NCBI GenBank assembly: GCA_016219965.1
Contig: JACRJM010000015.1
Span: forward strand, 1 to 64,000
Source of the DNA: Candidatus Schekmanbacteria bacterium
GTDB taxonomy: Bacteria > Schekmanbacteria > GWA2-38-11 > J061
DNA: 64,000 nt
Reading direction: 5' to 3'
Each line of letters opens with the position of its first letter. Positions within the stretch are counted from its first letter, which is position 1. Under the pieces are notes generated by a model. That model made no database searches. It had not been told where the DNA came from and saw only the letters and a list, made by a program, of their open reading frames with translations. Positions 1-64,000 of the stretch are shown piece by piece. The position numbers were made by a program, and so were the translations under genes.

Positions 1-2303
1 ACTTTATTATCGGTGAATTTGTAGGAAGCGCCCTTAGTTGAGCTTCCTTTTGAATGGATGATATTTTTATTTATCTTTTTGTATGGCCCTTCTTCAGATT
101 CACTGCGAAGAATGTTAAAACCAATATTGTCGATTTCTGTTTCGGTTTGCCATTTTAATTGGACTGAGCTCTCCTTCAATCTTGCAGTGAATGATACGAG
201 AGTGATGGCCGAGGAAGTTCCTGTTCCGGCACTTAAATTGTTATCGAATTTGGAGACAAAACAATCATTGCTGCCGTTAGATAAAGTATTATATGCTCCA
301 TTTGTTGAAGGATAGGGATAAGTTCCATACGATGACAAAGTATCACCAGCGATAAAAATATTTCCGTTTGAATCTACTGCAATGCCATAAGCAACTTCAC
401 TATCGTTTCCACCTATTAAAGTTGAGGCAATAATAGAGCTTAATGTACTGTCTAACTTTGATACAAAAACATCATAAGAACCGTTAAAAGAAGTATCATA
501 GCTGGACATTGTAGTTGGGAAAATAGATGATAAGGTTTTACCTGTAACAAAAACATTTCCTATAGAATCAATAGCTATTCCCTTTCCTTCACTTCCAGAA
601 TATAGCCCTCCAATGAATGTGGATGCAAGAAGAGAGCTTAAGGTATTGTCTAATTTCGATACGAAAACACCTCCGCTTGGTGGATTAGATGCTGTCCCTG
701 CAATATAAATATTTCCAACTGAATCTATTGTCATGGCACTTGCCTCATATCCATTAATGAATGTGGATGCAAGAAGAGAGCTTAAGGTATTGTTTAATTT
801 TGATACGAAAACACCACCGGAAGTATTATAGGCCCCTATTGTAGTTGGAAAGTCAGATGATTCATTTCTTCCTGTCAAAAAAACATTCCCAGAATTATCT
901 ATCTTTAAGGCAAAAGCATATTCGTCGTAATTTCCTCCAATGAATGTGGACGCAAGAAGAGAGCTTAAAGTGCTATCAAGTTTTGATACAAAAACATCAC
1001 CACCATACGCTGAGCCATCATTAAATGAAGTATCATAGGCACCTTCTGTAGTTGGAAAATCAGCTGATGCAGTTTCTCCTGCCACAAAAACATTTTCTGA
1101 TGAATCTACGGCTATGGCAAAGCCTATACTATAGCCGTCTCTTCCTATTAATGTTGAAGAAAGAAGGTTGCTTAATGTATTGTCAAGTTTGGAAACAAAA
1201 ATAGTATAAAAATAGCTGCCACTATTTGAGTTATCATAAGCATTCTCAGTTATAGGGTAATTATGTGATGAGGTTCCTCCTGTCACAAAAACATTTCCTG
1301 AAGGATCTATAGTCATGGCAGAAGCAGCTTCGTCATTGTTACCACCAATAAATGTCGATGCAAGCAGGGTGCTTAACGTATTATCTATCTTTGATACAAA
1401 AATATCACCATAAGAGTAACCGCCATTATATGATGGATCATAAGCGTCTTGTGCGGGGAAACCAGATGAATTAGTTCTTCCTGAAACAAAAACGTTTCCT
1501 GAAGGATCAATATTAATACAAGTAGCTCCATCAGATGCACTTCCTCCAATAAAAGTCGATGCCAGAAGCGGGTCGATAATAAGAGGATAACTTTTATTAT
1601 AAGATGCAACCTGAAAACCGTATGAAAGTGAAGAGCCAATTATAAAATCAGCTTCTACTTCAACTTTCTTTCCCTCAATTTCCTGATAAGCAAAGGGTTT
1701 AGTGAATTTAACAGTGCCAACCGCTGTTTCAATTTCAAGTTCTCCACTTTCATTTACTGTAATATTTTCAGCACCTTCAAATTTGAGTTTTATGTCTTCA
1801 ACATCTCCGCATTCATTGACATAAAACAATTTTTCAACATTCTTACCATACGCTTTAAGCTTAAGCTCTATGCCTTCATAAACTTCACCTAAATTAACAC
1901 TTTCCCATGTTGGGATTCCGGTCTTCCATTCATCTTTGCTGCCGACGAAGTAATTGACCTGTGTTGCAGATTTGCTTTCGCCTTTAATATTTGTCTTCGT
2001 TGCACCTATAATGGTTTCTTTCAGTGTAACCATTTGATACGTTTTTTCATCTCCCTTCTGATTAGAGCTATCTTCCTTTACCAGCCCATATATAATTTGA
2101 CCCTCATCAGTCACATACACATTTCCTGCAAATGTGCTGGCATAAAATTTTGCAGCTTTGTCTTTAATGTGCCCCTTGTTTTCAATAAAAGGAATTTGCA
2201 ACCTGGCAGACTTTTCCACAATGGTAGTTTTGTCAGGCAGTGTGCTGGCATAGGAAATAGTTGCTAATATAAAAATTGATAAAAATAAAAGAATTTTCTT
2301 CAT
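1..2303 (-). CDS. SBBP-repeat beta-propeller secreted protein (partial, C-terminus off the left edge)
   Basis: The minus-strand frame is open from the ATG at 2301-2303 to the window edge, about 767 codons without a stop. The N-terminus MKKILLFLSIFILATISYA is a signal peptide. Residues of roughly 25-220 resemble the N-terminal domain common in SBBP proteins (IPFIENKGHIKDKAAKFYA). Next come about eight repeats of 40-50 residues with the pattern LLASTFIGG...AIDSSGNVFVAG, the SBBP seven-bladed-propeller signature. After them a fibronectin-like segment begins (VSFTARLKESSVQLKWQTET), which usually precedes a C-terminal sorting or adhesion region, here cut off. An AGGAG lies about 13 nt before the ATG, which is a long spacing. 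The product is likely exported; its function is unknown. Confidence 0.85.
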   Translation of the reverse strand, partial: MKKILLFLSIFILATISYASTLPDKTTIVEKSARLQIPFIENKGHIKDKAAKFYASTFAGNVYVTDEGQIIYGLVKEDSSNQKGDEKTYQMVTLKETIIGATKTNIKGESKSATQVNYFVGSKDEWKTGIPTWESVNLGEVYEGIELKLKAYGKNVEKLFYVNECGDVEDIKLKFEGAENITVNESGELEIETAVGTVKFTKPFAYQEIEGKKVEVEADFIIGSSLSYGFQVASYNKSYPLIIDPLLASTFIGGSASDGATCINIDPSGNVFVSGRTNSSGFPAQDAYDPSYNGGYSYGDIFVSKIDNTLSTLLASTFIGGNNDEAASAMTIDPSGNVFVTGGTSSHNYPITENAYDNSNSGSYFYTIFVSKLDNTLSNLLSSTLIGRDGYSIGFAIAVDSSENVFVAGETASADFPTTEGAYDTSFNDGSAYGGDVFVSKLDSTLSSLLASTFIGGNYDEYAFALKIDNSGNVFLTGRNESSDFPTTIGAYNTSGGVFVSKLNNTLSSLLASTFINGYEASAMTIDSVGNIYIAGTASNPPSGGVFVSKLDNTLSSLLASTFIGGLYSGSEGKGIAIDSIGNVFVTGKTLSSIFPTTMSSYDTSFNGSYDVFVSKLDSTLSSIIASTLIGGNDSEVAYGIAVDSNGNIFIAGDTLSSYGTYPYPSTNGAYNTLSNGSNDCFVSKFDNNLSAGTGTSSAITLVSFTARLKESSVQLKWQTETEIDNIGFNILRSESEEGPYKKINKNIIHSKGSSTKGASYKFTDNK
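430..1600 (-). repeat. Coding direct repeats of the SBBP blades
   Basis: A block containing GTGGATGCAAGAAGAGAG and close variants recurs every 140-200 bp (for example near 617, 761 and 945). Two copies, at about 612 and 756, are identical over more than 30 bp. These are the DNA form of the propeller blades of the gene above, and they could support unequal recombination that changes blade number. Confidence 0.7.
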
Positions 2304-2523
2304 ATTTATATTTTATCTCCTGAAAAAAGATTTTATAGTCTATTGAGAGTAGCTAAATATAGCAAATAGTGAAAATAGCCATGAAAAAGTTTCTTAAGTC
2401 ATCTATATGTCAATATTAAATATCATAGACCAAATATGTCAAATATGATTTTTTTTCATTACGCTAATTAGAAAAATGTACGTAAGTTCCGGTCCAGGAA
2501 ATAAATTGTGCGATTAATCTTTG

Positions 2524-2552
2524 TTACCTTTAATTATGGTGTTGGGTATAAT
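2524..2552 (+). promoter_or_regulatory. Probable sigma-70 promoter for the GT9 gene
   Basis: TTACCT (2524-2529), a 17-bp spacer and a perfect TATAAT (2547-2552) lie 35 bp before the GT9 start. The -35 match is weak and the -10 match exact. The 284-bp divergent gap from 2304 is AT-rich and otherwise shows nothing recognisable. Confidence 0.4.
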
Positions 2553-2587
2553 ATAAATTTAATATCCTGATTTTACGGTTTATAGAG

Positions 2588-3781
2588 ATGACATTGAAAA
2601 AGAACAAATACCAATACATGCGCGGTTCTTACAAATTAATCGCCATTGTCACTGATTTTGTTGGCGGTGCGATACTCTCTTTTTTCCGGTTTTTCATAAA
2701 AAAAAGAAGCCTCCCTGTGAATCCGCAGCGTATCGCTGTATTCAGAATGGACAAGCTCGGGGATGTTGTTCTTTCAATCCCTGCGATAAGGGGGATAAAG
2801 AAGCTTTTTCCTGCTGCTGAGATGACACTCCTGATTTCCGGCATGGCGGAAGACATATTCAGATACGAAAGAAATTCTTATAAGATCATAACATACGATG
2901 GAATTTTAAATTGCTACATGACAGGGTCAAAAAGAGAAATCCCGATTTTACATGATATTAAAAACGCTCTGCTGTTGCTCAGGGAACTGAGGGAGAAAAA
3001 ATTCGATCTCGCAGTTATCTTGCGAGGCGATATCTTTACCAATATGCTTGTATTTATGAGCAGGATACCTTCGCGGATAGGGTTTGGGAATGAAGGAGGA
3101 TATTTTTTTCTTACAGACATTATCCCCTTATCTCAATCAAGATACCATGAACTGGAGCGGATGGAGGATGTCCTCAGATTCCTCGGAGAAAAAGAGCCCG
3201 AATGTAAGATGGGGATTTCTCTTTCTGATGCTGAGAATGAAGCTGTAGGTAGGCTTTTGCGGGAGAATAATCTGGATAACAGCTTATCCTATTCAGTGAT
3301 TTCTCCCTTTACAGGGCACAAATGGAATACATGGGATGCGGACAGGTTTCTAAAACTTGCTCGAAGGCTGAGAGATGAAGCAGGGCTTACTGTAATAATG
3401 ACAGGCTCAGAAGGAGAAAAAAAGGGGATAGAGAATCTGATTGGCGGCGAAATGGCAATGCACAATTTTGCCGGAAAAACTTCGCTCCTTGAGTTTGTGG
3501 CACTCCTGAAAAGAGCAAAACTATTTGTCGGCAATGACAGCGGGCCGGTCCATCTTGCAGTATCATCCGATGTGCCGGCAGTTCAGCTTTTCGGGCCAGG
3601 CGACATGAGAAGGTTTGCCCATAGAGGGGGGAGAAACGCTGTTCTTTTCAAAGAAACCTGCTCGCTTCACCCCTGTACTATAAAAGAATGCAAGGTGCCT
3701 GAAAAATGGTGCATGAATGAGATAACGGTTGATGGGGTTTTCGATGCATGTATGGCAGTCCTGAATAAGCATCTCAAATAA
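2588..3781 (+). CDS. Glycosyltransferase family 9 (heptosyltransferase-like)
   Basis: This is a GT-B enzyme of the ADP-heptose:LPS heptosyltransferase superfamily (GT9), 397 aa against a usual 330-380. The N-domain motif FRMDKLGDVVLSIPAIRGI lies at residues 52-70 and the nucleotide-sugar site FVGNDSGPVHLA at about 313-324. The Cys-rich end (CSLHPCTIKECKVPEKWC) is common in GT9. A hydrophobic stretch near residues 18-35 may help it associate with the inner membrane. The start at 2588 has no clear Shine-Dalgarno; an in-frame ATG at 2618 is an alternative. It stands alone on the plus strand and converges with the SGNH gene, only 9 bp away. The exact donor and acceptor cannot be told from sequence. 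Confidence 0.85.
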   Translation: MTLKKNKYQYMRGSYKLIAIVTDFVGGAILSFFRFFIKKRSLPVNPQRIAVFRMDKLGDVVLSIPAIRGIKKLFPAAEMTLLISGMAEDIFRYERNSYKIITYDGILNCYMTGSKREIPILHDIKNALLLLRELREKKFDLAVILRGDIFTNMLVFMSRIPSRIGFGNEGGYFFLTDIIPLSQSRYHELERMEDVLRFLGEKEPECKMGISLSDAENEAVGRLLRENNLDNSLSYSVISPFTGHKWNTWDADRFLKLARRLRDEAGLTVIMTGSEGEKKGIENLIGGEMAMHNFAGKTSLLEFVALLKRAKLFVGNDSGPVHLAVSSDVPAVQLFGPGDMRRFAHRGGRNAVLFKETCSLHPCTIKECKVPEKWCMNEITVDGVFDACMAVLNKHLK

Positions 3782-3790
3782 AAAAAAGAT

Positions 3791-4933
3791 TTACTTCAGT
3801 AATCCTTTCTCTGACAAAAAACCATAAAGATCTTGAGCTACCAGCTTATGTCCTTCATTGTTCCAGTGCATGTCTGCGGGAAGAAATAAGTGTGTTTTTT
3901 GTTCTTCCATCCTCTGTTTGTCAAGGAGGTCAAAAAAAACGATATTATTTCCCTTTGCAAAATCCTTAATCTCATCATTTATTTTTGTTATGCTGTAGTC
4001 CTGAGGATTCTGGTGATATGATTTGAGCCAGTCGTACCATACTTTCTCTATTACCTGCATATTGTGTGGAATTATCATGATCAGTGTTTCTGCCCCTTTT
4101 TGCATTGAAAGGTCAGAAATTTTTTTAAGATACCCTTCTGTTTTATCATAAGCGTCCTTGATTTCAGGTGGAAGCTCTTTGAGATAGAGCATCATGTCAA
4201 GAGGAGGCTTTACATAGCGATTCCTCATTACATACCGGGCAAGTCCTGTCTTATACATCAATTCCTGTGTTCTCTCCTCTAGAAATTCATAAGCCTGGCT
4301 ATGCCTTTCCATGAAGTTTTTTTCTTTTTCAATTGCGTTATGCTTTTGATTGTCAAACAGATAGCCGTTTTTCACGATATAATGATTAAGTGCTCCTATC
4401 ATTACATCCGTTATGTCATTTTCAACATAGAATCCCACAATTACCAGGTCTGGTTTTAGCTTATCTATCCATTCTTCAAGAAAGTAGAATTCCTGATCTG
4501 TGCCGTATCCCTGAACGCCTGCGTTTAGAACTTCATATTTTCTGCTTTTGTCCCCTTCGTTCAGCAATATTTCAAGTTGTTTTGGGAAAGTATCTTCCAT
4601 TTCAACACCTGAACCGAAAGTGAAAGAATCTCCGAGAACAAGTATCCTGTAGACATTATCTTTTTTCTCTCCATATTCATAATCCCTTAAGCCTATTGAG
4701 TTGGTTTTGGCTTTTGATATAAGATGATTTTCTTGGTCGAGAAAAAACCCTCTGAAATTAGGAGCAAGCTTGTAGCTTCTTTTAGCATCGGGTATATTAA
4801 GGCCATAGGGATGGGGAATATACTGGGATTTGAACTTGTAAAATATCCTGACTCCTGTTTCAATAAGAAGGAAAGATATAAAAAGAGAAAGAACTGCCAG
4901 AAAAGTGTTTTGAACTTTCTTTATTTTAAACAT
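3791..4933 (-). CDS. Membrane-anchored SGNH/GDSL hydrolase (possible O-acyltransferase or esterase)
   Basis: One transmembrane helix at residues 10-30 is followed by an SGNH-hydrolase domain. Block I is LVLGDSFTFGSG, with the nucleophile Ser103. A block-III-like Asn sits in VIVGFYVENDITD, and the terminal acid/base motif is DMHWNNEGH (Asp354, His356). The DxHW arrangement resembles AlgJ/AlgX-type periplasmic acetyl transfer, so removing or adding acetyl groups on a surface glycan is the natural guess; the substrate is not determinable. All catalytic blocks are present, so it should be active. It is monocistronic, divergent from the methyltransferase operon and convergent with the GT9 gene. 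Confidence 0.75.
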   Translation of the reverse strand: MFKIKKVQNTFLAVLSLFISFLLIETGVRIFYKFKSQYIPHPYGLNIPDAKRSYKLAPNFRGFFLDQENHLISKAKTNSIGLRDYEYGEKKDNVYRILVLGDSFTFGSGVEMEDTFPKQLEILLNEGDKSRKYEVLNAGVQGYGTDQEFYFLEEWIDKLKPDLVIVGFYVENDITDVMIGALNHYIVKNGYLFDNQKHNAIEKEKNFMERHSQAYEFLEERTQELMYKTGLARYVMRNRYVKPPLDMMLYLKELPPEIKDAYDKTEGYLKKISDLSMQKGAETLIMIIPHNMQVIEKVWYDWLKSYHQNPQDYSITKINDEIKDFAKGNNIVFFDLLDKQRMEEQKTHLFLPADMHWNNEGHKLVAQDLYGFLSEKGLLK

Positions 4934-5021
4934 GGCGTTGTGACATTATACTCCTTGTATAATTCAAATTAACAATATTAATCTGTTAAAAAGTCAATAT
5001 TTATTTTTGTTGATTACCTAT

Positions 5022-5873
5022 ATGCGAAACGAGAAATGTAAGATTTGTGGTTCAGGTAACTTAAATAAAACCGGTAATACCGTACTTCAAGATTTCTTTA
5101 AATGCGGGGAATGCGGTGTAATGTTTAATGCTTTCCGGGGTTCAGGCAGATATGATGGCACGGAAGATGGGAACGAAAAGTACTCTTCAGTAGCAGAGGA
5201 TATAAGGATTTTTCAAAAAAAACTTTTTAGATGGCGTTTTAATAGTATTCTTTCTCAGCTTCCAATAGGGAAATTGCTGGATATCGGGTGTTCCACCGGA
5301 TGTTTTATTGAGGTGGGGAAGGAGTTTGGGTGGGAGACTGCCGGGATAGATGTAAGCGAAGAGGCATGTGCTGTTGCAGGAAAAATTGACGGTGCAAGAG
5401 TAAGTTGCGGTATTCTTGAAGAATCGAAATTCGGGGATGGAGAGTTTTCTCTGATAAATATGTCGCACCTTCTTGAGCACATAGGAGAACCGCACGTCTT
5501 CATGAAAGAGGTAAACCGTGTATTAAGCCCGCAGGGTGCAGTGCTGATAGAAGTTCCAAATGAACGTTTCTTTTTAGCAAGGGTATTAATTTACTCAATA
5601 CTTGGCAGAGTGTTTAAAGGGTTAACATATAAACCTGATGAAAATCACATTTTCTACTATACGCCCGCTTCACTCAGGATACTTATTGAGTCTTCAGGGT
5701 TTAAAGTAATATCATTAAAAGTAGAAGGTTTTTCAAGGCCGGGCAGATATGAGATGACAACAAGGGGAATGGGGAAATCCGCTCAAATATTTTTAAAAGC
5801 TCTTTCATTAATAAAGGCAGATGAACTTATAGGAATGGGGCACTATATCGTTGCCCTGGCAGTCAAAGGATAA
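5022..5873 (+). CDS. SAM-dependent methyltransferase with N-terminal zinc-ribbon
   Basis: A Cys4 ribbon (CKICG...CGECG) in the first 35 residues is followed by a class I Rossmann methyltransferase. Motif I is LLDIGCSTGCFIEVG, the acidic motif II is AGIDVSEEA, and the post-motif is LLEHIGEPHVFMKEVNRVL. This architecture is typical of glycan-locus methyltransferases that act on sugars or lipid-linked intermediates. I chose the ATG at 5022 because the longer frame would begin with TTG at 5007; neither has a good Shine-Dalgarno. It opens the plus-strand run and is followed after 1 nt by the flippase, so the two are probably translated together. Confidence 0.75.
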   Translation: MRNEKCKICGSGNLNKTGNTVLQDFFKCGECGVMFNAFRGSGRYDGTEDGNEKYSSVAEDIRIFQKKLFRWRFNSILSQLPIGKLLDIGCSTGCFIEVGKEFGWETAGIDVSEEACAVAGKIDGARVSCGILEESKFGDGEFSLINMSHLLEHIGEPHVFMKEVNRVLSPQGAVLIEVPNERFFLARVLIYSILGRVFKGLTYKPDENHIFYYTPASLRILIESSGFKVISLKVEGFSRPGRYEMTTRGMGKSAQIFLKALSLIKADELIGMGHYIVALAVKG

Positions 5874-5874
5874 T

Positions 5875-7413
5875 ATGTCAGAGAAAAGAGCTGATAACAC
5901 TGGTCTGGATACAAAACATGGTATGGGGAAAAATGCCTATTATACGTCGGTGGGTATTTTTCTCTCCTCCTTTTTTGGTTCTCTTACCTATTATTTCATA
6001 GGGAGGTATTTCGGTGCAGGGGCAATCACCGATGCTTTTTTTGCAGTGAATGTAATCTGGCTTTTTTTTCTGACCTTCGCATCTACATTTCGTTATACGC
6101 TTTCTGCAATGCTCTCGGCAGACCTGGATCATGAAGTATTCAGGGAAAGGCTCGGAGAATCTCTTTTAACAGTCATTTATATTACATTGCCACTGTGCAT
6201 TCTTCTGTTTGTTTTCAGCCGTGAAGCAGCTATGCTTGCAGGCATTGGTTTTAATGAGGAACAGCTTAATATAGTCTCTTTAATGCTGAAATTCATGGTG
6301 CCGGGGCTTGTTTTTATGTTTGCAGGTTTTGTTTTTTCCGCAGCCCTTGGAGCACGCGGCATATTTTCCGTTCCTGCCGCTGCCATAGCAGTTGTGAATG
6401 CGGTGTGTTTTTTGTTTTTGGTCGTCTTTAGAAACTCATTTGGAATATATTCTGTCATTGCTGGAATGGTTGCAGGTTATTTGATTTCCTTTGCGATAGT
6501 TTTTGTAAAGTCTGTCCAATGCCGGTTTTTGCCAAAATTCAGGAAGCTTACAATGTCTGATTTGCGTGTAATAACGACTCCCATAGTTACAGGATCTGCA
6601 ATATACATGTTCAATGAGATAAACTATTGGATACTTCAGAGCTACTCAAGTGTGTTCGAGAAGGGGACCCCGAGCATTTTTGCCTATTCATCTACAATAG
6701 CGGCTTTCATAATTTATATTATATCATTTCCCATTTCAGTTGTGTCTGTTCCGTCAATGGTCAGAAAGGCAGATGAGATAGAAAAATATATAAAAGGGTG
6801 TTTAAGATTCAATGCCCTCTTTACAGTTCCGGTGGCTATATCGTTCTTCTTCATGGCAACGCCTGCGGTTGCCTTTTTCTTCGGTGATACTTTTTCGCCG
6901 CGGCAGATTGAAGTTTTCTCATTTCTCGTAAAGGCCTATATGCCGGTCGTTATAATCGGCGGAGTCTGTCTCCAGCTTTTTTCTCTTTTCTTTGCCATGA
7001 ATGAAGGAAAACATCTTTTTATATCAGGAGCAGTCAGTGTTCCTGTGAACCTTATTGTTCTATTTTTATTCAGGGATAGTTTAGGAGTATATACTCTTGC
7101 TGCTGCACAGCTCGCCTACACGCTTGCCATAGTGATCTATCTTGTTGCTGTGATGAGAATGAAGGGAATGGTGATAAAATATATCCCTTCATCTGTTTTT
7201 CCTCCTGATGTTTCACTTTATGGGTTAATATCTTTAGGGATTGTATGGTATGTTTTCAGGGGTGTGGAAGCTTCTATAACCGGTATGACGACAGGCGGGT
7301 TTTTTAAGATTTCATCAGCATGGATTATTTATTTTTTATTATACGGAATAATGATCAGGTTTTTAAGCCCTGCTAAATACGGGGAACTTGTTAGTATTAT
7401 ACGGAAGAGCTGA
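5875..7413 (+). CDS. MurJ/MviN-like lipid-linked oligosaccharide flippase
   Basis: This is a polytopic membrane protein of about 512 aa with roughly 13-14 helices, of the MOP exporter superfamily. Residues around 280-400 (SIFAYSSTIAAFIIYIISFP...FFFGDTFSPRQIEVFSFLVKAYMP) follow the MurJ family pattern more closely than the Wzx pattern. It would flip an undecaprenyl-linked glycan or lipid II across the inner membrane. The ATG at 5875 directly follows the methyltransferase stop and has an AAAGGA at 5866-5871, so it is preferred over a TTG at 5851. Since a housekeeping MurJ is normally elsewhere, this copy may serve the surface-glycan pathway; that is inference. Confidence 0.75.
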   Translation: MSEKRADNTGLDTKHGMGKNAYYTSVGIFLSSFFGSLTYYFIGRYFGAGAITDAFFAVNVIWLFFLTFASTFRYTLSAMLSADLDHEVFRERLGESLLTVIYITLPLCILLFVFSREAAMLAGIGFNEEQLNIVSLMLKFMVPGLVFMFAGFVFSAALGARGIFSVPAAAIAVVNAVCFLFLVVFRNSFGIYSVIAGMVAGYLISFAIVFVKSVQCRFLPKFRKLTMSDLRVITTPIVTGSAIYMFNEINYWILQSYSSVFEKGTPSIFAYSSTIAAFIIYIISFPISVVSVPSMVRKADEIEKYIKGCLRFNALFTVPVAISFFFMATPAVAFFFGDTFSPRQIEVFSFLVKAYMPVVIIGGVCLQLFSLFFAMNEGKHLFISGAVSVPVNLIVLFLFRDSLGVYTLAAAQLAYTLAIVIYLVAVMRMKGMVIKYIPSSVFPPDVSLYGLISLGIVWYVFRGVEASITGMTTGGFFKISSAWIIYFLLYGIMIRFLSPAKYGELVSIIRKS

Positions 7414-7435
7414 AAAGGAAATATAAATAAGCGAT

Positions 7436-8179
7436 ATGAATGACAATATGAATGATAAAATAATCGATTCAGGTAAGAAGCTTTGTATCATAATTCCGGC
7501 TTACAACGAGGAACGAAATATTGCCGGTGTCATCAAAGCTGTGAGGAATGCTTTACCGGAGGGGACGATAGTTGTTGTCAACGATGGATCGAAAGATAAG
7601 ACTGCCGAAACTGCAATCTCTCATGGGGCGACAGTGCTAAGTCTTCCGGTTAATGTTGGATATGGTGCTGCGCTTCAGACAGGTTTTAAGTATTCCCTTA
7701 AGAATGGGTTCCGGTTTTCACTTATCATGGATGCTGATGGCCAGCACATCGCTGAAGAGGCACATAAAGTGCTGACTCCAGTAATGCAGGGAATCGCGGA
7801 CCTTGCCGTAGGTTCAAGATATTCTGGAGATAATGTATACCGCGGTTCTATGATAAGGATGTTGGGCTCCCTTATTTTTTCAAAGCTTGCCTCGTGGTCT
7901 TTAGGTTTTAAGGTTACTGACCCTACTTCCGGCTTCCAGGCAATGAACAGAAGGACTATTGAGTTTTTCTGCTCCCCTGTTTACCCTTCTGATTTTCCTG
8001 ATGCAGATATCCTTATAGCGACCAAGAGGGCAGGGCTTAAAATTGTTGAGGTTCCGGTAAAGATGCTTCCTCCTGCAGGGGGGAAATCAATGCATTCTGG
8101 GCTTAAACCTTTTTATTATATATTTAAGATGTTTTTTTCTATATTTGTAACGTTTCTGAGAAAAGACACTGCAAATTAA
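7436..8179 (+). CDS. Glycosyltransferase family 2, polyprenyl-phosphate sugar synthase-like
   Basis: This is a GT-A enzyme of 247 aa. It shows CIIIPAYNEERNIAGVI at residues 13-29, VVVNDGSKDKT, the metal-binding DADGQH at about 99-104, and GSRYSG. No C-terminal membrane domain is present, so it resembles the soluble catalytic class of dolichol-phosphate-mannose synthase. The next gene is a DUF2304 membrane protein, a pairing often found for this GT2 class and thought to anchor it. It may make the polyprenyl-phosphate sugar donor used by the GT-C enzymes that follow; that link is inference from order. Confidence 0.8.
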   Translation: MNDNMNDKIIDSGKKLCIIIPAYNEERNIAGVIKAVRNALPEGTIVVVNDGSKDKTAETAISHGATVLSLPVNVGYGAALQTGFKYSLKNGFRFSLIMDADGQHIAEEAHKVLTPVMQGIADLAVGSRYSGDNVYRGSMIRMLGSLIFSKLASWSLGFKVTDPTSGFQAMNRRTIEFFCSPVYPSDFPDADILIATKRAGLKIVEVPVKMLPPAGGKSMHSGLKPFYYIFKMFFSIFVTFLRKDTAN

Positions 8180-8192
8180 CAGGAGGGTATGA

Positions 8193-8537
8193 ATGCCGCT
8201 GACACAAAAAATATTTGCCCTTGTCGTAAGTGTGCTTATCCTGATCGTAATAGTTGAGCTTGTAAGGCGCAGGAGATTAAGAGAGGAATATTCTTTTTTA
8301 TGGATCATTACCGGCATAACATTGATAATCCTTTCCCTCTGGTACAGGCTTCTCGTTTTTATCACTCACGCCATCGGGGCGGTGCTTCCGACTTCTACGC
8401 TTTTTCTTTTTGGTCTGCTCTTTCTGGTTATGATAAGCCTCCATTTCTCAGTCAAGATATCTAAGCTTACTGACCAGCTTAAGGATGTTGCACAGGAGGT
8501 GGCCATACTAAAAGCAAGTCTTGACGACAGGAAATGA
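8193..8537 (+). CDS. DUF2304 small membrane protein
   Basis: This 114-aa protein has three hydrophobic helices (about residues 5-22, 34-53 and 64-85) and a short C-terminal coiled-coil-like tail rich in Leu, Lys and Asp. Size and layout match DUF2304, a family encoded next to polyprenyl-phosphate GT2 enzymes. An AGGAGG lies 7 nt before the ATG. Its stop overlaps the next start in an ATGA, which suggests translational coupling to the first TPR glycosyltransferase. Confidence 0.75.
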   Translation: MPLTQKIFALVVSVLILIVIVELVRRRRLREEYSFLWIITGITLIILSLWYRLLVFITHAIGAVLPTSTLFLFGLLFLVMISLHFSVKISKLTDQLKDVAQEVAILKASLDDRK

Positions 8538-10546
8538 GTCCCGGCATAAAAAAAACATTGCTACATGAGAGTTGGAAATATCTCCTTTTAGTTATCCTTG
8601 CAGCCGCAGTTTACGGAGGTACTCTTAATTATCCATTCCAGTATGATGACTGGGGATCAATAATCAATAACAGGAGCATCACTTCCATGGCACACCCGGA
8701 AGAGATTTTCTCCTTTGATCCTACGCGGCCTGTTGTCAATCTCTCTTATGCGGTTAACTACTTTATTGGCGCAACGGATCCTGCGCTATACAGGACATTC
8801 AACATCATTGTTCACGTATTGAATTCTGCTTTGCTTTACATACTCTTCGTAAACATAGCTGAAGCAGAAGGATACGCGATTTCAAGGAATGCTTTATTTT
8901 TTTGTGCTTCTATTTTCCTTGTCCAGCCTGTGCAGATAGAGTCGGTAACTTATGTGAGCAGCAGGTCTGAGCTTCTTTCATTTCTCTTTGTGACAGCGTC
9001 GTGGATTCTGTTCTTAAAAGCGGAAAATGAAAAACTTAAAATTCCGCTCTATGCGGTATCATTGTTTTTCTTTCTGATGGCTCTTTTTTCAAAGGAAAGG
9101 GCTGTTGTCTTCCCCATAATATTACTGGCATACATTTGGGTATTCCGGACAGGGAAGGCTGGGATGGTAAAGCGTTCCCTTCTTTCTTTGGCTCCATTTG
9201 TCGCAGTTACTCTTGCCTATTCTTTCTATAGGTTAAAATTTGCCTCAAGCGCCGAAGAGCAGAAAAGTATGATGAGGGAACCGTTAGAGCAGGCTTCAGG
9301 AATGCTTGAATCAATGCGAACTTACCTTAGGCTGCTTTTTTTCCCTGTAAATCAGAACATAGACCATACTATAGGAACACCTCATGGATTTGCCCTTGCA
9401 GCGGAAATAACGGTTCTCGCTGTAGTTATATCTTTTCTCATATGGCTTATAAAGAAGAGATATGACCATCCATTCATTCTTTTTGGGTCTATGATGTTCA
9501 TTATTCCCCTTCTTCCTAATATTATTATTCCTTTAAAAGATATTATGTCTGAACGGTGGCTTTATATGTCTGTTTCAGGGGTTTCGTTTGCAGTCATAGA
9601 GGTTGCTATTTTGCGGACAAAACTTCAACGCGGGGTTTTCATGAAGTGTATCTTGTATGCGGGAATTGCGGTTATTATTTTATTTGCTGCCCTTGCGGCA
9701 AAGAGAAACATGGTTTGGGCAAGTGAAATCTCTCTTTGGGAAGATGCAGCAAAAAAGTCCCCTCTTAAAGCAAGGCCGCGGAATAATCTTGGCTACTGTT
9801 ACGGCAAAGCCGGGGATATATTCAAAGCCCGTGAAGAACTTCAATATGCTTTAAAGCTTGATCCGGGCTATGCTCTTTCCTATTTTAACCTCGGTTTACT
9901 TGATGCATCTGAAGGACACATGGATGACGCCCTCAATAATTACATTAAAGCTTATGATATGGGAAATACCATGAAAGAAAATCTATTTAATATAGGGATG
10001 ATCTATGCACGTAAAGGTCAATATGATATGGCAGAAAAGTGGCTAAGAAGAGTTTTAGACGGAAACCCTGATTATGAACCTGCCCTTGAGAATTTAGCGG
10101 AGCTGCTGTATCATTCTAAAAGGAACGATGAGGCAGTAAGAATTACTGGAAAGCTTGAAGGTCTTGGGATTTTCAGCGTTGAACTCGAGAGAAAAAAAGG
10201 AGATGTTTTTTTTGCTGCCGGTAAAAATGCGACAGCGAGGGAAATTTATTTGAGCTGTCTTAAAAAGGATCCCGGGGATATAGGTTCCCTCCTCGGGTTG
10301 GCTAACACTTATCAGGTTGATGGGGACCCGGAGAGCCTGAATAAGGCGCTTGGTATTTACAGGGAGGCATTGGGTATTAATAAAAATATTTATGAGGCAT
10401 ACGGTAATATGGCGCTTGTTTTATTAAAGATGGGAAACAGGGATGAGGCTGTAACAAGCCTTCAAAAACTTCTCTCCATAAAACCTGATGACTCAAGGGC
10501 AGCTTCAGTTTTAAAATCCATTCAATCAGGGTCATCAAAAAAATAA
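8534..10546 (+). CDS. TMTC-like GT-C glycosyltransferase with TPR domain (copy 1)
   Basis: About ten transmembrane helices (residues 15-390) are followed by roughly seven tetratricopeptide repeats (about 400-665). The first loop carries YPFQYDDWGSIINN, whose acidic pair is the expected GT-C catalytic position. Further family motifs are VQIESVTYVSSRSELLS, LFSKERAVVFP and DIMSERWLYM. This matches bacterial relatives of TMTC (DUF1736) O-mannosyltransferases: lipid-linked sugar is used outside the membrane and the TPR part may bind protein acceptors. The start overlaps DUF2304 by 4 bp (ATGA) and the stop overlaps the next gene. It is the first of five related copies in the window. The acceptor is unknown. 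Confidence 0.8.
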   Translation: MSPGIKKTLLHESWKYLLLVILAAAVYGGTLNYPFQYDDWGSIINNRSITSMAHPEEIFSFDPTRPVVNLSYAVNYFIGATDPALYRTFNIIVHVLNSALLYILFVNIAEAEGYAISRNALFFCASIFLVQPVQIESVTYVSSRSELLSFLFVTASWILFLKAENEKLKIPLYAVSLFFFLMALFSKERAVVFPIILLAYIWVFRTGKAGMVKRSLLSLAPFVAVTLAYSFYRLKFASSAEEQKSMMREPLEQASGMLESMRTYLRLLFFPVNQNIDHTIGTPHGFALAAEITVLAVVISFLIWLIKKRYDHPFILFGSMMFIIPLLPNIIIPLKDIMSERWLYMSVSGVSFAVIEVAILRTKLQRGVFMKCILYAGIAVIILFAALAAKRNMVWASEISLWEDAAKKSPLKARPRNNLGYCYGKAGDIFKAREELQYALKLDPGYALSYFNLGLLDASEGHMDDALNNYIKAYDMGNTMKENLFNIGMIYARKGQYDMAEKWLRRVLDGNPDYEPALENLAELLYHSKRNDEAVRITGKLEGLGIFSVELERKKGDVFFAAGKNATAREIYLSCLKKDPGDIGSLLGLANTYQVDGDPESLNKALGIYREALGINKNIYEAYGNMALVLLKMGNRDEAVTSLQKLLSIKPDDSRAASVLKSIQSGSSKK

Positions 10547-12201
10547 TGATTACAGAAAGCTTGGAATTTGTCAGGAGGAAGAGTGTATTTCTGGCTATCC
10601 TTGCGATCATAGTCTTTCTTATCTATTCCATAAGCCTTGATGCTCCTTTCCACTATGATGATGAAAGGGTCATATACAAAGACAAGAGCATAAGGTCTCT
10701 GGATATTCAGGATATCTTTAAAGCAAATCCTTTTCGCTTTCTGCTTACCCTTTCATTCGCACTCAATTATCATTTTTCCGCTCTTTCCACTTCAGGATAC
10801 AGAATTGTGAATATTCTGATCCATATTGCCAATGTTATTTTTCTTTATCTTCTCATACTGAAGCTTCAGCCCCATCTTTTGAAAGAATATGAGATAAAAG
10901 AGCCTGCTTCGCCTGCCTTCTTATGTTCAATTTTTTTTGCATTAAGCCCTGTCATGGTTGAATCTGTTACATACATATCAAGCAGGTCTGAAATTCTTTG
11001 TGCCTTTTTTATTTTCCCTTCTTTTTATTTTTTGATTTGTTTTCTTGAAAAGGAAAAAAACCTTTATCTTGCAGCTTCTGTATTTTTTTATATTGCGGCA
11101 ACCCTTACTAAGGAAAGGGGAGCAATGCTCTTTTTTCTTCTGCCTGTCGCAGTTTTTTGTATTAATGGCACGAAAAAACTTAAACAGTCTTTTTTGTCAC
11201 TTGCCCCATTTCTTGTTATGGCATGTGTCTATATGTTTTACAGGAAATATGCCAGAGGAGACAGCTTAAGTACAGGCTTTGTGACAGATTCATATCTTCA
11301 TTTTCTTTTACAGGCTGAAGCTTCCCTGAAGAATTTTAGAACCGTCCTTCTGCCGGTAAACCTAAGCATCTTTTACTGGTTTTTTAATCCGCAGAGTTTC
11401 TTTGAATTCAGTGCATCAGGGCATTTATTGCTTTTTGTATTTTCAATCTTTTTTTCCATATTGATTGCGCCAAAAAAGATATGGGTGATTTTCTTCTGGT
11501 GCTGGTATTTTATATTTCTTTCTCCCAATATCATTTTCCCATTTCAGGATATTATGGCTGACCGGTGGCTTTATCTTCCTTCTGCGGGCATCTACAGTAT
11601 ATTCTCTTTTTTTGTATATTGGCTTTTCAGAAAGGAACAATTCTCCAAAACTGCGGTTATCATTGCAGTTATAATATCTTTCTGTTTTGTAGGTATGACA
11701 ATTGACAGGAACAGGGTATGGAAAAGCGGTGTTACTCTCTGGGAAGATACTGTGAAAAAAGCTTTTCTTTCTCCGCGAACGCACAACAATTATGGAGTCG
11801 CACTTGCAACCAGCGGAAAAATTAAAGAGTCAATAAGGGAGTTTCAGATATCTCTGGAAATTAACAAATGGTATTCTCCTGCATGGTCAAACCTTGCCAA
11901 AGCTTATCGCACTGAAGGAAACGAGGAGGAGATGCTGAAAGCAACAAGCGCCCTTGTAGATTGCGGTGAATACTATGTAAAGCAGGGGGCGTATAAAGAG
12001 GCTGTCATGTCTTATAATTCGGTTCTTGAATATGTCCCTGACTCCATTGCTGCGATGGGTAATCTTGCAACAATTTACATCATCATTGGAAATAACGACC
12101 TGGGAAGGAAGTATCTTATGAAATTGCTTGAAATTGCACCTGACAACAAAGCTGCAAGAGAAATGCTCTCACGTATTGGCGAGGGGAATGGAACTGATTA
12201 A
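10546..12201 (+). CDS. TMTC-like GT-C glycosyltransferase with TPR domain (copy 2)
   Basis: This has the same architecture as its neighbour but is shorter (551 aa), with only about three TPR units after the membrane part. Motifs: APFHYDDERVIYKD, VMVESVTYISSRSEILC, TLTKERGAM and DIMADRWLYLPS. It starts in a TAATG overlap with copy 1 and shares 14 bp with copy 3, so the three are one translational unit. The sharing of ESVTYISSRS with copies 1 and 3 but not with the other two copies marks a subfamily that arose by tandem duplication. Confidence 0.8.
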   Translation: MITESLEFVRRKSVFLAILAIIVFLIYSISLDAPFHYDDERVIYKDKSIRSLDIQDIFKANPFRFLLTLSFALNYHFSALSTSGYRIVNILIHIANVIFLYLLILKLQPHLLKEYEIKEPASPAFLCSIFFALSPVMVESVTYISSRSEILCAFFIFPSFYFLICFLEKEKNLYLAASVFFYIAATLTKERGAMLFFLLPVAVFCINGTKKLKQSFLSLAPFLVMACVYMFYRKYARGDSLSTGFVTDSYLHFLLQAEASLKNFRTVLLPVNLSIFYWFFNPQSFFEFSASGHLLLFVFSIFFSILIAPKKIWVIFFWCWYFIFLSPNIIFPFQDIMADRWLYLPSAGIYSIFSFFVYWLFRKEQFSKTAVIIAVIISFCFVGMTIDRNRVWKSGVTLWEDTVKKAFLSPRTHNNYGVALATSGKIKESIREFQISLEINKWYSPAWSNLAKAYRTEGNEEEMLKATSALVDCGEYYVKQGAYKEAVMSYNSVLEYVPDSIAAMGNLATIYIIIGNNDLGRKYLMKLLEIAPDNKAAREMLSRIGEGNGTD

Positions 12202-14320
12202 AAAATTTATATTCCCCATAATCATTGTTGCGGCAGTTTCTTTCGCTTATTTCAATTCCCTCAGGGTTCCTTTCATCTATGATGACCTTAAGGCAGTAAT
12301 GGGAAATTACGGGATTAGGACTTTTGACCCGGTTAAAATATTTGTTGCCTATCCTAACCGTTCATTCAATGATTTGACATTCAGTCTGAACTATCTTTTC
12401 AACAGATTTAACCCTCTTTGGTATCATATAGGAAACATTGTAATCCATATATTGAATGGATTTGCTTTTCTGCTGCTTCTTAAAAAGATTCCGGGATTCG
12501 ATTCAAAAAGGGCTTTTTGTGCTGCAATGATTTTTCTGTTAAACCCTGTAAACGTTGAGTCTGTTACATATATTTCCAGCAGGTCGGGAATGTTAAGCGC
12601 ATTGTTTATGATGCTTGGCCTTTTTTTCTTCATTGATTCAAAGCTCGTCATTTCCCTTATATTCTTCGGGGTATCTGCTTTAAGCAAAGAATGGGGGTTG
12701 GTCTTTCCCTTTATGCTTATTGCATATCTTTATATTTATAAAAGACCCGGGAATAAATCTGAACTATTCAGCTTTATAAAATCCATGATTCCAGCAATTA
12801 TTTTCTGGTGCTTGATCTTTTCCCTGAGAAAATTTCAGGAAGGGACGTTTCTCAAAGAAGAGCTTTCAAAGGGTTATTTTAAACATATTCTTACCCACAT
12901 AAATGCTTCGGTTGAATATGTAAGGCTCCTTTTGTTCCCATTCAATCTTAATGTTGATCATTATTACCCGCTTGTGCAGGATCCTACGATTATTACTTTC
13001 TTCGGTTTCCTCTTAATAGCCGGTGCTTTTTTCATTGCTGTCTCAGAAAGGTTTGAGAGCGGAATAAGATTTTTCATATTGGTCTACTTTATTTCATTTT
13101 TCCCCGTTGTCTTCGTGACTTTAAGCGATATACTCGTTGAACGATGGCTTTATGTCCCTTCGATGGCTTTTGCGGCAATAGTTGTTCTTGTCTTCGGGAA
13201 ATTATTCAGTTCTTCGGTGAAAACAAAAAGACAGAATATTTTTGAAATTTGTTTTTATCTGGTGGTTTTTATTTCTCTACTTTCTCTTACCGTCAATAGA
13301 AACAATATATGGGTAAATGAAATCCGTTTATGGCAGGATTCTGTGAAGAAATCTCCTTTAAAGTCCAGGCCTTATAATAATCTTGGCGTGTGTCTCCTTG
13401 ATCTCGGATATGAAAGTGAAGCGGAAAAAATCTTTTATAAAGCCATTGACCTTGAAAAAGATGGTTATATCCCCTATTCGAATCTGGGGCTTATTTATGG
13501 CAAGAGGAGAGATTATAAAAATGCTGCTCAAATGCTCAGGAAATCAATTGAACTCAAGCCTGATAATGCATTTGCCCATAATAACCTTGGCAATGTTTAC
13601 AAGGAACTTGGGGATTTAAAATCTGCTTATAAAGAATATACTAAGGCAATTGAGCTTGAGAAGAATTACGCTGATGCCTATGGAAATCTTGCTATTTTGT
13701 ACGAAATTCAAGGCAGAAAAGATCTTGCCATAGAGGCTTTAAAAAAGGCTTTTGAGATTGAACCGAACAAATATGAGTGGCTGAACCATTTGGGAGTCAT
13801 TTATCTTGAAATCAGCAACTTCAAAGAGGCTCTGGATACATTCGATAAGGGGTTGAAATCATTCCCTGATAATCCTGAACTGAGAAATAATAAGGGAATC
13901 ACTTATATGAAGCTCAAGAATCTGGAGAGTGCGCTTAATGAATTTAATCTTGCTTTAAAAGTAAACCCTGCTTTCATAAATGCCATTCTTAACAAAGGAA
14001 CTGCATTGAAAGAATTGGGTCGTATTGATGAAGCAGTTGATGCTTTTCTTGCTTCCGATAGAGTAAATGGGAATCTTCCTGCTGTAAAGTTTAACATCGC
14101 ACATCTTTATTATTTAAAGGGGATGTATGACGAATCTGAGAAATGGTTCAGGAAACTTTTACGTTTGGACCAGAAGTCATTTGAAGCTTATGAATATCTC
14201 GGAAGAATAGAAAATATACGTGGAAACAGGGAAGAGGCCATAAAGAATCTGGAAGAGGCAATACGATATGGTGATACGAAAAATGATATAAAAGAGATGC
14301 TTTCTTCCCTGAAAAAATAG
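12188..14320 (+). CDS. TMTC-like GT-C glycosyltransferase with TPR domain (copy 3)
   Basis: 710 aa when started at the ATG at 12188, which has GAGGGG just upstream; a longer TTG start at 12128 lies well inside copy 2 and is unlikely. The membrane part carries PFIYDDLKAVMGN, NVESVTYISSRSGML, SALSKEWGLVFP and DILVERWLYVPS. The C-terminal half is about nine TPR repeats, the longest array of the group, including clean units such as AFAHNNLGNVYKELGD. The predicted role is extracytoplasmic glycosyl transfer with TPR-mediated partner binding. It ends 58 bp before copy 4 with no terminator. Confidence 0.8.
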   Translation: MELIKKFIFPIIIVAAVSFAYFNSLRVPFIYDDLKAVMGNYGIRTFDPVKIFVAYPNRSFNDLTFSLNYLFNRFNPLWYHIGNIVIHILNGFAFLLLLKKIPGFDSKRAFCAAMIFLLNPVNVESVTYISSRSGMLSALFMMLGLFFFIDSKLVISLIFFGVSALSKEWGLVFPFMLIAYLYIYKRPGNKSELFSFIKSMIPAIIFWCLIFSLRKFQEGTFLKEELSKGYFKHILTHINASVEYVRLLLFPFNLNVDHYYPLVQDPTIITFFGFLLIAGAFFIAVSERFESGIRFFILVYFISFFPVVFVTLSDILVERWLYVPSMAFAAIVVLVFGKLFSSSVKTKRQNIFEICFYLVVFISLLSLTVNRNNIWVNEIRLWQDSVKKSPLKSRPYNNLGVCLLDLGYESEAEKIFYKAIDLEKDGYIPYSNLGLIYGKRRDYKNAAQMLRKSIELKPDNAFAHNNLGNVYKELGDLKSAYKEYTKAIELEKNYADAYGNLAILYEIQGRKDLAIEALKKAFEIEPNKYEWLNHLGVIYLEISNFKEALDTFDKGLKSFPDNPELRNNKGITYMKLKNLESALNEFNLALKVNPAFINAILNKGTALKELGRIDEAVDAFLASDRVNGNLPAVKFNIAHLYYLKGMYDESEKWFRKLLRLDQKSFEAYEYLGRIENIRGNREEAIKNLEEAIRYGDTKNDIKEMLSSLKK

Positions 14321-14378
14321 TGATGGTTCACAGATTATACCTGGTAGGATTTCTAAAATATAATTATATCTGGCTGGG

Positions 14379-16403
14379 ATGGATAACTTGACACTTTTTG
14401 AGAAACTTGACCTTAATAACCGCAAGGTATCGCTTGCTTTAATCCTGTTTGTCTCTGCATTCTTGCTCTACTCTTCAACTATTACACATGAGCTCGTTAA
14501 TTATGATGATGACTGGCTCATCAAGGATAACAGCGTTATTAGAAGTCTGAGTTTAAAAAATATATTGAAAATGTTCTCAGGTCCTACTGGAACAGATTAT
14601 CTTCCGCTCAAAGAACTGTCATATGCGCTGGACTACAGGTTGTTTGAGAACAATCCATATGGGTATCATTTAACAAATGTTATCCTTTATAGTGCAACTT
14701 CCGTTCTTGCTTTTCTTTTTCTCTATCAGCTTTCAGGAAAAACATCGTTTTCCTTTGTGGTCTCGCTTCTCTATGTTTTCCATCCAATACATTCTGAAGT
14801 TGTAAACTGGGCGTCAGCCAGAAAAGATTGTCTTGGAGGACTATTTTTCTTTGCCTCTGCGTTGTTTTATGCAAAATATTTAACAAAGAAAAATGGAGCT
14901 AAGCCTTTTCATTATCTTCTATCTCTTTTGTTTTTTTTATTTTCACTTCTTTCAAAGCCTTCAGGCGTGATGCTTCCCTTCCTTCTCTTTCTCATGGCCT
15001 ATTGTTTTTATAATGAAGAAGAAAATCAATTTATCCCTTCCAGGTTATTAATAAATCTGTTCCCCTTTTTTATGATAGCTGCGTTTATCACTTTAATTAC
15101 ACTCAATACCGCAATTGAAAAAGATGTGGTCAAAGAATTCTGGATGGACAGCGCTTACATTACTTTTCTGGCGATGGTCACAGTTGTTGCTGATTATATA
15201 CGTCAGCTTTTCTTCCCTTTTAATCTTCAGGTGCGTTACAATATTGAACTTCCTGCGGCGATTACAGATGTACATGTTCTATTCTCAATATGTTTTTTGA
15301 TTCTTTTATTTGTTACGCTTATTCGATTCAGAAAAAATAAGTGGTATTTTTTCGGTCTTGCCTGGTTTTTTATTTCTCTTGTACCTGTATCAAATATAAT
15401 TCCCATAGCAATATTAAAGGCTGACAGGTACATTTATCTTCCATCCTTTGGAATTATGATCATATTTGGTGCGATTATATTTAAAATTTATAAAACTGAT
15501 ATGAAGAGGCCAAATCCAGAGGCTGTGAAGCTTGGAGTTACTATTTTTATAATTGTTCTTCTGCTTTCTTTCGCCGGTGTTGTTCTCAAGCGGAATAGTG
15601 TATGGGAAAATAGTAAAAAGCTCTGGTTAGATACACTAAAAAAATCTCCGAGCGATTATCTTGTTATGAATAATCTTGGAGCAATATACAACGAGGAAGG
15701 CGACTATGATTCTGCTGAAAAAATCTTCAAGAAGGCAATAAGTATAGGACCGGAATATGCAGATCCTTATTTTAACCTTTCAATAGTATATGAAGAAAGA
15801 AACGATAATGAAGGTGCCTTTGAATACCTTAATAAAGCTATTGAACTTTCAGATAATTCAACAGCAATCTTTAAAGCCAGGATAAATCTCGGTAATCTCT
15901 ATAAAAAACTCAGCATAAGCGAAAAAGCGGAAGAACAATACATGGAAGCGATAAGGGTTAAACCTCATTCACCTGAAGGGTACTATAATCTTGCAATGCT
16001 TTATAAGTCTATGAATTTAAAAGATAAGGCTTATGCTCTTTATAAAAAAGCTATTGACGAAGATGAAAATTTTTATCAAGCATATAATAATCTTGCTAAC
16101 ATGTATATGGCTGATAAGGAATTTGGCAAAGCTCAATTCTATTTTAAGGAAGCTATACGTTTAAATCCTAAATATGTGGAAGTCTTAAATAACCTTGCAA
16201 CTTTATATATTGAGACAGGAAATTCTGAAGATGCTGTTGAGTGTCTTAAAAAAGCGCTCAGCTATGACAACAAGAAATATGACGCGATAATTTATTACAA
16301 CTTATATAAAGCTTATCTTTTGGAGGGCAATCAAACAGAAGCAGCTAAATATTTGAGGCTAAGTGAAGAAATAAATGAGAAATCCACAGCATTTCATAGA
16401 TAA
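14379..16403 (+). CDS. TMTC-like GT-C glycosyltransferase with TPR domain (copy 4)
   Basis: 674 aa, about ten helices then about seven TPR units from residue 420. Motifs: ELVNYDDDWLIKDN, FHPIHSEVVNWASARKD, SLLSKPSGVMLP and ILKADRYIYLPS. The HPIHSEVVNW box is nearer to eukaryotic TMTC and to copy 5 (at 25567) than to copies 1-3, so this belongs to a second subfamily. The ATG at 14379 has a weak purine-rich upstream stretch. No terminator hairpin follows; the next 330 bp hold sigma-54 control elements of the peptide gene. Confidence 0.8.
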   Translation: MDNLTLFEKLDLNNRKVSLALILFVSAFLLYSSTITHELVNYDDDWLIKDNSVIRSLSLKNILKMFSGPTGTDYLPLKELSYALDYRLFENNPYGYHLTNVILYSATSVLAFLFLYQLSGKTSFSFVVSLLYVFHPIHSEVVNWASARKDCLGGLFFFASALFYAKYLTKKNGAKPFHYLLSLLFFLFSLLSKPSGVMLPFLLFLMAYCFYNEEENQFIPSRLLINLFPFFMIAAFITLITLNTAIEKDVVKEFWMDSAYITFLAMVTVVADYIRQLFFPFNLQVRYNIELPAAITDVHVLFSICFLILLFVTLIRFRKNKWYFFGLAWFFISLVPVSNIIPIAILKADRYIYLPSFGIMIIFGAIIFKIYKTDMKRPNPEAVKLGVTIFIIVLLLSFAGVVLKRNSVWENSKKLWLDTLKKSPSDYLVMNNLGAIYNEEGDYDSAEKIFKKAISIGPEYADPYFNLSIVYEERNDNEGAFEYLNKAIELSDNSTAIFKARINLGNLYKKLSISEKAEEQYMEAIRVKPHSPEGYYNLAMLYKSMNLKDKAYALYKKAIDEDENFYQAYNNLANMYMADKEFGKAQFYFKEAIRLNPKYVEVLNNLATLYIETGNSEDAVECLKKALSYDNKKYDAIIYYNLYKAYLLEGNQTEAAKYLRLSEEINEKSTAFHR

Positions 16404-16482
16404 AAATAACTAATTGGGAATACAACGATGTTGTTAAATAGTTTAAAATCAGCTATGGGTGATGTAAATGAAAAATATTATT

Positions 16483-16499
16483 TGTCGGGTTTTTGAACA
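16483..16499 (+). promoter_or_regulatory. UAS-like box 1 (candidate enhancer-binding-protein site)
   Basis: TGTCGGGTTTTTGAACA. It shares TGTCGG-N5-TGAACA with box 2, which starts exactly 63 bp downstream (about six helical turns), so both would face the same side of the DNA. Confidence 0.5.
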
Positions 16500-16545
16500 T
16501 TTTTTCCTTATAAAAAACAATAGGTTGATTTTATTCAAAAAAAAA

Positions 16546-16562
16546 TGTCGGAATACTGAACA
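16546..16562 (+). promoter_or_regulatory. UAS-like box 2 (candidate enhancer-binding-protein site)
   Basis: TGTCGGAATACTGAACA, 111 bp upstream of the -24 element. The first nine bases are identical to the box at 41038 (TGTCGGAATTTTAGACA), upstream of the EPS regulator. The distance is typical for a sigma-54 activator. Confidence 0.6.
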
Positions 16563-16630
16563 TTATTTTTGTTTGAACATAATTGAAATGGAAGAAGCTG
16601 GAATTATCTATTTCAATAAATTGACCTATT

Positions 16631-16643
16631 TATCAATAGGTTA
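16631..16643 (+). promoter_or_regulatory. IHF-type binding site
   Basis: TATCAATAGGTTA matches the IHF consensus WATCAANNNNTTR at every fixed position. It sits between the UAS boxes and the sigma-54 promoter, where IHF bends DNA in classical RpoN promoters. It also forms the right half of an imperfect inverted repeat (TTGACCTATT / AATAGGTTAA). Confidence 0.55.
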
Positions 16644-16672
16644 AATGATGGCAAAGTGGCTGAATATTTTAG

Positions 16673-16688
16673 TGGCATAAAAATTGCT
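16673..16688 (+). promoter_or_regulatory. Sigma-54 (RpoN) promoter for peptide and lipoprotein
   Basis: TGGCAT-N5-TTGCT matches TGGCAC-N5-TTGCW except for one T, with the GG and GC exactly 12 nt apart. Transcription would begin near 16699, giving a leader of about 37 nt before the ATG at 16736. Confidence 0.65.
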
Positions 16689-16735
16689 TTTCCTTCACCA
16701 AAAGGACTTTTTATTAATAAAATGGAGGTACTTCA

Positions 16736-16897
16736 ATGAATAATAATGGAAAGGGGAAACACGAAAAACGTGACAACAAGGATGTTTCTCCAAAGAAGAA
16801 ACCTTTCAACGAGCCAAGGATCAAAATCTACAGCAAGCTCGAAGACATCACTCTGTTCACTTCAGTTTCTAATGTAACAGGCACCACGTTCTTTTAA
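16736..16897 (+). CDS. 53-aa peptide with lasso/RRE-type leader motif
   Basis: This small ORF has an ideal Shine-Dalgarno (GGAGG at 16724-16728, 7 nt before ATG). The first half is hydrophilic (Lys/Asn-rich, residues 1-22). Residues 24-39, FNEPRIKIYSKLEDIT, fit the lasso-peptide leader pattern Y-x2-P-x-L-x3-G-x5-T with conservative changes (Phe24, Pro27, Ile29, Ser33, Thr39). That pattern is read by PqqD-like RRE domains. The 14-residue tail, TLFTSVSNVTGTTFF less its first Thr, is rich in Thr/Ser and has no Asp, Glu or Cys, so a canonical lasso ring is not possible. No lasso cyclase or protease is in the window. It lies 74 bp before the 1062-aa lipoprotein with no terminator, so the two are likely co-transcribed from the sigma-54 promoter. 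Function unknown. Confidence 0.7.
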   Translation: MNNNGKGKHEKRDNKDVSPKKKPFNEPRIKIYSKLEDITLFTSVSNVTGTTFF

Positions 16898-16971
16898 ATG
16901 GTTAGTATTGCTGGAAGATTCAGATAATTTTAGAATAAAATCCAAGATTTATATAATTAAGGAGAGGCAAA

Positions 16972-19900
16972 ATGAATAAATGGAGATTGGGCTTTAAACT
17001 AGCTGCCATATTCTTCTGTCTGGTTTTTATGGTCGGACTATACGGATGTGGAGGAGGGGGCAGCAGCGGTGGAGATTCAGGAAAGCCGTCAGCATCAAAG
17101 AGTTCAAAAGCAAGTCCTGCAGAAAAAAAACCTTATGCATCATTTAAAGGAAGTGTAGACATCGAAAAGGGTACGATTACTTTCACTTATAATGATGGGA
17201 AGTCAAAGTCAAATCGTCGTGCTGCCAGAAAACAGTATTATGATTACTATCCTGATGTTAATAATCAGGCAAAACTCACAAGCACTGGACTGTCATGGGA
17301 TGGTACAAATAAAATATTGACAGGCAATATTACTATTACAAACAACACCAGTGACACTTTTTATGCAACCCATGTAGTTATAACATCTATTACAGGCGGT
17401 GCATCAGTTTTAAACGAAAATGGTTATGACCCTGATGGTTATGCTTTTTTTAACCATGCCCCTAATGGCGAGAAAATAACACCAGCTGCTACCGGTTCAG
17501 CGGTAACATGGAAATTTTCTGATCCTGCATCAGTTAGTTTCAATTTTACGGGAAATGTTTATGCAGACAACTGGCATCAGATAGCAGGTCCGGGTGTAAG
17601 TTTTGGCTGGGACAATGCAACAGCAGAAGATGCAACGGATACAGTGGACAACTTTTTCTTTAACAGTGTTGAGGGTTATAACGGCAAGGTTTACGGTGTA
17701 ATAGGTAAGATGGACCGTCCAAACCGAGATGATTCAAGCAATACCCGCACCGGTGGAGAGGTTTGGGAATATGACCCTACATTAACCAGTTTTACGCAGG
17801 TAAACAGCGACGGGTGGGCCAATCTTGGAACAGATGCTTATGGTGTTTTGAACACTATGTTTAACAACTGGGGCGGTGCCACAACTACTTATAACGGTAA
17901 TCTCTATGTGACCGGCGGCAAGCATAACTTCCTCGGTGGACTTGAGGACAGGATGAATGACGGAGGTGACCTTTTCAGATATAACGGAAGTTCATGGACA
18001 AAGGTATATACAAATACTGATGCCAATGCGTTATATAATGTTTTCAGTTTTGACGGTAGTATATTTGCAGGTACCATAGGAGCAGGTTACGGCAGGACAT
18101 GGCTTTCAAGCAACCAGGATGGAGACCTTGCATGGTCATCATCTGGTGATGCAGGCACATGGACACTTGTCATGACTGATGCTTTTAATGATGATGTTCC
18201 AACCCTTCCAGCTACTAATCCTGGCAAAAGAGTGGGTGGTGCGATTTTAGGCGGTGGAACAGTAACCTTGCCTAGTGGAGTACATGGTTATACAGGTAAA
18301 GGCGGTGGTACAGCTAAGCCCGGTGTTGTACTCTATATAGCGGATACAAAGATTGGCGGAGGCGGTGGGCGTCTTGAAAGCGACTGGACCTGTGCCAATG
18401 ATTTTACATCTGATGATGCATCATACATAATGGGGGCAGTAACGCAGCCGTGGAATGCAGGAAGCGCAGAGTATTCTGTTAACGTAAACGGGACGACCCT
18501 TACACCACATGCCCATGCCCATCATTTTGCGACAATAACTCAGGGATCGAATGAATTTGTCAATGTCACTGTAATTGACAATACTACGACTAAGCTTATT
18601 ATAGGACTCCACGCAGGAGGATTCACACCTGCATCAGGCAATACCATAAGACTTACAACCGGCAACAATGAGCGCGGCTGGGGCGAGACAGGAAATGCCA
18701 CAAGTTCGCAGCTCGCTACGTTCACTCCGTCAAGTGAAGGTTCAGCCGGAACACAGGAGCAGATATGGCTATTGTCATCAAACCTGCCGCAGGGTGTAGG
18801 ACCATACATCAATGCAGGCGGCGAGTTGTTTACAGTGAAAAATGTGCAATCTAATAATAGAACAAATGACAGTGACTGGATAAGAAGGATGGATAGTTTC
18901 AGCATTACAAGTGAATTTGGATATGCGACACCATCAACATCAGGCGGTGCTAACAAGGGTGGGACTGTAGTATCACCTGTTCCTATCTATGCAGGTTTTG
19001 ACGCAGGCATAGACCCAGGCAGCCCAAATGACGTATATGGTAGAAGCGAATTTACACTATTCCCGGGAAATCATCAGGGATGGCTATATGTGACAGTCCA
19101 GCCGTTCCAGAGAGTTAACGGGGGCTGCCGTATGTATAAGACAGCAGACGGTGTGAACTGGATAACAGTTACAACAGATGGTTTTGGCGACAACGAGCTG
19201 GTCATAAAGAATTATGCATCCGTAGGCGGGAAGCTTTATGGAGGCGGCGGCAGGCTTGCAAGCAATGATGCGCTTTGTATAAAGAGTCAGTTGGCTGGAC
19301 AGTATATATCAAGCGGCAATATAACACCGAGCGATACCACTTTCATACAGCCCGCTGGTGCATTCCCTACTCCTTCAGCAGAGTATCCTACATCTGGCGC
19401 CCTGTTGCTTCAGGCAAGGACTCCTCTCGGTGAACCGGTTCTGCAGAGTTACATTTATTCTGAGAAGGTGACCTATACTTCTAACAGGATATCAACAGCG
19501 GCAACCCTTACGAATGCGCTTTCAGCAAACAATGGATACCTTGGAAGGACTTTGTGGGCTACAGACACGACATTGGTTCTAAGCAACATACCCGGAAACC
19601 TTGGGCTTGATACAAGCAAGGGAGGAGTTTGCATAGAAAGTGAAGTAATTACATATGACGGTGTTTCAGGGAGCACTCTTGGAACTCTTACGCGAAGCGG
19701 CACTGTTGTACATCCTGATTATTCAGGCGTCGGCAACCATAACAAGGGAGCGCCGGTATTCAGGACAACAAGGATAGGCACAACTGAAGCAGGACGTAAC
19801 GACGGGATTGCCGGAGTTCCATACAGTATCGTACTGGGTGGTACTGTTGCAAATATTCCTTCTAAGAAAAACGATAACCTGTCTAACATATTGATTGACA

Positions 19901-20160
19901 ATGAAGAGATTAAATTCACGCAGAGAACCACTACAGCGGGTGTGGTTACATGGGATGCAACAGGAGTGCAGATAAGGACCCCAGTACGCGGTTTTGACAG
20001 TACAAGAACGACTGCGCATTCTGCTAGTACCGCAGTTTATCTACCCGGTTTTGACGGGGTTACAAGAGGAGTTCTTGGTACTACTGCAACCAAGTGGGAT
20101 TCCGGTGAAGACGGAGTTCTCATATCTCTTCCGCCAGTTGAATTGTGGGTAACAGATTGA
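16972..20160 (+). CDS. Large secreted lipoprotein of unknown function (copy A)
   Basis: 1062 aa. A hydrophobic signal ends in the lipobox LYGC at about residues 24-27, then a Gly/Ser linker, so it is predicted to be lipidated and exported. AAGGAG precedes the ATG. No catalytic motif is recognised. Residues of about 215-420 contain kelch-like stretches (YNGNLYVTGGKH, FDGSIFAGTIGAGYGRTW) suggesting beta-propeller blades; later parts are Gly/Thr/Ser-rich and beta-predicted. It is closely related along its whole length to the protein at 22282. The position after the leader peptide and under the same sigma-54 promoter suggests a joint role at the cell surface; what it binds is unknown. Confidence 0.75.
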   Translation: MNKWRLGFKLAAIFFCLVFMVGLYGCGGGGSSGGDSGKPSASKSSKASPAEKKPYASFKGSVDIEKGTITFTYNDGKSKSNRRAARKQYYDYYPDVNNQAKLTSTGLSWDGTNKILTGNITITNNTSDTFYATHVVITSITGGASVLNENGYDPDGYAFFNHAPNGEKITPAATGSAVTWKFSDPASVSFNFTGNVYADNWHQIAGPGVSFGWDNATAEDATDTVDNFFFNSVEGYNGKVYGVIGKMDRPNRDDSSNTRTGGEVWEYDPTLTSFTQVNSDGWANLGTDAYGVLNTMFNNWGGATTTYNGNLYVTGGKHNFLGGLEDRMNDGGDLFRYNGSSWTKVYTNTDANALYNVFSFDGSIFAGTIGAGYGRTWLSSNQDGDLAWSSSGDAGTWTLVMTDAFNDDVPTLPATNPGKRVGGAILGGGTVTLPSGVHGYTGKGGGTAKPGVVLYIADTKIGGGGGRLESDWTCANDFTSDDASYIMGAVTQPWNAGSAEYSVNVNGTTLTPHAHAHHFATITQGSNEFVNVTVIDNTTTKLIIGLHAGGFTPASGNTIRLTTGNNERGWGETGNATSSQLATFTPSSEGSAGTQEQIWLLSSNLPQGVGPYINAGGELFTVKNVQSNNRTNDSDWIRRMDSFSITSEFGYATPSTSGGANKGGTVVSPVPIYAGFDAGIDPGSPNDVYGRSEFTLFPGNHQGWLYVTVQPFQRVNGGCRMYKTADGVNWITVTTDGFGDNELVIKNYASVGGKLYGGGGRLASNDALCIKSQLAGQYISSGNITPSDTTFIQPAGAFPTPSAEYPTSGALLLQARTPLGEPVLQSYIYSEKVTYTSNRISTAATLTNALSANNGYLGRTLWATDTTLVLSNIPGNLGLDTSKGGVCIESEVITYDGVSGSTLGTLTRSGTVVHPDYSGVGNHNKGAPVFRTTRIGTTEAGRNDGIAGVPYSIVLGGTVANIPSKKNDNLSNILIDNEEIKFTQRTTTAGVVTWDATGVQIRTPVRGFDSTRTTAHSASTAVYLPGFDGVTRGVLGTTATKWDSGEDGVLISLPPVELWVTD

Positions 20161-20200
20161 TGTAGAAATAAAGAATATAAAGATTGATAAAATATCCATT

Positions 20201-20239
20201 CCCCCGGCAAACAGAGCTTTGCCGGGGGATTTTAATTTC
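20201..20239 (+). terminator. Rho-independent terminator
   Basis: A perfect 11-bp GC-rich stem (CCCCCGGCAAA / TTTGCCGGGGG) with a 6-nt loop, followed by a T-rich tail, lies 40 bp after the lipoprotein stop. It would close the peptide-lipoprotein transcript. Confidence 0.85.
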
Positions 20240-20415
20240 TATTGACAAAATATTATACTTGTGAAAACCCTATTCACAGTTACAAAAACCTTTTTTAATA
20301 ACTTCTAATGCAAATGACATTATTGGCTTATTTAAAAACTGTCTTCAAACTAACCGTATTCCATAAAACTTACAGTAGAACTAATCGTGCATCTATAATA
20401 TCTTAGGAGGATACT

Positions 20416-22224
20416 ATGAGCTTAAGAACAAAAGAAGCGGGGAAGAAAAGATATTACAACATTGTTTTTTTTGTCACCCTATTTATGCTAGCTTTTACTG
20501 TTGCTTCCTATGCTGATTTTTCTAAAGCAACTATATTACTAGATTCAGCAGTGACATCTGATGTGGGAAATAAGGCAACTGCAGCTGATTTTGATAATGA
20601 TGGTAATGATGAGATTTTTATTGCTAATAACGGTCAGGACAGACTTTTAAAATATAATGCAGACACACAAGAATTTGATAGTCTTCCTTTACCGATTGAT
20701 TCAGATGACAGCAAGGGGATCGCTGTAGGATATATAGATGGAGACACTTATCTTGATATTATAGTTGCAAATTTCGAAGGACAAAGCAGGGTTCTTATCA
20801 ATGATGGAGATGGCACATTTACTGATGAAACAAGCACATGGCTTCCTTCAGAGACTATGGCAGCAGTAAGTGCATCTTTAGGAGACATTGACAATGATGG
20901 TGACCTTGACCTTGTAATAGGGTTAGCACGTCCAAGTTTTGAAAATAGTGAAAGCGTAGATACTATAAAGGTTTATATTAATAATGGTTCAGCGTTTACT
21001 GATGCAACATCAACATGGATTCCTTCTCCGTCCGCCAATTGGGTAGAGAAAGTAATTCTTGAGGATTTAAACAATGACAGCAAAGCTGATCTTTTAGTCT
21101 TTGTAGGTCTTAATAATCCAAATTATCTTTATATGAGCAGTGGTACGACCTTTACTGATGAAACTGCAACACGCTTTCCTACTGTAATAACTTCTACTAA
21201 CACAGTGACCTCAGCGGCAATAGGAGATCTTACCGGTGATGGAGCACCTGATATATATATTACTAAAGATGGCAATAACAAAAACATGATCTACATAAAT
21301 GATGGAAGCGGGACTTTCACAGATGAAACAATTACGCGACTTCCCGATGTATCGGACTATGGACAGGATGTCTCAATTTCAGATGTAAATGGTGATGGGA
21401 ATCTTGATATTGTTGTTGCAAATGGCGGAGAAGGTGGACTTAATCCAAATCCTCCTTATGAGTTTAATATATGTTATGCTGATGGACATAGTAATGCGGT
21501 ATATCTGAATAATGGCAGTGGAATTTTTACTGCTGCGTCAACTTCATTTTTCGAAGATACTGATAATCAGTATTCAACCGGTGTTGTTGCAGGTGAGTTT
21601 GGCGCTGCTGACACATCTTATATCCTTTTTACAAACGCATGTTCTGGCGGACCTGCATTATGGTCAAGCGGTTCCGTAGCGTCACCTACTCCTGCAATAT
21701 CAAGTTTTTCACCCGATACAATTGCTCCATATGCGGCACTCACTATTAGCGGGGAAAATTTTGGAGCTGACAAAGGCTCAGTTACATTTACAAGCACTAA
21801 TGTTACTGGAACAATAAGCGCAGCATCTACGGAAATCACATCATGGAGCGACACTGTTATAACTCTTACGGTTCCGTTCGGAGCCAATACCGGCGATGTG
21901 ACTGTTACAAGGCTGTCTGACAGCTCAGTAAGTGCCCCGGCAACTCTTACTATTTCTAATTTCAAGCCTAAAATAACAAAATCACCTAAAACAGGGAAAC
22001 GCGGAAAGTCCATTACAATTATAGGAAGTAACTTTGGAAACTCCAAGAAACCTTCTGGAGCTAAGGCTGGCTCTGTCACAATCGGAGGCAAGGCTGCAAC
22101 TATTAAAAGCTGGAGCAACAAGAAGATAGTGGCGGTTATAAATAAGAACGCCAAGAAGGGTAAGCAAAAGATTATACTTAAGACCCACTATGGAACTGTT
22201 AACAAAGCAATAACTGTCAAATAA
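20416..22224 (+). CDS. Secreted FG-GAP/VCBS-repeat protein with C-terminal IPT/TIG domains
   Basis: 602 aa. A signal peptide ends near ASYA (residue about 34). Residues 50-410 hold about seven FG-GAP/VCBS repeats with Ca-binding loops of the DxDxDG type (ADFDNDGNDEIFIANN, GDIDNDGDLDLVIG, SDVNGDGNLDIVVANG), as in integrin-alpha-like propellers. Two IPT/TIG Ig-like domains follow (ISSFSPDTIAPYAALTISGENFG and ITKSPKTGKRGKSITIIGSNFG), and the end is Lys-rich. A strong AGGAGG precedes the ATG. It is probably an extracellular, calcium-stabilised adhesion or binding protein. It sits between the two copies of the large lipoprotein, with its own upstream region after a terminator. Confidence 0.8.
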   Translation: MSLRTKEAGKKRYYNIVFFVTLFMLAFTVASYADFSKATILLDSAVTSDVGNKATAADFDNDGNDEIFIANNGQDRLLKYNADTQEFDSLPLPIDSDDSKGIAVGYIDGDTYLDIIVANFEGQSRVLINDGDGTFTDETSTWLPSETMAAVSASLGDIDNDGDLDLVIGLARPSFENSESVDTIKVYINNGSAFTDATSTWIPSPSANWVEKVILEDLNNDSKADLLVFVGLNNPNYLYMSSGTTFTDETATRFPTVITSTNTVTSAAIGDLTGDGAPDIYITKDGNNKNMIYINDGSGTFTDETITRLPDVSDYGQDVSISDVNGDGNLDIVVANGGEGGLNPNPPYEFNICYADGHSNAVYLNNGSGIFTAASTSFFEDTDNQYSTGVVAGEFGAADTSYILFTNACSGGPALWSSGSVASPTPAISSFSPDTIAPYAALTISGENFGADKGSVTFTSTNVTGTISAASTEITSWSDTVITLTVPFGANTGDVTVTRLSDSSVSAPATLTISNFKPKITKSPKTGKRGKSITIIGSNFGNSKKPSGAKAGSVTIGGKAATIKSWSNKKIVAVINKNAKKGKQKIILKTHYGTVNKAITVK

Positions 22225-22281
22225 ATGGGAAAAATCAATCTGGTAAATTGCTCTTAAATTAATTTTAGGGAGATCTATAAG

Positions 22282-25200
22282 ATGAAAAAGGTTAAAAAAA
22301 CTTATTTAAGCAATTGGGCAATTATATCAGCAATTATACTCTTTCTCTCTATCGGAGGTTGCGGTGGAAGCGGAGGCGGAGGGGGAAGTGATGGAGGCAG
22401 TAGTGGTGGAGCAAAATCATCTTCCAAAAAAATAGTTTCCGGTAAAAGGCCTTTACAAAGGGTATTGGTGCGCGTTGATGTAAGAAACGGAACTTCAACT
22501 TTTAAATATCTTGAAAATAGTGATAGCGGAAAAAGACGTTCAGCAAGGAAAGATTTGAAATCTGATAATAGTGTTACAATCAATTCGATTGATTCATGGG
22601 ATTCAGTCCAGAAAGTTTATACTTCAAAAGTTTCCCTTACTAACAATACATCCGGAAATCTTTATGGAACTATCGCGAGTATTGACAGTTTTACTGTTGG
22701 CGGGGTAGGGGTAATAAACGAATATGGTTATGATCATGCAGGTAAACCATTTTTCAATCATGCCCCGAACGGAGAATCTATTGCTGCCAGCGCTACGGGA
22801 AGTGAAATAGTCTGGAAATTTTCTGACCCTGAAGCAGATGATTTTTCTTATACAGCAAGCGTATATGCTGACAACTGGCATCAGATAGCAGGTCCGGGTA
22901 CAAGCTTTGGTTGGGATAATCTGACAGCAGAAGATGCAACGGATACAGTGGACAATTATTTCTTTACAAGTGTTGAGAACTATAATGGTAAGGTTTATGG
23001 CGTCATAGGCAAGATGGACCGTCCAAACCGTAATGAAACAAGCAATCCCCGTACCGGCGCAGAAATTTGGGAATACGATCCTACGTCAGGTGATTTTACA
23101 CAGGTTAACAGCGACGGGTGGCTGAATTTAGACTCAGATATTTACGATGTTGAGAATTGCATATTTAACAACTGGGGCGGTTCAACGACTGTTTATAATG
23201 GCAATCTTTATGTAACTGGAGGTAAACATTATTTCCTCGGTGGAGTTGAGGACAGGATGAATGGCGGCGCAGATCTTTTCAGGTATAACGGAAGTTCATG
23301 GACAAAAGTATATAATAATACAGATTGCAATGCCTTTTACAATGTTTTCAGTTTTGACGGCAGTATATTTGCAGGTTCCATTGGGGCAGGTTACGGCAGG
23401 ACATGGCTTTCAAGCAACCAGGATGCAGACCTTTCGTGGTCATCATCTGGTGATGCTGGTTCCTGGACACTTGTTATGACAGATGCCTTTAAAGACCTTG
23501 TTTCTCAAGCAGCTTCCGACAGTCCCAGCAGGTATGTCGGTGGTGCTATTTTGGGTGGTGGGGAAGTGACTCTTCTTGATGGTTCTGTTCATGGTTATAC
23601 GGGTAAAGGTGGCGGTTCATCCAAACCCGGTGTTGTACTCTATATAGCAGACACTAAAGTTGGTGGAGGCGGCGGTCGTCTTGAAAGCGACTGGACTCTT
23701 GCCAATGATTTTACATCTGATGACACGACATACACAATAGCTTCAGTAACACAGCCATGGCATGAGAACAGTGGAGAGTATTCTATTACCTTAAGTGGTG
23801 GTCCTGCACTTGCACCCCATCTGTATGCCCATCATTATGCACCTATAACGCAGGGAGCGACAGAATGGGTAAATGTAACTGTAATTGATAACACGGCAAC
23901 TCAGGTTATTGTGGGTATCCACGCCGGTGGATTTGTGCCTGCAATAGGTGATACTATCAGGCTTACCAGTGGTAGCAATGAACGTGGCTGGGGTGAGACA
24001 GGTAATGCCACAAGTTCCCAGTTATTTGTATTCTCTCCGTCAAGCGAAGGTTCAACCGGTACTCAGGAGCAGTTGTGGCTGTTGTCATCAAACTTACCGC
24101 AAGGTCTTGGACCATACATAAATGCAGGTGGCGAGTTGTTCTCAGTGAAAAGTGTGCAGTCGAATAATAGAACAAATGACAGTGACTGGATAAGGAGAAT
24201 GGATAGTTTTAGTATTACAAGTGAATATGGATACGCAACCCCATCGACAAAAGGCGGTGCCAACAAGGGTGGAAGTGTAACCTCTCCAGTTCCAGTTTAT
24301 GCAGGATTTGATGCAGGTATTGATCCAGGAAATCCAACTGATGTTTACGGGAGGGGTGAATTTACCTTATTTCCAGGAAATCACGATGGATGGCTTTATG
24401 TGACGGTCCAGCCGTTCCAGAGAGTAAACTCCGGCTGCCGTATATATAAGTCAGCAGACGGAGTAAACTGGATTACAGTTACAACGGATGGTTTTGGAGA
24501 CAATGAGTTGATTTTAAGAACATACACCTCTGTTGGAGGCAAGCTTTATGCTGGTGGAAGCAGACTTGCAAGCAATGATGCGATGTGTATAAAAAGTCAG
24601 TTGGATGGGCAGTGGATATCAAGCGGTAATATAACGCCGAGCGACACCACTTTCTTGCAGCCAGCAGGAGCATTTCCTACTCCTTCAATAGAGTATCCTT
24701 CATCAGGTACACTTTTACTTGAAGCAAGAACACCACTTGGCGAACCAGTTCTGCAGAGTTATATTTATTCCGAGAAAATGACCTATACTTCTAACAAGGT
24801 AGCAACAGGGGCAACCCTTACCACGGCTCTTTCCTCAAACAATGGATACCTTGGAAGGACTCTGTGGGCAACTGATACCACATTGGTTCTAAACGACATA
24901 CCAGGCAACCTTGGCCTTGACACAAGCAAGGGAGGAGTTTGCATAGAAAGTGAAGTAATTACATATGACGGTGTTTCAGGAAGCACACTTGGAACACTTA
25001 CACGGAGCGGTAGTGTGGTACAACCTGATTATTCAGGAGTTGGCAACCATAATAAGGGTGCACCTGTGTTCAGAACTACAAGAATTGGCGCGAATGAAGC
25101 ATCACGAAATGATGGAATTTCAGGTGTTCCATACAGTATTGCACTCGGTGGCACTGTTACAGGAATCCCTTCAAAGAAAAATGATAATCTGACTAACATA

Positions 25201-25473
25201 GTAATTGACAACGAAGAGATTAAATTCACGCAGAGAACCACTACAGCGGGTGTGACAACATGGGATACAACAGGAGTACAGATAAGAACCCCTGTACGAG
25301 GTTTTGACAGCACAAGAACGACTGCTCATTCCGCTGGTACAGCAATTTATTCCCCCGGTTTCAGCGGGGTTACAAGAGGAGTTCTGGGTACTACTGCAAC
25401 CAAGTGGGACTCAGCTGAAGACGGACTTCTTATATCAAGTCCGCCAGTTGAAATGTGGGTGACAGATTATTGA
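22282..25473 (+). CDS. Large secreted lipoprotein of unknown function (copy B)
   Basis: 1063 aa, a full-length paralogue of the protein at 16972. The signal sequence and first 150 residues differ most; the lipobox is IGGC, then a Gly/Ser-rich linker. From about residue 200 the two align almost without gaps and share blocks such as DNWHQIAGPG, GKMDRPNR, YGRTWLSSNQD and FTLFPGNH. Some DNA tracts of 39-50 bp are identical while others differ at many third positions, which hints at gene conversion. It is only 57 bp after the FG-GAP gene, so these two are probably co-transcribed. Unlike copy A it has no leader peptide and no sigma-54 site upstream. Confidence 0.75.
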   Translation: MKKVKKTYLSNWAIISAIILFLSIGGCGGSGGGGGSDGGSSGGAKSSSKKIVSGKRPLQRVLVRVDVRNGTSTFKYLENSDSGKRRSARKDLKSDNSVTINSIDSWDSVQKVYTSKVSLTNNTSGNLYGTIASIDSFTVGGVGVINEYGYDHAGKPFFNHAPNGESIAASATGSEIVWKFSDPEADDFSYTASVYADNWHQIAGPGTSFGWDNLTAEDATDTVDNYFFTSVENYNGKVYGVIGKMDRPNRNETSNPRTGAEIWEYDPTSGDFTQVNSDGWLNLDSDIYDVENCIFNNWGGSTTVYNGNLYVTGGKHYFLGGVEDRMNGGADLFRYNGSSWTKVYNNTDCNAFYNVFSFDGSIFAGSIGAGYGRTWLSSNQDADLSWSSSGDAGSWTLVMTDAFKDLVSQAASDSPSRYVGGAILGGGEVTLLDGSVHGYTGKGGGSSKPGVVLYIADTKVGGGGGRLESDWTLANDFTSDDTTYTIASVTQPWHENSGEYSITLSGGPALAPHLYAHHYAPITQGATEWVNVTVIDNTATQVIVGIHAGGFVPAIGDTIRLTSGSNERGWGETGNATSSQLFVFSPSSEGSTGTQEQLWLLSSNLPQGLGPYINAGGELFSVKSVQSNNRTNDSDWIRRMDSFSITSEYGYATPSTKGGANKGGSVTSPVPVYAGFDAGIDPGNPTDVYGRGEFTLFPGNHDGWLYVTVQPFQRVNSGCRIYKSADGVNWITVTTDGFGDNELILRTYTSVGGKLYAGGSRLASNDAMCIKSQLDGQWISSGNITPSDTTFLQPAGAFPTPSIEYPSSGTLLLEARTPLGEPVLQSYIYSEKMTYTSNKVATGATLTTALSSNNGYLGRTLWATDTTLVLNDIPGNLGLDTSKGGVCIESEVITYDGVSGSTLGTLTRSGSVVQPDYSGVGNHNKGAPVFRTTRIGANEASRNDGISGVPYSIALGGTVTGIPSKKNDNLTNIVIDNEEIKFTQRTTTAGVTTWDTTGVQIRTPVRGFDSTRTTAHSAGTAIYSPGFSGVTRGVLGTTATKWDSAEDGLLISSPPVEMWVTDY

Positions 25474-25504
25474 TAATTTATAGCATTTGAAAATTGAGTG
25501 AATG

Positions 25505-25542
25505 GATACCCCCTTCCTGATTTTAAAATGGATGGGGGTATC
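25505..25542 (+). terminator. Probable terminator after lipoprotein copy B
   Basis: GATACCCCC and GGGGGTATC form a perfect 9-bp stem around a 20-nt loop, followed by an AT-rich tail (ATATTTTA). The long loop lowers certainty. Confidence 0.5.
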
Positions 25543-25566
25543 ATATTTTAGGCTTAGCAAGGGATT

Positions 25567-27528
25567 ATGGAGAAGAAAAAATATTTGATTTTAGCTGCTG
25601 TAGCTTTCGTTGCCGTTGTTGCCTATTTCAACAGCCTTAATGTGCCGTTCATCTGGGATGACGAAAACCTGGTTCTTTTTAATTACTATTTGCATAATCC
25701 TTTCAGCTTTAAAGATTATTTTATCTCAAACGCAATTCCACAGAGGCCTGTTTCAGTGCTAATCTTTGTTTTTGACTACCAGCTCTATGGTGTTTATCCA
25801 GAGGGATACCATATTACACAGATCTTGCTCCACGCCTTTGTTTCGGTAATGGTATCATATTTAGCATTTTCCTTTTGCAAGGATAATCTTTTTGCCCTTC
25901 TCTCCGGTTTGCTGTTTGCAATACATCCTGTTCATACCGAGGCTGTTGATTTGCTGCTTGGAAGATCTGACATAGTTGTTACTCTTTTTTTGCTTTTAAG
26001 TTTCCTGTGTTACAGAAGTTTTTTACAATTGGATTATAGTGATAAAGGAAAACAATATTATGCTTTGTCTGTGATTTTATTTATCCTTGCACTTTTTTCC
26101 AAAGAAACAGCTGTGATTTTTCCAATTGTACTCCTTTCTTTTTGTTATCTGCAAAATAATGAGGACTGGAGGTGTCTTTTTAAAAGATCACGTATTGTGC
26201 CGTTTCTTATTTGTACAGCATGCTATCTGCTGTTCTGGTTTACCATAGCTTTTAGCAATAGCGTATTATTTGATGTGAGACGAACTCCATTTCAAATAAA
26301 ACCTTATGGTGGTAGTTTTTTAAAAAACTATCTTCTTCAGGTAGAAACTTTTGGGAGGTATCTTGAGCTTCTCCTATTCCCTGTTAATCTGAGAGTATGG
26401 TATGAGCCGTACTTGGCAATTAACCCTTTTTCATATATTGTTTCACTGATTTTGATAGGAGGATTTGTAACTCTCATAATATTTACAAAAGATAGGATGC
26501 TTAAGTTCTTTTCTCTATGGATATTGTTAGGTATTTTGCCGGTGCTTAATATCATCCCTATTCCAGGCTCAATGATTGCGGAAAGATGGATATATTTTGC
26601 ATCAGTCGGTTGTGCTTTGTTTTTTGCAAGGCTTCTTTCTCCAGCGTTTAGTAAATTTCAAAAAAATATTACGCGATTGTCAGAGAAGGAGAAGACAGAA
26701 CCACAAGTGTGGGACTTTAATAGTCTGCTTAAGAGATACGGCATAATGTTTGCTGTTCTTATTGTCTGCCTTTTATTTATAATTTTAACGATTACAAGAA
26801 ATAATGTATACAAAAGCGAAATCAGTTTTTATGACGATTTGATACACAAAGAGCCCAAAGCTGCTATTTTAAGTGTCAACTATGCAATGGCTCTGATAAA
26901 GAAAGGAAATGCACAGAAAGGTGCAGTTCTTCTTGAAAACTATATTTCAAAAGGCAACAGGAAATTTCTTGATCAGGCATACAGCCATCTAGGTATAGCA
27001 TATGAGAGATTAGGGAAAAGAGATTTGGCCTTAAAATGTTATGAGGAGGCAGTCCGTATTAATCGCAAATCTGTTTTTTCGCTTATTAACCTTGGCACCG
27101 CATATCTGAATAAGAATGATTTGTCCAAATCAAGGAAATATCTTGATGCGGCCATTTTGCTGGAACCGCTGAATTCAGATGTCAACTACAATTACGGTAT
27201 GCTTCTTGATGCATCGTCAGACTACATAGGAGCAATAGAGAGGTACAAGCTTTCTATAAAATATCGCCCTGATTATGCTGATGTTCATAACAATCTGGGG
27301 CTTGATTATTACAGGACAGGAATGCGCGAAGAAGCAAAAAAGGAATTTAAGATAGCTATTACAATATCACCCGATTACTATCAGGCATACGGCAATATCG
27401 GAATTCTGCTTTTTGAGGACCACGATTTCAAAGGTGCGGCTGAAAGTTTTAATAAAGTGCTTAGTATCAATCCTTCAGATCAACTTGCAAAGGATTATTT
27501 GCGGCGACTGGAAAGTGGGGAAAAATGA
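25567..27528 (+). CDS. TMTC-like GT-C glycosyltransferase with TPR domain (copy 5)
   Basis: 653 aa, about ten helices then about seven TPR units from residue 420. Motifs: VPFIWDDENLVLFN near residues 28-41, HPVHTEAVDLLLGRSD, LFSKETAVIFP and MIAERWIYFASVG. The HPVHTEAVD box groups it with copy 4 rather than copies 1-3. It is separated from the other four by the lipoprotein and FG-GAP genes, placing a glycosyltransferase directly beside possible secreted acceptors; that link is inference. It is the last gene before the base composition turns clearly more AT-rich. Confidence 0.8.
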   Translation: MEKKKYLILAAVAFVAVVAYFNSLNVPFIWDDENLVLFNYYLHNPFSFKDYFISNAIPQRPVSVLIFVFDYQLYGVYPEGYHITQILLHAFVSVMVSYLAFSFCKDNLFALLSGLLFAIHPVHTEAVDLLLGRSDIVVTLFLLLSFLCYRSFLQLDYSDKGKQYYALSVILFILALFSKETAVIFPIVLLSFCYLQNNEDWRCLFKRSRIVPFLICTACYLLFWFTIAFSNSVLFDVRRTPFQIKPYGGSFLKNYLLQVETFGRYLELLLFPVNLRVWYEPYLAINPFSYIVSLILIGGFVTLIIFTKDRMLKFFSLWILLGILPVLNIIPIPGSMIAERWIYFASVGCALFFARLLSPAFSKFQKNITRLSEKEKTEPQVWDFNSLLKRYGIMFAVLIVCLLFIILTITRNNVYKSEISFYDDLIHKEPKAAILSVNYAMALIKKGNAQKGAVLLENYISKGNRKFLDQAYSHLGIAYERLGKRDLALKCYEEAVRINRKSVFSLINLGTAYLNKNDLSKSRKYLDAAILLEPLNSDVNYNYGMLLDASSDYIGAIERYKLSIKYRPDYADVHNNLGLDYYRTGMREEAKKEFKIAITISPDYYQAYGNIGILLFEDHDFKGAAESFNKVLSINPSDQLAKDYLRRLESGEK

Positions 27529-27563
27529 ATAATTGCACCTGAAATACTATGTGGATTATTGTC

Positions 27564-27583
27564 AGATAAAGTTTTGAAGGTTG
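27564..27583 (+). repeat. Inverted repeat, left arm
   Basis: AGATAAAGTTTTGAAGGTTG. Its reverse complement recurs at 29303-29322 with one mismatch (19/20), flanking the GT87-like gene. The core TTTTGAAGGTT (27572-27582) also pairs with AACCTTCAAAA at 27619-27629, which would fold over the promoter. Confidence 0.7.
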
Positions 27584-27601
27584 CAATGTGTGTGTTATAA
27601 T
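27574..27601 (+). promoter_or_regulatory. Probable sigma-70 promoter inside the inverted repeat
   Basis: TTGAAG (27574-27579), a 16-bp spacer and a perfect TATAAT (27596-27601), reading toward the GT87-like gene. The -35 box lies within the repeat arm, so a protein binding the repeat could control it. Confidence 0.45.
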
Positions 27602-27641
27602 TATAAAAAATGAGGGATAACCTTCAAAATCTGGTGATGAT

Positions 27642-27773
27642 TTGTGCCAGAAATATAGTTCAACTGAAGGCCAGGAGGATTTGTTTCAGTCCCATTTGGA
27701 AGAGATTTTGAATCATGGCCTGGCGAGAGAACCAATTACCAGATACTTCCAGCAGACAACAGGTGATTTATAA
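27642..27773 (+). pseudogene. Possible transposase N-terminal remnant
   Basis: This short frame includes STEGQEDLFQSHLEEILN, which recalls the DLFRSRLDQIIN start of IS5-type transposases, but it stops after about 43 codons and nothing further of the enzyme follows. Its neighbour is the inverted-repeat arm. It could be a chance resemblance. Confidence 0.25.
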
Positions 27774-27859
27774 ATTAGTATTGAACCAAAGTAGTAAGCA
27801 ATATTGTTGGACATGGATTGATATCTGAAAGTTTCTCAGCGCTTTCTGATTGGTAATTA

Positions 27860-29143
27860 ATGGATAAGGACAAATTAAATATTTGGGTTTTATTATTAAT
27901 CATTGCTGTTTCAATTAAGTTTTTGATTAACGATTTTTTTGCCTTTATCACTTCTGAAACAAAATATATTGATTTTCCATCTTATTATGGCGCTGCTATA
28001 TTATTAAAAAAGGGACTAAATATATATTTAGTGGATAACTACGTTTCACTTTTTTCTAATTCAAATATACTTCCTCCTGAAGCAAATATTTATCCTTTTG
28101 TATATCCCCCTTTTTTCACCCTTTTACTTATTCCACTTTCGATTTTTAATTACAATCACGCGGCAATCATTTGGAATTTTTTAAATTTATTATTTCTGCT
28201 AACAGGTCTAGTTTTTCTTTATAAATCTATAGAAATTGAAAGAAAATATAGAACCATCTTTTTAGTTTGCCTTACTTTACTTGTGTCAATATTTCAACCT
28301 ATTGTAGCTTGTTTATGGAAAGGGCAAGTAGATATATTAGTTTTTATGCTATTTTCAGTTTTTCTTTATTATTTAAAAAAAAACAGATTTTATATAAGTT
28401 CCTTCGCATTTGCCTGTATGGCTCTTATTAAAGTTTATCCTCTCGGATTTCTTATATATTTTCTAGTTAAACGAAAATGGAAAATATTAATAACATTTAT
28501 TTCGATACTTATAGTATTATTATCAATTACAATTGCTTTGACGGGTTACAATAATAATTTATTATATTTAACTAAGATTTTACCTGAGTTCTCTTCTGGA
28601 AGTTATACGAATTTTAAATTCAATCCATTCCCTCTTTTAGAAAATCATTCAATAACATCTATTTTCTATAAAAATCTCTATTCAAATAATATAAAGTATG
28701 TTTTACCCAGTAAAGTTAAAAATATTATTACAATAATTAATCTATTGTTTTGGATATCAGTTATTATTATTCTTAATAAAAGAAAGGACATCGCATTTGC
28801 TGAAAATGAAATGTCATTAATTCTAATAACTATCTTAATTACATTACCTATATTATGGTCACACTTTATGGTTATACTTATATTCCCATATCTATTACTT
28901 ATAAAATACTTTCTGAATACTGCTATTGATAAACCATTTATAATATTACTTACGTTACTATCTTTTTTATTGCTAAACGCTACAATTCCTGTAAATTACT
29001 ATCGATTAAATTCTGAGTTTAAGGCTATAATATCCATAGCATTAAACTTTAGATTATATTCATTATTTATTTTGTATTTTATCTATTATTATATTATCAA
29101 AACAAACAGGAGACCCCAAGATTTTAAACTCGGGGATGAATGA
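27860..29143 (+). CDS. GT87-like (DUF2029) polyprenol-dependent glycosyltransferase
   Basis: 427 aa, about ten transmembrane helices, very AT-rich. The sequence follows the DUF2029/GT87 pattern: IDFPSYYGAAILLKKGLNIY near residues 33-52, FVYPPFFTLLLIPLS, CLWKGQVDILVFMLF and ALIKVYPLGFLIY. Family members transfer mannose or arabinose from polyprenyl-phosphate donors outside the membrane. It stands alone on the plus strand, with a promoter-bearing inverted-repeat arm upstream and the opposite arm 160 bp downstream. It converges with the minus-strand operon. Acceptor unknown. Confidence 0.7.
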   Translation: MDKDKLNIWVLLLIIAVSIKFLINDFFAFITSETKYIDFPSYYGAAILLKKGLNIYLVDNYVSLFSNSNILPPEANIYPFVYPPFFTLLLIPLSIFNYNHAAIIWNFLNLLFLLTGLVFLYKSIEIERKYRTIFLVCLTLLVSIFQPIVACLWKGQVDILVFMLFSVFLYYLKKNRFYISSFAFACMALIKVYPLGFLIYFLVKRKWKILITFISILIVLLSITIALTGYNNNLLYLTKILPEFSSGSYTNFKFNPFPLLENHSITSIFYKNLYSNNIKYVLPSKVKNIITIINLLFWISVIIILNKRKDIAFAENEMSLILITILITLPILWSHFMVILIFPYLLLIKYFLNTAIDKPFIILLTLLSFLLLNATIPVNYYRLNSEFKAIISIALNFRLYSLFILYFIYYYIIKTNRRPQDFKLGDE

Positions 29144-29302
29144 CTGTATATAGTGAAGTAAACATTAGTTGGTAATTTGGAAGAAAATTTATCGTAATTT
29201 GTAAAAATGATCAGATATCGTAAAAGCGATAGGAAGCCATCGGCGTTAGCCTGTGGATGTTGATTCCTTAATTTCTTGAAATTAAATCCCCATTTCATAC
29301 CT

Positions 29303-29322
29303 CAACCTTCAAAACCTTATCT
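29303..29322 (-). repeat. Inverted repeat, right arm
   Basis: CAACCTTCAAAACCTTATCT, the reverse complement of the arm at 27564-27583 with one mismatch. The enclosed segment is about 1.76 kb. No flanking direct duplication was recognised. Confidence 0.7.
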
Positions 29323-29352
29323 AATAGGGATCTAGTACTTCAGGGAAGACAA

Positions 29353-29375
29353 AATAACACATATCATGTGTTATT
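29353..29375 (-). terminator. Hairpin terminator at the end of the minus-strand operon
   Basis: A perfect 10-bp inverted repeat (AATAACACAT / ATGTGTTATT) with a 3-nt loop overlaps the stop of the GT2 gene. Read on the minus strand it is followed by TTTT. The stem is AT-rich, so termination may be partial. Confidence 0.5.
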
Positions 29376-30095
29376 ATAGCATCCTTTGAAGTGATTCCAT
29401 CTGATTATAAAGAGATCGCGGAGCATCTGGGATGAATGCCGTATGGGGTTTACCCTGCTTCCATCAGAGTTTATCCAGCTTATGGGGACTTCCCTTGTTT
29501 TAAGTTTTAAAATATGTTCCGCTATAAAAAGTGCTTCCACATCAAAACTGAATCCATCAATCCTGCATCTCTGGAATATTTTCTTGGCAGCAGACGAAGT
29601 AAATACTTTAAAACCACACTGTGTATCTCTTATTCCTTTTAAAACAAAAAGCCTGACGAACAGGTTGAAAATCTTTCCCATAGTTCGTCTGTAGAAAGGT
29701 TGGTACTTTAAAATTGATGACTCACTTAGTCCGCGAGAACCTATAGCAATATCATAACCATTATCTATGAATGCTGTAAGCTTTTTCAACTCCTCTATTG
29801 GAGATGAAAGATCTGCATCTGAAATCAATATAATGACTCCACGGGCTTTTTCAACTCCAAGCCTAACAGCGAATCCTTTGCCTCGGTTACTCATATAAGT
29901 ATGATACTGTACCTTATCAGTGCTGCTAGAAAATCCTCTTACAATGTTAGCAGTGGAATCTGTGCTTCCATCATCGACAACAATTATTTCAAAGGATTCA
30001 CCACTTTCTGCAAAATAATTTGTTATCCTCTGAAGCGTAAGAAGTATTCTAGTCTCCTCGTTAAAAGCAGGAATAATTATTGAATATTTAATGAT
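29364..30095 (-). CDS. Glycosyltransferase family 2 with a non-standard start codon
   Basis: The ATG-initiated frame (from 29894) lacks the GT2 N-terminus. That sequence is present upstream in the same frame: YSIIIPAFNEETRI, then IIVVDDGSTDSTA, joined to SNRGKGFAVRLG, SDADLSSPIEE and GSRGLSES. Between the in-frame stop inside the preceding gene and this motif there is no ATG, GTG or TTG. A Shine-Dalgarno (AGAGGGG) sits 8 nt before ATC at 30093-30095 and 11 nt before ATT at 30090-30092, so translation probably begins there, giving about 243 aa. The enzyme resembles polyprenyl-phosphate glucose/mannose synthases (ALG5-like), without membrane helices. It ends the minus-strand operon, 26 bp after the previous stop. 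A sequencing error hiding an ATG is possible. Confidence 0.75.
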   Translation of the reverse strand: MIKYSIIIPAFNEETRILLTLQRITNYFAESGESFEIIVVDDGSTDSTANIVRGFSSSTDKVQYHTYMSNRGKGFAVRLGVEKARGVIILISDADLSSPIEELKKLTAFIDNGYDIAIGSRGLSESSILKYQPFYRRTMGKIFNLFVRLFVLKGIRDTQCGFKVFTSSAAKKIFQRCRIDGFSFDVEALFIAEHILKLKTREVPISWINSDGSRVNPIRHSSQMLRDLFIIRWNHFKGCYNNT

Positions 30096-30121
30096 TGTTT
30101 CTTCCCCTCTTTTTATAAATC

Positions 30122-32095
30122 TTAAGTTGCGTGTTTGTATTCGTTAAAATTATCCTTTTGTTCAAGAACTTTTATGCCATCAGTTTCAAACACTGTATTA
30201 AAATTAAGGTCAATATATGATTTAATTTCAGAAAATTCTAATTCTTCTGGTATTCTATCAACCTGCCATATCTTCTCTGTGTTTATTATAAATCGTGGTT
30301 TGCTTTGTTTAAGGTCATCAAGTACCTGTCGTTTTAGCGAGGCTGTTGCCGCGTCATGAAGCACACCAAAACGTGCAGGCATAGGATAATCAAGTAGAAA
30401 GTAAAATGTAGCATCATTTGGAAATACAAATATGGAGTCACCATCTTTTAATTTTGGTTTAACATAATTTATAACATTTTTTATTCGTTTTGCCTCTCTC
30501 TCTGGAATACTCAGATTTTGAGCTCCATTTACTCCAAGCTTTTGCATATCATATGATTTTATTGTCATAGACCCTTGTGCCACTTTGCTGTAAATACTTT
30601 TTGCAAAAGTTGAAATACACCATCTTGCTGGGATCATCCCATAAGAAACTATACCACCTATGAGAAGTAAAGAAAATGCAATTTCTATAATTGCGATACC
30701 TCTCTTTTTATTTTCAGTAAAAAAAGAGAAAAAGATTTTTTCAATAAGATATATTGAAATTATAATTGCAGGTGGAAGGAGAAGATAATTCCTGTCTATA
30801 CCAGAACGAGACAATGCCCCTCTGAGAATAATTATTCCATATACTACTGTTCCTCCTCCTAAGGCAACACCACCTCTTTTTGGTGATGTAAAATAGTTCA
30901 GAACTATGAGTGTTAGAAATAATAGGTAGATTATAAAAAGCCAGTAAAAAGATGACACTGTGAGAAGATTAAACAGCTCATTTCTTCCTGAATTAGATAT
31001 AAAAGATGATATAGCTTCTTTGAATGAAGGAGACGGAAGGTTGCCTAAACCAAGTGTCACGTAATAAGGATATGAAACAGTCTGAACAAGGTAATCAGTC
31101 AAGGATCCATTATAGAGAAGTAATGTAAAAAAAGGCAAACATAGTATTATTATCCCTGACGCGAAGATACATGTTAACTCTATAAAGTCTTTGATTTGAG
31201 TTTTATTAACAAAAGCTATGTAAGCTATAATGCTCATTAAGGCAATAGATGATGATAAACCAATTTCTTGGCTGAATAAAAATGCAGCGCCAGCACTTAT
31301 TCCTGAAAAGAAAACAAAGTATTTCTTTCGTTCTTCTTCATATAAGGAAATTATGAGAATCGGAAGAAGCCCTGAGATTACTCTCATAATTGAGCCGTTT
31401 GGTGCAGGGAAAACAGGAAAATAGAATGCTACAAAAAGAACAGTACCTGCTATTGCAGTCATACTTTTATTTAGCAACCTTCTGAGAAATGCATAAATTA
31501 TAAGAAAGGCGAATAAATCAAGGAAATATGTGTAATACCTTGCGACAATAATATCTTTTTGAAAAAGTTTCATCATTAAGTATATTGGATATTCCATCAA
31601 TGGCCCATAAATGACATATGTGTCACTATAAAGGTTTTTCCCGTGAAACATGTTATTTACGTATGAGAGATGCTGTCCCTCTTCCGAGAAAAAAGTATAA
31701 TGATTAAACCAGTTTGAGTAAAAGAAGTTAGAATAATAGGTGGTAGATAATAGAATAAGAAATGCGATTAACAATTCAACTATTGTTAATTTTTTACGTT
31801 TGATTTCAAAAGTGTTAAAGAAGTTTACATCAGATATTTTTTTTTTAAGAAAAAATGATGCTATGATGGATAGCGATAGTGTAACAAAAATTGAGATTAT
31901 ATAACTGGACGTTTCCTTCGATTTTGAATACCCGGATAAGGTTGTTATGCTAATTATTCCTATATTTTTTGCATTATTAATATCATTTCCAGTAGAAGGG
32001 ATTATTTTTATAAAAAGGACAGACAAAAAAGCTGAAACTAAAAATAATATAATACACGTTGAAAGTAAGTTCCATTTTTTTTGATTAAATGTCAT
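30122..32095 (-). CDS. GT-C-type integral membrane glycosyltransferase (paralogue of the 35781 gene)
   Basis: 657 aa, with about 12-13 hydrophobic helices and a soluble C-terminal domain of about 130 residues. The first large loop has FFSEEGQHLSYVNNMFHGK, an acidic pair in the GT-C catalytic position, followed by YSDTYVIYGPLMEYP. GIDRNYLLLPPAIIIS and DSIFVFPNDATFYFLLDYPMP are shared in kind with the protein at 35781. It is probably a polyprenyl-phosphate-sugar-dependent transferase acting on the periplasmic side. It is not assigned to a named family with certainty. It sits between the pseudo-sulfatase and the GT2 in one operon. Confidence 0.65.
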   Translation of the reverse strand: MTFNQKKWNLLSTCIILFLVSAFLSVLFIKIIPSTGNDINNAKNIGIISITTLSGYSKSKETSSYIISIFVTLSLSIIASFFLKKKISDVNFFNTFEIKRKKLTIVELLIAFLILLSTTYYSNFFYSNWFNHYTFFSEEGQHLSYVNNMFHGKNLYSDTYVIYGPLMEYPIYLMMKLFQKDIIVARYYTYFLDLFAFLIIYAFLRRLLNKSMTAIAGTVLFVAFYFPVFPAPNGSIMRVISGLLPILIISLYEEERKKYFVFFSGISAGAAFLFSQEIGLSSSIALMSIIAYIAFVNKTQIKDFIELTCIFASGIIILCLPFFTLLLYNGSLTDYLVQTVSYPYYVTLGLGNLPSPSFKEAISSFISNSGRNELFNLLTVSSFYWLFIIYLLFLTLIVLNYFTSPKRGGVALGGGTVVYGIIILRGALSRSGIDRNYLLLPPAIIISIYLIEKIFFSFFTENKKRGIAIIEIAFSLLLIGGIVSYGMIPARWCISTFAKSIYSKVAQGSMTIKSYDMQKLGVNGAQNLSIPEREAKRIKNVINYVKPKLKDGDSIFVFPNDATFYFLLDYPMPARFGVLHDAATASLKRQVLDDLKQSKPRFIINTEKIWQVDRIPEELEFSEIKSYIDLNFNTVFETDGIKVLEQKDNFNEYKHAT

Positions 32096-32127
32096 CCAGA
32101 TTGATGTTGCTCTCCACGTTTATTTAG

Positions 32128-33972
32128 CTATAAACTGGGGAAAATTAATGGTTCTTTATCTTCTATTGGTAAAATATTATTTTTGTGGCCTTCTGTAAAT
32201 AATTTGGTTTGTGACTTTAAAAATTCAGTCATCTTTATTTCCTTTAATGAGAGATTGAAGCTTTCACTTTGATCTTTCCTGAGATCATACAATTCATCAC
32301 TTCCCGGTGAATTAAGGATATATTTCCATCTATCAACTCGTAATGCGATCGAACTTATATAGTAACGATAATCGTATTTTGTTAACAGATCATTTTTGGT
32401 AACCTGACTTAAAGTAAATTCCTTAGCGCTGTTTGGATCTGTATTATAGATTAAAGATAATAGAGATTCACCGCTAAAAAGTTTGTCGCTTTTAACATCA
32501 AGTAGTTCTAGAACAGTTGGCATTACATCAATGCTTTCCACACATTGATTTATGATTGCTGGTTTTTTTATCGTATCAGGGTTCCAAATTATAAGAGGTG
32601 TACGAATAACTTCTTCATACACTGTTCTTTCATGTCCCAGGAATCCATGCTCTCCAAACGCCTCACCGTAAGGTGAAGTAATTACTACTATAGTGTTGTT
32701 TTTTATTCCTAGCAGTTCAAGCTTTTCAAATAATTCTTCTATCTGGCTGCTGACATAACTGATCTCACCATCATAAAGATTTACCAAACTCTGAATATCT
32801 TCTTTGCTTAGGTCCTTGGTTTCTTTTTTATCAGTATATCCTGTAATATTACTTTTGTTGCTGCTGACAAATTTACGAGTATAGGGTTCAGGTGCATCAT
32901 ATGGATAACTAGGGTCTACATAATTTATAAACAGAAAGAAATTGTATTCACCATAACTATGTAGCCAATTGAAAACAACAGCATTTATTTCTGCTGCTTT
33001 TTTTCCTCCAGGAATTTCAATACTTGGAGGCAGCCCAAAAGATTCACTATAAAGTTTGTTTACGAGAGGGATGAGTATTTTATTAATTATTCTGATAGCG
33101 TTTTCCGTCCTTATAAAGCCAATGGAAGTGAAACAATTAAGAAAGCTAAGTTTGTTGATATAGGGGGTTATGAAAGGGGGAAAATTATCATTGTAAAAAT
33201 CAAAACCTTTATTTAACTTGGAATTAGTATTTAGACAATTGTTACTAATGAAGGCTGCTGTCAAATATCCTTTTTCAGAAAGAGTATCTGCTAATGTTTT
33301 TTCTTCATCAGGAAGAGAATTAGCCCTAATATCAGGGCATTCAGGTGATCTTATACCGTTTGGCGAGTTATTGACCTTATGTTCGAATGGATATTTTGAA
33401 GTGAATATTGATGCATAAGATGATAACGCATTTGAAGACTGAGAGACGCAGTTCTTAAACAAAATCCCGTTTTTTGCAACTGCATCAATGAAAGGAGCTG
33501 TTACTCTCGTATATCCATAACATTCCAGATTAGATGGTCTTAATGAGTCCACTGATATGATAATCAAATTTTTCTTTGTTTTCGTAACATTTTTTTGTGG
33601 AAAGAAGAATCGTTCACCAGGTATTGGTCCAGAAAAAACAAAAATTGATTCAGCTACAACTATTGCAACCAGAGAAAGAAGGAGAAGTTTTGAAAAAAAA
33701 TAATAAACATAAAATCTTTTTAAAGAAATAATTGGTTTTATGTTGAAAAATGGGATAATTATGCTTGCAATAATTGAGACAATTGCACCACTTGCAAACC
33801 CAATAAGTATGTATAAAGCTGTAAGACTGGTTAAAAGCGGTTTGGAGTATTTTAATACTGATAAATTGCAATTCCAATCATAAAAAGCCATTATCATTGA
33901 AAAAATAATTATGGCCAATAAAATATTTAATGGTCTGGAAAATGTGAATCTGTCGTCTTTTTGACTAATCAT
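32128..33972 (-). CDS. Sulfatase-fold membrane protein lacking catalytic residues
   Basis: Three or four N-terminal helices (about residues 12-112) precede an alkaline-phosphatase/sulfatase domain (135-600). The opening metal motif is kept (IIISVDSLRPSNLECYGY, Asp142). Compared with the intact relative at 59007, other active-site residues are changed. The nucleophile motif WTLPS is NALSS (Thr to Ala182), HYWDPH is NYVDPS (His to Asn350 and Ser355), and SDHGDEF is SPYGEAF (Asp-His to Pro434-Tyr435). The flanking fold is well conserved and the frame is unbroken, so it is a retained protein, probably a non-enzymatic binder or scaffold, not a decayed gene. It lies in the minus-strand operon between GT-C genes. 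Confidence 0.75.
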   Translation of the reverse strand: MISQKDDRFTFSRPLNILLAIIIFSMIMAFYDWNCNLSVLKYSKPLLTSLTALYILIGFASGAIVSIIASIIIPFFNIKPIISLKRFYVYYFFSKLLLLSLVAIVVAESIFVFSGPIPGERFFFPQKNVTKTKKNLIIISVDSLRPSNLECYGYTRVTAPFIDAVAKNGILFKNCVSQSSNALSSYASIFTSKYPFEHKVNNSPNGIRSPECPDIRANSLPDEEKTLADTLSEKGYLTAAFISNNCLNTNSKLNKGFDFYNDNFPPFITPYINKLSFLNCFTSIGFIRTENAIRIINKILIPLVNKLYSESFGLPPSIEIPGGKKAAEINAVVFNWLHSYGEYNFFLFINYVDPSYPYDAPEPYTRKFVSSNKSNITGYTDKKETKDLSKEDIQSLVNLYDGEISYVSSQIEELFEKLELLGIKNNTIVVITSPYGEAFGEHGFLGHERTVYEEVIRTPLIIWNPDTIKKPAIINQCVESIDVMPTVLELLDVKSDKLFSGESLLSLIYNTDPNSAKEFTLSQVTKNDLLTKYDYRYYISSIALRVDRWKYILNSPGSDELYDLRKDQSESFNLSLKEIKMTEFLKSQTKLFTEGHKNNILPIEDKEPLIFPSL

Positions 33973-34063
33973 GGGTTAAATAGTGTTTATTTTTTTATTA
34001 GTTTAATTTTCATTAAATTATAAATCAAAATGATTTCTTTTGAAAATAAATAAGGGGATATTT

Positions 34064-43374: not shown

Positions 43375-44193
43375 ATGAATTATTATAAAAAAGTTATGTT
43401 TATTTTATTATTTTTTTGTTTGTCTATAGTAGGTGTTTTGCGTGCATCAGACGAATATATAATTGGAGAAGAAGATATTATTGAAATATCAGTTTGGAAG
43501 AATCCCGAATTAAGTAAAGTTGTTGTTGTGAGACCTGATGGAATGATTTCATTGCCACTTATAGATGATATCCAGGCTAAAGGCATGACAGCGCTTCAAT
43601 TGAGAGATAAGCTAATTGAAAAACTAACAAAATTTATTGAAGTCCCTGATATTACAGTCACTCTTAGAGAAATCAACTCATATAAAGTCTATGTTATATA
43701 TAACGGTCAAGGTCAATCTGGGGAATTTACTCTTAAACGAAATGTAAATCTTCTTCAGTTTTTCGCGAAAATCGGTGGTATTAAAGATATTGATTTGAAA
43801 CAGTCTTATATTCTTCGTGATAATAAAAAAATTGATGTGGATATGAACAAACTTATTGATGATAATGATTTGGCACAAAACATAGAATTAAAGCCAAATG
43901 ATACATTTTTTTTTCAGGATAAATTTTCTTCTCGAATCACTGTAATAGGGCAGGTACAGAAACCTGGTATTGTTAGCTACAGGAAAGGACTTACTTTGGT
44001 TGATGTTATATTGGAAAGTGGAGGAGTTACTGATTTTGCACGCTCTTCTGGTACAAAAGTAATTAGGAAGGCTGATGGGGAAGAAAAAATAATTAAAGTC
44101 GATATGGCTGATATATTGGAAGATGGAGAAATAGATAAAAATATTCCTGTAGAGCCTGGTGATACTGTGATTGTGCCAAAAGGATTCCTGTGA
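43375..44193 (+). CDS. Polysaccharide export protein (Wza/SLBB family)
   Basis: 272 aa. A signal sequence (residues 1-24) is followed by the Poly_export domain (YIIGEEDIIEISVWKNPELSK; VRPDGMISLPLIDDIQAKG) and two SLBB-type domains (VYNGQGQSG-like segment at about 105-160; ITVIGQVQKPGIVSYRKG at about 183-200). Such proteins form the periplasm-to-outer-membrane channel for capsule or EPS. There is no lipobox Cys, so it may rely on the adjacent barrel protein for the outer-membrane pore, as in systems with a short Wza. GGAGG precedes the ATG; the stop overlaps the next start (GTGA). Confidence 0.85.
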   Translation: MNYYKKVMFILLFFCLSIVGVLRASDEYIIGEEDIIEISVWKNPELSKVVVVRPDGMISLPLIDDIQAKGMTALQLRDKLIEKLTKFIEVPDITVTLREINSYKVYVIYNGQGQSGEFTLKRNVNLLQFFAKIGGIKDIDLKQSYILRDNKKIDVDMNKLIDDNDLAQNIELKPNDTFFFQDKFSSRITVIGQVQKPGIVSYRKGLTLVDVILESGGVTDFARSSGTKVIRKADGEEKIIKVDMADILEDGEIDKNIPVEPGDTVIVPKGFL

Positions 44194-45470
44194 CCTGTAT
44201 AAGAAAAACAATTTTACTTTTTTTGTTGGCTATTATTTTATCACTCTGTTTAATGGTGAATGCTAACTATTGTTGTGCCGGAGGTTTTGATTTACGTGGT
44301 TCTATTGGAGTTGATGAAGAATATAATGACAATGTTTTTCTGCTTCGTTCAAAAAAAATAGATGATTTCATGACTAGAGTGAGACCTATTGTTGATCTAA
44401 CATACAGAATTAATGAAAAAAATTATTTAGAAACTAGCTATTCAGGTGAGGCAATATTTCATAGGAAAAGCACACCCTATGTTAATGACGAAATGAGGCA
44501 TACCCTAGATTCTCGATTACAAATAGCTCCACTGAATAATGTAGTGTTATTTTTGAAAGATGATTACAGCGAAATCCCAATAGATACGCGTGAACCAGAT
44601 CGCTTTAAAGGTAGAAATCGTAACCTTACTGGAAAAAATGATTTCAATATTTCTTTGTCATATCTAAGGGATTATACTGCAACAATTAACACAGAATTTA
44701 AAGCCTATTATGATGATATAAGGATTAATTCTAATTCAATCAATAATAAAGAAACAGTGGGTTGTTCACTTCAATTGAATAAAATAATTTCAAATAATAC
44801 TTCTATTTTTGGAAAAGTTATTGCTGAATCAGTAAACCAGAGTATAGCATCTGATTATGATTTAATGTCATACCAGGGTGGTTTCACATATGAGCAACTT
44901 AAAAAACTTAAATTGTTTTTTACAGGTGGAGTAGTGAATAAAGATTATAAAACTGCAAAAAACCTCGATGAGTTTTTTTTAGAAGCAAATGGCGAATATG
45001 CAATACTTCAAAATTTATATTTAACTGGAAGTTTCAAAAAAGGTTTTGAAGATAATGAAGAAAGAAGAAATGCGAAAAAAAATGCATATGAACTTAAGAA
45101 TTATACTGTGGGGTTTGAATATAGGCTTATAGGAAATGGAGTGATAAAAGTTTCAGGTTTTTCGAATAAGAAAGATTTCAAACAAGCTAATAGAATGGAT
45201 AAGTCAAAAGGGTTAGGATTAGATGGGACTATTTTTTTTACAAAATTAATGTCATTCATGTTTAATGTAAATTACAGTAAAAGTAAATTTCTGTCAGAAG
45301 AACAGAATAGAAATGATAAAACTTTGCTGTTAGGATGTGGAATATTTATTCATCCTTTTAGTTGGCTGCAGACAGGAGTTCGCTATCTTAGGACAGATAG
45401 GAATTCGAATATTAATATAAGAGATTATATTGTGAACCGCTATACTTATAATATAACTTTATTGTTTTAA
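44190..45470 (+). CDS. Outer-membrane beta-barrel protein of the EPS export system
   Basis: 426 aa. A signal peptide (about residues 1-30, ending near CCAGG) precedes alternating amphipathic strands throughout, beginning FDLRGSIGVDEEYNDNVFL and ending NRYTYNITLLF. A terminal Phe after aromatic residues is the usual barrel-assembly signal. Size and place match the outer-membrane barrel proteins of XrtA-type EPS loci. GTG start, overlapping the export gene by 4 bp. It is probably the pore partner of the Wza-like protein. Confidence 0.75.
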   Translation: MTCIRKTILLFLLAIILSLCLMVNANYCCAGGFDLRGSIGVDEEYNDNVFLLRSKKIDDFMTRVRPIVDLTYRINEKNYLETSYSGEAIFHRKSTPYVNDEMRHTLDSRLQIAPLNNVVLFLKDDYSEIPIDTREPDRFKGRNRNLTGKNDFNISLSYLRDYTATINTEFKAYYDDIRINSNSINNKETVGCSLQLNKIISNNTSIFGKVIAESVNQSIASDYDLMSYQGGFTYEQLKKLKLFFTGGVVNKDYKTAKNLDEFFLEANGEYAILQNLYLTGSFKKGFEDNEERRNAKKNAYELKNYTVGFEYRLIGNGVIKVSGFSNKKDFKQANRMDKSKGLGLDGTIFFTKLMSFMFNVNYSKSKFLSEEQNRNDKTLLLGCGIFIHPFSWLQTGVRYLRTDRNSNINIRDYIVNRYTYNITLLF

Positions 45471-45479
45471 TAATGTGTT

Positions 45480-46994
45480 ATGGCTGAGACCTCTAAAATA
45501 CATTTAAGAGATTATGTGGAAATTCTTTATAAGAGAAGGTTCTATTTTTTATCTATATTCTTTTTGATGACTACGATAGTTACGATCATAAGCTATTTTC
45601 TACCAAAGGTTTATGTTTCGACTGCATTAATACTTATAGAAAAACAACAAGTTATCAAGAATATGGTTGGTGGTGAAGGTGTTTTGAGAGAGGATATGAA
45701 AAGTAAAATAATGACTTATAATGAAAGAATAATAAGTACAAATAATTTATTGAGTGTAATTAAAAAACTAGATCTGGATGTTAATTTAAAAACTCCAAGA
45801 GCAATGGAAAACATGATTAACAAGATCAGATCCAATATAGATGTAACAGTTAAAGGAATTAATTTATTTGAGATAACATATGAAGATGAAGATCCAAAAC
45901 TTGCTATGTTGATTACCAGGACTCTTACTGATAATTTTATCGAATCAACATTGAATGAATCTAGAACTCAAAGTCACTCAGTATTTGATTTTATTAAAGG
46001 CATGGCAGAACAATATAAGAAAAACTTGGAAGATTCAGAAAACACTCTTGAAAATTTTAAGAAACAGCACATAGGTGAACTTCCGGGAGAAGTAAATTCT
46101 AATCTGACAAAACTTTCACAATTCGACTCAATGTATACCGAAACAAAACTAGCGCTTGATGTAGCATTTCTGAAAAAGAAGAAAATTGAAGAACAGATTG
46201 AAAAAGAAAAACCCTTTATCAATCCTCAAGGAGATACACGAGAAAGATTAAAATCTCTCGAAGCAAAACTCGCTCAACTAATGTCTATGTATACAGAAAA
46301 TTATCCTGAGGTTAAGATGCTTAAAAAAATAATAGAAAACACTAAGAAACAGATAAGTGGAGAGATTCCTGATGGAACACCGGACAATCCTGAAATGGCT
46401 TTACCAAACCCCGTATATCAAAAATTAAAAGAATCATTAAGTGATGTAGAAATTGAAATAACTTCTTTGAATGGTAAACTTCAAAGCTATCAAAATAAGC
46501 TTAATGAATATTCTGATAAAGCTAAGTCAGTACCGGAACAGGAACAGGAACTTACAAAAATAACAAGAGACTATAAAGTAAATGAAGAGATTTATCAAAT
46601 GCTTTTGAGAAGACTTGAAGAAGCAAGAATAACAAAAGAACTTCAGGCTGATGAAGAAGGTGAAAAATACAGAATAGTAGATCCTCCTTTAACGCCTATT
46701 AATCCTATCAAACCCAATAGAGCAAGAATAATGCTTATTGGATTATTATTAGGAGTTGGAGCTGGTATAGGTATAGTTGTATTGCTTGAATATTTTGACC
46801 ATTCAATAAGAGAACTTAATGATGCCAAATCTTTTTTCCAAATTCCAATTTTAGGAACAATTCCCGAAATATTACTTGATGATGATGTTAAGAGGATAAA
46901 AAAATATAATATAAGAGCAGCCCTACTGGGATTTGTCTATCTGCTAATGTTATTTGCTCTTATTATAAGAGAGTTTTTAAAATATAATTCATAA
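45480..46994 (+). CDS. Polysaccharide chain-length determinant (Wzz/GNVR family)
   Basis: 504 aa. Wzz N-domain with a first helix at about 20-40, a large periplasmic coiled coil (residues 165-390, Glu/Lys/Leu-rich), the proline motif DPPLTPINPIKPNR and a second helix at about 420-440. An extra helix near the C-terminus (about 480-498) is seen. It resembles the XrtA-system chain-length proteins. There is no fused kinase; the kinase is the next gene. It would set polymer length together with that kinase. Confidence 0.85.
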   Translation: MAETSKIHLRDYVEILYKRRFYFLSIFFLMTTIVTIISYFLPKVYVSTALILIEKQQVIKNMVGGEGVLREDMKSKIMTYNERIISTNNLLSVIKKLDLDVNLKTPRAMENMINKIRSNIDVTVKGINLFEITYEDEDPKLAMLITRTLTDNFIESTLNESRTQSHSVFDFIKGMAEQYKKNLEDSENTLENFKKQHIGELPGEVNSNLTKLSQFDSMYTETKLALDVAFLKKKKIEEQIEKEKPFINPQGDTRERLKSLEAKLAQLMSMYTENYPEVKMLKKIIENTKKQISGEIPDGTPDNPEMALPNPVYQKLKESLSDVEIEITSLNGKLQSYQNKLNEYSDKAKSVPEQEQELTKITRDYKVNEEIYQMLLRRLEEARITKELQADEEGEKYRIVDPPLTPINPIKPNRARIMLIGLLLGVGAGIGIVVLLEYFDHSIRELNDAKSFFQIPILGTIPEILLDDDVKRIKKYNIRAALLGFVYLLMLFALIIREFLKYNS

Positions 46995-47016
46995 GTTATT
47001 TTAAGGATATAGATAC

Positions 47017-47841
47017 ATGAGCATAAAAAATGTTTTTCTAAATCTATTTCGAATGTCTTCATTTAAAAGAAAAAAGCCTGAGATTAATAATGATGTTGGG
47101 AATGTTGAATTAGAAGGAGATGCAGTAAATAGTTCAAAACAACTTAACTCAATTTTAGTATGCAACATGGATCAACGTTCTCCTATAGCAGAACAATACC
47201 GAAATTTAAGAAATCAAGTGTTATCAGAATCTAAAATAAATAATTACAAAATATTAAGCATAACGAGCTCAGTTAGAGATGAAGGTAAAACAACTACATG
47301 TGCAAATTTAGCCATCATGTTAGCAGCGAAACCAGAATTAAATATTCTAATTATAGATGGTGATATGAGAATGCCGTCATTGCACAAATTATTTGGGATC
47401 CAAAATGATAATGGACTTAGCGATTTGCTTCAGTATAAAGCGGAATTCGAGTCGTGTGTTAGAAATACTTTTATAGATAATTTAAAAATGTTACCCGCTG
47501 GTGAACTTCCAAGTAGTCCCTCTGAGCTTATTTCCTCAATGAAAATGCGTGAGTTGTTAAGCTATCTTAAAACGAGAAAAGATATAGACTATGTTCTGAT
47601 AGATACACCTCCACTAATACCAACTACAGATCCACGCGTTCTTGCTGTTTTGGTTGATGCGTCTATTTTGGTAGTTAAAGCAAATAAAACATTTAGGGAA
47701 GCTATTTCGCATAGTCTTTCACTTTTTGGAGGAGGGAAAGTGCTTGGTGTTGTGCTAAATAATCTTAGCGGGTTATCATCATATTATCCTTATTATTATT
47801 CATATGCATATGGATATGATGATTATGAAAAAGGAGAGTAG
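47017..47841 (+). CDS. Bacterial tyrosine kinase (CpsD/CapB family)
   Basis: 274 aa. A P-loop of the BY-kinase type: Walker A SSVRDEGKTTT (Lys91), Walker A' LIIDGDMRMP (Asp114, Asp116) and Walker B YVLIDTPPL. The last 20 residues hold nine Tyr (SSYYPYYYSYAYGYDDYE), the autophosphorylated tail that controls assembly with the chain-length protein. It stands directly after the Wzz gene, as in XrtA-type EPS loci where the kinase is a separate protein. Confidence 0.9.
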   Translation: MSIKNVFLNLFRMSSFKRKKPEINNDVGNVELEGDAVNSSKQLNSILVCNMDQRSPIAEQYRNLRNQVLSESKINNYKILSITSSVRDEGKTTTCANLAIMLAAKPELNILIIDGDMRMPSLHKLFGIQNDNGLSDLLQYKAEFESCVRNTFIDNLKMLPAGELPSSPSELISSMKMRELLSYLKTRKDIDYVLIDTPPLIPTTDPRVLAVLVDASILVVKANKTFREAISHSLSLFGGGKVLGVVLNNLSGLSSYYPYYYSYAYGYDDYEKGE

Positions 47842-47874
47842 GTTGGAAACAGGGTTTCCCCTAAGGAGAAAATA

Positions 47875-48342
47875 TTGAGCAAAATTCTGTTTATTGATGA
47901 TGACGAAACCATGAGAGAAGCGGTTTCTAGAGCTATTGGAACTATGGGACATATCTGTGAGACTGCTGCAGATGGGTTTGAAGGATTAAAAAAAATTAAA
48001 GAGGAAAATTATGATCTTGTTATAACAGATATGCGTATGCCAAAACTGGATGGAAAGGAGTTTACAAAAAGAGCTATTCAATTTGACAAAGGAATATTAG
48101 TAATAGTTCTGACTGGTTATGGCTCAGTTGAATCGGCAGTTGAACTACTGAAACTTGGGGCATATGATTATTTAGAAAAACCCTTGAATTTCGAAGATCT
48201 CGAATTTGTAATTAATAGAGCCCTTGAAAAGAAAAAGATGGAAGGACAATTGAGTTTTTTTAAGGGAATGATATATACACTGATAATATCAATTCCTATC
48301 TGGCTTATACTTGGCATAATACTTGCTGCTTTTTTATCTTAA
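47875..48342 (+). CDS. Response regulator receiver domain with C-terminal membrane helix
   Basis: 155 aa. Receiver domain with acidic pocket FIDDDE (Asp8-10), phospho-acceptor Asp52 (VITDMRMPKLDG), switch Thr80 and Lys102, all intact. No DNA-binding or enzymatic output follows; residues 130-153 form one strongly hydrophobic helix (GMIYTLIISIPIWLILGIIL). A membrane-anchored stand-alone receiver is unusual. TTG start with AAGGAG 6 nt upstream. Its place between the tyrosine kinase and the glycosylphosphotransferase suggests it controls the export complex at the membrane; that is inference. Confidence 0.8.
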   Translation: MSKILFIDDDETMREAVSRAIGTMGHICETAADGFEGLKKIKEENYDLVITDMRMPKLDGKEFTKRAIQFDKGILVIVLTGYGSVESAVELLKLGAYDYLEKPLNFEDLEFVINRALEKKKMEGQLSFFKGMIYTLIISIPIWLILGIILAAFLS

Positions 48343-48356
48343 CTTGAAGTATCAAA

Positions 48357-49745
48357 ATGTACACTATACTGAATATCCCGATTAGAAAAACGCGATTATT
48401 GGGATTTTTGTTGTTTCTAAGTGAGACAATTCACATAATAATTTTTTTTTGTGTTGCGGCTTACATTCGCTATAATAGTTTTCATGATATTTCAAAACAG
48501 TTGTATTTAATCCCAATTTTCTGCCTCGTATATACTTCCTTCCTCTATTTCTTTGATTTTTATAATTTAGAGTTTAGGATCACAAAGATCGGACTTATGA
48601 TCCGCATAGCAATGGTTGATATACTGGGAACGTGTCTGATTATAATGGGGTCATATTCATTTAATCTACTGATTGACAAAAAATTATTGTTCTATTGGTT
48701 TCTAATATTTCTTTTTTTATACCCTGTTTGGCGACAAATCTTTATTTTTATTACCAGGAAACCAATGAGACCAGAAAATATCTTGATAGTTGGTAACGAC
48801 TGGTCTGTGGAAGAGCTTATTAAAGAGATAAATTACTCTCGATTTTCTTCTTATGATATAAAAAGTATTTTGAGTGAGAATAACAATGATCCCGCGGAAA
48901 TAGAGGGAGTTAAAGTTATTAATGGATCTTACAATTTAAAGGCACTCGTTAAAGATCTTTCTATAGATAAAGTAGTTGTATCAACTTACAAGGAAATGCA
49001 CAAAGACCTAATAACAGAACTTTTAGATTGTAGATTAATGGGAATTGAAATTATTGAGCTCCCTAACTTTTACAGAAAAATTACAGGGAAGATACCAGTA
49101 AGGCATTTTCAGAATTCTTGGTTTATTTTTTCAAATGGTTTTGAAAGAATAAGAAAGCCTTTTGTATTTAAGGTTAAGAGAATAATAGATATTTTTCTCA
49201 CAATAGTAGGATTAATAATTGCGGCACCATTGATGGTAATAATAGCAATACTTATAAAGCTTGATTCAGACGGTTCAGTTTTTTATGTTCAAGAACGTCT
49301 AGGGCTTAATGAGAAACCATTTAAACTAATAAAATTTCGTTCAATGACAAAAGATGCTGAAAAAGAATCAGGTCCTGTTTGGTCAATGAAAAATGATTCA
49401 CGTGTTTCCCGTGTTGGAAGGTTATTGAGACCGACAAGGCTGGACGAAATTCCTCAGCTTCTAAATGTTTTAAAAGGTGAAATGACCTTTGTGGGGCCGA
49501 GGCCGGAAAGGCCTTTTTTTATTGAAAGATTAAAAAAACAAATACCATATTATTCTCTAAGATTTGCTGTTAAACCAGGTATCACAGGATGGGCTCAGGT
49601 TAAATATCATTATGGAGATTCAGTTGAGGATGCTCTAGAAAAACTTCAATACGATTTATATTATATCCAAAACATATCTCTTATATTAGATATATATATA
49701 CTGCTTAGAACGATTATGGTTGTTCTGAGTGGAAAAGAAAGATAA
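48357..49745 (+). CDS. Polyprenyl glycosylphosphotransferase (EPS initiating enzyme)
   Basis: 462 aa. Four or five N-terminal helices, a CoA-binding-like central domain (ENILIVGNDWSVEELI) and the C-terminal bacterial sugar transferase domain (from about 275): RIIDIFLTIVGLI, SDGSVFYVQERLG, KLIKFRSMTKDAE, LDEIPQLLNVLKGEM, FVGPRPERP and PGITGWAQV. It transfers a sugar-1-phosphate to undecaprenyl phosphate, the committed EPS step, and resembles XrtA-type EpsB-like enzymes. It follows the membrane receiver protein by 14 bp. Confidence 0.9.
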   Translation: MYTILNIPIRKTRLLGFLLFLSETIHIIIFFCVAAYIRYNSFHDISKQLYLIPIFCLVYTSFLYFFDFYNLEFRITKIGLMIRIAMVDILGTCLIIMGSYSFNLLIDKKLLFYWFLIFLFLYPVWRQIFIFITRKPMRPENILIVGNDWSVEELIKEINYSRFSSYDIKSILSENNNDPAEIEGVKVINGSYNLKALVKDLSIDKVVVSTYKEMHKDLITELLDCRLMGIEIIELPNFYRKITGKIPVRHFQNSWFIFSNGFERIRKPFVFKVKRIIDIFLTIVGLIIAAPLMVIIAILIKLDSDGSVFYVQERLGLNEKPFKLIKFRSMTKDAEKESGPVWSMKNDSRVSRVGRLLRPTRLDEIPQLLNVLKGEMTFVGPRPERPFFIERLKKQIPYYSLRFAVKPGITGWAQVKYHYGDSVEDALEKLQYDLYYIQNISLILDIYILLRTIMVVLSGKER

Positions 49746-49755
49746 ATAATACAAG

Positions 49756-50673
49756 GTGCTTCCTATATCTACCCATAATGCCCTTACTATTGATGTTGAA
49801 GATTATTATCAGGTAAGTGCTTTTGAACATGTGGTTTCATACAGCGAATGGGGAAATTATCAATCTCGCGTTACAACAAATACCTTAAAGATCCTTAATC
49901 TTCTTGATGAATCAGGAACAAAAGCAACTTTTTTCATACTTGGGTGGATAGCTGAAAAGTTTCCTGAGATAGTAAGACAAATTAAGGAAAAAGGTCATGA
50001 AATCGCAAGTCACGGTTATAAGCATTCAATAATTTATAATTTTACTCCTGAGGAATTCAGAAATGATTTAAGAAAATCAAAATCTATATTAGAAAATTTG
50101 GTTGGAGTAAAAATAAAAGGATATAGAGCCCCGAGTTTTTCCATTACACATAACTCGATTTGGGCTTTAGAGATATTGTCTGAAGAAGGATTTGAATATG
50201 ACTCAAGTGTATTTCCTATTTATCATGATCGCTATGGGATTCCATCAGCACGTTTTCACCCTTATAAAATTTATCTAAATAATGGGAAAACAATATTTGA
50301 ATTTCCTCCACTTACGTATAGGTTTTTTGGAAAAAACTTACCGCTTGGAGGAGGAGGTTATATGAGACTTCTACCAGTACGCCTAATGATATGGCAACTG
50401 AAGAGAATTAATTTATGTAATATTCCAGGAGTTATTTATTTTCATCCGTGGGAGCTTGATCCAAACCAACCATTTATAGATTCTGGAAGTAAGCTAACTA
50501 ATTTAAGACACAAAATTGGTCTAAAGAAAATGGAGGAGAAAATAATAAAGCTTTTAAAACATATAAACTTTAGTTCTATTGATTTCATCATTAATAACTA
50601 TTCTTTCAATGATAAGGTTAATATTGCTGGCTTGCTAAGTAATAATTCTCATAAAAAATTAATAAATCTATAG
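49756..50673 (+). CDS. Polysaccharide deacetylase (XrtA-system type)
   Basis: 305 aa. NodB-fold: TIDVEDYYQVSAFEH at residues 7-21 (catalytic Asp), the metal motif SHGYKH, YRAPSFSI and a C-terminal FHPWELDP. The opening IDVEDYYQV and overall length match the exosortase-A-associated deacetylases. It would de-N-acetylate the EPS in the periplasm or at export. GTG start, 10 bp after the previous stop. Confidence 0.88.
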   Translation: MLPISTHNALTIDVEDYYQVSAFEHVVSYSEWGNYQSRVTTNTLKILNLLDESGTKATFFILGWIAEKFPEIVRQIKEKGHEIASHGYKHSIIYNFTPEEFRNDLRKSKSILENLVGVKIKGYRAPSFSITHNSIWALEILSEEGFEYDSSVFPIYHDRYGIPSARFHPYKIYLNNGKTIFEFPPLTYRFFGKNLPLGGGGYMRLLPVRLMIWQLKRINLCNIPGVIYFHPWELDPNQPFIDSGSKLTNLRHKIGLKKMEEKIIKLLKHINFSSIDFIINNYSFNDKVNIAGLLSNNSHKKLINL

Positions 50674-50688
50674 TTAGATAATTAATTT

Positions 50689-52167
50689 ATGTTAGAAATA
50701 TTAAAAAAACTTGGAAAACATTCAGCGATATACGCGTGTAGTGATATCTTAGAAAAATCAATAGGATTTCTTCTTATCCCTCTATATACAAAGTATCTTA
50801 GTCCCGCCGATTATGGAATTATTGAACTTCTGTCAATAAATTTAAACATGATGATTCTTATTTCGGTTCAAGGGATGACATCATCTTTTTTTAGAGCTTA
50901 TTCATTTGACTGGGATAATGATATAGAAAGAAAGGAGGTAGTAACTACAGCGTATTTTTATACGGTTTTTTCTGCATTCGTTATTTTCAGTTTGTTGTAT
51001 CTACTATCAGAAAAAATAAGCATAATAGTATTTTCAGATTCTAAATATAATTTTCTTTTATCATTAACTTTCATATCTGGATTTTTTAGAGTTTCTACTT
51101 ATATCCCATTTCAAGTACTTAGAGCTAATTCAAAATCTATTACTTTTTCAATTATTAATTTCACACAATTTCTTATAGGGGTTAGTTTGAATATCTTTTT
51201 CGTAGTCTATCAAAGATTAGGAGCTAATGGAGTATTTTACGCGAATGTCATTGTTTCAATAACAACATCATTAATAACATTTATCGTAATTAAAAAACAT
51301 ATAATATTTTCATTTTCATTTGATAAACTTAAACGAATGTTGTCTTTTGGTCTACCCTATGTTCCTTCAGGAATATTTCTCTGGATTATAACGGTCTCAG
51401 ATCGATTTTTTATTCAATATTATTCTTCACAAACAGAGCTTGGTCTGTATTCGCTATCATATAAATTTTCAAAAATAGCTGATCTTTTATTTGTCAATCC
51501 ATTTATGCTTGTATGGCCATCAATTTATTTTCCTTTGGCAAAGGAGAAAAATGCAAGGGAATCGTTTTCCAAATTTATGAATATTTATTCGCTATTTATT
51601 GCATTTGGAGGATTGGGGCTAATTTTATTTACAGGGCCTGTAATTCATTTAATAACACCAAAAGCTTTTTGGAGGGCTAATGACGCTGTTTTCTTAATTG
51701 TATCTTCGTCTATTTTATACGGAGTACTTTTTGTTTTAAATGTGGGGATTGAGGTTACAAGAAAAACCAAATTAAATGTTATAACAATTGGCAGTTCAGC
51801 GTTTTTTAACCTTTTATTAAATTATCTTTTAATACCTTCTTATGGTATGATGGGGGCTGCAGTTGCTACATTTGCGTCCTATGTATTTATGATAATAGTC
51901 GCACAAAAAATAAATGAAAAATATTATCCTATAAAATATGACTGGAATAAAGTTTTTAAAGTAGTTTTTGCGTTTACAGTAAGTATTTCTCTTTCATTTA
52001 TTATAAAATCTGAAAATATATTAAATGATTTTTTATGTAAGTTACTGCTTTTATCTATATATCCAATTATACTATATTTTTTAAAATACTTCAGCATTGC
52101 AGAAATAAAATCAATTAGGGAACTGTCCTTTCAGTTTATAGAAAAATTTAAATTGAAAGTGACGTGA
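50689..52167 (+). CDS. Oligosaccharide flippase (Wzx/MATE superfamily)
   Basis: 492 aa with 12-14 helices. It opens with KHSAIYACSDILEKSIGFLLIPLYTKYL and SPADYGIIELLS, typical of polysaccharide biosynthesis proteins that move undecaprenyl-linked repeats across the inner membrane. It lies within the EPS operon, 15 bp after the deacetylase, which supports the role. It differs from the MurJ-like protein at 5875. Confidence 0.85.
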   Translation: MLEILKKLGKHSAIYACSDILEKSIGFLLIPLYTKYLSPADYGIIELLSINLNMMILISVQGMTSSFFRAYSFDWDNDIERKEVVTTAYFYTVFSAFVIFSLLYLLSEKISIIVFSDSKYNFLLSLTFISGFFRVSTYIPFQVLRANSKSITFSIINFTQFLIGVSLNIFFVVYQRLGANGVFYANVIVSITTSLITFIVIKKHIIFSFSFDKLKRMLSFGLPYVPSGIFLWIITVSDRFFIQYYSSQTELGLYSLSYKFSKIADLLFVNPFMLVWPSIYFPLAKEKNARESFSKFMNIYSLFIAFGGLGLILFTGPVIHLITPKAFWRANDAVFLIVSSSILYGVLFVLNVGIEVTRKTKLNVITIGSSAFFNLLLNYLLIPSYGMMGAAVATFASYVFMIIVAQKINEKYYPIKYDWNKVFKVVFAFTVSISLSFIIKSENILNDFLCKLLLLSIYPIILYFLKYFSIAEIKSIRELSFQFIEKFKLKVT

Positions 52168-52179
52168 GAAGATTTACCT

Positions 52180-53874
52180 ATGTATCGATTAAAAAAAATT
52201 AGAGAAATAATGAGTAACAGAAAAAAAGAAATTATTCTTCTTTGTTTGATAATGGTTGTTGGATTTATTTTAAGGGTATGGAATATCTATCATAATTTGC
52301 CTTTTCTTCCAGATCCAGATGAACAGATGAATGTAAACAGAGCAGTTGCTTTTGGTAGTGGTGATTTAAATCCTCATAATTTTAAACATCCAGCAACCCA
52401 TCAATATATTCTCTTTATACTCTTTGGGATATATTATTGCATTTCTTATGCAGTTGGAGCTATTTCATCAGTACATGACTTTGAATTAGAGTTTATTTCA
52501 GATCCAACAAATTTTTATTTAATTGCAAGACTTTTTATTGTTTTATTAGGAACTACAACTCTTTTTTTGATTTATGTTATAGGGAAGGAAAACTATGGAA
52601 GTTCAACTGGTTTAATATCATCAATTCTTCTATCAGTTTCTGTTGCGCATGCAACATATTTCATTCCCAAAGGAGAAATTCCAACTACTTTTTTTATATG
52701 TTTTTCATTTATATATATATTAAGAGTTTGCAAAGAAGGAAAAATAGAAAACTATATTAAAGCCGGCATGTTATCCGGATTAGCTCTAGGTACAAAATAT
52801 TATAGTGGTTTGTTAATAATTCCATTAATTGCAAGTCATTATTTTTATGTCTCTAATACTAAATCTCGCATTTTAGATAAAAAAATATTCATAAGCACGT
52901 CTGTTATGGGTTTAACTTTCGTTATAACTAATCCATACGTTATTATAGATTATCATACATTTTACGAACATTTTATTTATCAGCTTAAATGGCCATCAAT
53001 ATATAGTGATACTCTTATTGGTTTTGGTGCTGGCCATATATTTTATTTAAAAAATATATTTTCTTTTAGCTTAGGTTTGATATTAGGAATTATTTGCTTT
53101 ATAGGAGTTATATTTGCTTCTTATATACATTCCAAGACTGATATTATTATTTTGTTATTTATAATACCATTTTATTTTTTGTTGGGATTAACAAATTTAC
53201 CATATTATAGATATTTAATTCCTATCATTCCTCTTGTTGTTTTGTTGGGTGCAAGGACTGTAAATGTGTGTTTTCAGTCTTATCTGCAGGGTTTAAATTA
53301 CAATATTAAATGTATTTGTGTTGTTGCAGTTTTAATCATTTCACCTTCATATAACTTGATAGAGTACAAAATTAAAACGAGCAAAAAAGATGTTAGAATT
53401 GCTGCAAAGGAGTGGATTGAAACAAATATCCCTGAAAATTCGAGAATATTGCTTTCAGGAAATAATGTTTCTATGACTAAGGCTGCACCTTTAGAAGATA
53501 GTCTAAACAGTTTAGAAGAAAAGAAAATAGAAAACAGAAATAGCGGAATTTGGGGAATAAGCCTGAAAGGGTTGGAAAAATATTATAAACTTAAAATTGA
53601 GGCTAATAAATTGGGCTTAATTAAAAGTAAAAAGTATTATTTAACTTCTACTAAAAGTGGATTTAATGTTGAACCTATTGAGTACTATAAATTAAAAAAA
53701 TATGATTATTTTGTATTGTCTGATGAAATAGAAGTCCCTTCATGGAGTCTGAAAAAAAAGAAAATGTATCCGAACGTAGTTAGCTTTTATAATTCACTTA
53801 CATCAACATCTGTTTTACTGAAAGCTTTTGAGGACCAGGGAAGAATTATAAAAATATATAAGTTAAAACAATAA
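52180..53874 (+). CDS. GT39-like integral membrane glycosyltransferase
   Basis: 564 aa, about 11 helices. The first loop has LPFLPDPDEQMNVNRAVAFG, whose Asp-Glu pair is the GT-C catalytic position, followed by FKHPATHQYILF. The last 150 residues are soluble and contain AAKEWIETNIPENSRILLSG, common to the family. Probably adds a sugar from a polyprenyl-phosphate donor to the EPS or a lipid. It is tightly packed between the flippase and a GT4. Confidence 0.75.
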   Translation: MYRLKKIREIMSNRKKEIILLCLIMVVGFILRVWNIYHNLPFLPDPDEQMNVNRAVAFGSGDLNPHNFKHPATHQYILFILFGIYYCISYAVGAISSVHDFELEFISDPTNFYLIARLFIVLLGTTTLFLIYVIGKENYGSSTGLISSILLSVSVAHATYFIPKGEIPTTFFICFSFIYILRVCKEGKIENYIKAGMLSGLALGTKYYSGLLIIPLIASHYFYVSNTKSRILDKKIFISTSVMGLTFVITNPYVIIDYHTFYEHFIYQLKWPSIYSDTLIGFGAGHIFYLKNIFSFSLGLILGIICFIGVIFASYIHSKTDIIILLFIIPFYFLLGLTNLPYYRYLIPIIPLVVLLGARTVNVCFQSYLQGLNYNIKCICVVAVLIISPSYNLIEYKIKTSKKDVRIAAKEWIETNIPENSRILLSGNNVSMTKAAPLEDSLNSLEEKKIENRNSGIWGISLKGLEKYYKLKIEANKLGLIKSKKYYLTSTKSGFNVEPIEYYKLKKYDYFVLSDEIEVPSWSLKKKKMYPNVVSFYNSLTSTSVLLKAFEDQGRIIKIYKLKQ

Positions 53875-53882
53875 CAGGCTAT

Positions 53883-55211
53883 ATGAAAAAAATATTGATG
53901 ATAACGTTCTATTTTCCGCCAGCTAGTACAGCTGCAATTTTTAGGATACTTAGGTTTACAAAATATTTACCTGCTCTCGGTTTTGAGCCTGACATACTAA
54001 CAGTAAAAAAGAAATATTATGATAAAAAAATAAGTTTTGATTATACAATTAAAGTTCCAAATAATATAAATGTTTATCGCAGCAATATGATAGGGTGGAT
54101 AATCAATTGTTTTAGAATAAAGAGTTGCAAAAATAAAATATCTGATCAACAAACTATTAAATCTAAAAATAAAAAGAAAAACTCATTTAAAACCTTTCAA
54201 CAATTAGTTAAAGCAATATTCTTTCTTCCTGATAGCCAAGTTTGGTGGGTTCCAATAGCAATATTAAAAGCTTTACGTATAAATTGTAAAAAAAAATATG
54301 ATGTTATCTATACTACTGGTGCTCCATTTTCAACTCACTTAATAGGTATGTGTTTAAAAGGAATACTAAAAAAACCATGGATAGCAGATTTTAGAGATCC
54401 ATGGGTTAGCAACCCAATAATAAAATGGAAGTTTAAAAGTATTAAAAATATAATTAAAAAAATGGAACAAAAGGTTTTGGAGAATGCAGATGCAATAGTA
54501 ACAACAACCGAAGCTCTAGTAGATGATTTTAAGAAAAGATACCCAGATATTTCACCTGAAAAATATCATGTTATAACGAACGGATATGATTCTGAAGATT
54601 TTAAAAACATAGATATTGTAAATTATGAGAAATTTACAATAGTTTATACAGGTGTCCTTTATAGTTTTCATTCACTAACTCCTTTTTTAATAGCCCTAAA
54701 TAAGCTTTTTGAACTGAGAAAAGAAATAAGAAATCATATTCAGGTAGTGATAATAGGACCTTTTAATTCTGAACATGTTAATGAAGTGGGGAAAAATAAT
54801 TTAAATGATGTGGTGTTTTTGAAGGGTCTAATGCCTCATAATGAAACAATTAAGTACATCATAGCTGCGCATCTTCTTCTTGTCACTCTTACAACTGATG
54901 AAGATAAATCTTTATTTATTCCAGGTAAAATATTTGAATACTTAGGGTCTGGAAGACCTATTTTATCTATATCACCGGAAGGAGAATTAGCTGATATAGT
55001 TAGACGTAATTCCGCAGGAATAGTAATTGCACCAAAAAATATTAGAGGTATCTCTGAAGCCATTTCACTTTTTTATGATGAATATTTAATAGGCAACTAT
55101 AAGGGTCGCGATAAAGGGTCTATAGAGATTTATGATGCGAAAAACCTTACTAATATGTTATCAAAAGTTATAAATGATATTATTCAAAAAAAGGATGAAA
55201 TCAGAGTTTGA
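53883..55211 (+). CDS. Glycosyltransferase family 4-like (GT-B)
   Basis: 442 aa. MKKILMITFYFPPASTAAIFRILRF opens the GT4 N-domain in the style of EPS glycosyltransferases; IADFRDPW and NADAIVTTTEALV follow. The C-domain shows FTIVYTGVLYSFHSLTPFL and FIPGKIFEYLGSGRPIL with the donor-contacting Glu. Probably cytoplasmic, adding a sugar to the lipid-linked repeat. Its stop overlaps the next start (TTGA). Confidence 0.8.
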   Translation: MKKILMITFYFPPASTAAIFRILRFTKYLPALGFEPDILTVKKKYYDKKISFDYTIKVPNNINVYRSNMIGWIINCFRIKSCKNKISDQQTIKSKNKKKNSFKTFQQLVKAIFFLPDSQVWWVPIAILKALRINCKKKYDVIYTTGAPFSTHLIGMCLKGILKKPWIADFRDPWVSNPIIKWKFKSIKNIIKKMEQKVLENADAIVTTTEALVDDFKKRYPDISPEKYHVITNGYDSEDFKNIDIVNYEKFTIVYTGVLYSFHSLTPFLIALNKLFELRKEIRNHIQVVIIGPFNSEHVNEVGKNNLNDVVFLKGLMPHNETIKYIIAAHLLLVTLTTDEDKSLFIPGKIFEYLGSGRPILSISPEGELADIVRRNSAGIVIAPKNIRGISEAISLFYDEYLIGNYKGRDKGSIEIYDAKNLTNMLSKVINDIIQKKDEIRV

Positions 55212-56443
55212 ATAGTCAATTTATGTTTCTTGTCTTATTCCTTGTTTTTATATTCTTTGACCCCCAAAATATTTTTACTTTCTTAAAGCCGCTAAGACTT
55301 GCATTTTTCTCTGGCTTATTTGTTTTTTTAAGCTCTGCTACTGCAATTATTAAAAACTTTTTTAAAACCTCGCAAAGTTGTCTGTTTGTAATGTTTTATC
55401 TATTGGCATTATTCTCGGCTTTTAATTCCATTGAGTGGGATATGAGCAAGGGGATTATATTTTTTCTATTAAAATGTATTTTACTCTACTTCGCAATTAT
55501 TTCTATAGTAAATTCCTCGGATTTGCTTAAAAAATTTATTTGGATTCTTATTGTATTTATTTCGTTAAATATTATTTTAACTATGTTATTTGCGAAGTTA
55601 GGCATTCATGGCTCCCGCGGTGAAGGTTGGAGGCTGAGATCTTTTTTTGCTGGTGAAGGCGATAGTTCAAATGGTTTTGCAATGATGATGCTCTCCTTTG
55701 TCCCTTTTCAATTTTATTCTCTAAACAGACAACAATCAAATGCAAAGAACTTTTTTTTAATTGTTGCCATCTTTGCAACAATGTTAGGGATACTTAGAAC
55801 AAGGTCCCGTATGGGGTTTGTAGGTCTTGCTCTAATAATTATAATGATCTTATGGGATAAGAAAAAACAAACAAAAATTGTATTTTGTGTACTTGCAGCA
55901 ATTCTTATTGCAATACCATTTACGCATAAAAGAACGTGGGAAAGGTTTGACACAATATCTTCACAGGTTGAATCAACAGAAGACAAGGCTCTTGGTGGAC
56001 GGATGATTCACTGGAAGGCTGCATTCCAGATTATAGAAGAATATCCATTTTTTGGTACAGGAATTAATACTTTTTTAAAGGCACAAGAGGATGTTTTTAT
56101 GTATGATAGTGATGCAGACACACAGCATGTTGCTCACAATGCTTACCTTCAAGTATGGTCGGAGATGGGAATATTTGCTGTAGGTAGTTTTGCGTTGTTA
56201 ATTTTGCTTTCAATAAAAGATTCCTGGTTGATTGAAAGAAAACTAAAAGACTATCCGCAATATTATTCAATCCATATTATTGCAAAATCCGTTCGAATGG
56301 GATTAATAGCCTTTCTGCTTTGTTTGATTATGCTGTCAGAACAATATAGCAGAATTTTATATTTGCTAATTGCCATAGCTGTGTCAGTTAAGAATGTCTA
56401 TCAATCTGAAATAGCATCAAATATAGTTAAGAAGGAAAGCTAA
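55208..56443 (+). CDS. O-antigen ligase/polymerase-like membrane protein
   Basis: 411 aa, about 11 helices with the large periplasmic loop of the Wzy_C family: RSRMGFVGLALI near residue 198, FFGTGINTFLKAQED and the key His in HVAHNAYLQVWSEMG. Such proteins polymerise or ligate undecaprenyl-linked glycan. As the only such gene in the locus it is the likely EPS polymerase. TTG start overlapping the GT4 stop; an ATG five codons later is an alternative. Confidence 0.8.
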   Translation: MNSQFMFLVLFLVFIFFDPQNIFTFLKPLRLAFFSGLFVFLSSATAIIKNFFKTSQSCLFVMFYLLALFSAFNSIEWDMSKGIIFFLLKCILLYFAIISIVNSSDLLKKFIWILIVFISLNIILTMLFAKLGIHGSRGEGWRLRSFFAGEGDSSNGFAMMMLSFVPFQFYSLNRQQSNAKNFFLIVAIFATMLGILRTRSRMGFVGLALIIIMILWDKKKQTKIVFCVLAAILIAIPFTHKRTWERFDTISSQVESTEDKALGGRMIHWKAAFQIIEEYPFFGTGINTFLKAQEDVFMYDSDADTQHVAHNAYLQVWSEMGIFAVGSFALLILLSIKDSWLIERKLKDYPQYYSIHIIAKSVRMGLIAFLLCLIMLSEQYSRILYLLIAIAVSVKNVYQSEIASNIVKKES

Positions 56444-56455
56444 AACAATAAATTG

Positions 56456-57646
56456 ATGCGACTATTTCTAAAAATTTTTTTGCAATTATTCTTTGCTGCG
56501 ATTATTTTGTGTGAAACTGTTATTGGTAATGATAAGTGGAATGATTCATCGAACTCTAAAATGGCGTCTACACCTAAGTTTTTTGCAGTAGCTCTCGGTA
56601 AAGTAGATAATAAGAAACTATGCAATTCGGCGAATCTTTGTGATTTGATGATCTTGTCACCAACTTCATATCCTAAAATTCCATCTATATTAGAAGAAAT
56701 AAACAAAAAAATTATCATTTTAGGATACTGCGAAACAATGAGCAGTGATGCAGGCAATGAAGAGTTTATGGAACTGAATAAACATGAAGATTGGTTTCTA
56801 CATGATGGAAATGGGAGAAGAATAAATGTCTATGTCAATAAAACGAATAAAAGATTTGGAATGGATAAGACAAAAGAAGGCTATCAGGAATGGTTAGCGA
56901 ATAAGTGTAAAAAAATAATTGTAGCTGGATATGATGGTATTTTTCTCGATAATATTGGGGTTGTCTTTGGTTATAAAAATCCATTCAAATATTCTGGATT
57001 TCCAGTGGGGATTGATAATTCTAATTGGCAAAAGGGATCTATAAAATTGTTAGAAAAAGTGAAAGCAGCAGTTGGTAAAAAAAGTATTGTGGTTTTTAAC
57101 CAAATATCAGGAGATGATAATAGTAAATTGTTTGGTTTAATAAAAAATAATAATGGTATGGATGCTATGACAGCGAGTATAAGTTTCGTTGATGCTTGTG
57201 ATGGTGCGATGAAAGAAAATTTTTTTGATAACGGCAAGCAAATTAACGAAGAAGCTCCAAAATTTCTTGATCTTCTGAGAATACTGAATAAAAAAAATAA
57301 ATATACGTTGTGTCTCAGCAGAGGTAACTCTGCAAGAGACGCAAAAACTCTCTATTGCCTCTATTTGTTGGCTTTGGATGGAGAGAATTCTTTTTTTTCT
57401 TATCAAATTGATTATAAAACGATTACGTGGTTTGATTTTTATGAAAAAGATTTAGGGGAGCCCTTAAATGAATATTCTAATTATAATGGGATAGGAATGA
57501 GAGAATATAAAAATGGGTTAGTTGTGGTTAATTTTAACAATATGGTAAAGCTGGTAAATTTACCGGGTGAATTTAGTAATGATAAAGGTCAGAAAATAAA
57601 AAGACTTACTCTTAATGGTAAAACAGGTGAATTGCTATTTAAGTAA
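56456..57646 (+). CDS. Secreted putative glycoside hydrolase (GHL15-like)
   Basis: 396 aa. A signal peptide (residues 1-20, LFLKIFLQLFFAAIILCE) is followed by a TIM-barrel-like domain with EDWFLHDGNGRRINVYVNK and VAGYDGIFLDNIGVV (a likely catalytic Asp pair), features of hypothetical glycosyl hydrolase family 15. EPS loci often include a hydrolase that trims polymer or clears the periplasm. The ATG at 56456 is preferred over a TTG one codon earlier. A 221-bp AT-rich gap without visible features follows. Confidence 0.65.
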   Translation: MRLFLKIFLQLFFAAIILCETVIGNDKWNDSSNSKMASTPKFFAVALGKVDNKKLCNSANLCDLMILSPTSYPKIPSILEEINKKIIILGYCETMSSDAGNEEFMELNKHEDWFLHDGNGRRINVYVNKTNKRFGMDKTKEGYQEWLANKCKKIIVAGYDGIFLDNIGVVFGYKNPFKYSGFPVGIDNSNWQKGSIKLLEKVKAAVGKKSIVVFNQISGDDNSKLFGLIKNNNGMDAMTASISFVDACDGAMKENFFDNGKQINEEAPKFLDLLRILNKKNKYTLCLSRGNSARDAKTLYCLYLLALDGENSFFSYQIDYKTITWFDFYEKDLGEPLNEYSNYNGIGMREYKNGLVVVNFNNMVKLVNLPGEFSNDKGQKIKRLTLNGKTGELLFK

Positions 57647-57867
57647 AAATATTTGTAATAATATCAAGTATATAAGCTTTTTAAATTCCCATAAAAAGAT
57701 ACATTATTTATATATGCAAAATATTGCAAATTAAAAAACAAATTATGGATGTACCTTCCTTATATTATAGGCGAATGAAAGTTGCTTATAGCAATAAAAT
57801 AGAAATTATTCATTACTTAGCTCTTATTGTACGACTAATTGCAGATAATTAAATCAATCAATTTGTT

Positions 57868-58995
57868 ATGAAGAATAAAAAAAAAATATCAGTCATGAAT
57901 ATAATATCTTCACTTAGCGTAGGAGGAAGAGAAAAGGTTGTAATTGATATGCTTAATGGTCTTAATGACGATATATTTACATTATCACTATGTTGTCTTA
58001 AGAAAGCAGGACCTATCTTAGATTATCTGAAAAATTCAAACATGGAATTATTTTTTTTAAATAAAAAAGATGGAATAGATTTTGGTATAATCTTTAAGTT
58101 AACTAAAATTTTGATGATGCAAAAGCCAGATATTGTTCATACACACAATCCAGGTGCTTTTATTTACGGGAGTATTGCTGCAAAGCTTGCAAATATACCC
58201 GTGATTGTTAACACAGAACATGGATATGGGAATGTTATTTCTTTAAAGAAAAAGATGGTCGAGTATTATTTAATTAAACATACTTCAAAGACTATAGCTG
58301 TATCTGATGATTTGAAAAAAAAAATATCTGATGGTTCAGAATGGTGTCAAGACAAAATAATAACTATCCATAATGGCATTGATTGCGAAAAATTCAAATC
58401 ATATAAAGAAATAAGAAAAATACGAGAGTCTTTTAATTTTAAAGAGAATGATATAATTGTTGGAAATGTGGCAAGGCTCTCGGAAGTTAAAGATCATAGG
58501 ACTCTTATTGATGCCTTTTCAATTGTTTGCAGTAAATTTAACAATTCTAAACTTGTAATAGTTGGCGATGGTGAATTAAAGAAAGAGCTTGAGAATAAAG
58601 CTTCATGCAATGAACTTAAGGGAAGAGTCTATTTTCTCGGTGAAAGAAAAGATATAAATGACATTTTATCTATGCTCGATATATTTGTGCTTTCTTCTAT
58701 AAGTGAAGGAATATCGATTTCTCTATTAGAAGCTATGGCATCAGGAAAGGCTATTATAGCAACAAATGTTGGAGGTAATCCTGAAGTTGTAATTGATGGA
58801 AAGACGGGAATATTAGTGCCATCATCAAACCCAATTTTAATGGCAAATGCCATAGAAAGGCTAATAAGCGATAGAAATTTTAGTTTACAAATTTGTGAAG
58901 CAGCTAAAAAACATGTTAATGAAAAATTTAGCATAAAAGTAATGGTTAAACATATTGAAAATCTTTATGAAAATTTATTATTAAAAAATAATTAA
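57868..58995 (+). CDS. Glycosyltransferase family 4
   Basis: 375 aa GT-B enzyme. N-domain SLSVGGREKVVIDMLNGL, VHTHNPGAFIYG and EHGYG; C-domain NVARLSEVKDHRTLIDAF, VIVGDGELKKEL and the retaining GT4 motif EGISISLLEAMASGKAIIATNVGG with the Glu pair. A cytoplasmic sugar transferase for the EPS repeat. It is similar in layout to the protein at 61036, from which it is separated by the sulfatase-fold gene. Confidence 0.88.
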   Translation: MKNKKKISVMNIISSLSVGGREKVVIDMLNGLNDDIFTLSLCCLKKAGPILDYLKNSNMELFFLNKKDGIDFGIIFKLTKILMMQKPDIVHTHNPGAFIYGSIAAKLANIPVIVNTEHGYGNVISLKKKMVEYYLIKHTSKTIAVSDDLKKKISDGSEWCQDKIITIHNGIDCEKFKSYKEIRKIRESFNFKENDIIVGNVARLSEVKDHRTLIDAFSIVCSKFNNSKLVIVGDGELKKELENKASCNELKGRVYFLGERKDINDILSMLDIFVLSSISEGISISLLEAMASGKAIIATNVGGNPEVVIDGKTGILVPSSNPILMANAIERLISDRNFSLQICEAAKKHVNEKFSIKVMVKHIENLYENLLLKNN

Positions 58996-59006
58996 TTATT
59001 CGCTAT

Positions 59007-60911
59007 ATGAAAATTATATTAAAAAATCATTATGTTATTGCTGTCAAAATTTTTTTTTATATTTCGATTTGTTTGAGTTTTATATTGGGGATTATTAGAT
59101 CATTACTAATTATAGCATCAAATAATTATATTAATTTAAAATTTTATAAAAACATTTTATTTTCTTTTTTAAATGAAATAAACACATCCATTATTTATAT
59201 ATTTAAATTAACATCAATAGTAATAGTATTTTATTTGATTATTTATTATATCTTCAAAGATTTTAAAAAAACTATAAGTTTATTAATTGGAATCTTTATA
59301 AGTTTATATATTAATTTAACATTAATATATAACTTAAATAGATATACTTTTAAGGATTATTGGAAAAGTGAGAAGAACTTTTTTGGATACAGCATACCAA
59401 ATGCGATTTTCAGTCTAAAGATAATTTCTATCAATTTATTTTTTATTGTATCTATTATAATAACTGCTTTTATTTTATTTAAACTACTATTGACTTTATT
59501 TAGTTCAAGCAAGTTATCAAATATAAAATCAATAAAATTAAGTAAAAAATATTTTGTAATATATTTTATTCTATTAATTCTAATATTTATAAATTTAGCG
59601 GGTTTTATAATTTGGAGAAACTCAACTAGTGGGATGAATATAGTTTTAATAACAGTAGATAGTCTTCGCGCGGATCATTTAGGTTGTTATGGTTATAATA
59701 AAAATACAAGTCCAAATATTGACAGATTGGCGGATAGCGGTGTTTTATTTTCAAGATCAATATCACAAGCACCATGGACATTACCATCATACATGTCTAT
59801 GTTAACATCAAAATATGTTTATGAACATGGTGTTGATGTAGCAAATAAGATCTTGAATCCCCGTGTAATAACATTGGCAGAAATTTTAAGAGAAAACGGT
59901 TATTACACAGCAGGGTTTGTCAGTGCACCATTTCTGAAAAGGAGTTATGGTCTTGACCAAGGATTTGATGTATACAACGAAGATGCAGCTGCATCCGTGA
60001 GTTCATGGTCACACAATGATATTACATCTCCAACTCTTACCAAACTTATTATTAGTTTTTTCAGACAAAACTCTTCTAAGAAATTTTTTCTATTTCTTCA
60101 TTATTGGGATCCTCATTATGATTATATTCCTCCAAGTCCTTATGATAAATTGTTTGATCCAGGGTATCAAGGTAATATGGATGGTCGTAAATTTAAGTTT
60201 AATAACAATTTCAAGGTTGGAATGGATGAAAGAGATTATAATCACATAGTTAGTCTTTATGATGGAGAAATCAGATGGACTGATATGCATATAGGCCTTT
60301 TATTAAAAGAGTTAAACAAATTAGGGTTAGAAAAGAAAACAATTATAATATTTACTTCAGATCATGGGGACGAGTTTTTAGAACATGGGTATAAAGGGCA
60401 TGAACATAGTTTGTATGACGAATTAATACATGTACCATTAATCGTTAAATTGCCTGATGTTAAGTTTAAAGCTAAAAAAATTGATACGACGGTTGAAACA
60501 ATTGACATTAGTCCAACCATTCTAAATTTGGTTGGTATAGGTAGTTTAAATGATTTTAGGGGTGAATCGATATTACCTCTGATTTCAGGGGTTGGGGAAT
60601 ATACAAATTCTAAGGCAATTAGTGAAACATCTAAAGGTTTTTATGGTGAATATAAGTCTATAGAGATAGATAAGGTTAAATATATTGTTCGGTCAGATAA
60701 AAAAAATGAATTATACGATTTAAAAACTGACCCAACAGAGAAAAAAAACATCTATAAGGAACAATCAGAGTTAGGTAAACATTTCGAAAGTGAGATCTAT
60801 AAACATTTATATCATAGAAATTCTGCTGATGATTCTAAAAAAGCTTTGATAAATAATAAAATAAACAAGGAAACATCTGAGCAGTTAAAAACGCTTGGGT
60901 ATATAAATTAA
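59007..60911 (+). CDS. Membrane sulfatase/phosphotransferase-fold enzyme, intact active site
   Basis: 634 aa. Five N-terminal helices (about residues 10-203) precede the catalytic domain. Motifs: VLITVDSLRADHLGCYGY (Asp218), APWTLPSYMS with Thr258 at the nucleophile position, FLFLHYWDPHYDY (His365, His370) and FTSDHGDEFLEHG (Asp452-His453), then GHEHSLYDE. A Thr nucleophile is not converted to formylglycine, so this is more like LtaS/EptA-type phosphotransferases than a true sulfatase. It may add a phospho-substituent to the glycan. It is the active counterpart of the protein at 32128. Confidence 0.8.
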   Translation: MKIILKNHYVIAVKIFFYISICLSFILGIIRSLLIIASNNYINLKFYKNILFSFLNEINTSIIYIFKLTSIVIVFYLIIYYIFKDFKKTISLLIGIFISLYINLTLIYNLNRYTFKDYWKSEKNFFGYSIPNAIFSLKIISINLFFIVSIIITAFILFKLLLTLFSSSKLSNIKSIKLSKKYFVIYFILLILIFINLAGFIIWRNSTSGMNIVLITVDSLRADHLGCYGYNKNTSPNIDRLADSGVLFSRSISQAPWTLPSYMSMLTSKYVYEHGVDVANKILNPRVITLAEILRENGYYTAGFVSAPFLKRSYGLDQGFDVYNEDAAASVSSWSHNDITSPTLTKLIISFFRQNSSKKFFLFLHYWDPHYDYIPPSPYDKLFDPGYQGNMDGRKFKFNNNFKVGMDERDYNHIVSLYDGEIRWTDMHIGLLLKELNKLGLEKKTIIIFTSDHGDEFLEHGYKGHEHSLYDELIHVPLIVKLPDVKFKAKKIDTTVETIDISPTILNLVGIGSLNDFRGESILPLISGVGEYTNSKAISETSKGFYGEYKSIEIDKVKYIVRSDKKNELYDLKTDPTEKKNIYKEQSELGKHFESEIYKHLYHRNSADDSKKALINNKINKETSEQLKTLGYIN

Positions 60912-61035
60912 ATTTCAGGAGATAATTATTAAATATTTTATCAGGCTACTATCAGCATGATAGTAATCTAAAATCATACTAATGAAAAATGCAAAATATT
61001 TAGAAACCCCACATAAAAAAAGTAAATAGTATTCA

Positions 61036-62151
61036 ATGTCAAAAATGAATGTATTACATTTAATATATTCCCTACATACTGGTGGTGCAGAAAAAGTTAT
61101 TGAAAATTACTCAAAATTTCATGATAGGAATTTTTTCAAGCCAATAGTTTGTTCTATAACGGATGGGGGAATAATTGTAGATGAAATAAAAAAAACAGGA
61201 ACAGACGTTTTTTTGCTCAACAAAAAAGGGATGTTTGATGTAAGCGCAGTTTTGCGATTAGCAAGGATAATTAAATCACAAAATATTCATATCGTACATG
61301 TCCACAATTTCTCGGCAAATTTTTGGGGAACTATAACGGCGGTTTTATGTGGCGTACGTTTTATAGTAAGAACTGAGCACAGTATCATTAATAAACGCAA
61401 GAGTTTATTCAGGATCAAATATTTCATTAATTCATTATTAGATATTTTTCAAAAAAAAATAATTTGCGTATCTGAAGAAGTTAGATCAGTGCATGTTAAG
61501 AGAAATACCTTGTCTCCTAAAAAATATATTACCATTTATAATGGTGTTGATTCACGTATTTTTAATGATAGTTATGAAACTTCAAAATATTTTAAAGAAT
61601 TTAATATAGAAGCAGGTTGTAAAATAGTTGTTAAAATTGCGAGCTTAACTTCACATAAAGGTCATGAATATTTTTTGAGGGCTGCCAAGAAAGTGCTAGA
61701 TGAAGAGAAGAAAGTACTTTTTATTATTGTGGGAGATGGGCCAAGAAAAGATGAATTGACAAAACTTGCTAAAGAGCTTGGGATTAAAAATAGTGTTGTA
61801 TTTACTGGTGTTAGAAAAGATATTAATGGGATTTTAAAACTATCTGATATATTTGTACTTTCATCTCTTAGGGAAGGATTTCCTATAACTATTCTTGAAG
61901 CAATGGCTGCTTCAAAGCCTGTTATTGTTACTAACGTTGGTGGCACTCCAGAAGCTGTAATTGAAGGAGCAACCGGATTAATTGTTCAACCAAAGGATGA
62001 AATGGCTATGGCAAAGGCAATTCTTCTCTTGTTAAGAGATGAGAAACTAAGACAAATAATGGGAAAAAAGGGTAGGGAAAGGTTTGAGATAAATTTTAAA
62101 GCTGAATCTATGGTCCGGAAAACAGAAGATGTTTACAGAACATTTGTATAG
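61036..62151 (+). CDS. Glycosyltransferase family 4
   Basis: 371 aa GT-B enzyme. N-domain HLIYSLHTGGAEKVIENY, VHVHNFSANFWG and RTEHS; C-domain ASLTSHKGHEYFLRAAKKV, IIVGDGPRKDEL and SSLREGFPITILEAMAASKP with the GT4 Glu pair. Probably another sugar-adding step of the EPS repeat. The 124-bp gap before it has a short hairpin (60948-60964) without a T-run. Confidence 0.88.
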   Translation: MSKMNVLHLIYSLHTGGAEKVIENYSKFHDRNFFKPIVCSITDGGIIVDEIKKTGTDVFLLNKKGMFDVSAVLRLARIIKSQNIHIVHVHNFSANFWGTITAVLCGVRFIVRTEHSIINKRKSLFRIKYFINSLLDIFQKKIICVSEEVRSVHVKRNTLSPKKYITIYNGVDSRIFNDSYETSKYFKEFNIEAGCKIVVKIASLTSHKGHEYFLRAAKKVLDEEKKVLFIIVGDGPRKDELTKLAKELGIKNSVVFTGVRKDINGILKLSDIFVLSSLREGFPITILEAMAASKPVIVTNVGGTPEAVIEGATGLIVQPKDEMAMAKAILLLLRDEKLRQIMGKKGRERFEINFKAESMVRKTEDVYRTFV

Positions 62152-62158
62152 GAAATTT

Positions 62159-63382
62159 ATGTTAAAAAAAAGAAATTATTTGAATTTATTTTTTTGTATT
62201 TTATTTTTATTAGCCAACCCACCTTCTTCAATTTCCAAAATATTTTATGTAAGTAAATCTGGAAATGACCATAATCCAGGTACAAGTGAAAAACCTTTCT
62301 ACTCTATTCAGAAATCAGTAGATTCTTTAAAACATGATGGAGATGAAATATTAATATTCCCAGGAGATTATTATGAGTCGGTTTTAATTAATAATTCAAA
62401 AAAAATAATTGGCGTTAAAATAAAAAGCACAGATGAGATAGTTAATATTTTTCCAGATGATACAAAGCCTGCATTGACTTTAAAATACGCTATTAATTGG
62501 AGAATTGAGGGAATAAACTTTTGCGGAAATAATGCAAAAGATATTGTATTAATATATAGGTCACCCGGAAGCATTATAGAAAATTGTATGGTTAGTGGTG
62601 GCAGTAGCAGCAGCATTGCTTTCAGAGCTGTATATATTCTGAGTTCACCAAACTTTGTAATAAGTAACTCCACAATTGATGCATTTTCTGAGAATAACAT
62701 AATGGCTTTTATGTCAGAGAACTTGTTAATTAAAGGAAATAATTTGAGCAATTCGAATGCTATAACAATTGGTTTTGATGCAGGATGTAATTATACTGTT
62801 TGCGAAGAAAATTATATACACGATAGACTCTTGCCTGGAATAAAAGAAAGAGTAATTATTCAGTGCAGAGAAAACATTGGTTCAACGATAAGACGCAATC
62901 TGATTGTTGAAAGACAAGATAACTCTTTCTTAGATGCGATTTTGATAAGAGGACCTGGAAATCCTTCAAAAAGCGTTTTGGTTGAAAATAATACATTGAT
63001 TGGTCCTTCATCGCAGACGGCCATTGGGATTGCAGCGAACACATTGTCATCTGTATGCAGAAATAATATTGTGGTTGGATTTAGAAATGCTATAAAAGTT
63101 AAATTTCCTTCTACACCATTAGCTAAACCTGAAGTTAAAGTGGATTGTAATGATTTCTATAATATCGCTGGTTCAGTTTATGATGATAATGTTGGTCTAT
63201 GTAAGATAGGTAGCGCAAATATATCGAGTGACCCACTTTTTTCAGATACAGTGTATTATAAGCTAAATCCAGGAAGCCCCTGTATTGACTCCGGGGATCC
63301 ATCTTCAGCATTGCTCCCTGGAGGTGGAAAACGTATTGATATTGGCAGGCATGAATATTATCAGCAAGTGCAATTGCCATAG
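62159..63382 (+). CDS. Secreted right-handed beta-helix protein (DUF1565/pectate-lyase-like)
   Basis: 407 aa from the ATG at 62159, which has AGGAAA upstream; a longer start at 62129 would overlap the GT4 gene. A signal peptide (about residues 1-26) precedes YVSKSGNDHNPGTSEKPFYS, the DUF1565 opening, then beta-helix rungs (ENCMVSGGSSSS, FVISNSTIDAF, LIKGNNLSN). The C-terminus, NPGSPCIDSGDPSS and IDIGRHEY, is the usual end of this family. Such proteins bind or cleave polysaccharide; lyase or epimerase activity on the EPS is possible, but no catalytic residues are certain. Confidence 0.75.
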   Translation: MLKKRNYLNLFFCILFLLANPPSSISKIFYVSKSGNDHNPGTSEKPFYSIQKSVDSLKHDGDEILIFPGDYYESVLINNSKKIIGVKIKSTDEIVNIFPDDTKPALTLKYAINWRIEGINFCGNNAKDIVLIYRSPGSIIENCMVSGGSSSSIAFRAVYILSSPNFVISNSTIDAFSENNIMAFMSENLLIKGNNLSNSNAITIGFDAGCNYTVCEENYIHDRLLPGIKERVIIQCRENIGSTIRRNLIVERQDNSFLDAILIRGPGNPSKSVLVENNTLIGPSSQTAIGIAANTLSSVCRNNIVVGFRNAIKVKFPSTPLAKPEVKVDCNDFYNIAGSVYDDNVGLCKIGSANISSDPLFSDTVYYKLNPGSPCIDSGDPSSALLPGGGKRIDIGRHEYYQQVQLP

Positions 63383-63483
63383 AGTTAGCGAGCGAATTCA
63401 ATATAATGACAAAATTCTTACATTATGAAGAATCCCTATCTCATGTTGTGGTAGTATCAATTTATTTAAGTGATGAATAATTT

Positions 63484-64000
63484 ATGGCAATTAAAGTTGC
63501 TTATATTGTTGCAAGGTTCCCATCTGTGTCTCAGACATTCATACTTAGAGAGATTTTGGAATTATGTAATCAAGGTTTTGACATAACGATATTTCCTCTA
63601 AAATCTAAGCCAGACAAGCTTACTCACAATGATGCAAAAAAGGTCTTAAATAAAGTTTATAGTATTTCACCATTTTCAATAAAAGTACTAATGTCTCAAA
63701 TTTATTTTTTTCTTACCTCACCTTTGAAGTATTTTTATTTGATATATTTTGTCGTAAAAAATAATTTAAGAAATCCTTATGCGTTAACTATATCACTTGG
63801 ATTAATTCCAAAATCTGTGCATATTGCACTCATGATTAAACGTCAGAAAATATGCCATATCCATGCGCATATGGCTACATTTCAAGCATCATGTGCATTG
63901 TTTATATCTGTTCTAACTGGTGTTCCTTTTTCTTTTACTGCACACGCCACTGACATTAGAGGAGATCAAGCTGATAGGACTCATGATGGGACAAATATGC
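63484..64000 (+). CDS. Glycosyltransferase family 4, colanic-acid WcaL/AmsK-like (partial)
   Basis: Open from the ATG at 63484 to the window end (172 codons). The N-domain reads VAYIVARFPSVSQTFILREI at residues 5-24, HIHAHMATFQASCALF and FTAHATDIRG, a pattern typical of the AmsK/WcaL group of EPS galactosyl or glucosyl transferases. The C-terminal donor domain is beyond the window. Confidence 0.8.
   Translation, partial: MAIKVAYIVARFPSVSQTFILREILELCNQGFDITIFPLKSKPDKLTHNDAKKVLNKVYSISPFSIKVLMSQIYFFLTSPLKYFYLIYFVVKNNLRNPYALTISLGLIPKSVHIALMIKRQKICHIHAHMATFQASCALFISVLTGVPFSFTAHATDIRGDQADRTHDGTNM

Follow-up and report, generated by a model that had tools for sequence, protein, structure and literature searches.

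A candidate cyclase-less, RRE-guided RiPP precursor encoded next to a giant lipoprotein gene in Candidatus Schekmanbacteria

The peptide gene and its neighbours

The DNA analyzed here (the window) comprises 64,000 nucleotides of contig JACRJM010000015.1 from a Candidatus Schekmanbacteria bacterium (assembly GCA_016219965.1), whose 3.58 Mb genome is termed G000 below. A small ORF on the forward strand, named P0001 and translated as MNNNGKGKHEKRDNKDVSPKKKPFNEPRIKIYSKLEDITLFTSVSNVTGTTFF, is located between the genes of a TPR membrane protein and a giant lipoprotein, together with the following features.

14379..16403, forward strand: TPR membrane protein, 5' of P0001
16673..16688, forward strand: sigma-54-like promoter TGGCAT-N5-TTGCT (TGGCATAAAAATTGCT), an exact pattern match 47 nt 5' of the P0001 start
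16724..16728, forward strand: Shine-Dalgarno sequence GGAGG, 5' of the P0001 ATG
16736..16897, forward strand: P0001, RiPP precursor candidate of 53 aa, from its translation, paralogues and homologues, and purifying selection
16972..20160, forward strand: lipoprotein of 1062 aa (lipobox LYGC, C26), candidate partner, 74 bp 3' of P0001
22282..25473, forward strand: paralogous lipoprotein, 75% identical by sequence comparison, without a peptide of its own

Judged from its Shine-Dalgarno sequence, its substitution pattern and a promoter element common with a relative, P0001 is a real gene. The pN/pS values were 0.14–0.51 over the last 33 codons of five peptide copies, with synonymous sites near saturation; by this measure the gene is under purifying selection, and its conservation goes beyond chance. 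The exact sigma-54-like pattern was found three times on the forward strand of the window and not on the reverse strand, and in genome G002, from another family of the same order, the same element (TGGCATAATTTTTGCT) is located 54 nt 5' of the peptide gene. The other two exact sites in the window (41138-41153 and 48312-48327, forward strand) lie just 5' of genes of a polysaccharide region. No family for P0001-type peptides was found in Pfam or NCBIfam.

The order TPR protein, peptide, lipoprotein is also present in G002. The window encodes five membrane proteins that resemble one another and carry TPR tails (8534-16403 and 25567-27528), four of them in tandem, and tandem TPR membrane proteins 5' of the peptide are an arrangement common to G002.

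At each of the order's four peptide loci (the window, G000:C1, G000:C3 and G002:C37), the peptide gene lies directly 5' of a lipoprotein of ~1050 aa; these lipoproteins belong to one family, with 45-83% identity to the window member. Full-length lipoproteins number five in G000, two in G002 and none in G001 or G003, and the distribution of the peptide matches. A 5' peptide is absent from two of the five full-length copies in G000 (the second window copy and G000:C15:493268) and from the copy on G002:C16. The initial annotation had named the downstream giant lipoprotein as a possible partner, and this partnership is supported by the adjacency at the four loci and by presence and absence in the four order genomes. 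The window lipoprotein had no match in Pfam or NCBIfam and only chance-level matches among PDB sequences, and AlphaFold2 modelled it with a mean pLDDT of 28 from a two-sequence input. The peptides of two more distant genomes, G023 and G043, also adjoin lipoproteins, which are not detectably of the window family over full length; hhalign of the N-terminal parts against the window protein gave weak E values of 0.001 and 0.026, each from a single pair, which is suggestive of an N-terminal likeness. At the C3 locus of G000, a gene for a PEP-CTERM-like protein (VPEPSTFLLLLAGFAVAGVRK; L013:10440-11246, reverse strand) lies directly 5' of the peptide copy.

Leader motif and predicted core

Two parts of P0001 were distinguished.

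16805..16852, forward strand: leader motif predicted to bind the RRE (residues 24-39), F(-17)xxP(-14)xI(-12)...L...D-I-T(-2), from homologue conservation and lasso spacing
16856..16894, forward strand: predicted core, residues 41-53, FTSVSNVTGTTFF, with S43 as core position 3; 13 residues in all five order members

The initial annotation read residues 24-39 (FNEPRIKIYSKLEDIT) as the pattern Y/F-x2-P-x-L/I-x3-G/S-x5-T used by PqqD-like RRE domains. This reading was borne out, position -17 being Phe rather than Tyr and the Gly/Ser position being Ser. The pattern was found in 0.036% of residue-shuffled copies of P0001, and for the window's 370 small ORFs ~0.09 occurrences were expected and one was observed. 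The annotation also suggested searching for further ORFs with the motif and held that a lack of conservation of these residues would count against it. G000 contains three P0001 paralogues, a tandem pair at C1:67.3-67.6 kb and a single copy at C3:350.0-350.2 kb, all conserving residues 24-39; G002 has one copy, and more distant homologues were found in G023, G308, G192, G043, G320, G350 and G227. Among 13 homologous sequences, P27 and T39 show no variation and K21 and L35 almost none, while the tails diverge. Four further matches were rejected: that in Subsaximicrobium (L017), the sole one in the named collection, lies in an antisense frame of an ABC-F-like gene, the G200 match lies inside a ribosomal protein gene, and those in G100 and G366 are part of true lasso clusters with a cyclase.

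When T39 is set as the penultimate (-2) residue of a lasso leader, F24, P27 and I29 fall at -17, -14 and -12, so that P0001 shows the YxxPxL motif, the Thr at -2 and the spacing of lasso leaders, with Phe as the aromatic residue at -17 within the order. In a lasso precursor, Y(-17), P(-14) and L(-12) were examined by alanine replacement, and in the same system B1 assists the kinase in modifying core Ser3 as well as B2 in removing the leader (PMC10368454). Since the spacing is identical to these experimentally tested positions, we counted it in favour of RRE-guided maturation. The short NCBIfam model NF033521 (lasso_leader_L3) had no match in G000.

Cleavage after L40 is predicted from the Thr(-2) rule. 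The core that would result follows F-[TS]-[ST]-x-x-N-x-x-G-[TG]-[TS]-F-F in the order, always with 13 residues after L40. F41, N46, G49, F52 and F53 are invariant, and core position 3 is Ser or Thr in 5/5 order members; outside the order it is neither, except in two G227 peptides. None of the five order cores contains Asp, Glu or Cys. The claim of the initial annotation that the tail lacks a ring-closing Asp or Glu was therefore confirmed, with no such residue in residues 41-53, and core positions 7-9 are without one in FTSVSNVTGTTFF and in the four other order cores.

Candidate maturation genes elsewhere in the genome

G000:C14:93750-96516: PqqD, HprK-like kinase, radical SAM and lasso B2 peptidase genes (the C14 set)

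The initial annotation would have been contradicted by a genome without an RRE protein. Four PqqD-family RRE proteins above the PF05402 cut-off were found in G000, and the search that it proposed for transglutaminase-like proteases identified a lasso B2 peptidase in the C14 set, with 55 bits to NF033537 (lasso B2; cut-off 33). The B1 (PqqD) and B2 pair of a lasso system is thus present at C14, away from P0001. All four C14-type genes are present in each of the order genomes (G000-G003); in G000, G001 and G002 they also occupy one site with common flanking genes, and no recognisable precursor was found beside the set in any of the four. The Cys and His of B2 and the GK and SDD residues of HprK are kept in every aligned sequence. 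The C14 radical SAM protein matched no NCBIfam maturase model above cut-off; in the tree it is grouped in one clade with those of G043, G192, G188, G320 and G350 (support 100/99), whereas the three remaining radical SAM proteins from G000 cassettes, like those of the other radical SAM cassettes in these genomes, fall elsewhere.

In three other lineages (G043, G192 and G350), the leader peptide is encoded inside a cassette with a radical SAM gene of the C14 clade. The contiguous order in G192 is B2, peptide (AFIEPKLTKQESLVKSTLF...), HprK and radical SAM, and in G043 it is PqqD, lipoprotein, peptide (KYSKPTVKKNEPLVNITF...), HprK, radical SAM, lipoprotein and B2. Two genomes were reached via B2 alone: in G350 an ORF (...KPFVKPMLIRHESLPEVT...) lies between B2 and radical SAM, with a weak match of E 0.026, and in G320 the peptide (...KKSYQKPEIKKNKHLVNVT...; E 1.5e-8) lies on another contig than the set. 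In G227, at least four peptides of the type YxxPxL...LRD[IV]T accompany genes for PqqD, B2, radical SAM, HprK and an NTP-transferase-like protein; the radical SAM protein of this genome falls outside the C14 clade. In G023 and G308 a related peptide is present and the PqqD-B2 pair has no adjoining kinase or radical SAM gene, so the modification may differ there.

A stand-alone Transglut_core3 protein was present in 37/386 genomes overall and in 6/6 peptide-bearing genomes; the co-occurrence gave P 5e-7 uncorrected, 7e-5 when four lineages are counted, and 0.009 for the two lineages with the peptide away from the set. G001 and G003 contain the C14-type set and no matching peptide was found in these drafts (370 and 160 contigs; G003 is 70% complete), so other substrates, or ones that escaped detection, must exist for the set in these two genomes. 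Genomic association gives good support to the reading of P0001 as a cyclase-less RRE-guided RiPP precursor, and the C14 set is its likely maturation machinery. The suggestion of the initial annotation that the peptide is a substrate of an RRE-guided modification gains support in this way, its RRE-guided part through genomic association; no support was found for its other suggestion, that the leader docks to an EPS component.

P0001 could also be an RRE-guided precursor matured by one of the three other PqqD-radical SAM-HprK cassettes of G000, as in the linear polyphosphorylated peptides (LPPs) discussed below. The candidates are C4:132 kb or C4:210 kb, which have a signal-peptidase/S24-like protease, and C15:233 kb; all have the PqqD, HprK-like and radical SAM genes, and the two with an S24-like peptidase come near the LPP gene set (PMC13381572). 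We consider this unlikely, as two of these cassettes have small ORFs of their own, different from P0001 and with a leader-like motif (L015:9735-9911 and L016:8613-8816), their radical SAM proteins are 24-29% identical to that of C14, and peptide-containing sets in other genomes have B2 and a radical SAM protein of the C14 clade.

Several RiPP-like loci were noticed besides. The L016 ORF (MKRREFLEKGKKTLTVAAAASVVKKWISPKLISLDDSAYAD...; reverse strand, G000:C15, ~231.6 kb) adjoins radical SAM-PqqD-HprK genes and has a G001 counterpart (L084:1394-1603, forward strand); both combine a Tat-like signal and a WxxPxLI leader-like motif with a Lys/Cys-rich tail. The L015 peptide (...KYVQPEVITYTNDDVIKHLGPAQACSTTPCTVSPSGSGF; forward strand, G000:C4, ~210.7 kb) lies between PqqD and an FG-GAP protein, followed by radical SAM-SPASM, HprK-like, C25-type peptidase and S24-like signal peptidase genes, and represents a second, different RiPP-like locus. 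At L014:5655-11526 (forward strand, G000:C4, ~128-134 kb), genes of a Subtilase-CARDB exported protein, radical SAM, PqqD, HprK-like kinase and S24-like peptidase form an LPP-like set with radical SAM, also present in G001 (L085). A peptide of G002:C36 (MKYEKPELKSLNLKNPEPKSPNDEKIETAGGDVCTEGGNAGTCNIGYDDGHLTGG; L086:6158-6325, reverse strand) lies near PqqD and two radical SAM genes.

Another explanation is that P0001 is a small unmodified protein with a coincidental motif, its basic Lys-rich N-terminus and hydrophobic F-F end making it a chaperone or tether of the lipoprotein. The strict adjacency to the lipoprotein within the order would fit, as would the conserved C-terminal FF, in contrast to the variable cores of many RiPPs. 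However, across lineages conservation is highest in the motif and the tail diverges, and homologues are located inside PqqD/B2/kinase/radical SAM sets, which makes this explanation improbable.

Regarding a lasso structure, the initial annotation saw no cyclase nearby, and indeed the flanking genes searched (12128-29143) include neither a cyclase nor another RiPP enzyme. No cyclase is present in the C14 cassette; the two large Asn_synthase proteins of G000 score as asparagine synthase/XrtA amidotransferase type, neither being a lasso cyclase, and C7 and C4 hold two short, weak Asn_synthase matches. By the usual rule P0001 is not expected to form a lasso, since the cyclase scores are far too low and the acceptor Asp/Glu is missing. 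That P0001 is a true lasso precursor with a distant cyclase, or a remnant of one, is very hard to sustain: the lasso-like leader with Thr(-2) and the lasso-B2 peptidase in G000 speak for it, whereas no order core has an Asp or Glu at positions 7-9 or elsewhere, core position 1 is Phe, the two large Asn-synthase proteins reach 221 and 183 bits against a lasso cyclase cut-off of 525, and a remnant would not be expected in four copies under purifying selection.

Proposed maturation and comparison with known systems

We propose, with a probability of about three in four, that P0001 is processed, without a cyclase, into a linear RRE-guided RiPP, that the C14 set matures it in trans and that the product works with the lipoprotein at the envelope. 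The leader F24-T39 would be bound by a PqqD-family RRE, most likely that of the C14 set, and the set would mature four or more scattered precursors in trans. The HprK-like kinase probably phosphorylates a core hydroxyl residue, with S43 (core position 3) as the first candidate, and the radical SAM enzyme would add a further modification. B2 would cut after L40, releasing a 13-residue product. The peptide and the giant lipoprotein would be made as one sigma-54-dependent unit, and since both would come from this unit, the product, presumably exported, most likely functions together with the lipoprotein at the cell envelope.

The closest known systems are the LPPs, cyclase-less RiPPs that rely on an RRE, an SpI peptidase and an HprK kinase with core Ser3 as its target, described from capsule loci of Bacillota (PMC13381572, Nat Commun 2026). 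Like them, the system described here combines a discrete RRE and an HprK-type kinase, both in the C14 cassette, with the lack of a cyclase, a [Y/W]xxPx[V/L] leader precursor, a leader peptidase predicted to work with the RRE and a site with polysaccharide genes. It differs in having a lasso B2 at C14 instead of the SpI-type serine peptidase (S24/SpI-like genes occur in two other cassettes), in the radical SAM enzyme, which is not in the LPP core set, and in precursors located away from the set and adjoining giant lipoproteins. LPPs are further characterized by a cut after T(-1), an NTP transferase and exporter, and Bacillota hosts. Only YxxPx[V/L] of the LPP motif YxxPxVLxHQxIxFETxxS with T(-1) cleavage is common to both, P0001 having no HQxI or FET segment. 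In tested lasso precursors and in LPPs, core Ser3 is the target of HprK-type kinases (PMC10368454, PMC13381572), and S43 would be the corresponding candidate phosphorylation site, if cleavage follows L40.

The phosphorylated lasso peptides of the paeninodin and Bsf types (PMC10368454, PMC5067487) resemble P0001 in the spacing Y(-17)/P(-14)/L(-12)/(-2) and in using a PqqD-type B1, a B2 peptidase and an HprK-type kinase on a core Ser. In contrast to these, the P0001 system has no macrolactam cyclase, no ring-closing Asp/Glu and an extra radical SAM enzyme, and core position 1 is Phe instead of Gly, Ser or Ala. In the RRE-Finder study, about half of the lasso-RRE model matches were without peptidase and cyclase, and ~300 radical-SAM-associated cases were among the false positives of this model (PMC7470986). 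The RRE-associated radical SAM RiPPs include the sacti- and ranthipeptides and related maturases (PMC7470986); unlike those, P0001 would not form a thioether, since its core is without Cys. No description of a PqqD/HprK/radical SAM/lasso B2 set with such precursors was found in the literature searched, which covered few subscription journals.

More tentatively, these loci may represent a further RRE-guided RiPP class, in which a single conserved set of PqqD, HprK, radical SAM and B2 modifies dispersed precursors in trans, each with its own giant lipoprotein under sigma-54, and in which the short modified, lariat-less peptide would serve a surface protein as ligand or functional component instead of being secreted as an antibiotic. 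For reconstitution, the P0001 system supplies a defined precursor, four enzymes and the prediction of a product. If the proposal is true, the lasso leader, RRE and B2 would be a general docking and trimming unit usable without a cyclase, paired here with a radical SAM clade, and the tie of the peptides to surface lipoproteins would provide a testable role for RiPPs without an assigned role.
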